IMG/VR virus record: IMGVR_UViG_3300008217_002327
Location: 1-32,239 of that record
From: a virus
Length of the DNA: 32,239 nucleotides
Direction: 5' to 3' (one strand)
The translations under genes were made by a program, and so were the position numbers. This document shows, piece by piece, positions 1-32,239 of this stretch. How positions within the stretch are numbered: the stretch's first letter is position 1; every line of letters begins with the position of its first letter. The notes below the pieces were generated by a model. It was given only the letters and a program-made list of their open reading frames with translations. It was not told the origin of the DNA and did not search any database.

Positions 1-506
1 CAGGATTCAACTTTGCTGCCCTAGCAACCAATGCAAGCACTTCCGGTGTCACTATTCCAAAACCAGGAGCAGCGGGTGCAGCGGGTGCAGCAAGTGACTT
101 ATTTTCTCCCGTCACCAATATCGGTCGATTCCGTGAACTGCAAAGCTTACCGCTTAACTCCGATATCAGTGCCCCTCTAGCAGCCTCAAAACCAGGAGCA
201 GCGGGTGCGGCGGGATCGCCAATAGCAGCGGCAGAAGTGGCTGCTAAACGAATGGGGGATGGTCTTAGAAATGCTGCTGCTCCGGTAGCCGAAAAGCTTA
301 ATCAGGCGGCAGAGACTCTGAAAAATCTTCCTGCTCTAACTATTAACTTAGACGGCAGCGTCCAACCTGTTGAGGTTATTCTTAACGGTGGTCAGCTATT
401 AAATGAAATCTCGCCTAAGATTACAGCCCAAGTGCTGGAACAAGTGAGCGTTCGTCTGAAGGCGATGGCTCAAAATGGTGATCCTTCGCTACAGCAGGGG
501 AAATAA
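1..506 (+). CDS. Probable tail tape-measure protein, C-terminal end (partial)
   Basis: The frame is open from the left edge (first whole codon at base 3), so this is the tail end of a longer gene; the GTG at 237 is internal, not a start. The visible 167 residues contain two Ala/Gly stretches of collagen-like form, then a segment rich in Ala and amphipathic helix, then a short beta-like part (LDGSVQPVEVILNGGQLL) and a final helix ending DPSLQQGK. A helix, an N-G-x-x-L strand and a terminal helix are what I know from C-termini of phage tape-measure proteins, which set tail length and sit inside the tail tube. The position directly before tail-hub-type genes fits. The call is an inference from C-terminal style and gene order; another Ala-rich virion protein is possible. 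Confidence 0.55.
   Translation, partial: GFNFAALATNASTSGVTIPKPGAAGAAGAASDLFSPVTNIGRFRELQSLPLNSDISAPLAASKPGAAGAAGSPIAAAEVAAKRMGDGLRNAAAPVAEKLNQAAETLKNLPALTINLDGSVQPVEVILNGGQLLNEISPKITAQVLEQVSVRLKAMAQNGDPSLQQGK
59..208. repeat. Direct repeat coding for collagen-like Gly-Ala-Ala triplets
   Basis: A 21-base string is present at 59-79 and identically at 188-208, 129 bases (43 codons) apart and in the same frame. Both copies encode KPGAAGA and are followed by more GAA/GxY triplets (KPGAAGAAGAAS and KPGAAGAAGSP). They lie inside the partial gene at the left edge. They look like duplicated flexible or collagen-like linkers between domains. Confidence 0.9.
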
Positions 507-518
507 AGGAGCAATATA

Positions 519-2045
519 ATGTCTAGTGGATTAGAATTTAAATATGGCAGTTATAATTTTCGGCCCCGACCGTTATTTAATTTGTCATCAGAACCTTTAA
601 AAACTCCTGACGGTTCAGGTTATGGGATGAATCATTCTATAACTTTGAACGGCGATATCATATTGACGGGTACTCAGCTAGACAGCGGTATCCTGGGAGT
701 GTCAGACAAAATAGAAATACTAAAGGATGCTCTGGATCATGACGGGCGACTATTGGTTATTTCTTGTAACGACAGTCCCATTCTGAGTGGCTATCCCACG
801 GTTGCTGGATACTCGGTTAGTCCCGAAGGCGACAACATGACCTTTCGGGCTGGCTATTCAATTGATTTTAACATGCCTACCACTATCTTGGGGTCTGGTA
901 ATGATAAGTTTAATGACTCCGCACCCTTCCCCCCATTTGTAGAATCGGCATCGGAAACCTGGGATGTAGAGTTTGCTGACGAACAAACACCGTTTGACTG
1001 GACGTTGGCGGACGGCACTCAGGAAAAGTTTGGCTATAAGCTAGCCGTGACTCACAGCATTGACGTACAAGCAAGAATAGCGTATACGGGTAGTGAAGTT
1101 TCCAACACCCCCTGGAAAGATGCCCGCGACTATGCCATAGACCGCCTCGGCTTCGATGGAGAGCTTGTCACCCTTACTGGTGTTCTTGGCCTCCCAGGTG
1201 TTGACTACTTTAGCCGATACGATGTCTTTAATCATTTTCGTCAAGTATCTACAAATAAAACTGATGGCTCTATTAGTATAGTAGAAACCTTTGTAGTTAC
1301 TCCTAGCGGGGCCGACAGTCTGCCCAACAATGCCCTGGAGGACTTTGAGATATCAGTAGAGCAATCTGAAGGGCTGGCCTCTGTTAGTATTGTGGGAAGT
1401 ATTCAGGGGTTGGCAGAGATCACCTATACCGGAGATGGTGGTAGTCAAGAAGGCTTTTACGTCAACGCCGGTAAATTTGCTGCTGCTTCTGGTTATTATG
1501 ACCAAATCAAGAGTAGACTATTTGATAGGGCTAGAACAGCATATTTGGCAGTTACCGGAGAGTGCTTTGACAGGTCGCTTAATCCTGTAGTAAAAAGTAG
1601 AAGTGTTGGAATAAATCCGATTGAGGGAACTATTTCATACGCATATGGATATGATACTACTACTAGTGGTTGTATTACAGGAGACTGCCTACTATCTCAA
1701 AATATTTCCATTGATGACACACTAGCTCAAGATGTATTCGCCTCTCAAACAGTATTAGGTAGGGCGGCTGGGCCTATCTTACAGGATATAGGAACAATCA
1801 CAGCCAATACTAGAACTGTTAGTGTAGAGCTAGTAACCTTGCCTCCCACAGCATGTAACTCTGTTACTGAGATGTATAAGCCCGTACCAACTGGCCTAGT
1901 ACACGACTTTATTGGAGTTATTTCTGGAGACTTAATGGCTAATTATAGTCAGGTATTTATATCTTCTCAAAGCCAGAACTGGAATTTTAGTATTGGTAGG
2001 TACACAAAAACGATGGGATTCACTTATACTAATTGTAGTTCATAA
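519..2045 (+). CDS. Putative virion (tail) structural protein
   Basis: This 508-residue protein has no enzyme motif that I recognise. It starts at an ATG seven bases after a strong AAAGGAG and follows the tape-measure-like gene by 12 bases. The first ~150 residues are beta-rich (GYGMNHSITLNGDIILTG). Residues ~175-265 carry a pattern I associate with virion proteins of marine tailed phages: VTHSIDVQA, an aromatic/Ala stretch PWKDARDYAIDRLG, then FNHFRQVSTNKTDGSISIVETF. The C-terminal third is beta-rich with several Cys. Between tape measure and hub, a distal-tail or baseplate role is most likely. Structural protein is well supported by context; the exact part of the tail is not. Confidence 0.6.
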   Translation: MSSGLEFKYGSYNFRPRPLFNLSSEPLKTPDGSGYGMNHSITLNGDIILTGTQLDSGILGVSDKIEILKDALDHDGRLLVISCNDSPILSGYPTVAGYSVSPEGDNMTFRAGYSIDFNMPTTILGSGNDKFNDSAPFPPFVESASETWDVEFADEQTPFDWTLADGTQEKFGYKLAVTHSIDVQARIAYTGSEVSNTPWKDARDYAIDRLGFDGELVTLTGVLGLPGVDYFSRYDVFNHFRQVSTNKTDGSISIVETFVVTPSGADSLPNNALEDFEISVEQSEGLASVSIVGSIQGLAEITYTGDGGSQEGFYVNAGKFAAASGYYDQIKSRLFDRARTAYLAVTGECFDRSLNPVVKSRSVGINPIEGTISYAYGYDTTTSGCITGDCLLSQNISIDDTLAQDVFASQTVLGRAAGPILQDIGTITANTRTVSVELVTLPPTACNSVTEMYKPVPTGLVHDFIGVISGDLMANYSQVFISSQSQNWNFSIGRYTKTMGFTYTNCSS

Positions 2046-2063
2046 GAAGGAATAGGAGTTAGG

Positions 2064-5000
2064 ATGGCAGTATTAGGTCAAAATCTATGTGATCCCGCTC
2101 GTATCTACGGGCCGCTCCCGCAGAATCTCTTTTGCGGTTGTAGCGTTATAAGTTTTAGTGTTCAAGCTGGCTGGAACGAACAGTCTTCCAGTATGACTAT
2201 TGAGCTAGTACAAGATACTTGTGCAGGCCCAAGAACTTGGTGGGACGAAACATTAACTCGTCAAACATCCGAGAGCATGACTGACCCAGGATTCACCTTT
2301 CCTGAGCCTGGAGTTGCAGCGTACTTTAGAGTAGAAGAAAATCCTGATGGGCTTACTGAGGCTGCTAGAGGTGGCTTTGAATATGCTGGGCTAGTTGAAG
2401 GTTGGACAGAGAGAAATGATCCTAACGGATTCCCAGTTTATACGGTCAAGCTAACTGATCCTCGTGTTGTCTTAGAGAATACTCAAGTTATTGTTAATGA
2501 CTATCCTGGCGGCACTTCTGGAGTATGGAACTTAATTAATGCCTATGGCTTCGTTGAGAGTTTAGGCACAACCTGTAATATATCTCCCGCTGGAGGAATC
2601 GGAGGAGTAACCCTTGATAACACTATTGGTAATCACGCCAATGATCGAGGCATGGTCTGGAACGATGTTCGGTGTGCTATTAACACTTTAACCGCTGGCC
2701 TTGACCAAGCGTTAGTATCTACTCTCCACGGAAGCTATTGCAGAGAAGCTAGAATTATTTACGTAGGGCCAGCACCCGCAGATGATGGATATGGAATTAT
2801 TGAAAGAGACGGCCTCATTACCGACTCTGCATTTCAAACACTTCCCAATGCCAATCTTAATAAGTCAGAATATTTAATTGATCTAAGCGAGATTCCGTTT
2901 GCTCCTTTATACTATCGTATTTCAGGGCCAAATATTAGCCTTATGGAGATCATTAGTGAGGTTGCAGGTGATGCTGGCTTTGACTACTATATAGAATTGC
3001 TTCCTGTTATTAGCGGTGGTAAGGTACTAAAGATAATTAAGGTGCGGGCAGCAGTTAGATCACAACAGCCTGCGTTAGGAGTGCTAGACACCTTTATAGC
3101 TACACGGCGAGCAGACGAAGCAGCATCTAGCGGAGGGATTCTAACTTATACCAGGGGCGAAGAAGTACGCAACGAAGATAATTCTATCTATTTAATAGGT
3201 GGTGCGGTTAGAGATGCGGAAATAGTAGACGCTGGAGACATAGTTCCATTCTTTGGGGTAGACACCGCAGGTGATTTAGTACAAGCTCAGATTGTAGATG
3301 AAGAGTATCAGATTCGCTTAGACACTTTTCGTTTAAGTCAGACTCTAAACACCGCGTTTGCTATGCAGTACAATTGGATTACTGAAAGTGAACTACGGGC
3401 CGCTCTAATTGATATAGACTCATGGAGAGAAGTTTGCCTATTCGTAGATAATGACTTTGCCGCCCACCTCCTTGCTATTGGTCATGAAGGACGTATTAAT
3501 AAAGTTGTTCTTAAAAGGATTATTGAGGGGAAGGTTCCAGAACACGCCATTGCAATTGCTAACAAGCTCGCACCGGACGCTATGGATGCCGATGACGATA
3601 AAGACTTTGAGATGATATATGAGTATGTGCGTAATTTTGCAAATGAATATTATGGCAAGCAGTGGCTAGTCAATGCTGGATCGGTGTGCGTTGTTACAGA
3701 TCAAGAGTCTGATAAAAAGAAATATTCTCACAATGCTTCTACTGAGGGTTGCTGGATAGACGACAGCACCTCAACCGTATTAGGATTGACCCACGATACC
3801 TCCGCTACAGACTTCTTTCGTGACGACGCTGGAAAATATCAACCTATTATACGCTTTCCTGTTACCGCTAGCGGTCTAGGTGGCAACGCAGGTTTAAACG
3901 CTGACCCTACAAGACTTGGAGACGATACCTATATCACAGACGGAACAGCCAATATATGGATGAAGGCAGAAGTAGACGAGAGATGGGTAGCTGGCACTCC
4001 GTTGGCTCCTGCCGGTAATACAGTTTCCTTTCTCCTAAAGGGTGCTGGGGCTGTTATAGACTCTCATACTCAAGGTAATAAATTTGGGGAGGCTTTCGCA
4101 GCTTTAGATAAATTGCTGGAAGGTCAGCCTGGAGTAGATGCACCGATCAGGATAGTAGACAAGAGTGCTGTGGTGCTGGGCATGGTCGGTCGAGCCATTG
4201 CACCCGTAGGAGCCTTAGCCCCGCAAGTTAGCCATGTTCAAACTTATGGCCCTTGGGGTATAGCTGGACTACCAGGACAGGTGCGTCTAGAAACAGATGA
4301 TGGTCTTGTGCCTTGGGAATATGGTAGCGACAACATCATGACGCAGGCGGCTCTAAATAAGGTCAATAGCTCTGTAACTCAAATGAGAAAAGGGGAGCGA
4401 GGGAGCGTTGCAGTAGCGGGATTTCCAAACATCCCCATTGGAGCAGAACTGTTCTCGGTGGACACGGCCAGCCCTCCTGTATCTCAGGGTAATCAAAAGT
4501 ATCTAGGAACCAGATCGTATAGCACCAATGTTTGTGTTGGTACTTTGCCCACTGTTCGCGTTGCTATGAACGAATGGACCGGAGAGTTTGGGCCTAATAT
4601 AACCAGCGTATCTTCCACCGTAGGGCCAAATGGTTTTACTACCGAATATCAATTCAGCACTTATACTCCTGCATTTGGTAGGTTCGCCAAAGATAATGCT
4701 GAACGCTTAAAGATTATTGGACAGTCTCGCGTAAGCACCGCCAGAAACATTAGGGCTCAGCAATTACTACGCCGTCAAGTAGCTGCTGGTAATGCCAGAG
4801 GACGCGAGCATCATGCTAATATTGGTGTAGACAAAGCACCTAAAAGCTCTCATCACGTTATGGTGGGCCGATATACCAACACCGGAACAGAGAACTCTTC
4901 TTATCGCCCCTCTGTTAATACTTCAGCTATTCGTCAGGCTCAAGCAGGCTTCCAAGACAGTGGAACCTATGGCGTTACTGCCATGATGAGTTTAGACGGT

Positions 5001-5939
5001 CTATTTAGACCAGCCTCTAAATCTGGAGATGGCGGCTTGACTCCTTATTTTGTCTTTAACACTGGTATGTGTACAGGCTTAGCCGATCATTCTAAGCAAG
5101 CAGATGGTCCGATTTTGGAATATGATAGGCTGTCAGTAACCCGAACATTTTTAGATGCTCTAGCTAATCCTCAACAGCCTGTCCTGTTAGAGCGTTCTCA
5201 TTTAGCCGCATCGGGCCACGACATTGAAATACTGGGTAGAGGAGCTACGCCTCCTGCTAGTGGGTGGACTATTGAAGAGTCCGATGATGGTTATCAGAGT
5301 GACTATAGGTTTATGGTTCATCGTGGACCTATAATGATACAGCAATGGGGATATGACTTGTGCGGTAAGCCAGTGCCGAACAAAATTGATATTGAATCAG
5401 ATGCAGAGTCTGGCAAATTTGTAGACTCGCTTTTGCTAGATAGGTTCATGGATGGGTGGTTGCAAAAACCAAAATCGTGGCCAATGGCCCCACTGGATTT
5501 GCGTCTGGATCGTGAAAGAGGAGTTTGGGTTCCACCTCAACCACCACGTATCATGCATGCCCTGCCAACCGGCGATTGTTTCTTAGTTGATTCTGGCGTC
5601 CAGCTTACAAACACCAAAGTCACATATGATGCTAGCGGTTCAACAGTAGCCGATCCTGAAGGGACACTTGCTACTCAATATCTTGCTTGGCCGTGGGCTA
5701 TTGAGCCGCCGACCGGCATGGGCAAGATTCCTGCTTATTTTGATAACGTAGACTGCTCCTGGTATGCCTTTCCTGTTAATAGACTAGATGTCTCAAGTGG
5801 TATAGAAGACCCCTCTAGTAATCCATCCCCGCCCATATTTAGAGATGTTAAATTATTAGTCTTTGGATCAGGTTTTCAACTAAGCTTTGCTGATGAAGAC
5901 TGTAATAATACTGTTACTATTGAGCTTACTCCTCCGTAA
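2064..5939 (+). CDS. Large tail hub / baseplate-like protein
   Basis: This is a 1291-residue protein with a good AGGAG before its ATG. Residues ~30-165 look like the first beta-barrel of gp27/gpD-type tail hubs: SSSMTIELVQDT, then an aromatic strand PGVAAYFRV, then FEYAGLVEGWTERND and YTVKLTDPRVVLENTQV. Residues ~270-330 hold a hub-like helix-strand unit (SLMEIISEVAGDAGFDYYIELL, continuing to IIKVRAAVR). The remaining ~900 residues, including a Gly/Ser-rich C-terminal third, match nothing I know and may form the tail tip or receptor-contacting part. It is followed after 15 bases by a small gene of the same operon. No lysozyme or peptidase motif was seen. Hub assignment rests on pattern memory and gene order. 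Confidence 0.6.
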   Translation: MAVLGQNLCDPARIYGPLPQNLFCGCSVISFSVQAGWNEQSSSMTIELVQDTCAGPRTWWDETLTRQTSESMTDPGFTFPEPGVAAYFRVEENPDGLTEAARGGFEYAGLVEGWTERNDPNGFPVYTVKLTDPRVVLENTQVIVNDYPGGTSGVWNLINAYGFVESLGTTCNISPAGGIGGVTLDNTIGNHANDRGMVWNDVRCAINTLTAGLDQALVSTLHGSYCREARIIYVGPAPADDGYGIIERDGLITDSAFQTLPNANLNKSEYLIDLSEIPFAPLYYRISGPNISLMEIISEVAGDAGFDYYIELLPVISGGKVLKIIKVRAAVRSQQPALGVLDTFIATRRADEAASSGGILTYTRGEEVRNEDNSIYLIGGAVRDAEIVDAGDIVPFFGVDTAGDLVQAQIVDEEYQIRLDTFRLSQTLNTAFAMQYNWITESELRAALIDIDSWREVCLFVDNDFAAHLLAIGHEGRINKVVLKRIIEGKVPEHAIAIANKLAPDAMDADDDKDFEMIYEYVRNFANEYYGKQWLVNAGSVCVVTDQESDKKKYSHNASTEGCWIDDSTSTVLGLTHDTSATDFFRDDAGKYQPIIRFPVTASGLGGNAGLNADPTRLGDDTYITDGTANIWMKAEVDERWVAGTPLAPAGNTVSFLLKGAGAVIDSHTQGNKFGEAFAALDKLLEGQPGVDAPIRIVDKSAVVLGMVGRAIAPVGALAPQVSHVQTYGPWGIAGLPGQVRLETDDGLVPWEYGSDNIMTQAALNKVNSSVTQMRKGERGSVAVAGFPNIPIGAELFSVDTASPPVSQGNQKYLGTRSYSTNVCVGTLPTVRVAMNEWTGEFGPNITSVSSTVGPNGFTTEYQFSTYTPAFGRFAKDNAERLKIIGQSRVSTARNIRAQQLLRRQVAAGNARGREHHANIGVDKAPKSSHHVMVGRYTNTGTENSSYRPSVNTSAIRQAQAGFQDSGTYGVTAMMSLDGLFRPASKSGDGGLTPYFVFNTGMCTGLADHSKQADGPILEYDRLSVTRTFLDALANPQQPVLLERSHLAASGHDIEILGRGATPPASGWTIEESDDGYQSDYRFMVHRGPIMIQQWGYDLCGKPVPNKIDIESDAESGKFVDSLLLDRFMDGWLQKPKSWPMAPLDLRLDRERGVWVPPQPPRIMHALPTGDCFLVDSGVQLTNTKVTYDASGSTVADPEGTLATQYLAWPWAIEPPTGMGKIPAYFDNVDCSWYAFPVNRLDVSSGIEDPSSNPSPPIFRDVKLLVFGSGFQLSFADEDCNNTVTIELTPP

Positions 5940-5954
5940 TTTTGGAAACTAAAA

Positions 5955-6230
5955 ATGGATGTCAAGGCTAAAATAGATGAGGTAGTAGAACACCTAGAAA
6001 AAGAAGAGGATGTTAGACTAGACAACTTCCACTTAAAAGATTCCGAAGGCTTGGGGGATACTTTACAGAAGGTGTTTGCTAGGTTTGGACTAACCGAAGA
6101 GGGCATTAAAGAGGCAACCGGCATGCGTTGGTGCGGTTGTAATAAGCGACGACAATTCCTAAATCGTATTTTCCCTTATAGGAAGAACAGCGATCCACAA
6201 AAAGAAGAAGAAAGAAAGGACGAACAATGA
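5955..6230 (+). CDS. Small conserved-type phage protein with CGCNKRR motif
   Basis: This 91-residue charged protein begins at ATG 5955, with only a weak GGA upstream. Residues 1-55 are predicted helical (a Glu/Lys-rich start, then a LGDTLQKVFARFGLTEEGIKEATG segment). The segment WCGCNKRRQFLNRIFPY (59-75) follows, then a very acidic/basic tail. I have seen this GL-T-E-x-x-K-x-A-T-G plus Cys-x-CNKRR...FPY layout in other uncultured phage genomes, always without a function. The stop overlaps the next start as ATGA (6227-6230), so it is probably translationally coupled to the secreted protein. The two close Cys (60, 62) are too few for a zinc site on their own. Confidence 0.7.
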   Translation: MDVKAKIDEVVEHLEKEEDVRLDNFHLKDSEGLGDTLQKVFARFGLTEEGIKEATGMRWCGCNKRRQFLNRIFPYRKNSDPQKEEERKDEQ

Positions 6231-6874
6231 AAGCTATTTTAATTACTATTAGCCTTTTGCTCGTAAACGGAGTTGCAGTATCAGACGACAAGGTAGTCGC
6301 AAAGAATCCTATTGCATGCACCAAGACGGTAGCTTGTATTAATCATCCCCATACCTGTAAGCATCATAATGGTCATCGTGGTGTCCACCACAATAGACAT
6401 GGTTATGGACATGGCTACGGAGGGTGGGGTAATCGCTGGGGTGGCGGCTACGGTCATCACGGAGCGTATCGCCACGCATCAACGGCAGCCGAGGGATTGT
6501 ATACTGGAGTGGGCAGATATATTCAGTCCAGAGGTATCTATCTGAGTCATCTTGGCCGATTCTTTATTGATCGAGAGACTGCCCGTAGCATGAAGATTAT
6601 GAACGACGCCACTAGAATTCGAGTGCGTTGGGAAATTCAAGATGAATATAAAGAACGCAACCGAAGCACTTATCTTGAAGATAGGGCTAGAGCATTGCAA
6701 AATGCCTTGCAGAGACAAGCCCTAGACGCATTCGAGAAAGACCTTCGTGCGACCGGAGCTTTGCCTCCTAAGACATCATACTTTGCTTGGAACGGTGTCC
6801 GCTATGAAAGCTGGAAAGCCTTTAAGCAAACTGATGCTTATGTTGACTTTCTCATTGAGAGGGGCCACAATTAG
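6227..6874 (+). CDS. Secreted His/Gly-rich protein, planctomycete-like C-terminal region
   Basis: The N-terminus is a typical signal peptide: a Lys, a run of Ile/Leu/Val to about residue 16, and a small-residue cleavage region near residue 19. Cys 31, 37 and 44 follow, then a His/Gly/Tyr-rich stretch (46-83) that could bind metal. From residue 85 the chain is helical (AEGLYTGVGRYIQSRG, then WEIQDEYKERNRSTYLEDRA) and ends with YFAWNGVRYESWKAFK. The AEG...G...IQSRG...ARSMKIMNDATR layout resembles, from memory, secreted proteins common in Planctomycetes. It is the last gene of the + operon, with ATGA coupling to the gene before and an AAAGGA ribosome site. Function unknown; host envelope or virion surface is plausible. 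Confidence 0.7.
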   Translation: MKAILITISLLLVNGVAVSDDKVVAKNPIACTKTVACINHPHTCKHHNGHRGVHHNRHGYGHGYGGWGNRWGGGYGHHGAYRHASTAAEGLYTGVGRYIQSRGIYLSHLGRFFIDRETARSMKIMNDATRIRVRWEIQDEYKERNRSTYLEDRARALQNALQRQALDAFEKDLRATGALPPKTSYFAWNGVRYESWKAFKQTDAYVDFLIERGHN

Positions 6875-6882
6875 CCCTCTTT
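6858..6882 (+). terminator. Weak candidate terminator at the convergent junction
   Basis: AGAGGG (6858-6863) can pair with CCCTCT (6875-6880) across an 11-base loop, followed on the + strand by only a short T run (6880-6882). It overlaps the stop codons of both convergent genes. Stem and T-tract are both short, so this is tentative. Confidence 0.25.
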
Positions 6883-7263
6883 GCGTTTATAAATAAACCA
6901 GCCGCCATTAGGAAGAAAACCTGAGTGTTGCTCAGCGTATTCCTCTTCGTCGCTGCGTTGCTTTTGCTGCGTTTCGGACAACAGGTTCCATCGGTGCTTG
7001 GGATAGATTTCCCCGCCCTTGCCCTTAGTCTGACCGAAGATCAGCTTAGCCCGACATTGCAAGCTCTGGCAGACAATTTCTAACCAGTCATTGTCGTCGG
7101 AGTCTTGCCGACATACAAACTTTACATCTGAATTTTTGCACTTACCACATCGGTCGTGCTGAAAGATTTCCTGTACTCGGGCCATACCCTTAAAGAGATC
7201 GACCTCTCGCTCCGAGTCTACGTCGATCCAAATGGAATCTGTAATTCTAATTCTCGCTAACAT
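6871..7263 (-). CDS. Zinc-finger protein paired with the Rad52-like annealase
   Basis: The start is taken at ATG 7263, which overlaps the preceding gene's TAA as TAATG; longer upstream reading is possible but unnecessary. The protein has 130 residues. It opens with a beta-strand pattern (MLARIRITDSIWIDVDSE) and has Cys pairs at 39/42 and 65/70 (CGKC and CQSLQC) suiting a zinc ribbon. Then comes FGQTKGKGGEIYPKHRW and a C-terminus FLPNGGWFIYK. I recall this FGQ-K-GG-x-x-P-K layout next to single-strand annealing or recombination genes in other phages. A role in ssDNA binding or recombination is inferred from the partner. It is the last gene of the 25-kb - strand operon. Confidence 0.6.
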   Translation of the reverse strand: MLARIRITDSIWIDVDSEREVDLFKGMARVQEIFQHDRCGKCKNSDVKFVCRQDSDDNDWLEIVCQSLQCRAKLIFGQTKGKGGEIYPKHRWNLLSETQQKQRSDEEEYAEQHSGFLPNGGWFIYKRKEG

Positions 7264-7988
7264 TATTTGCCTCCAAACTCTTCTTGCCATTGCTCATTAT
7301 AGCCTACCAAGGACTTATCAAGAGTAGACTTGCTACGTTGATACTCGGACAGTTTAGTTAAAATAAACCGACCTTCCACATTCTTCACATCCTTGATAGT
7401 CTTAGCTGACTTGGCTGTGTCTTTTACAACTCCAACCACGTTCAGGTTGTTCCTCTTACACATTTGATTAATAGCCAGCACTTGCTGATCGTTAATCGGC
7501 TCACCGCTATTATCTTCATCGGGATCATCTGTGGCAACCAACTCTTCCGCTGTGGTTACTCTAATTTTTAAAGCCCTTCTCAAAGCCTTACCTTCTGCTC
7601 TAGTACATGCAGTAGCTACGATATGCTTATTAAACGGTGCAGGGAGACTACTTCCCAAGGCATCGACGCATGCACTGACCCGCAGTTGGCCGCGACCGTC
7701 AATCCGATCAAAGACCATAGTGTGCTTAACCGTAGCCTTACCCTTGAGTGCCTCTTTCGGAACTTCAATAACGTCTGTATCAGACACTAGAATCTGCCCG
7801 AAAATCTTTTCTGCCACTCTTCGCAGACCGTCTGTGGTAGGGGCTCCGTTAATAAGCTCATGGTCAGCCAGTTGGTCTAGCACGTATTCCGCCCAATCGG
7901 GATCGGTACACTGCTTAGCATTAGGTTCTTGAACGTCTTTCAGTTCATCTTCCACTACTTCTTCGACCATATCGTTGATAGTGCTCAT
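7263..7988 (-). CDS. Rad52/22-like single-strand annealing protein
   Basis: 241 residues. Residues 28-150 follow the layout I know from phage Rad52/Sak-type annealing proteins: DPDWAEYVL, a G-x-P-TTDGLRRVAEKIFG segment, strands KATVKHTMVF and LRVSACVDALG, and the signature TRAEGKALRRAL at 129-140, closing with TTAEEL. Such proteins anneal complementary single strands during recombination-dependent replication. The C-terminal ~80 residues (165-241) are a separate Lys-rich helical part starting INDQQVLAINQMCKRN, reminiscent of a small SAP/UBA-like DNA-binding tail. The start overlaps the upstream stop as ATGA, and the downstream zinc protein overlaps as TAATG. Fold call moderately sure; no activity site is needed for this family. 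Confidence 0.65.
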   Translation of the reverse strand: MSTINDMVEEVVEDELKDVQEPNAKQCTDPDWAEYVLDQLADHELINGAPTTDGLRRVAEKIFGQILVSDTDVIEVPKEALKGKATVKHTMVFDRIDGRGQLRVSACVDALGSSLPAPFNKHIVATACTRAEGKALRRALKIRVTTAEELVATDDPDEDNSGEPINDQQVLAINQMCKRNNLNVVGVVKDTAKSAKTIKDVKNVEGRFILTKLSEYQRSKSTLDKSLVGYNEQWQEEFGGK

Positions 7989-8773
7989 ATTTCAAAATAC
8001 CTCTCGTGTTTTGGTGGAAACTTGTCCTCTACCTTATTTAATATATCTGAAACATTAGACCAGATAGTCCGAAGGTATCTTTGAGATTCCCTCTTATTTA
8101 ATCGTACTCTAATAAGTGCCATTCCAGCAGAAAGAATAAGGCCATTTTTTGCTTGATCTAGGGCTTGCCTTTTCTCCAGCTTTTCCTGCCCAAATAAAGG
8201 CTCAAAATGAATAGGCCCGTCTACCTCTATAGCCACACGACAGCTAGGTACATACAGGTCAATATGGAATCTCTCGTTCTGTAAAAGGTGCTCTTTGTGC
8301 TTATCTACCCTATATCCGTTCTGGACGAGATTATCGAATAGGAATAGCTCTACTTTAGAGCCATGCTGTGAGGCTCTCTGTATGGCCTCCTGTGACCTTT
8401 TAAAAAAATCCGCTCTCTCACTATCTGTTTTTTTATTCCACGCTTCTACGCCTATTTTTGAGCGTCTCTCGCGGTCTTCTGCTGTGAGGGTGTCCCACAC
8501 CTGCCCCTGGCTCTCACTTATCTTGTTTTTGGTAGCCTGTGACTGCTTCTTCCCCTCTGTAGGGTGGGATTGACGACCTTCTGATAAGGCCACTTTTTGA
8601 GCCTCAGACTTGTCTCTAGATTTTACGCCAAGCTTATGGGCATCCCGACGCACCCTGTTTGGATACGTATCAAAGAGTTTGGCGATTTCACCCCAACTCA
8701 TATTCTCATCATGATACAACTTATTGTATCTTTCAAAGCGTATCTTATTTGACTTGGCAAAAAACTGACTCAT
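7985..8773 (-). CDS. HTH plus Vsr/EDxHD-like PD-(D/E)XK nuclease, possibly homing
   Basis: 262 residues in three parts. Residues 12-50 resemble a helix-turn-helix (MSWGEIAKLFDTYPNRVRRDAHKLG). Residues 60-130 are Lys/Ser-rich and contain TKNKISESQGQVW, like the NUMOD-type DNA-binding repeats of homing endonucleases. Residues 138-225 form a Vsr/DUF559-like nuclease core with Glu142, Asp172 in FHIDLYVP, EVDG at 183-186, His189 and Asp206, the order expected of EDxHD enzymes. It sits between the glycosyltransferase block and the annealase, with ATGA overlaps on both sides, so it shows no intron or obvious mobile boundaries. It may be a free-standing homing endonuclease or a domesticated repair nuclease. 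Confidence 0.65.
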   Translation of the reverse strand: MSQFFAKSNKIRFERYNKLYHDENMSWGEIAKLFDTYPNRVRRDAHKLGVKSRDKSEAQKVALSEGRQSHPTEGKKQSQATKNKISESQGQVWDTLTAEDRERRSKIGVEAWNKKTDSERADFFKRSQEAIQRASQHGSKVELFLFDNLVQNGYRVDKHKEHLLQNERFHIDLYVPSCRVAIEVDGPIHFEPLFGQEKLEKRQALDQAKNGLILSAGMALIRVRLNKRESQRYLRTIWSNVSDILNKVEDKFPPKHERYFEI

Positions 8774-9216
8774 GACAGTACCTTTTGTATCTGTTTAGCA
8801 TTCCAATTATACGCTACTCCAACTGTTGGCTTAAACAACTGTGCCACTTTATCGGCATGTGTGTTGCTGCGAGCTATAATGTTTATCTCATCATTATGAA
8901 AGATATGGTCTAGCTGGTTCGCTCCAAATTGTTTTAATGCACACCACTCAAAAGACCACATATAATAATATTTTTTACTAGCAGTTAAGCTGTGTGCCAA
9001 TATCTGAGTATTCATCATAGAAGTGCTAATCAATATACCTGGATGATGCAATGCTTCTAACTGCTGCATGATAGCAAAGTTGTTGTTCATTGGTAGATGC
9101 TGTACAGAGCTAGCAAACAAATAGCAGTCATTACTGACCGACAATTCATTTAAAGCTTTAAACAGAAAATAGCTTTGTGGAGAATAAACAATATCGTCCG
9201 CAATAACTCCTATCAT
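8770..9216 (-). CDS. Short glycosyltransferase-block protein of unknown function
   Basis: The start is placed at ATG 9216 because it overlaps the upstream TGA (ATGA) and follows AAGGAG by nine bases; this gives 148 residues. The chain alternates strands and helices: IGVIADDIVYSPQSYFLFKALNEL, an ILISTSMMNTQILAHSL segment, YYYMWSFEWC, then NIIARSNTHADKVAQLF and VGVAYNWN. Single Rossmann-like half-domains of this kind occur in GT-B glycosyltransferases; the NIIARSNTHADKVA stretch resembles the S-x-x-x-A-x-x-L step before the nucleotide-sugar domain. No catalytic E-x7-E is visible. It is the last member of the block. The glycosyltransferase link rests mainly on neighbours. Confidence 0.5.
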   Translation of the reverse strand: MIGVIADDIVYSPQSYFLFKALNELSVSNDCYLFASSVQHLPMNNNFAIMQQLEALHHPGILISTSMMNTQILAHSLTASKKYYYMWSFEWCALKQFGANQLDHIFHNDEINIIARSNTHADKVAQLFKPTVGVAYNWNAKQIQKVLS

Positions 9217-10055
9217 TTCAAGCTCTCCTTTTGAGCTTCGCAAATCTGCTGTGCTTCTGTAGCAGCTTCGGAATAGTTTAATTTGTTAAATATGTCTACG
9301 ACACTATGGTTGTATGTGGAGTTAATAGCTAGGCTGCTCAGGTCTTCCTGTTTGCCGTTGTCTATAAAATACTGACACTTTTCCATCAATTGATTGGCCC
9401 CTCTAAATTCATACTTACCTGGAGAGTTAGCATTGAAGGTCAGGGGGCAGCAATTATGATAAGAGGCATCGTTAAGGCGATCTTTATTAAAGCCTACAAA
9501 GACTTTAGTTGAAGCAAAGGCATGTCGGTAATCCTCTACTTTTAATCGACCTAGATAATTGGGGATTGGAATAGTAATATTTCCATAAATTTTAGTTTGA
9601 AACTTATTACTCAGTGCTCGCAAAACCAGCATCTGAAATTCATCTTGCACATCGACACTGTCCGTTAGAACCAATACCTCTGCACTATACCTATTGTTTT
9701 TTTCGCCACTCACCATATCTATAACGCTGGTTTGGTAGTCGAGAAATAATGATTCATCCTTTTTCAGCCTCTCATCCATAACAATAGTCAGGTCAGGTTG
9801 AAAGGGAGATATAGTAGGTAGAAACTGCATGAACACAAACTTGATATTTGGATACTCTTGTTTGGCCAATGCTATCGAACCGTTAGTGTCGGTTGCATCA
9901 TGATAAAAGATAACGTCGGGCTTATCGGATACCAGTAAGTCAAAAAGAGGCTTGCGGGTATGGTCCCAAAAGTAAGTATCTGACACAACACTCTTGACGG
10001 CCTTTGCTAGACCCTGTACTCTTATATCTTGATGTGGGGAAATAAAAATTCTCAT
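9213..10055 (-). CDS. GT-B-like glycosyltransferase candidate
   Basis: 280 residues. The first half is a Rossmann-like unit (MRIFISPHQDI, a KPDVIFYHDATDTNGSIALAKQEYP stretch and IKFVFMQFLP). The second begins at about 125 with VLVLTDSVDVQDEFQML and leads to KVEDYRHAFASTKVFVGFNKDRLNDASYHN. That last part recalls the nucleotide-sugar end of CgeB/GT4-type enzymes, where a Y-x-x-x-x-x-S-K-V-x-V-G-x-N precedes a helix. Consecutive Cys (PLTFNANSP region preceded by CC) stand where the usual E-x7-E would lie, so a standard catalytic pair is not apparent. ATGA overlaps on both sides couple it to its neighbours. Its substrate cannot be read from the sequence. Confidence 0.5.
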   Translation of the reverse strand: MRIFISPHQDIRVQGLAKAVKSVVSDTYFWDHTRKPLFDLLVSDKPDVIFYHDATDTNGSIALAKQEYPNIKFVFMQFLPTISPFQPDLTIVMDERLKKDESLFLDYQTSVIDMVSGEKNNRYSAEVLVLTDSVDVQDEFQMLVLRALSNKFQTKIYGNITIPIPNYLGRLKVEDYRHAFASTKVFVGFNKDRLNDASYHNCCPLTFNANSPGKYEFRGANQLMEKCQYFIDNGKQEDLSSLAINSTYNHSVVDIFNKLNYSEAATEAQQICEAQKESLK

Positions 10056-10756
10056 ATAATGCTTCTCACCTTTTCCAAGTCCTTATTAGTGTCTACATCA
10101 ATAACTCTTGCTTTTGGATCGTGACAACCTTTTAACTTTCCCCCATTGGAGATAATATGGTTAATTGCCTCAAAGCCAAACATATTATAATTGTTAGGAT
10201 TCCAGCATATCTGCTTTAACAGCCTTAGCTCTCGGCCTTTGACAAAAGAAATCTGCCCCCACTTGGTCGGCAAATCATACATCATGTTTTCTACTGCACC
10301 TCTTGCATTTACAACACAGCCTACTTCCTTATCGGCCATGATATCTTGTCCTACCAGGATAGATGAGTGGTTAAAGTCCATAGCGGAGATTGCTTGGATG
10401 TTAAAAATTAAATCACCATATATAATTAATACGTCGTTTTGACAAGCTCGTAGGCCCATGCCGATAGAGCGTACTACGTTAGTGGTGGCGTATTTTTCAT
10501 TTTCTATTTTAATTAAGTTGTCAGGAGTTTGATTCATTAATTTATCTGCATCAAAGCCGCCCACTAGAATGATGTTAGCTTGCGGAATTACCCTCTTGAG
10601 AACTTTCAGTTGATTTTCTATAATAGTTAAATTAGGTTTAATCTTAATGAGAGGTTTAGGCCCATAAGATTTCATCCGTCTGCCCAGGCCAGCCGCAGGT
10701 ATAATCACATCCAGTGCGGTCGCGTCGGCTATTTTTTTTATGTGTCTAACACTCAT
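10052..10756 (-). CDS. Sugar-1-phosphate nucleotidyltransferase-like protein
   Basis: 234 residues. DVIIPAAGLGRRMKSYGPKPLI near residues 15-36 is the nucleotide-binding signature (L-x-x-G-x-G-x-R...PK) of NTP transferases such as those making NDP-sugars or CDP-choline. After that come VLKRVIPQANIILVGGFDADKL and a metal-binding-type IIYGDLIFN at about 109-117, matching the G-D position of the family. The C-terminus (ARVIDVDTNKDLEKVR) also matches, where such enzymes place a second acidic metal ligand. The enzyme would activate a sugar or polyol phosphate with CTP, UTP or similar, feeding the adjoining glycosyltransferases. It is coupled at both ends by ATGA overlaps. Family call is strong; substrate unknown. 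Confidence 0.8.
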   Translation of the reverse strand: MSVRHIKKIADATALDVIIPAAGLGRRMKSYGPKPLIKIKPNLTIIENQLKVLKRVIPQANIILVGGFDADKLMNQTPDNLIKIENEKYATTNVVRSIGMGLRACQNDVLIIYGDLIFNIQAISAMDFNHSSILVGQDIMADKEVGCVVNARGAVENMMYDLPTKWGQISFVKGRELRLLKQICWNPNNYNMFGFEAINHIISNGGKLKGCHDPKARVIDVDTNKDLEKVRSII

Positions 10757-11214
10757 TGCTTAAACGCAGTCAGTAGCGGGTCTGGTATGTGTACAAATAG
10801 CTTACCCTGACTGGTTAGCTGCTGCATTGTCTGTAGTTTACATTGAGGGTGTGCTGGAAATAGAATAGGAAAGTTTAGGTTCATAAAAAAGGCAGCGTCG
10901 GGAATTTCCATACCGCTGAAATGGTCAATCATTTCCTGCTCTTGATACAGCATCAATAGATCGGTATAAATAAAGGTCGCCTCGGGATTCTCTTCAAAAG
11001 CCGAAACAACAATGTCTGTAACATCAGGATTGGTAATCCAGCAGTTACTATCTATGAATGCCACGATATTGTTTTTAGTAGTATCGTAAGTGGCAATCTG
11101 CTGATTATAAAAATCATGTTCTGGCAGCCCCTTGTCATTGCGGATCACGTTGTATCCGTCTGGAAACGGGTGGCTGTTGTTTACCAGATAAGTTATTTGA
11201 TTAGGCTGGGACAT
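10753..11214 (-). CDS. Small GT-A-like (family 2-like) protein
   Basis: 153 residues, about half the length of a GT2 catalytic domain. It has the start of a GT-A fold: YNQQIATYDTTKNNIVAFIDSNCWITNPDVTDIV, where GT2 enzymes usually show F-x-D-x-D-D. Here the spot reads FIDSNCW, so the usual second acidic metal ligand is replaced. Further on FIYTDLLMLYQEQEMI resembles the Y-x-D step in GT2 proteins. The N-terminal donor-binding strand is shortened. It overlaps the upstream gene by 22 bases and the downstream one by ATGA. It may be a reduced glycosyltransferase or a non-catalytic partner. Confidence 0.5.
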   Translation of the reverse strand: MSQPNQITYLVNNSHPFPDGYNVIRNDKGLPEHDFYNQQIATYDTTKNNIVAFIDSNCWITNPDVTDIVVSAFEENPEATFIYTDLLMLYQEQEMIDHFSGMEIPDAAFFMNLNFPILFPAHPQCKLQTMQQLTSQGKLFVHIPDPLLTAFKQ

Positions 11215-12038
11215 ATATCACTCGCTTTGTGGATGAAGTTGTGAGCGTTTTCTTCATACTTTTCTATTTTATCTTCTAGATTAATATTAAAAGCGTTGCC
11301 GCCGTGTTTTTTGTGGGCGGTTCTACTTACGATCATGCCGTTTAGCTTGTCCTCGGGAGTACCAATTCCAATCTGCATCATTTTAATTAAGATGGCATCG
11401 TTTAGCTCTTTGCTAAAGGCATGAGGAATATCGAAGTCGGCGTGAAACACTGCATAAAAAGGATAGGGTAGGGTAGAACTACTGTCAAATGAGAGGTCTA
11501 TCAATTCCCTATTGCCCAACGTTGGATCATAAACATTTTTAAAACTAAACTGATGAAATTCTAGATCGTTCAACAGGTCAAGTAATACACTAGGCTTAGT
11601 ATACTTCTCTGGTTTTTCAGCGTAGTGCAAATACTGCTTGTTGAGTACCGTTACAAAGTTAGGGGCAATTTCTTGATCGTGCCTTAGATTCTTTAGTGTA
11701 CGCTTAAGCTGTGCAAAGGTATGCTCTTCCTCAAACAATACCATAGCATGATAAGGACACTTCGTAGTCATGAGTGCAATTCGCTCCCAAGAGTCTCTCG
11801 GGTATCGTTCCATGATCTCTTTGTTTCTATAGAACAAGCAGAATCTACCATCAACCAGAAAGAACTCTGTTCCATCCTTATCATATACTTCGACTAGGTC
11901 TATACCGGCGTTGCGGTAGTCGTCTAGCTTATTCAGCGAGCATCCCGTTTGCACCTTGTTCTTAAACTCGGCAAACACGCAGTTGCGACAAGCGGTGTGG
12001 ATAGAGCTAACTTCTTGTTGTGGGGGTGTGTCTGTCAT
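11193..12038 (-). CDS. Four-cysteine N-domain plus GT-A-like protein
   Basis: 281 residues. The N-terminal ~75 residues hold HTACRNCVFAEF and TGCSL, then GRFCLFY, so Cys 17, 20, 33 and 67 could bind a metal or Fe-S cluster. From ~118 comes a glycosyltransferase-like part: IAPNFVTVLNKQYL, PYPFYAVFHADFDIPHAFSKELND (roughly residues 193-216) and a C-terminal LNGMIVSRTAHKKHGGNA then LEDKIEKYE. The H-A-D-F-D takes the place of the D-x-D region in GT-A folds. Starts with ATGA overlap to the methyltransferase-like gene. I recall similar CxxC...TGC proteins in other phage glycan blocks, without function. Function is an inference from neighbours. Confidence 0.5.
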   Translation of the reverse strand: MTDTPPQQEVSSIHTACRNCVFAEFKNKVQTGCSLNKLDDYRNAGIDLVEVYDKDGTEFFLVDGRFCLFYRNKEIMERYPRDSWERIALMTTKCPYHAMVLFEEEHTFAQLKRTLKNLRHDQEIAPNFVTVLNKQYLHYAEKPEKYTKPSVLLDLLNDLEFHQFSFKNVYDPTLGNRELIDLSFDSSSTLPYPFYAVFHADFDIPHAFSKELNDAILIKMMQIGIGTPEDKLNGMIVSRTAHKKHGGNAFNINLEDKIEKYEENAHNFIHKASDICPSLIK

Positions 12039-12430
12039 GGCCTCACCACTTCCACAAAATAACGACCTTCAAGAAGACCAGCAAACTTTATAGGCCATTC
12101 CCTTTTTGCAAAAAATGTTCTCAGAGTTGCCACCGCATTAAGGTTGTGGCTACGTGTTAAGAAATTGCGGGAAGCTTCCTCTAATGAAACGGAACCGTTA
12201 TAAATCCTGCGGCATAAGTCCAGAGCGTCAACTCCCTCTACAACTAGAGTGCCACCCTTTCTAAGCTTGTTAGATACGGTCGTCAAGATATCCACGTTGG
12301 TGGAAAGCTCTAAAACGTCCTGTACAACAATCCTAGTAAAAAAAGAATCGGGAGCCGCCAAGAAGTCTTTTTCAGACGCCTCCTTTTGCGGGTCATTCAC
12401 CTTCACAACTAATTTAATTTCCTTATTCAT
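12035..12430 (-). CDS. Truncated SAM-methyltransferase-like protein
   Basis: 131 residues. The sequence matches the second half of a class I methyltransferase: RIVVQDVLELSTNVDILTTVSNKLRKGGTLVVEG, then VDALDLCRRIYNG, and the closing strands FAGLLEGRYFVEVVRP. The usual opening SAM-binding loop (G-x-G-x-G) is absent, although a DVLEL-type segment is kept, so binding of SAM alone is doubtful. The start ATG lies one base after the upstream stop and follows AAGAGGG. Short versions of this kind sit in phage glycosylation blocks. It may work with a partner, or be a structural remnant. Confidence 0.6.
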   Translation of the reverse strand: MNKEIKLVVKVNDPQKEASEKDFLAAPDSFFTRIVVQDVLELSTNVDILTTVSNKLRKGGTLVVEGVDALDLCRRIYNGSVSLEEASRNFLTRSHNLNAVATLRTFFAKREWPIKFAGLLEGRYFVEVVRP

Positions 12431-12431
12431 A

Positions 12432-13379
12432 TTACCCTCTTGTATAGAATAGACTTATGCTATGGTTAAAAATATGGTTCCAGTCAGCTAGAAACTTCTC
12501 AGGGGAATGTCTCTCAGAGACTATGTTGAAGGCGTTTTCCACTACGCTATATTGTTTTGGAAAGGCTTTTAATTCTCTCATGATATTGGGCTGGTTTAAC
12601 ACCTGAAGTTCTTGTATTAAGATCACGGCCTCTTTATCAATAAACTCTTTAAAGTCTAGAGACTCAAAGGTAATCACAGGAATACGAAACATCATAGCCT
12701 CTAACATTTTTGGAGTAACGCATTTCCATAGATGCAAATAAAAGGCTGCATCGGATAGCCCCTGAGAAAAGACTCCGTTGGTAAGAGTTATCGGCAATGA
12801 TCGCAGATAGTTTTGTTCTATATCACTGTCTATAGCAATCCTATTATTCTCTCTTGGATTCAACTCTCTCTGAGGGGGATTGTAGGGGGAGTGTATAGTA
12901 GTAGCAAACTTGGAGTGGGGAGAAGTCCAGCTACCCGTTACTATTTCGGAACTGCCTACCGTTATCTCTCCACCGTGAGTGTGCATTTTCTCGGGAGTCT
13001 CGACGGAGACATCGACGAAAAACGGATGTTGCAGCTTAGTGTTAAATGTTGCTATGTCAACTACTATAATGGGTACATGCCAAGCGGCGGAAAGCTTATT
13101 AGCCTTATCCCATTGAGTGAGGCGATTAAAAACAATGATTAAATCGTAGTGGCGATTACAAGCAGTTACAAAGCTGGGGCAGATAGTTAAGTTGGAAGGA
13201 GTAGCCTCTAGGCTTCTTTTCCATTGGGATTCATGTATGTCTTGTAATATATAAAAATTATGCCCCGTTTGACACAGTGTAGATATATAGTCTTCTTCGT
13301 TGTCACACATAACAACAATGTTGAGCTTGTCGCTAGCTGTCCGAGTGACTGATCTTATAGCATTTTCTATCGCAAACAT
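12432..13379 (-). CDS. GT-B-like glycosyltransferase
   Basis: 315 residues with AAGGAAA seven bases ahead of its ATG. The N-terminal half has Rossmann-like strands (KLNIVVMCDNEEDY, YDLIIVFNRLTQWDKA, VPIIVVDIATFN). The C-terminal half has LPITLTNGVFSQGLSDAAFYLHLWKC followed by TPKMLEAMMFRIPVITFESLDFKEFID, the normal end of GT4-like domains: a Glu at LEAM, a G-x-P-V-I position (here RIPVITFE) and an acidic partner. The protein overlaps the previous gene by 13 bases and is one base from the next. Activity as a retaining sugar transferase is likely; sugar and acceptor cannot be predicted. Confidence 0.65.
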   Translation of the reverse strand: MFAIENAIRSVTRTASDKLNIVVMCDNEEDYISTLCQTGHNFYILQDIHESQWKRSLEATPSNLTICPSFVTACNRHYDLIIVFNRLTQWDKANKLSAAWHVPIIVVDIATFNTKLQHPFFVDVSVETPEKMHTHGGEITVGSSEIVTGSWTSPHSKFATTIHSPYNPPQRELNPRENNRIAIDSDIEQNYLRSLPITLTNGVFSQGLSDAAFYLHLWKCVTPKMLEAMMFRIPVITFESLDFKEFIDKEAVILIQELQVLNQPNIMRELKAFPKQYSVVENAFNIVSERHSPEKFLADWNHIFNHSISLFYTRG

Positions 13380-14440
13380 AGTATTTCCTTAACGGCGGCG
13401 TTATGCCCTGTAAAAAGCCTACTCTTGAAACTTAATAGTCTTTGCATTGCTATCTCGACGCTTTCACCTTGAAGGGTGGCCTCTATCATTTTTTCCCTTA
13501 AGCTGTTCATAATCGGCTTACTCCATGTAGACTCTCCGCACCACAGGTTAGCAACCGGCCTATCAGGATAAACACAAACCTCTTCATATGTACCAACAGC
13601 AAAAGGATTGTCATCAAATAAGTTAACAGTGTCAGGAACTATTGGAATACTACCTCTAGCAATTGACCTTAACAGGTTTTGGCTAGGAATAGCATTATAA
13701 GATACGTCTATAAAAAAGTCTGCCGCATGATGCAGATAGTTTACAACTTCTAGCTTGTCACTATTAATCACCATAATATTTGGATAGTATGAACCCTGCT
13801 TATAAATACCTAGTGAGTCTTTCAACTCCTTTACCTTCGCCTGAACCTGCTCTGCATTAGGACAGGCAACAATCAGGTTAACAGCTTGGCCAATATTAAA
13901 GGTTGATAAAAATGCAGTGAGTGTCTCTAACAGTCCTGACTTGGTATCCAACGAACCTACTGTATAAAAAGAAGTTCCCGACAAATTTAAATCTAAAATG
14001 TGGCATGAAGCGGTTAGGAAAAACGGAGGGAATGGGAAGGCTGCTATTTTAGACGACTCCACCCCCGATTCTTCTAGTAGTTTTTTTTCACTCTCTGAAC
14101 AAACAACAATTTGATCCATCTGGTTTAGATTATACAACCATCCGGTATTATCAATACGACCGTCTACTGCTAATACGGCTATGTTCTTTTTAAAATCTCC
14201 GTTATAATTAATGAAGGAGGGTAGCCCATGCTGAATGAGAATGTCTTTAGTTGACAACTCGCCGTTTTCATACTGCTCTATATTTTCTATGTCCTGTGCT
14301 TCGCCCTGAGATGCAAACCAGACAGGACGGAGGACTAGATTAACATCCTCTTGTGAGGATAGAAGCGTGGCAAGGGCTTTGCTGGTATATCCCCACTCGT
14401 CATTTTGTCTATACGGACCAACATAGAGAACGTCTAACAT
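13367..14440 (-). CDS. GT-B-like glycosyltransferase
   Basis: 357 residues. MLDVLYVGPYRQNDEWGYTSKALATLL is the acceptor-side opening of a GT4-type enzyme. DQIVVCSESEKKLLEESGV is the standard S-x-x-x-x-x-x-x-x-G-V step, and FYTVGSLDTKSGLLETLTAF the standard nucleotide-domain entry. The final motif NAIPSQNLLRSIARGSIPIVPDTVNLFDDN lacks the first Glu of E-x7-E, so catalysis may be altered. Start ATG overlaps the upstream TAA as TAATG. Part of the coupled glycan block; same general fold as the neighbour at 14440-16098 but clearly divergent from it. Confidence 0.65.
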   Translation of the reverse strand: MLDVLYVGPYRQNDEWGYTSKALATLLSSQEDVNLVLRPVWFASQGEAQDIENIEQYENGELSTKDILIQHGLPSFINYNGDFKKNIAVLAVDGRIDNTGWLYNLNQMDQIVVCSESEKKLLEESGVESSKIAAFPFPPFFLTASCHILDLNLSGTSFYTVGSLDTKSGLLETLTAFLSTFNIGQAVNLIVACPNAEQVQAKVKELKDSLGIYKQGSYYPNIMVINSDKLEVVNYLHHAADFFIDVSYNAIPSQNLLRSIARGSIPIVPDTVNLFDDNPFAVGTYEEVCVYPDRPVANLWCGESTWSKPIMNSLREKMIEATLQGESVEIAMQRLLSFKSRLFTGHNAAVKEILCLR

Positions 14441-16098
14441 TATTTTTTAATCCTTTTATGAGCTTCAACAACAAACGCAGGGACATTCTCTTTATGTAGC
14501 CCAGTGCGGAGGGAGTCGAAGAAAAATCTATGTTGAGCTAGCCTGTTCAATTCTTCAAACGTTGATTGCTGAGTACACTTTTTAACAAACCCCAGGCCAA
14601 AGTTAGCACCAAAATTAAGATCGCGTAATACTGTAAGCATTTTATAATTAAAGGCTGAGTACTGATCTTGTACGAGGGCTACAAAAGCCCACTCCGCAAA
14701 TTGAGCATGTGTCATTTTAGGCGGAATCTCGGCTGGAGGGGGAGTCATTAAGGGAGGGTGGTCCCATTTCCCCTCTAGATTCTTAGGCTCAATGCCGTCG
14801 ATATAATCTTCCCAGGCTTTAGCAGCACCATCCCAAGTATATCGGTCAACACAGCCCCTTCTAGTTTCCAGACGACGCTTTTTAACGGTGTTCTTGTCTG
14901 CCGAGGCACACCTTAGAAATATTTCTTTTAATGCTTGGTTATTGGGGCCAGAGCGTTCCGCATTAGTCTCCATTTCTCTAGCCAAGACAGGTGTAATTGG
15001 ATATCCCTTTACGTACCTTACCACATCTTCCATAGCACTATAATCAATGGCCGCTACTGGAACACCACAGGCGGCTGCTTCAACTTGAGGCATGCCAAAC
15101 CCTTCGCATATGGCGTACTGGGCGTATAGGTCAAAGAGGTTATAAATCTGTACTAGTTCTTCTGTTGATACGCCAGCAGACACTCCAGGCAATAAAGCAC
15201 CAGGAACCTTGCAGTGGTTGCATATGGTAAGTGCGTCTCGATAATGTGCTACAAAGAACTTCTTACACTGACGACACGTATAGGTGCAAAGAGCCTTTGA
15301 TCCCAGGCCGTATTCGTGAATAAGGGAAGTAATGTCCCATCCGTGCTTTTCTGGATAGCTAGTATGAAGGTATAGAAAGGACTTCTCTGCTATCTCTTTA
15401 GGTGCTTCATTTACAAAGTCTTTAAAAGCCTTCATTAATTCAGGAAACATTTTTCGCTTTTGGTTTCTCATGACAGTCCCTACGATAAAACTGTCAGGGG
15501 GTAGGCCAAAGCTCTCTTTGTGTTTTTCCTTATTAAGAATCATTTGGAATACAGTAGGATCAGTGGCAGGAGATGCACAGGCTACCGGCTTTAATCTGCC
15601 GTGTGTCTGCTCTTCTAAACACCTGATACCATATTCTGAATATGCCATTAGGCCGTCGCAACGATTAAATAGTTGGTAGAGCCATTCTAGCTTTTGCGGC
15701 TCGGAGTCAATAGTAGGCATCCAAACCCAATGAAAAAACGGCAAGAGTATACTGTCTGCGATATACGCATCCATCCAGGGGTCACGATAGGTTACAACTA
15801 CGTCTGGCCGAAAGTCAAGACATGCTCGTTCAAATCGTAAAGCCCCCCATTGAGCATTACGACTATCAGCATGTTCTTTTGCATATTGATCTTCTCCAGC
15901 CATCGGGCCTACGCCGTAGGTCAGCCAGTCAGTATTGTTGACGGCAGTAGGGCTACAATAACACCCTAGCTCAGCCAGCACATACTTGTCACTCTTATGC
16001 AACCGCTTTAAAATCTCTTTACCATAGACTCCAAACCCTGACGATAGGATGGAGGACTCAGTAACCACTAGAACTCTTTTTTTTCTATTATAACTCAT
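14440..16098 (-). CDS. GT4-family glycosyltransferase with inserted zinc ribbon
   Basis: This 552-residue protein is the clearest glycosyltransferase in the block. Residues 7-30 carry the acceptor-domain opening (RVLVVTESSILSSGFGVYG), 146-165 the GLMAYSEYGIRCLEE step, and 205-225 the donor-domain entry (IVGTVMRNQKRKMFPELMKA). Residues 332-340 carry the E-x7-E pair in CEGFGMPQVEAAACGVPV. Unusually, CRQC (275-278) and CNHC (293-296) lie between the strands of the donor domain, a C-x2-C-x14-C-x2-C zinc ribbon. The C-terminal ~140 residues (from ~415) form an extra domain of unknown role beginning with a Pro-rich linker. It overlaps the sigma factor gene by 11 bases and is the first gene of the block. 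Confidence 0.8.
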   Translation of the reverse strand: MSYNRKKRVLVVTESSILSSGFGVYGKEILKRLHKSDKYVLAELGCYCSPTAVNNTDWLTYGVGPMAGEDQYAKEHADSRNAQWGALRFERACLDFRPDVVVTYRDPWMDAYIADSILLPFFHWVWMPTIDSEPQKLEWLYQLFNRCDGLMAYSEYGIRCLEEQTHGRLKPVACASPATDPTVFQMILNKEKHKESFGLPPDSFIVGTVMRNQKRKMFPELMKAFKDFVNEAPKEIAEKSFLYLHTSYPEKHGWDITSLIHEYGLGSKALCTYTCRQCKKFFVAHYRDALTICNHCKVPGALLPGVSAGVSTEELVQIYNLFDLYAQYAICEGFGMPQVEAAACGVPVAAIDYSAMEDVVRYVKGYPITPVLAREMETNAERSGPNNQALKEIFLRCASADKNTVKKRRLETRRGCVDRYTWDGAAKAWEDYIDGIEPKNLEGKWDHPPLMTPPPAEIPPKMTHAQFAEWAFVALVQDQYSAFNYKMLTVLRDLNFGANFGLGFVKKCTQQSTFEELNRLAQHRFFFDSLRTGLHKENVPAFVVEAHKRIKK

Positions 16099-16531
16099 TG
16101 GCTTCCTGAATTTTGCGTAATGCTTTATAAAAGCGGCCCTTGACTACCGAAGGAGTTTCGTCTACAATCTGACAAATCTCTCTAAACTTATATCCTTGAC
16201 ACCGTAGGTCTACTAGATTCTTTTCCTCGTCGGTCATGTCGCTAGGATAATATTCCCAGATGTTCTCGATAGGAGTCGTCTGAGGTGGTGTTATATCCTC
16301 GATAGAAACATGATGCTTACTATTTTTAATCTCTCGGATTATTGCCCACCTAATGGGCCTCCAAGCATAAGTAGAAATGCAACCTTGAGAGGGATTGTGT
16401 TTTTTCAGGGCTTTCCATAGTCCAATTCTGCCAGCATCTAACAAGTCCTGTCGTTCAGTTGCATTCCTTGGCTGAAACTGCTTTACAATGGATGCCACCA
16501 GAGGCATGTTGTCTTCGATTAATTGATCCAT
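16088..16531 (-). CDS. Sigma-70 family RNA polymerase sigma factor (phage-encoded)
   Basis: 147 residues. Region 2 is seen at 9-67: LVASIVKQFQPR, then DLLDAGRIGLWKALKKHNPS, then ISTYAWRPIRWAIIREIKN, equal to the core-binding and -10-recognition helices. Region 4 is at ~98-145: MTDEEKNLVDLRCQGYKFREICQIVDETPSVVKGRFYKALRKIQE, the helix-turn-helix for -35 contact. Regions 1 and 3 are missing, as in small alternative or phage sigma factors. ATG 16531 follows AAGGA, which belongs to the TATAATAAGGAT element shared with the gene at 30438. It would redirect host RNA polymerase to phage promoters, plausibly those of late virion genes. Family call firm; target promoters unknown. Confidence 0.88.
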   Translation of the reverse strand: MDQLIEDNMPLVASIVKQFQPRNATERQDLLDAGRIGLWKALKKHNPSQGCISTYAWRPIRWAIIREIKNSKHHVSIEDITPPQTTPIENIWEYYPSDMTDEEKNLVDLRCQGYKFREICQIVDETPSVVKGRFYKALRKIQEANEL

Positions 16532-16536
16532 TATAC

Positions 16537-16548
16537 ATCCTTATTATA
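16537..16548 (-). promoter_or_regulatory. TATAATAAGGAT element before the sigma factor
   Basis: The - strand reads TATAATAAGGAT five bases ahead of ATG 16531. TATAAT fits a -10 box and AAGGA doubles as the ribosome site. An identical 12-mer stands at 30445-30456, at almost the same distance from its gene. No convincing -35 (TTGACA-like) was found at 16-18 bases upstream. If it is a promoter, transcription would start so near the ATG that the transcript would be leaderless or nearly so; alternatively the element is only a conserved ribosome site. Confidence 0.45.
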
Positions 16549-16553
16549 CTAGA

Positions 16554-18170
16554 CTAAGTTAATTTTTGTACACGCTTTACAAGAAAACTTCCTCTGTTCT
16601 TATCCCGATCTCCCCGCAAAAGTAAAATGTTATTTATTTTAATGTCGTTTTTATACTTATCCCAGGAGTCTGAGAATAGAGTTACGCTGTCTAAAGAACA
16701 GGTTCCATCGCTGACCTTGAGGAAGGCCATTTTTTGCCCCTTGCTCTTTCCATTCTTAATCTTCCACTCTCTAACATCGTTTATTTTTACAGCCATAGCT
16801 ATTGACGACGAGGTAAATCCTTCGGCATATTCAAGGCAGGTGCAGTTAGCGTCTCCGACATCATACTCGTCGATCTCGGTACAGGTGAGTTCGATGCCTA
16901 GAAGGTCACGCTCTTGCTTAGCTTTCCACGAAGGAGAGTCTTTTAGAGCATACGGAGGATTGTCAAGTGAGGTAATGGCCCCTTTAAACAACTCAATAAA
17001 TTTATCGGTATGTGCGGTACGACGCTCATTAGGTATCTTTTCGCTCAGTATCTCTTCTAGGCCACCCTTAAGTGTAACCTGCTCAGTGCTAGCTAAAAAC
17101 TTATAGTCCGACTCTCTGAAGTCTCTATATAGCTCCAAGTCGTAGAGCATCTTCATCCTAGATACTTTATAACAATCAAGTGCTCCTGCTGTAATCATGG
17201 CCTGGAAAGAGTCATATTTAATATGTCTTCCTAGCTTCATTAGGAATTGATCCCAAGTGAAGGTAGACAGGTCATAGTTGTTTTCTCTAACTATATCTCT
17301 TAGCTGATAAAATACTGAGTCTCCAACCCTCTTGATATTAGCCAGTCCATAAGTGGGCTTATCATTAAGTAGCTTAAAGGTTTTATTCATATTCAAGATG
17401 CTGGGCGGCATAATCTCGATGTTCATAATCTTAGCATTATTAACCAAGTCCTGAATTTCCTCCTGCGGCCTTTGCTTACCCTTGGCATGACGCAGCCATG
17501 AAGTAAAGAAAGCGAGTGGGAAGTGGGCCTTGATTACTGCGGTTAGGTATCCGTTGTGAGCATAGCAGACGGCGTGGGATTTATTAAAAGAATACTTTTG
17601 AGACTTTTCGATCCAGCTAAAGATTTCCTTAGCATCTTCTCGTGACACCACACCGTTGGCCTCTGCCTTGTCAATGAACTCGTTCTTGATCTGTGCCATT
17701 AGCTCTACCTTCTTTTTGCCAATAGCTCGCCTCAATATCTCTGCCTCTTGCAGATTGTATCCAGCGATGTCTTTGGCAATAGCTAGGGCTTCTTCTTGAT
17801 AAACAAGAATACCATAGGTACTTTCCAGTAGAGGCTCTAGTGCGGGATGCAAGTATTCTACGAGGTCTAATCCATGCTTGCGGTCGATATAGTGATCCGT
17901 GAGAGACTTACCAGCTACTACATTATCCTTAGTTCCAGGGCGGATAATGGCTGACAGGTCTGCCAACTCTTCCATGTTATTAGGTTGAGTTTTTGCGGCG
18001 TAGCTTTGACCAAGGTTTGAATCAAGCTGAAAAATACCCTTGGTATTGCCTTGACTAATCATATCCCATGTAGCGGGACAGTCAAAGCGGATTTTATCTA
18101 GATAAGGCTCAAAAATAGGATTGCCCTTATCGTTCAATTCAAATTTACAACCGCAGGGAAACTCTTTCAC
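16554..18170 (-). CDS. dnaE: DNA polymerase III alpha (DnaE-like), C-terminal half
   Basis: 538 residues, starting at GTG 18170 after AGGAAG. It picks up C-family polymerase where the N-half (19387-21282) stops. KGIFQLDS (44-51), IIRPGT (75-80) and YIDRKHG (94-100) begin the shared part, followed by YGILVYQEE (119-127), LRRAIGKKK (146-154), FNKSHAVCYA (195-204), the helix-hairpin-helix region YGLANIKRVG (274-283) and an OB-fold at ~455-538 (KINDVREWKIKNGKSKG, then VTLFSDSWDKY). It ends right after the OB-fold, so the tau-binding tail of E. coli DnaE appears absent. Residues 1-35 contain an extra CGC-bearing segment. The halves total 1169 residues, close to full-length DnaE. Non-covalent assembly with the N-half is inferred. 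Confidence 0.85.
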   Translation of the reverse strand: MKEFPCGCKFELNDKGNPIFEPYLDKIRFDCPATWDMISQGNTKGIFQLDSNLGQSYAAKTQPNNMEELADLSAIIRPGTKDNVVAGKSLTDHYIDRKHGLDLVEYLHPALEPLLESTYGILVYQEEALAIAKDIAGYNLQEAEILRRAIGKKKVELMAQIKNEFIDKAEANGVVSREDAKEIFSWIEKSQKYSFNKSHAVCYAHNGYLTAVIKAHFPLAFFTSWLRHAKGKQRPQEEIQDLVNNAKIMNIEIMPPSILNMNKTFKLLNDKPTYGLANIKRVGDSVFYQLRDIVRENNYDLSTFTWDQFLMKLGRHIKYDSFQAMITAGALDCYKVSRMKMLYDLELYRDFRESDYKFLASTEQVTLKGGLEEILSEKIPNERRTAHTDKFIELFKGAITSLDNPPYALKDSPSWKAKQERDLLGIELTCTEIDEYDVGDANCTCLEYAEGFTSSSIAMAVKINDVREWKIKNGKSKGQKMAFLKVSDGTCSLDSVTLFSDSWDKYKNDIKINNILLLRGDRDKNRGSFLVKRVQKLT

Positions 18171-18181
18171 GTTCTATCTTC

Positions 18182-18877
18182 CTATACTGCGTGGCTTTTT
18201 TGTTTTGCAAACGAACCCTTAAACTTGCCAATGCTTGCTTGCTTTCTATGGAACTTCATAAATCGAACAAACATCTCGGCTTCTTCGTATACATCGGGTA
18301 GAGCAAGGTGAGCCTGACCCTGAGATGGAATCTTTAAAAAGTCTCGTAGTGTATCCATCTTTAAATCATTAGGCTCATCCAAGTTCTCAAACCACAAAAA
18401 CATTAAATCCATTAAATCAATTTTGGTTACGTGTGAGAACGGCAGCTTGGCTTTATGCTTTTCCGACAAGCGGTTAGCAATTATCAAGTCATACCCTATA
18501 AGATTATACGCCACTGGGATAGGTTGCGGGAACCATTGTCCTGGTCTTTTATCCACATCGTACTTAGCACAGTAGGCACAGAACTGCTTCCATGCGGTTT
18601 TTTGAGCAACCCCTTCCTTCCACCGGTTGACAATGTCTTCATACGAGCAGCCCGCATTATCGGCATGCCACTGGATCGTTTTCTTACGATCATTGTCGAA
18701 ATATTCTTCGCTATCAATTCCTGGGGGCCGCATCAGCACACTGAAAGAATGATCCCTCTTTATTTCAAGAGTGTCTGGATCAATCGGTACTGCCGCTAGC
18801 TCTACCGGATTACATTCATGGGGATTTTTCCCATCCGTTTCAAAGTCAAAGCATATAAACCATCTGCTATTCTTCAT
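18182..18877 (-). CDS. DEDDh 3'-5' exonuclease (proofreading, DnaQ-like)
   Basis: 231 residues. Exo I is FDFETD (Asp11, Glu13), Exo II the AYNLIGYD segment (Asp130), and Exo III HLALPD (190-195), an exact H-x-A-x-x-D. All catalytic positions of the DEDDh class are thus present. It removes mismatched 3' nucleotides and is most likely the proofreader for the split polymerase whose halves flank it (C-half 11 bases downstream). AAGGA precedes ATG 18877, which overlaps the upstream gene by 11 bases. Bacterial epsilon binds polymerase through the PHP domain; whether this does is unknown. A lone host-attack exonuclease is the less likely alternative. Confidence 0.85.
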   Translation of the reverse strand: MKNSRWFICFDFETDGKNPHECNPVELAAVPIDPDTLEIKRDHSFSVLMRPPGIDSEEYFDNDRKKTIQWHADNAGCSYEDIVNRWKEGVAQKTAWKQFCAYCAKYDVDKRPGQWFPQPIPVAYNLIGYDLIIANRLSEKHKAKLPFSHVTKIDLMDLMFLWFENLDEPNDLKMDTLRDFLKIPSQGQAHLALPDVYEEAEMFVRFMKFHRKQASIGKFKGSFAKQKSHAV

Positions 18878-19130
18878 TTATGATATCCTTTTTTAAGATA
18901 GGTCGGTAGACAGAATCTCTCCAGTGTCGGGCAGAATCCCTCCATTCAAAAGAGCCGTCTTTCCAATCTTCGGCCTTTTCAATAATGCTCCAGGCTTCCT
19001 CTAAGCCCTTTATTAGATCATCTATTCTAGATGCAAACGCTTCGGCTAGGTTTGGGTCCATCGGAAGATGCTTAGTGTTAAAATCACGCCAACACTGAGC
19101 AGCTATTTCTTGCGAGACTTCTTTAAACAT
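18867..19130 (-). CDS. Small hypothetical protein between the polymerase halves
   Basis: This 87-residue protein is almost wholly helical and rich in Trp (six), Asp and Glu: IAAQCWRDFNTKH, LIKGLEEAWSIIEKAEDWKDGSFEWRDS and HWRDSVYRPIL. No known motif or membrane segment is visible. An AAGG stands directly before ATG 19130, with AAGGGA further up. It overlaps the exonuclease gene by 11 bases. Its place between polymerase halves and proofreader hints at a replication accessory role, but nothing in the sequence shows one. Confidence 0.65.
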   Translation of the reverse strand: MFKEVSQEIAAQCWRDFNTKHLPMDPNLAEAFASRIDDLIKGLEEAWSIIEKAEDWKDGSFEWRDSARHWRDSVYRPILKKDIINEE

Positions 19131-19166
19131 CCTTACATTCCCTTGAATCTTAGTCGTCCGTGGCGT

Positions 19167-19400
19167 CTAGTCTTCGCAATCCTCACACTCTATCAGCAGT
19201 TCATGGAACCGGATAGACCCTTCTCTATCTTTAATGTGCAGACTCACTGTTCCTGGCTGTGCTTCGATATCACGATCAAGTGAACCACACAGTTCTTCCC
19301 AAGCATCCTTAGTGACTACGATCCTTTTAAGAAAGGGGTAGCCCTGAGACAGCTTCAACATATCAATACGAAACTTTCTAATATTTTCAATCTTCATCAT
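19167..19400 (-). CDS. Small hypothetical protein directly after the polymerase N-half
   Basis: The 77 residues include a helix-loop start (IRKFRIDMLKLSQGYPFLKR), a strand-helix IVVTKDAWEELCGSLD, and a strand pair (GTVSLHIKDREGSIRFHELLI) ending CEDCED. There are two in-frame ATGs (19400 and 19397); the AGGAG just upstream is better spaced for the second. The start overlaps the polymerase N-half's stop by about 14 bases. I recognise no family; the C-terminal CxxC is a single pair and not a full zinc site. A gap of 36 bases with no feature follows. Confidence 0.6.
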   Translation of the reverse strand: MMKIENIRKFRIDMLKLSQGYPFLKRIVVTKDAWEELCGSLDRDIEAQPGTVSLHIKDREGSIRFHELLIECEDCED

Positions 19401-21282
19401 CTTCTCCTGCTATGATTTTAACGGCGTCACTAACTCTATCTAAGGTAGACAACCCTAGACAATCCAATTTTAATAAACTAACCTGTTCACAGTGCGGCCC
19501 TTCAAACCCTGCTAGCATATGCTTTCCGCCCTTGTCTAAGACCATAGGGCAGGAATCACTAATAGGATTAGCAGAGATTACTATACCAGCCGCATGCTTA
19601 CCTGAAATAATTTTAGTTTTTTCTAAACGAATAGCCTGTTCAAAGATACGAGCCATCGGCCCCTCTAGCTTGTGACCGTTGCTTCCCAACTGAACCCAGG
19701 GCTTCAATTGATCTGCCTTATTCTCTAAGGCCCACAATATAGTAGACGAGATGCCATACTCTTGTTTAATGTCTCCCAATTCATCTGAGATTTTACTCTC
19801 GTCTACGATGTGAGAGGTAATAGAGTTCTGTTCGTCAAACGAGATGTTGCCACGAGCAGCCATAACTCGCTTTAACGAGGCTCGACCTTTCAAGGTTTGG
19901 AATGTAATGATCTGAGCCACATTCTCTTTACCATATTTATTTCTAACATATTCTATGATCTCGGGTCTAGCTTCTTTCGGAACATCAAAGTCAATGTCAG
20001 GCCACGAAATATGCCCTGGAGCATTACGTCCTAAGTTATAGAATCGTTCAAAGACTAGGTTGTAGGGAATTGGGTCTACCTGAGTGATGTTTAATAGGTA
20101 TGATACCATACATCCTGCGGCAGAACCTCTACCTGGACCCGTTAAATAGCCCTGGTTTCTGGTAAACTGCAAGATGTCGTCCACTATGAGGAAATAGCTA
20201 GACAGGTTAACTCCAGTAAATACATCTAATTCGTGATTAACACGCTCTCCATATTTTGAAAAGTCCGTAGACAGTGTATTAATATGCCCCATCTTACCTT
20301 CCCATCCCTGACGACAGAGAAAGCGTAGGTAGTCGTTGGGGTCTGAGCCATCGGGACATGTAAACTTGGGAGGATTCGGCGGGGCTAAGATATTATAGTC
20401 CTCACACATATCTGCAATAACGTTTGTATTGGCTAGTTCTTCGTCTGTATGAAACTCTTGCATATCCTCTAGAGATGGGATATGGTAGTTGTCTGACTGG
20501 AAGAACGTTTGGAGGGTACGATTGGCCTTGCCCTCGCTCAGGTCACGCTGCACCTCTCCTATGGTCTTTTTAAAAGAGGTACATAGCAAGACCCTTTGAT
20601 CTTCGGCGTCTTCTCGGGTGCAATAGTGAGCGTCTGGAGTGGCTACACAGGGGATGCCTGTATTCGCAGCGATGTACCTCAGTGCCTTACCCACCATACC
20701 AGCGAAGGTATTTATTTTAGAATCAATAAGTTGTATCTCGATAAAGAAGTTACCCTTGCCGAATACGACTTCTAGATTTTTAGCACAATACATGCCCTTC
20801 TTCATCCAGTCGGGGTCTAGCCTGTCTCCATCAGTAATGGCATTGGCTAGCATTGACCCTAGATGACCGCTAAAAGACACCAAATTCTTCTGACTACCGG
20901 CCTTTGCCAATAGGTCAAGGTCGATTCGGGGGCGATAATAATAGTGTTCTGGGCGATTTGCTGTTGACGATAGGCCAAGCAAGTCTTTCCAACCCTGCTC
21001 ATTTTTAGCTAGCACCACCTGATGATCTAATGCTCTATTTTCCTTGCTTCTATTTAGAACGTCTTCTCTGCACACATACATTTCACAACCAAGAATGGGC
21101 TTTAACCCCTTAGTCTTCATCTTGTCAAAGAAGTCAACTGCGGCACTGACACTTCCGTGGTCCGTGATAGCACAAGCCTTAGAGCCAATCTGCTCAGTAC
21201 GTTCTGCAATATCCTCACACTGGCTCAGGCCATCTAAAAGCGAGTATTCCGAATGTACGTGGAGAGGGGTATAATGCTTCAT
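19387..21282 (-). CDS. dnaE: DNA polymerase III alpha (DnaE-like), N-terminal half
   Basis: 631 residues. A PHP domain fills 1-~290: HVHSEYS at 8-14, ITDHGS at 39-44, GCEMY at 65-69 and TPDAHY at 215-220 keep metal-ligand positions. The palm has GPGRGSAAG (382-390), WPDIDFD (427-433) holding the first two catalytic Asp (431, 433), GKHAAGIVIS (561-570), and LLKLDCLGL (603-611) with the third catalytic Asp at 607. The protein then stops 24 residues later in an acidic tail. In E. coli DnaE the chain would run on into the fingers; here that part is the separate gene at 16554-18170. No intein motif is seen. ATG overlaps the upstream TGA as TGATG. Confidence 0.88.
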   Translation of the reverse strand: MKHYTPLHVHSEYSLLDGLSQCEDIAERTEQIGSKACAITDHGSVSAAVDFFDKMKTKGLKPILGCEMYVCREDVLNRSKENRALDHQVVLAKNEQGWKDLLGLSSTANRPEHYYYRPRIDLDLLAKAGSQKNLVSFSGHLGSMLANAITDGDRLDPDWMKKGMYCAKNLEVVFGKGNFFIEIQLIDSKINTFAGMVGKALRYIAANTGIPCVATPDAHYCTREDAEDQRVLLCTSFKKTIGEVQRDLSEGKANRTLQTFFQSDNYHIPSLEDMQEFHTDEELANTNVIADMCEDYNILAPPNPPKFTCPDGSDPNDYLRFLCRQGWEGKMGHINTLSTDFSKYGERVNHELDVFTGVNLSSYFLIVDDILQFTRNQGYLTGPGRGSAAGCMVSYLLNITQVDPIPYNLVFERFYNLGRNAPGHISWPDIDFDVPKEARPEIIEYVRNKYGKENVAQIITFQTLKGRASLKRVMAARGNISFDEQNSITSHIVDESKISDELGDIKQEYGISSTILWALENKADQLKPWVQLGSNGHKLEGPMARIFEQAIRLEKTKIISGKHAAGIVISANPISDSCPMVLDKGGKHMLAGFEGPHCEQVSLLKLDCLGLSTLDRVSDAVKIIAGEDDED

Positions 21283-22376
21283 CAGTTTTCACCTTTAGGA
21301 TCGTGTACTTTACCCCCACCCTCTCCATACGCACCTTGCACATGGTCGGGATGAACGTAGTTTTCCATGACCCACTCAAGACCTTTCTTGTCAATCATAT
21401 AGCGAACTTGTTCGCACTTTGTCATCGTTTCTTTGTAACGGGTTACTTTGCCAGGACGCTCTTCAATCAGCGGTACTATGTGCGGGGTATCTTCAAAGGT
21501 TGTTTTGCCCGCATGACACAGCTTGGAACATTTCCATACCTGGGAGTAATCCTTCTCACGAATTGTACTCGGCTTTTCTGTATCTCGGATAGCCTCAAAC
21601 CTTTTCTGAATCATTCTTTCTGTTTCTTCTAGGTCAGAGTCTTGGAAGTGGACTGTATACGCACCTCCATCATTAACAAACATGATAGTAACCAAAAAAG
21701 TTGAAACGTGCGGATACATCTGCTTGACAGCATAGTGATACAGGCGAAGCTGTGCGTCCGAGAAAAGCTTGTGCTGATCCTTAGTTTGTCCCGTTGCCCA
21801 GTCCAGGCGTCGTCCAGTTTTCCAATCTATTACTTCATAGACCCCATCGCCCATATCGGAAATTAAGTCAATTGTTCCCTTGAGCCCCAGACTACCTTTC
21901 AATCCTTGCTCTGGATAATCGTACTTGGCCCACTCATGAGGTAGTTCAAAATCGAAGAACGGTTCGGCGTCCACGACATTGAGCTTTCTTGGATCAAGCA
22001 TGCCGTCGTTATATTTCAAGGTTTTCCATGTCCAGCTTACGATGTCTTTAAAGTCTCGGTCTGTCCACTTGTGATGGGCTACGCCCTTAATGTAGTCCTG
22101 ATAGACCCTGGCAGCTACATCGCCCAAATATTCTGGATCATAGTTTGCCGTTTCTACCTCTCCAATATCACCATCAATAATCATAGACTCGCCTTCTTGG
22201 TGAGCCTTCTTACATAGAGCACAAATTTCCAAAACCTTGTGAACGATGCTACCCTTGTCAGCCTTTTTATTTGACGGCCCCTTATAGCCTAGACCATATT
22301 CAAATAGATACTGCATCTCACAGAACCGATGGCAATTAAATGAACTGCTACGGAAATATACAATTGGAATACTCAT
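21282..22376 (-). CDS. RecB/Cas4-like PD-(D/E)XK nuclease with four Cys
   Basis: 364 residues. The RecB-nuclease set is complete: SSSFNCHRFCEMQYLFEYGL near the N-terminus, GSIVHKVLE with His46, GTIDL with Asp170, VIDWKTG with Asp184 and Lys186, and the Q-x-x-x-Y of AQLRLYHYA at 209-213. Cys15, Cys19, Cys283 and Cys287 are placed like the Fe-S ligands of AddB/Cas4-type enzymes, though the spacing is not the standard C-x2-C. It would degrade or resect DNA ends, here likely for recombination or to supply nucleotides. It overlaps the polymerase N-half by one base. No CRISPR array is in the window, so a CRISPR adaptation role is not suggested. Confidence 0.8.
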   Translation of the reverse strand: MSIPIVYFRSSSFNCHRFCEMQYLFEYGLGYKGPSNKKADKGSIVHKVLEICALCKKAHQEGESMIIDGDIGEVETANYDPEYLGDVAARVYQDYIKGVAHHKWTDRDFKDIVSWTWKTLKYNDGMLDPRKLNVVDAEPFFDFELPHEWAKYDYPEQGLKGSLGLKGTIDLISDMGDGVYEVIDWKTGRRLDWATGQTKDQHKLFSDAQLRLYHYAVKQMYPHVSTFLVTIMFVNDGGAYTVHFQDSDLEETERMIQKRFEAIRDTEKPSTIREKDYSQVWKCSKLCHAGKTTFEDTPHIVPLIEERPGKVTRYKETMTKCEQVRYMIDKKGLEWVMENYVHPDHVQGAYGEGGGKVHDPKGEN

Positions 22377-22388
22377 TTATTAATCCTC

Positions 22389-23210
22389 TTAGGAGGGTTC
22401 TTGTGATACAATCAACCGAGGAATGTTCTCGCACCTAAGTCGAGAAATGGCTTGGTAGATAGACGCACATTGCTCCTCTATATTCATTGAGTGGTTCTTA
22501 ATGACCACATCGCACAAGTCAAAGTTAATCTGCTCGCTGGCATGGGTGTCTTTAGACTCGAAAATATCTCGGTCTAGTCCGAGGATGGTAGCACCCGCTT
22601 CTTTTAAGATACTTGTTTCATTTTCAAAGCGGACATCACATATCAATGCTACTTCTGGTTGCTCTCTTTTAATCCTACGAAGTAAGGTATCAACCCATAC
22701 CGTGTCATACATCTTACGAAAGACTTCCGTTCCCATATACTGCAACACTTCACGGATGGTCATATTTCCTGGTATGTGATAGGTCATCCCAAGTTTAGCC
22801 ATAGTGTCCAAATCGACAGAACCGTCGTCAGTTACTCCTGGCATATCCTCCCAAAGCAAGTGAGTTACTTCCTGCTTATCTGAATCCGTTCCATATACCT
22901 TATCCTCTTCCAGTCCCAAGACATCAATAGCAGTACGCTTGAGGGCATCGGCCAAGGCGTATATCTTACAGAATGGACCTATAGACTGGCACAGACCATC
23001 AACATTAACGTAGGGAGGTCTAAACGGAAACCAGTCCATCCCAGGAACGGTTTGCTCCAGTACATCTTGTACTTCTAGCTCGCCAGTAAGTTCATTAATT
23101 CTAATATTCCTAGAAATATTATACTGCTTCAGTTTAAGCATCATAATGAAGTTACAAGCCGTGTTTTTGCCACTTTGCTTTTTACCAGCAAATCCAATTA
23201 TTTGCGTCAT
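22389..23210 (-). CDS. Deoxynucleoside monophosphate kinase
   Basis: 273 residues. IIGFAGKKQSGKNTACNF at 4-21 holds a Walker A loop (GKKQSGKNT). IYALADALKRTAIDVLGL is the substrate-side helix seen in phage dNMP kinases such as T4 gp1, and TIREVLQYMGTEVFRKMYDTVWV and EVALICDVRFENE match the later conserved blocks (the last near the DxRF position). The enzyme phosphorylates dNMPs, perhaps including modified ones, to supply DNA synthesis. ATGA couples it to the gene upstream. The larger size compared with simple kinases comes from an insert at ~35-75. I am fairly sure of the family. Confidence 0.85.
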   Translation of the reverse strand: MTQIIGFAGKKQSGKNTACNFIMMLKLKQYNISRNIRINELTGELEVQDVLEQTVPGMDWFPFRPPYVNVDGLCQSIGPFCKIYALADALKRTAIDVLGLEEDKVYGTDSDKQEVTHLLWEDMPGVTDDGSVDLDTMAKLGMTYHIPGNMTIREVLQYMGTEVFRKMYDTVWVDTLLRRIKREQPEVALICDVRFENETSILKEAGATILGLDRDIFESKDTHASEQINFDLCDVVIKNHSMNIEEQCASIYQAISRLRCENIPRLIVSQEPS

Positions 23211-23440
23211 TTTGTACCTTCCTCCCGCCCAAATGTTTCGCGTAGAATATCTAGACGGTCTTTAGCATCAACTAGCTGATCGAGTGCTTCGTCAAGGTTC
23301 TTCTGGAAGTCTCCGGTAGAGTGGTCGCCAATTCCTACCGACTTATCTAGCAGTAGGGTCAGAGACATGAGTGCCTTTGATCTGTCGGACTTAGCCTTGT
23401 TTACTAGGTAGTCTAGTGCATGTGTTCTTGTTTCACTCAT
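23207..23440 (-). CDS. Small helical hypothetical protein
   Basis: 77 residues, helical throughout: THALDYLVNKAKSDRSKALMSLTLLL, then LDEALDQLVDAKDRLDIL, with a Gly/His linker at ~37-43. There is no membrane segment and no motif I recognise. ATGA overlaps at both ends (primase upstream, dNMP kinase downstream) make it a genuine member of the replication operon. The two amphipathic helices could form a coiled-coil dimer. Confidence 0.65.
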   Translation of the reverse strand: MSETRTHALDYLVNKAKSDRSKALMSLTLLLDKSVGIGDHSTGDFQKNLDEALDQLVDAKDRLDILRETFGREEGTK

Positions 23441-24600
23441 TGATAATTCTCCTTGGCCAAATCAATATATGGCTTTATATCTTCAGTAATACTGTCTATG
23501 TTTAGGTCCGCTATATCGCCCCCGTCAAAAGAGGGGAAGTATAGGCGGTACGCTTTGCTACACTTCTTAGTAATTTCTTCTGCCGCTCGTTGTCCTGCTT
23601 CGTCGTTATCCATCAAGGCTATAATGGACAATGCTCCTGACTCGTCTATTAATGCTTTCTGAGAGTCGTGTAGCACCGCTCCGAATAGCCCTACGGAATT
23701 ATGTATTCCTGCCTCTTCTAGTCTCCACACATTCCCAGGAGATTCAACTAAAATAATAACTCCAGTTTTCTGGATGTGCTGCTTTGCCTTCCAGTAATTA
23801 TACAAACACTTTTCCTTCTCAAAGCCTTTTGTATGCTTCCACTTTGGAAAAAAATAGCAATCTTTACTAGGATCGTGATAGGACTTACACTCATCGCATA
23901 CTCCAAATATACTACGTCCTGTAAAGCCTATGATATGTTCTCCGCTAGCATCGTATACTGGAACTGTGGCTCGATTATACATGGGCTTTTTATATGTTTT
24001 ACAAGTACCCACATCATAATCATCTAACACTTCAATAGAATATCCCCGCTGCAAGTAATACTGCGAAGGTATATCCACCTTACTCCTATAGAAGTCTTTG
24101 GTAACAATTCCACTAGAGGGAGTATCTTGATGGCTTAAAGTATTAATTAGCTTGCAAAACTCTTGATGGTCTTGACTATGGGTAGCTCCACTGAGCTTAG
24201 AGAATTTTAGATCGAACTTTTCTAATAGAAACTCTACGGTGGCATCGAAAGAAACAGTTCTATCGCCAGCCGATTTCCAGCCGTAGCGAAGGTGAGACAG
24301 ACCGCCTCGGATCATACTCAGGAGAGACGTTCCAAAATGCCTCTCACACTCATGAGTTCGACATTTGTAGTGGACTCTATAGTCGGCGTTATAGTAAAGA
24401 TTCAACGCCGAAGTATTATCGCCGCCATGAATAAAGCACGATGAAAAGATAACCTTTTCTCCACGACGAGACTCCAAGTCAAAGTATTCATATACTTGCT
24501 CGATATTATCTAATACTAGATCAGTAAGCCCGTTTAGCTTCTCTTGATCTTTGTACTTAGAATGGTACGTCTGCTTCTTGTTCTGCATAGTCATCGTCAC
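23437..24600 (-). CDS. DNA primase (CHC2 zinc domain plus TOPRIM)
   Basis: 387 residues from GTG 24600, preferred because AGGA lies six bases upstream; ATGs at 24594 and 24588 are alternatives. The N-terminal zinc site is Cys55-x2-His58 with Cys80 and Cys85 (CRTHEC), the CHC2 type. VPVYDASGEHIIGFTGRSI (212-230) resembles the core entry of DnaG. A second Cys set (234, 237, 247) follows. The TOPRIM part shows ILVESPGNVWRLEEAG (281-297, Glu285) and ALMDNDEAGQRAAEEI (327-342, Asp330 and Asp332). It makes RNA primers for the split polymerase and works with the overlapping helicase gene. No helicase-binding C-domain beyond TOPRIM is evident. Confidence 0.85.
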   Translation of the reverse strand: MTMTMQNKKQTYHSKYKDQEKLNGLTDLVLDNIEQVYEYFDLESRRGEKVIFSSCFIHGGDNTSALNLYYNADYRVHYKCRTHECERHFGTSLLSMIRGGLSHLRYGWKSAGDRTVSFDATVEFLLEKFDLKFSKLSGATHSQDHQEFCKLINTLSHQDTPSSGIVTKDFYRSKVDIPSQYYLQRGYSIEVLDDYDVGTCKTYKKPMYNRATVPVYDASGEHIIGFTGRSIFGVCDECKSYHDPSKDCYFFPKWKHTKGFEKEKCLYNYWKAKQHIQKTGVIILVESPGNVWRLEEAGIHNSVGLFGAVLHDSQKALIDESGALSIIALMDNDEAGQRAAEEITKKCSKAYRLYFPSFDGGDIADLNIDSITEDIKPYIDLAKENYQ

Positions 24601-25996
24601 CGGTTCCTATTCCACCGTCTAATTCATATGCGGTATAGCCCTGAATTAGTTTGGCGTACTTACCCTTCATTAGTATATTGATGTAGTCTCCATCGTCCAA
24701 GCCTTCTCCGTGGCGAGCGATTACCGGAACCAATTTTCTATTACCATTCTCTGGCCCGTCTTTTGCTATTTCTTCGTCTGACTTATGCTTATAGATAGTG
24801 AAGTTAGAACATAGCCAAATGACTCGATCAGAGCCACTGGCCGTGTCTGTCGTTTCTTTATTAATACCATCGCGGTTTAGTTGGATGAAAGTTAAAACGG
24901 GTACGTCGTAACGTAGTGCAAAATTGTGCAGGGCGGTCATCATGAACCCTAGCACCTGGAACTCTTTCATGTCTCCGCGAAGATCGGCTGAGTCCATCAG
25001 TTTTAAATAATCATAAATAATAACGCAGTCGTTTGCTTTACCCTGATCGTTTACGCCAACAGTGCGAGCAATCCAACGTCTCATAATTGAAAGCTGATCT
25101 TCAAATGGTCTGCCCCCAACATTCTTATGATAATATTCAATATCTTTATTCTCAATGCCCAATTGCTTTAAGTCGTCTGTGAACTGGCCCGTTTCAACGT
25201 CGTTAATAGTAACCTTGTTGTCGCTTTCGTAAGACAGCATGGCCATACCACGGTCTTGGTGATCCTTCTTACGCATTTCAGTATCAAGGTTGAGTACAGG
25301 AATGCCGCCTTTAGCAATCGCAATGCCGACGTTCTCGGCCATTAGGGTCTTTCCAACCTTCGGACGAGCACCAATAACGTTAACAGTACCACGCCTGAGC
25401 CCGCCGCCAATAGCAAAGTCGTATTTTGAAAAGCCAGTGGGTATTCCAATCTGGTCAACAGGGTTTGAACTAAGCTCATCTAGATACTCCTCTATGTCTT
25501 CAAATACCTTTTGGGGGGTATCGTCATTATCGTTAAGTAAACTGGTGAAGTCGAAGATGGACTCTTCGGCAATGCCTAGAATATGAGAGACGGGTTCGTC
25601 GCCTTTGATATGCAGGTATTTATCTTTAGTCTCTTCTAGCTGCTCGTACATCATTCGTGCGATTTGCAGCTTGCGTATCTTGGCGGCAAACCTACGCACG
25701 TTGTCTAGCAGGACTGGAAACTTAAAGATGGCTGAAAGGTGGTTGATTTCTTGTTTCTGATTTAAGAAATCTGATAGACCTAGCTCCTTGGCAGAAGATA
25801 GGATCGAAGCAATGTCAATCTTCCTAGTGTCGTCTTCCTGCATGAGGCGTTGGACACACGCATAAATAACATTGTTGGATTCAATAGTGAAGGTTTCACT
25901 ATTTACCAAGTCTGCGACATCGTAATATGCTTCGTTTCCATACCTAGTAATTCCTGCAAGAACGGCACGTTCTGCGGCGGCGTCACTTAATATCAT
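24557..25996 (-). CDS. dnaB: DnaB-type replicative helicase
   Basis: The start is ATG 25996 (ATGA overlap with the zinc-ribbon gene), giving 479 residues. Residues 1-~150 are the DnaB N-terminal helical domain (AAAERAVLAGI, then VIYACVQRLM). The RecA-like motor has IPTGFSKYDFAIGGGLRRG before Walker A GARPKVGKT (209-217), then VLNLDTEM (motif 1a), VIIYDYLKL as Walker B, and PVLTFIQLNRD (motif 3 with Gln). The C-terminus is acidic (GDDDYAEQEADVPF), as in phage SSB and clamp-binding tails. It unwinds the fork ahead of the polymerase. The primase gene overlaps its end by 44 bases. Confidence 0.87.
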   Translation of the reverse strand: MILSDAAAERAVLAGITRYGNEAYYDVADLVNSETFTIESNNVIYACVQRLMQEDDTRKIDIASILSSAKELGLSDFLNQKQEINHLSAIFKFPVLLDNVRRFAAKIRKLQIARMMYEQLEETKDKYLHIKGDEPVSHILGIAEESIFDFTSLLNDNDDTPQKVFEDIEEYLDELSSNPVDQIGIPTGFSKYDFAIGGGLRRGTVNVIGARPKVGKTLMAENVGIAIAKGGIPVLNLDTEMRKKDHQDRGMAMLSYESDNKVTINDVETGQFTDDLKQLGIENKDIEYYHKNVGGRPFEDQLSIMRRWIARTVGVNDQGKANDCVIIYDYLKLMDSADLRGDMKEFQVLGFMMTALHNFALRYDVPVLTFIQLNRDGINKETTDTASGSDRVIWLCSNFTIYKHKSDEEIAKDGPENGNRKLVPVIARHGEGLDDGDYINILMKGKYAKLIQGYTAYELDGGIGTGDDDYAEQEADVPF

Positions 25997-26541
25997 CCAC
26001 AAGCACTCCCTGAACACGAGTTACACTTATATCTACTTGCATTAGAAACTAAGGAGCCAGACACCTGTTCTACTTCTCCGCAGGTGTGGCAACGAACCTC
26101 AACCATAGGATTAGGTCGCTTTTTAGCTCTACTGCTACGAACCTTACGGTCTGCTTTATCTGCCTCTGCTGCCTGAGCTAATTCTGCCTGTTCTGCGGGG
26201 TCTAAACTAGGATTGTCTAAAATCTCGTGAAATTTATTATCACGATCACCCGTCTCAAAGGGAAGTATACGACAGGCCCGCTGTTTTGACTTGACGGCGG
26301 TGCGATTTTCTTTACGTTTTTTACCTTTACTTTGAGGCTGGTTCGTATTACGCCTACCCTTCCCCCTTCTCCTATTGGGCTTGGGGCCACGGATTTGATG
26401 CTGATTGGGCGGTGTCTGATCTTCTACCTCATCTTCTTCTACTTCTTCTTCTAAATTTTCTGACAGTACCGACTCCAACTCTTCCAAGTCTTCGGGATTT
26501 AACTTCGATAATAGTCTAGCTATTCTTTCTTTTTTATTCAT
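25993..26541 (-). CDS. Basic zinc-ribbon protein upstream of the helicase
   Basis: 182 residues: an N-terminal helix (NKKERIARLLSKLNPEDLEELESVL), an acidic patch (~30-42), a long basic low-complexity part (RRRGKGRR, KGKKRKENR; ~52-88), a helical middle (SLDPAEQAELAQAAEADKADRK), and a zinc ribbon at the end with C-x2-C at 151/154 and 173/176. The basic stretch implies nucleic-acid binding. ATGA overlaps link it to the helicase downstream and the 164-residue gene upstream. In T4 the corresponding slot near helicase and recombinase holds a loader or mediator; that analogy is speculative here. Confidence 0.6.
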   Translation of the reverse strand: MNKKERIARLLSKLNPEDLEELESVLSENLEEEVEEDEVEDQTPPNQHQIRGPKPNRRRGKGRRNTNQPQSKGKKRKENRTAVKSKQRACRILPFETGDRDNKFHEILDNPSLDPAEQAELAQAAEADKADRKVRSSRAKKRPNPMVEVRCHTCGEVEQVSGSLVSNASRYKCNSCSGSACG

Positions 26542-27032
26542 CGCATTGCCTTTGCCTTTTGTAGATTCATAAATAGATTACTGCGGCTTCTAACCGAGGT
26601 CGCCAAGTATGTAATCCTATCAGCCCGCTGTTGAGCATAGTTCTGTATTTTAAAAACACCTTTCGCATAGCTATTCTCTTTAATAGCCTGTACAAACTGA
26701 CTGTCCCAAGAGCCATTATACTGGGACTCTCGACCGGAGATCATTTCTCTCAGTACATTCTTTGACCAGTTAACCCTTGCAGTCTCTCTATTAAGGGCTC
26801 TCTGCAAATGAAAAGCAAAGCTGTCTAAGATCATAGCGATCTCAGCACAGTCTTCGACAGTTAATTTCTCCATTTGCCGACGATCCATACCAAGATACGT
26901 ATTGATCTCAGACCCATCGTGGTCCTCATTAAACTCAGCAAGGCCAAGTCTAGCCTCGTATTCGTTTAAAACTGTATCTAGCTGGTCGAGTCGCTGCTTT
27001 GGAGTTAGCGATTCTGTATTCGGGTTCGCCAT
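26538..27032 (-). CDS. Helical recombination-block protein (possible mediator)
   Basis: 164 residues, helical. It starts with TPKQRLDQLDTVLNEYEARLG, then LTVEDCAEIAMILDSFAFHLQRALNRETARVNWSKNVL, and ends with NYAQQRADRITYLATSVRSRSNLFMNLQKAKAMR. The N-R-E-x-x-x-x-x-W-x-x-x-x-L helix and the basic C-terminal helices recall, loosely, recombination mediators such as T4 UvsY, which load RecA/UvsX on ssDNA. Position near the RecA-like gene, with only the Vsr-like nuclease between, supports that. The start overlaps the nuclease gene by 28 bases; a GAAGGTGA is upstream. The mediator call is inference only. Confidence 0.55.
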   Translation of the reverse strand: MANPNTESLTPKQRLDQLDTVLNEYEARLGLAEFNEDHDGSEINTYLGMDRRQMEKLTVEDCAEIAMILDSFAFHLQRALNRETARVNWSKNVLREMISGRESQYNGSWDSQFVQAIKENSYAKGVFKIQNYAQQRADRITYLATSVRSRSNLFMNLQKAKAMR

Positions 27033-27415
27033 TCTTCATCACCTTCACTATAAGGTAGTTCGATCAAAGTAATATTGTTAATCTCGCACCACTCTCTCTT
27101 ATCTATATCTCTTTTCTTTTGCTGTAAAAAATGAGCAGTCGTCGAGTGATACATACTATTGTATTTATAGTGCTGGATACCGTGTGCTTCTACGGCAAGC
27201 TTAATATCGTTAATAAAGAAATCAAAATATTGAGTCGTCCCTCGTCTAACTGGGATCGGAACCTCTTCTGTTATTTGTGATGTGGGGAACAGGTCATAAA
27301 GTATACGCCGAACATCCAGGTGTAGCTTAGAGCGACTACGCTTATCCTGAGCCGCTACCACTTCGCCCTTTGGCTTCCAGTCTACTATATCCCCGTTTAG
27401 ATCACGAGTTTTCAT
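27005..27415 (-). CDS. Vsr-like / PD-(D/E)XK endonuclease next to RecA
   Basis: 136 residues. YFDFFINDIKLAVEAHGIQHY (63-83) matches the core of Vsr/EDxHD-type nucleases: Asp65, Glu76, His78 and His82, then DIDKREWCEINNITLIEL with Asp103 and Asp105 and the following strand. The N-terminal KLHLDVRRILYDLFP and ITEEVPIPVR are the usual helix and strand before the core. No DNA-binding tail or HTH is attached, unlike the related nuclease at 7985-8773. It starts three bases after the RecA-like gene's stop. A resolvase or nicking role in recombination is plausible. Confidence 0.65.
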   Translation of the reverse strand: MKTRDLNGDIVDWKPKGEVVAAQDKRSRSKLHLDVRRILYDLFPTSQITEEVPIPVRRGTTQYFDFFINDIKLAVEAHGIQHYKYNSMYHSTTAHFLQQKKRDIDKREWCEINNITLIELPYSEGDEEWRTRIQNR

Positions 27416-27418
27416 TTG

Positions 27419-28432
27419 TTACTCAAGTCCCGCCATCACTCTGACCTCGGCATTTAATTGGTCAAAGGCTGTTCGATCTTGCTCTAAAAAGGCAGCAGCG
27501 TTTGGTTTACCCTGATACTGGCTGCCATCGTTGAACTTAATCCAGGCTCCTGACTTTTTCAATATTCCGAAGTCGCAAGCTAGGTCGATTAGCTCCATCT
27601 CTTCCCAAATGCCACGGCCATATTTCATATAGCACTGTACCTTTTGACCAGGAGAGGTGTTCGTTGCCGTGTTTTCTACGATCCAATTAATCTTCTGCCC
27701 TATCTGATACTCTCCTTGCTTCAAGGGCTCTCTATGTGTAGCGTATAGCTTTACGTCCTGAGCATATTTTAGGGCGTTACCAGACTTCTCCACCTTCTTT
27801 TTTGCGTTGCCCATCGCACCAATGTTCGCCATGATATGCGTAATGCCTACCAGGGTTACTCGATTAATGGGGAGCACGTTAGCAAATCTACGTGTGAACT
27901 TAGCAATAAACTTTTGCATGACCGCCACTTGTGCGTCTGCTAAGTCTTCCTTTAATTCTTTTTCAGAAGCAAGGGCAGAGAAAGAGTCTATCACTCCTAC
28001 AGAATTAGGAATATGATGTACCATGTTATCAAAGATGGCCAGATACTTTTCACCCGACAAGATATTACCCTTAGTCGATCCCACTATCCGCAAGTAGTCT
28101 GGGTCTAAGTCTAGGCCGTTTATGCCCTCTAGGTCACGCTTCTTGAGACGACCTTCTATATTGCCGTACATAATCTTTCTGCGTGACCCATCTGCCAGCA
28201 ATACCCTCTGAGCGTTTTTGCAGAAGTGTAGTGCTACCGTTGTCTTTCCCACCTTTTCTGGCCCAGTCATAATAAACAGAGAGCCTTCAGGAACGCCACC
28301 CCCAAGAGCTATGTCGAGCTTAGGGGTTAGCGGAATAAGGGGCGGTGGGTTATCTATGATGTAGGCGGGGTCTAGTAGTACATCCCCAAATTCTTTTGCA
28401 ATGTCCTTGTCAAAATCCGGTTTCTTAGTCAT
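27419..28432 (-). CDS. recA: RecA/UvsX-family recombinase
   Basis: 337 residues. LTPKLDIALGGGVPEGSLFIMTGPEKVGKTT (35-65) carries Walker A GPEKVGKTT at 57-65. SVGVIDSFSALA is the Walker B strand, and NRVTLVGITHIMANIG (the L2-neighbourhood and sensor-like step) follows. The C-terminus LIDLACDFGILKKSGAWIKFNDGSQYQGKPNAA is the well-known RecA end, where G-W-Y-x-Y-x-G-x-x-I-G-Q-G-x-x-N normally stands. It forms filaments on ssDNA and drives strand exchange, and would support recombination-dependent replication together with the annealase at 7263. ATGA overlaps the upstream gene. High confidence. Confidence 0.88.
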   Translation of the reverse strand: MTKKPDFDKDIAKEFGDVLLDPAYIIDNPPPLIPLTPKLDIALGGGVPEGSLFIMTGPEKVGKTTVALHFCKNAQRVLLADGSRRKIMYGNIEGRLKKRDLEGINGLDLDPDYLRIVGSTKGNILSGEKYLAIFDNMVHHIPNSVGVIDSFSALASEKELKEDLADAQVAVMQKFIAKFTRRFANVLPINRVTLVGITHIMANIGAMGNAKKKVEKSGNALKYAQDVKLYATHREPLKQGEYQIGQKINWIVENTATNTSPGQKVQCYMKYGRGIWEEMELIDLACDFGILKKSGAWIKFNDGSQYQGKPNAAAFLEQDRTAFDQLNAEVRVMAGLE

Positions 28433-28866
28433 TCTAAATCCTTCAGCTTTGATATTACTGATTTTTTCTTATTGTTGCTATCGAAAGTTTTCTTTTCAGA
28501 AAAGTCGTATTCAACTTCTTCAGCAATCTTACGAGAAAGCTCAGCCTTTTCCACATATTCTTCAATAACTTTAACTAGCCAAGGACTACGCAACGACCAT
28601 GTTTTCCATGTCCGGTTGTCACGCAGGGCTGAAATAATAGCGTGTTCGCCGTGGGCCTTCATGAGCCGATTGGCTAATACTACTTGATATTGATAGAACT
28701 TTTTCCAGTCGGGTAGCTCCCAAAACTTGAGGGGCAGTTCACCCGTTTTATCTGCTACTGCCTTTTTTTCACAGATTAATTCTGCTATATATTGAGCAGC
28801 GTGAACATACCCCTGTGGGGAATACCGAGATTGATAGCGGCTTTTGTCTGATCTTTGCTTGGCCAT
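28429..28866 (-). CDS. Hypothetical protein upstream of the RecA-like gene
   Basis: 145 residues. SRYSPQGYVHAAQYIAELICEKKA opens the chain; LPLKFWELPDWKKFYQYQVVLANRLMKAHGEHAIISAL follows, then WLVKVIEEYVEKAEL and a Lys-rich tail. I recall the layout (PLKFW-x-x-P-x-W-K-K-x-Y-x-x-Q) from other phages, again near recombination genes and without function. It is soluble, helical and has no zinc ligands. The start overlaps the HTH gene's stop (TAATG) and the stop overlaps the RecA start (ATGA). A DNA-junction-binding role is possible but unsupported. Confidence 0.65.
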   Translation of the reverse strand: MAKQRSDKSRYQSRYSPQGYVHAAQYIAELICEKKAVADKTGELPLKFWELPDWKKFYQYQVVLANRLMKAHGEHAIISALRDNRTWKTWSLRSPWLVKVIEEYVEKAELSRKIAEEVEYDFSEKKTFDSNNKKKSVISKLKDLE

Positions 28867-29213
28867 TAGTCGTCGTCAGAGATTTGGTGAATAACCTTTC
28901 GTAGTCTACGACTAATTTTACTCTGAGATTTACCCTTTTTGACTTCGCCTCTGGCCGATTCTGATTCAGTCATGATACTAACACCGTCATGCTGCTGACC
29001 CGCAGTCTTGCGTACAAAAAGTGACTTATTCTTGCCCTTCTCTTTAGTATCTTCAGCAACAACCTCTTCTTCTGCCTCTATACTCTTGACGTAGTTTTCT
29101 ACTGTCCGAGGGCTACGGCCAATCTCATTGGCTATATCTTCAAAAGAATGGTCATCTTCCAACATGCCCACTATTGCATACTTTTCAATATTTGTTAATT
29201 TGCCTTTTGCCAT
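28866..29213 (-). CDS. Small helix-turn-helix DNA-binding protein
   Basis: 115 residues. LTNIEKYAIVGMLEDDHSFEDIANEIGRSPRTVENYVKSI (6-45) is a clear helix-turn-helix of the LuxR/sigma-region-4 style: a first helix, D-D-x-S-x-x-D-I-A-x-x-I-G-R-S turn, and recognition helix PRTVENYVKS. The rest is charged and probably unstructured, ending in a basic segment (SKISRRLRKVIHQI). TAATG links both sides. It may regulate the operon or act in DNA metabolism; its position just before the RecA group does not distinguish these. Confidence 0.7.
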   Translation of the reverse strand: MAKGKLTNIEKYAIVGMLEDDHSFEDIANEIGRSPRTVENYVKSIEAEEEVVAEDTKEKGKNKSLFVRKTAGQQHDGVSIMTESESARGEVKKGKSQSKISRRLRKVIHQISDDD

Positions 29214-29617
29214 TAAACTTCCCTTTCCGCATTGTTAAGCCACGCAGCATTGCGAGTACGTAAAAAATGAGTATAGTGTGTAAAAACCTTTTTGGAGCAC
29301 TGCTTAAATTCCCAAGCAGGTTTGCCCGCATGACGATGTTGTTTTCTCTGCGTTCCTTCGCTGTACATTCCGATAGGATTAAATAGCTTGCCGTATTTAC
29401 CCCGCTTAACATAGTACTTAATACTTGTACCGTTGTTTACTAGAATGGCATAGGCATCTACTAAGGTGAATAGGTCTACGTCTTCACCAGGAGCTTCGAG
29501 CATAGGACACTCTTCATCATTTAGAAAATCTTCTTGACCCTTGAAGGTAAAGATATCTACAGACTGCTCGCCCGTATTATCCTTTTTATTGCCTTTAATC
29601 GTGTGAAAGTGTGCCAT
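29213..29617 (-). CDS. Hypothetical protein, beta-rich
   Basis: 134 residues. EQSVDIFTFKGQEDFLNDEECPMLE leads to a strand-rich segment (YAILVNNGTSIKYYVKRGKYGKLFNPIGMYSEGT) and a basic/aromatic C-terminal helix (WEFKQCSKKVFTHYTHFLRTRNAAWLNNAERE). No family recognised. A weak AAAGGC precedes ATG 29617, three bases after the FmdB-like gene's stop, and it overlaps the next gene as TAATG. The basic C-terminal helix could touch DNA, but this is a guess from charge only. Confidence 0.65.
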   Translation of the reverse strand: MAHFHTIKGNKKDNTGEQSVDIFTFKGQEDFLNDEECPMLEAPGEDVDLFTLVDAYAILVNNGTSIKYYVKRGKYGKLFNPIGMYSEGTQRKQHRHAGKPAWEFKQCSKKVFTHYTHFLRTRNAAWLNNAEREV

Positions 29618-29620
29618 AGT

Positions 29621-30010
29621 TTAGCCTTTCTTCTTACGTTTGCGTTTAGCTTGACTCTTGATGAGCGAGCTAGGTAGTTGATCCGTACTTTCCATCCGTG
29701 ACATACCCTTCGGCAATTCTTTAGTACTCTTTTTGTTACGGTACTCATTAAAGCCGCGAGTCATTTCCTCGCACTTGTCTTTGCCGTACTTCTCGGTTTG
29801 CTTATCGGCATACTCACCAATGGTTGTACACTCGTGTAGTCCCTTGATATAGTTAGGTGTTACTCGATCAGATTGGTAGTCACGATAAACGTGCTTGCTA
29901 TGACATGCGGGGCATTGGACACTTTTTATCTTCTTGTCGTAGGCTGATATGGCCCACACCTCGATAAACAGGGTCTGACAGTCCTCACATTCAAAACTAT
30001 ATTCAGGCAC
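29621..30010 (-). CDS. FmdB-like zinc-ribbon protein
   Basis: 129 residues from GTG 30010 (AAGGAG eight bases upstream). MPEYSFECEDCQTLFIE is the standard FmdB-family opening, with CxxC at 8/11 and a second CxxC at 33/36 (VQCPACHS). The following part is charged, with TTIGEYADKQTEKYGKDKCEEMTRGFNEY, and ends in a poly-Lys/Arg tail (KRKRKKKG), suggesting nucleic-acid contact. FmdB-type ribbons are common in bacteria and their phages; their exact role is mostly unknown. It heads a run of small genes leading to the recombinase. Confidence 0.7.
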   Translation of the reverse strand: MPEYSFECEDCQTLFIEVWAISAYDKKIKSVQCPACHSKHVYRDYQSDRVTPNYIKGLHECTTIGEYADKQTEKYGKDKCEEMTRGFNEYRNKKSTKELPKGMSRMESTDQLPSSLIKSQAKRKRKKKG

Positions 30011-30066
30011 AATAACTCTCCTTGTTTCTTATGATACACAAATTAGATAAAATTAAAAGTGGTCAA

Positions 30067-30438
30067 TTATCCAAACATATTGGCAGTGAACCGATCTTCC
30101 ATACTCCATACTCTAATCTTAGAGATCGCATCATCAAGAGCGGCCTTGTCTGCCAAACTGGTTTCAATAAGTTCAATATCTGGACCCCAGATAACATCAA
30201 TAGTCCCGCCGCCAACATTTGCACCCAAGTTAACTTTCTTTTTTGGCTTCTTTAACCACTCTTGATATATCTTTTCGTATTGCCACATTGGTCGTACATC
30301 TTGATAATGCTTAGCGTCCTCGGGAACTAATAGCCAAGCTCCGTAATTGTCCCAGGACATACCAGGGAAAAAATATTCTTCAACGTGCTGTACAAAACCG
30401 TCAGCAGCACCTAGTTCTTTCCAGTTAAACGTCTGCAT
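30067..30438 (-). CDS. Hypothetical protein, first gene after the operon promoter
   Basis: 123 residues: aromatic N-terminus (TFNWKELGAADGFVQHVEEYFFPGMSWDNYG), a short Lys-Pro-rich part (WLKKPKKKVNLGANVGGG), and a helix-rich end. No known motif. ATG 30438 follows AAGGATAAGG directly downstream of the TATAATAAGGAT element and the terminator at 30461-30491, so it is probably the first gene of the early/middle transcript. The 56 bases after its stop (30011-30066) are A/T-rich and I see no feature in them. Confidence 0.65.
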   Translation of the reverse strand: MQTFNWKELGAADGFVQHVEEYFFPGMSWDNYGAWLLVPEDAKHYQDVRPMWQYEKIYQEWLKKPKKKVNLGANVGGGTIDVIWGPDIELIETSLADKAALDDAISKIRVWSMEDRFTANMFG

Positions 30439-30444
30439 CGCCTT

Positions 30445-30456
30445 ATCCTTATTATA
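30445..30456 (-). promoter_or_regulatory. TATAATAAGGAT element after the terminator
   Basis: The - strand reads TATAATAAGGAT six bases before ATG 30438, and lies five bases after the T-tract of the terminator at 30461-30491. The 12-mer is identical to that at 16537-16548. TATAAT suits a -10 box; the best -35 position (GTTAGC, inside the terminator stem) is poor, so a phage-specific sigma or a plain ribosome site are both possible. A promoter right after a terminator is a natural way to insulate an operon. Confidence 0.5.
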
Positions 30457-30460
30457 GTAT

Positions 30461-30491
30461 AAAAAAAGGCAACGCTAACGATAGCATTGCC
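30461..30491 (-). terminator. Rho-independent terminator
   Basis: On the - strand the 10-bp stem GGCAATGCTA / TAGCGTTGCC (one G-U wobble) has loop TCGT and is followed by seven T's (30467-30461). It ends transcription from the small-gene cluster at the right before the main operon begins. Confidence 0.85.
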
Positions 30492-30512
30492 AATTTATTT
30501 TAAGGGTTCATG

Positions 30513-30728
30513 TTATTCCTCTAGAATATATCCCGAATAATTCAAGCAGTTTGAGCAGTAGAGCTTTGAGGCTCTTATTTCTACGCCCTCTGGCGACAGT
30601 TTCAATCTTACCGATGCATCTTCTTTAAGGTATCGGTTTGTAACTTCTACATTTGGTATGATAACTGTTACATTGTCGCCGTCGTCAAACATGCGGTTGC
30701 AGCAATCACAACGATTATGTCGTGCCAT
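30513..30728 (-). CDS. Small zinc-ribbon protein
   Basis: 71 residues with CDCC (7, 10 used as a CxxC) and CSNC (58/61) framing a beta-rich middle (VTVIIPNVEVTNRYL, VRLKLSPEGVEI), i.e. a treble-clef or zinc-ribbon layout. There is no strong ribosome site; TTGAGG lies close to ATG 30728. The terminator at 30461-30491 follows 22 bases after its stop. Function unknown. The 64 bases before it (30729-30792) show no convincing feature apart from a short overlapping frame discussed under rejected items. Confidence 0.6.
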   Translation of the reverse strand: MARHNRCDCCNRMFDDGDNVTVIIPNVEVTNRYLKEDASVRLKLSPEGVEIRASKLYCSNCLNYSGYILEE

Positions 30729-30792
30729 ACCTCAATATATTCCCCCGTTCTGGATTGGAAGTAAACTTGTCCTCCGCTCATGAGCCCGTCTA

Positions 30793-30978
30793 CTAGAAAA
30801 GCTCCATCCATATAATAGTAACAACATAAGGTATATACAAACAGAATAGTATTAAAAATACCGCCTTCCAGTCAGTTTGAGGCGGTTGCTTTTTCTTTCT
30901 CTTATCTAGAAACTTGGGCGAGCTATAGGGGTTTGCCCGAGACATTAGTTCGTCTGTTATTTTGGGATCGAAAACCAT
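30793..30978 (-). CDS. Small single-span membrane protein
   Basis: 61 residues: a soluble polar start (FDPKITDELMSRANPYSS), a basic patch KRKKK at 26-30, and a hydrophobic stretch 37-58 (WKAVFLILFCLYIPYVVTII) fit for one membrane span with the N-terminus inside. No ribosome site precedes ATG 30978: only the T-tract of the terminator at 30986-31017 is there. ATG at codon 12 is no better. Such small membrane proteins in phages include spanins, holin partners and host-interference proteins; none can be chosen here. Confidence 0.5.
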   Translation of the reverse strand: MVFDPKITDELMSRANPYSSPKFLDKRKKKQPPQTDWKAVFLILFCLYIPYVVTIIWMELF

Positions 30979-30985
30979 AGGTATA

Positions 30986-31017
30986 TAAAAAGAGGGCCGT
31001 ATTTCTACGAGCCCTCT
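30986..31017 (-). terminator. Rho-independent terminator with GAAA tetraloop, over a stop codon
   Basis: On the - strand AGAGGGC-(T)-CGTA pairs with TACG-GCCCTCT, with one bulged T and loop GAAA, followed by TTTT and an A/T-rich tail. The stem is 11 bp. The TAG of the 65-residue gene (31007-31005) lies inside the hairpin. Confidence 0.8.
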
Positions 31018-31202
31018 GTATCAATTCTAATTTTTACCTTCTTCAGGTTGATACTAATCTCTAGTCCGTCGTCCGTGTTTTCTACTGATACCTGATCCCA
31101 AATAGCCGTGCCCCGATCAATCTGCTCGCGAGTGATGCCAACTTCCTCTAGGAACTTGTCTACAATCGCACTACGCAGAGAACCTGCTCTAGGGCGTGTC
31201 AT
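31005..31202 (-). CDS. Small hypothetical protein
   Basis: 65 residues: a basic start (TRPRAGSLRSAIVDKFLEEVGITREQIDRG), then a strand-rich C-terminus (DDGLEISINLKKVKIRID). Helix-loop then two strands suggests a small compact fold. AAAGG stands nine bases before ATG 31202, which overlaps the gene upstream by 14 bases. Its stop codon lies inside the terminator hairpin that ends this transcription unit. Not recognised. Confidence 0.65.
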   Translation of the reverse strand: MTRPRAGSLRSAIVDKFLEEVGITREQIDRGTAIWDQVSVENTDDGLEISINLKKVKIRIDTEGS

Positions 31203-31557
31203 GCTCGTGACCTTTCGGTGTCAGCGGTTCCGGTGTAGGCTTGGGGCGATAGACCCCACCTAGTAGAGGGAACACTTCAAGCAACTTCTCACATGCGTCA
31301 GGCAACCCTGCGTCATGACAGGCATCACACAGGTTAGTCCAGTGCCACACCAAGTCTGTTACACTGGGAGGATCATCGTCATCCACCGGCTCATTGGGCG
31401 TATTCAACGGAACGGGAGTCGGAACTACCACGTTGTGAGGCCCAAATGCTTTGCGAAGATAGTTTCGCAGCACCGGCAACACCAAGAATCCACCACCAAC
31501 CAACAGCAACCATTGCATGGGAGTTAGATTTTGGAAAAAACCTAATAGAATATCCAT
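31189..31557 (-). CDS. Membrane-anchored small protein
   Basis: 122 residues. The N-terminus has a hydrophobic helix at 12-30 (TPMQWLLLVGGGFLVLPVL) then RNYLRK, the layout of an anchored protein. A Pro/Asp-rich linker (43-65) follows, and a small helical domain with Cys 77, 80 and 89 (LCDACHDAG, DAC) and a Pro-rich end. It might be a spanin-like or lysis-associated protein since it follows a holin-like gene by 17 bases. The three Cys could bind metal or form disulfides outside the cytoplasm. Function inferred only from position. Confidence 0.6.
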   Translation of the reverse strand: MDILLGFFQNLTPMQWLLLVGGGFLVLPVLRNYLRKAFGPHNVVVPTPVPLNTPNEPVDDDDPPSVTDLVWHWTNLCDACHDAGLPDACEKLLEVFPLLGGVYRPKPTPEPLTPKGHEHDTP

Positions 31558-31574
31558 GATAATCTGCCTCTATC

Positions 31575-31754
31575 TTATTTGGTTTCGCGGATCGTGTCAC
31601 CCAAAATCCAAGCAACTACAATACCGCCAACAGCGATAATCTGGTCTGTGCTTAGGGTAACGCCAAACGCCTCTTGACCCACAACGGCTACCAAGCCAGC
31701 AGCGGCAACCCAAAACCTACGCGATGTCAACAGTGACTTCAACTTATCGTTCAT
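31575..31754 (-). CDS. Holin-like small membrane protein
   Basis: 59 residues, read from the - strand: starts at ATG 31754 directly after the TGA of the upstream gene, with AAGGAG seven bases before the ATG and TAA at 31577-31575. It opens with KLKSLLTSRRFW, has hydrophobic segments at about 14-26 and 38-52 and ends GDTIRETK. The basic start, two short helices and a charged tail match small phage holins, which open the inner membrane at lysis. The reading frame, start spacing and fill of an otherwise empty 200-base stretch make the gene itself likely; the holin call depends on topology alone. Confidence 0.65.
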   Translation of the reverse strand: MNDKLKSLLTSRRFWVAAAGLVAVVGQEAFGVTLSTDQIIAVGGIVVAWILGDTIRETK

Positions 31755-32156
31755 TCAATTCTCCTTGTCTACAGCTTCAAATAATAGTTCACGATCAGAG
31801 TCAGTTAGATTGTAGACCGAACTACAAATACCCTGATTTAAATAATAAGCTTCCTTTCTATCCTTAGCGTACTTAGTAGCAGTACGCCTAATAATCCACC
31901 GCTTCAATGTGTTTAGGCTCCGTGTGGATTCAATCGCCCTCTCTCGACTATTAAACCATTTCATCATGCACTCAGCCAACCAAATCATTATTTTCATAAT
32001 GGTGATGATTGTGAGGGGGTCAATAGTGTAATTTTCTTTCTCTTGTGAAAAAGAGTTACACTCATCGTACACCTTATTAGCCAACGGCAATAGTTCTGGA
32101 TTTTTTACTTGAGTCGCCAACTGCGACAATTGTTTTTCATCTAGCACGACGCTCAC
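31755..32156 (-). CDS. Hypothetical protein with a hydrophobic central helix
   Basis: 133 residues from GTG 32156, which overlaps the upstream TGA (GTGA) and follows GAGG. An N-terminal helical part precedes a strongly hydrophobic stretch (~46-66, LTIITIMKIMIWLAECMMKW), then a basic/helical region (TLKRWIIRRTATKYAKDRKEAYYL) and an acidic end. The hydrophobic part may be a membrane span or a packed helix. It is immediately followed by the holin-like gene, with no gap, so a lysis-related or membrane role is possible. Not recognised. Confidence 0.6.
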   Translation of the reverse strand: MSVVLDEKQLSQLATQVKNPELLPLANKVYDECNSFSQEKENYTIDPLTIITIMKIMIWLAECMMKWFNSRERAIESTRSLNTLKRWIIRRTATKYAKDRKEAYYLNQGICSSVYNLTDSDRELLFEAVDKEN

Positions 32157-32239
32157 CTTCTACCTCTAAACAAGCCCCTTCGCTTCCGACTGGAAGTGGC
32201 TGTTGGACTACTGTTATTAACGCCGTCACCCTCCGTAGC
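32153..32239 (-). CDS. C-terminal end of an unknown basic protein (partial)
   Basis: An open frame enters from the right edge and stops at TGA (32155-32153). Only 28 residues are seen: a Ser/Thr/Asn-rich stretch (EGDGVNNSSPTATS) then a very basic end RKRRGLFRGRR. The stop overlaps the next gene's GTG (GTGA), like many junctions in this operon. Its basic tail suggests nucleic-acid or membrane contact. The bulk of the protein is outside the window. Confidence 0.55.
   Translation of the reverse strand, partial: ATEGDGVNNSSPTATSSRKRRGLFRGRR

Follow-up and report, generated by a model that had tools for sequence, protein, structure and literature searches.

The window analysed here is the whole 32,239-nucleotide stretch of the IMG/VR virus record IMGVR_UViG_3300008217_002327 (positions 1 to 32,239), in which the domains of a C-family, DnaE-type DNA polymerase III alpha subunit are divided between two genes (Table 1). 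Above the Pfam cut-off, the product of the first gene (N-half) contains PHP and DNA_pol3_alpha, and that of the second (C-half) contains DNA_pol3_finger and HHH_6. The C-family domain set of PHP, DNA_pol3_alpha palm, DNA_pol3_finger and HhH is found only when both chains are taken jointly. Residues D429, D431 and D607 of the N-half are the counterparts of D401, D403 and D555 of Escherichia coli DnaE. The original prediction described two reading frames with 1169 residues in sum, an N-half that ends 24 residues past the third catalytic aspartate, D607, and a C-half with its own GTG start and an AGGAAG motif; all of this holds, with the frames of 631 and 538 residues on the minus strand and TAGGAAG located 7 nt before the GTG. 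The window also carries primase and helicase genes.

Table 1. Features of the divided polymerase locus, with positions in the window.
Feature	Position	Strand	Basis and remarks
N-half, DnaE-type PolIII alpha: PHP, palm, thumb	19387..21282	minus	ATG start, 631 aa; Pfam; AF2 model
First two catalytic Asp: D429, D431 in PDIDFD	19990..19998	minus	kept in 94/94 N-halves
Third catalytic Asp: D607, N-half	19462..19464	minus	kept in 94/94 N-halves
Small ORF, 77 aa	19167..19400	minus	overlaps N-half gene end; conserved in near relatives only
Small ORF, 87 aa	18867..19130	minus	without family match
DEDDh 3'-5' exonuclease, 231 aa, candidate proofreading subunit	18182..18877	minus	phrog_192 'DNA polymerase exonuclease subunit', RNase_T
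TAGGAAG: exonuclease stop overlapping likely C-half ribosome-binding site	18178..18184	minus	sequence
C-half, DnaE-type PolIII alpha: fingers, HhH, OB	16554..18170	minus	GTG start, 538 aa; Pfam; AF2 model
C-half N-terminal extension, residues 1-11, C6-G-C8	18138..18170	minus	unaligned to all solved DnaE structures

The genes of the two halves are not adjacent but are separated by a gap of 1216 nt with three ORFs, in the order of two small ORFs followed by a DEDDh (DnaQ-like) exonuclease gene as the last. The three forward frames of the gap contain 33, 28, and 15 stops. The DEDDh residues of the exonuclease (D11, E13, D130, H190, and D195) are invariant in 11 sequences, and its matches in the PDB are the PolC exonuclease domain, ExoI, and DnaQ. 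The TAG within TAGGAAG is the stop codon of the exonuclease gene, and because this stop overlaps the likely ribosome-binding site of the C-half, the two genes are apparently translationally coupled. In most of 99 representatives, no more than about 20 nt separate the exonuclease stop from the start of the C-half. Half-to-half spacing among relatives ranges from 0.64 to 6.8 kb, and the gap can hold many genes; in-frame fusion of the exonuclease to either half occurs in none of the split loci examined. The earlier picture of the locus was correct in its two halves but missed the exonuclease between them, the conservation of the arrangement across the lineage, and a Cys-x-Cys extension on the C-half.

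The position of the break was examined on AlphaFold2 models of each half, built from alignments of relatives, with a mean pLDDT of 89 for the N-half and 92 for the C-half. The overlay on E. coli DnaE that had been proposed as a check, here with the halves modelled singly, places the N-half on residues 3-579 and the C-half on residues 573/576-1074. The N-half model matches 2hnh with a Z score of 36.8 and an rmsd of 3.4 over 567 residues. From residue 11 or 12 onward, the C-half model matches 5fku_A (573-1074) with a Z score of 22.0 over 454 residues and an rmsd of 8.4, a high value that presumably reflects a different domain placement; the finger part of the C-half matches 2hnh with a Z score of 20.8 and an rmsd of 3.4 over E. 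coli residues 576-910. In profile alignments to 2hpi, the N-half ends at residue 637 and the C-half begins at 639. The modelled halves are thus shown to be complementary and abutting, together making up the DnaE chain to the OB fold without loss, and the models place the cut in the palm-fingers loop, near E. coli DnaE residue 576-579. The tau-binding tail, which is not part of every DnaE, is absent as originally described, since the last E. coli position covered by the C-half model is 1074, in a chain of 1160 residues.

A near-identical phage, recorded separately as a 62-kb contig, has the same arrangement, with 99.97% identity over 14.7 kb, and so do relatives down to about 40% identity. Three alignment-based, similarity-ranked scans of IMG/VR, from each of which the best 80 loci were taken, and one scan of GTDB yielded at least 251 loci with both halves readable (overlapping fetches counted separately), all of which are split. 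Among the matches listed, all from uncultured phage loci, there are about 125 non-redundant C-halves with less than 80% identity. Every locus that reaches the N-half has the exonuclease gene between its two halves (175/175 and 76/76), two further loci stopping short of it. No fused viral relative is present among the best 80 loci of each of the three IMG/VR scans; the fused relatives, which come from cellular genomes and known phages, share no more than about 40% identity across the matched part. In the tree, 40 split rows form one group with an SH-aLRT of 100 and a stem of 0.93. The single-polypeptide state, usual though not universal for DnaE, is absent from all split relatives read, which have two genes.

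Between near pairs, both halves give dN/dS values of 0.015-0.09, which indicate strong purifying selection on each of them; the synonymous sites are frequently close to saturation. An artefact of sequencing or assembly, or decay of the gene, has practically no probability as an explanation, and nothing was found in its favour. The break is repeated in the separate near-identical contig and in all split relatives, which refutes the assembly error, and dN/dS remains below 0.1. A read error had been named as a possible source of the break, and the 62-kb contig and the relatives dispose of it. The claim of division rather than decay is borne out by the recurrence of the split and by the dN/dS values.

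A full-length dnaE elsewhere in the genome was the other concern raised, and none is found on the same contigs. Each contig checked has one PF07733 gene; in one contig, an inserted ORF divides that gene into two pieces. No second DnaE is present on the contigs checked, which are incomplete metagenomic records, so that another polymerase may exist elsewhere in the genome. Likewise, no PolA (PF00476), PolB (PF00136), or DnaN was detected in 20 metagenomic, possibly incomplete contigs of 49-200 kb. The distance matrices of the N-half and the C-half correlate with r=0.90, mostly as a result of shared descent, because values of 0.84-0.86 are obtained with the adjacent exonuclease; the mirror-tree comparison was therefore set aside as uninformative. 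The GTDB contigs that bear the split belong to bins of widely differing organisms and therefore do not point to any one host. Two loci have cargo genes that look planctomycete-type by eye, which is no more than a lead on the host.

The split polymerases form two subgroups. In the larger one, the PHP metal site is intact, with conservation of 91-97% at its nine ligand positions across 65 N-halves. Almost every C-half of this subgroup starts with an extension of the F-x-C-G-C-x-F type of about 12-20 residues, which is missing from the fused DnaE enzymes inspected. In the other subgroup, the N-half has about 100 fewer residues and has lost the PHP ligands while retaining the Asp triad, and most C-halves begin directly at the fingers. 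Loss of the PHP site with retention of the DEDDh exonuclease would fit the exonuclease as a working proofreader. Cys6, Cys8, and Cys31 co-occur in all 63 extended C-halves, and Cys31 is missing in 30 of the 34 others. A metal site shared by these three cysteines is hinted at, and only hinted at, because no more than about two changes along the tree account for their co-occurrence.

Two routes could in principle restore a full-length chain. Rejoining could take place at the RNA level, either by splicing out an intron that contains the exonuclease gene, in the manner of a homing-endonuclease gene, or by trans-splicing. Phage polymerase genes are in some cases interrupted by group I introns, and a LAGLIDADG-type ORF is located within the N-half gene of some relatives. 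Against this, an Rfam intron scan of the window from 16 to 22 kb and of nine related loci was negative, the gap is variable in length (0.64 to 6.8 kb) and may contain many genes, both halves possess start and stop codons of their own, and most C-halves have the additional N-terminal extension that the inspected fused enzymes lack; we consider RNA rejoining very improbable. Slightly less probable still is an unseen split intein that trans-splices the halves in the style of cyanobacterial DnaE. The N-half ends about 10-25 residues past the third Asp, which leaves no space for an intein N-part, and in the sequences read, no intein C-part with a terminal HN ahead of Cys, Ser, or Thr is seen within the roughly 12-20 residues of the C-half extension. 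One relative (L063) does show a split-intein-like arrangement, but at another site (GRGS/AAGC). Reading of the sequence thus agrees with the prediction that intein motifs are lacking at the break.

The halves might also form no polymerase at all, with the host replicating the phage; the N-half would then be a regulator or a nuclease of the PHP type, and the C-half would serve to bind DNA. The contigs checked carry no phage clamp that was found, and a clamp motif is not widely conserved in the C-half, where a simple pattern, which degenerate motifs would escape, is matched in 19 of 97 sequences; both observations would suit such non-polymerase roles. The palm Asp triad, however, is invariant even in the subclade that has lost the PHP site, the residues of the fingers are strongly conserved, another replicase family is absent from the contigs checked, and primase and helicase genes are present in the window. 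The constraint on both halves contradicts a loss of function. On balance, this alternative is improbable, if less so than a rejoined chain.

Cyanobacterial DnaE is likewise encoded by two separate genes, dnaE-n and dnaE-c, whose products are joined covalently via the split DnaE intein. The cut site in the cyanobacterial enzyme is within the fingers. The polymerase described here differs in having no intein, in its cut at the palm-fingers loop, and in the exonuclease gene between its halves. The original contrast with the cyanobacterial split intein stands, but it was too narrow by itself, since a split Pol III alpha had been described earlier in jumbo phages of group 2.2 (Iyer et al. 2021, PMC7824862). 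That enzyme is likewise a phage C-family polymerase made as two standalone proteins; it is a minimal form with the catalytic and template-binding core only, and its genes are far apart with PolB alongside (PMC7824862). In the present lineage, the domains from PHP to OB are present, the genes are in one cluster, and PolB (PF00136) is absent from the 20 contigs.

Split replicative polymerases of the B and A families are known in other phages (PMC2988022, PMC10580990, PMC6892783). T4-like phages 25 and 44RR have a PolB split into gp43A and gp43B, with a homing endonuclease or untranslated insert linked to the split and, in phage 25, an ORF located at it (PMC2988022). The window enzyme differs from this B-family polymerase in belonging to the C family, in being fixed across its lineage, and in the proofreading-type exonuclease between its halves. 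In the OM43 phages MEP401 and MEP402, PolA, again a phage replicative polymerase but of the A family, is encoded by two ORFs that a third, small one separates (PMC10580990).

No member of the lineage was found among 50,697 sequenced phage records, in which the nearest sequences are about 30% identical and, where inspected, mostly have a fused DnaE. In Bacillus phage vB_BpsS-140, the DnaE break is at a different place, between the PHP and palm domains. A search of phage genomes for the same break had been suggested, and besides the roughly 125 uncultured loci, it identifies one isolate, Rossellomorea phage phiT1, the only one of the records inspected to share the break point. Its DnaE (gp20/gp18, PV767480) is split at the same junction as that of the window phage, at about 30% identity, but with a 49-aa ORF between the halves instead of the exonuclease and without the Cys-x-Cys extension. 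A quick tree places phiT1 outside the split clade, but the AU test does not reject a single clade (p 0.58), so the phiT1 split may be independent or may go back to the same splitting event.

The reading that best accounts for the locus, and very probably the correct one, is that of a phage replicative polymerase in which two polypeptides together constitute a C-family PolIII alpha of the DnaE type, form a non-covalent heterodimer, and are expressed with their own proofreader. The N-half would provide the PHP, the thumb, and the palm with all three catalytic aspartates, and the C-half would provide the fingers, HhH, and OB. The halves would dock non-covalently and rebuild one normal DnaE active site; on the best reading, their assembly is the sole reasonable route to a complete active site. 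Such assembly is plausible because 43A and 43B of T4-like phage 25 co-purify and are active (PMC2988022). The DEDDh exonuclease from the same gene row is a candidate epsilon-like proofreader, and the Cys-x-Cys extension with the third cysteine at position 31 may act as an assembly or metal-binding hook of the C-half. More tentatively, and with a rather low likelihood, the replicase core may be an obligate three-chain enzyme (PolN, exonuclease, and PolC), in which the exonuclease bridges the palm and fingers halves and the Cys hook of the C-half locks the assembly. The original observation is confirmed, and its interpretation is partly supported overall; the regulation at the half-half interface that it envisaged is speculation.

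The present arrangement differs from the known split polymerases in that the domains from PHP to OB are present, an exonuclease gene lies between the halves, the split is fixed across a lineage, and the C-half has an extension; no literature on a split DnaE with an exonuclease between the halves was found among open-licence papers. Bacteria replicate their DNA with DnaE-type polymerases, and a stable cut between palm and fingers that occurs naturally and without an intein shows how divisible this enzyme is. If the three-chain arrangement were true, polymerase and proofreader would form only together, as a heteromeric DnaE that is free of inteins and common to the whole lineage. Public viromes contain a diversity of members of this lineage, which provides a ready test of polymerase-half assembly and of the proofreader as a structural partner, with phiT1 as a cultivable model for split DnaE.

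The N-half gene (PHP, palm and thumb) carries additional breaks in several of the fetched relatives, and their coordinates are collected in the table together with those of the other features. At the GRGS/AAGC site of locus L063, an ORF ending in an intein N-part is followed by a free-standing endonuclease-like ORF and then by an ORF starting with an intein C-part that ends ..GVHN/S, an arrangement that looks like a split-intein "fractured gene". A LAGLIDADG-type ORF interrupts the gene immediately ahead of the PDID catalytic motif in L073, L079, L082, and L094; these interruptions may be introns or inteins, and an Rfam scan of L073 for introns returned no match. In L083, the N-half spread over two frames, with its missing residues, may reflect decay, an assembly gap, or an intron. 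The DnaE region of Bacillus phage vB_BpsS-140 (L105) has no gene annotated over it in that record.

Coordinates of features in the window and in the relatives
Locus	Coordinates	Feature
Window	14440-28432	Polymerase neighbourhood; upstream: exonuclease, dNMP kinase, primase, DnaB-like helicase, UvsX-like recombinase
Window	16088-16531	Sigma-factor-like ORF, downstream of polymerase
Window	14440-16098	Glycosyltransferase, downstream of polymerase
Window	7985-8773	HNH/homing-endonuclease-like ORF
L063	4062-7122	N-half gene, additional break
L073	4108-7101	N-half gene, LAGLIDADG-type insertion
L083	3205-4933	N-half over two frames, without ~37 residues around first two catalytic Asp
L105	3839-7452	DnaE in two frames, break between PHP and palm
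L010	8057-10561	RCC1-like repeat protein
L011	8056-10518	RCC1-like repeat protein
L054	5581-6564	Planctomycete-type gene
L112	380-1666; 2062-3273	Planctomycete-type genes

Proteins of 820-834 aa with RCC1-like repeats, recognized by eye, are encoded between the N-half and exonuclease genes of L010 and L011. One Lokiarchaeota MAG holds two distinct split-DnaE contigs (L189 and L190), which probably derive from phages and were assigned to this MAG during binning. The DUF1559-like and DUF1501-like genes on phage contigs L054 and L112, judged Planctomycete-type by eye, are a possible clue to the host.
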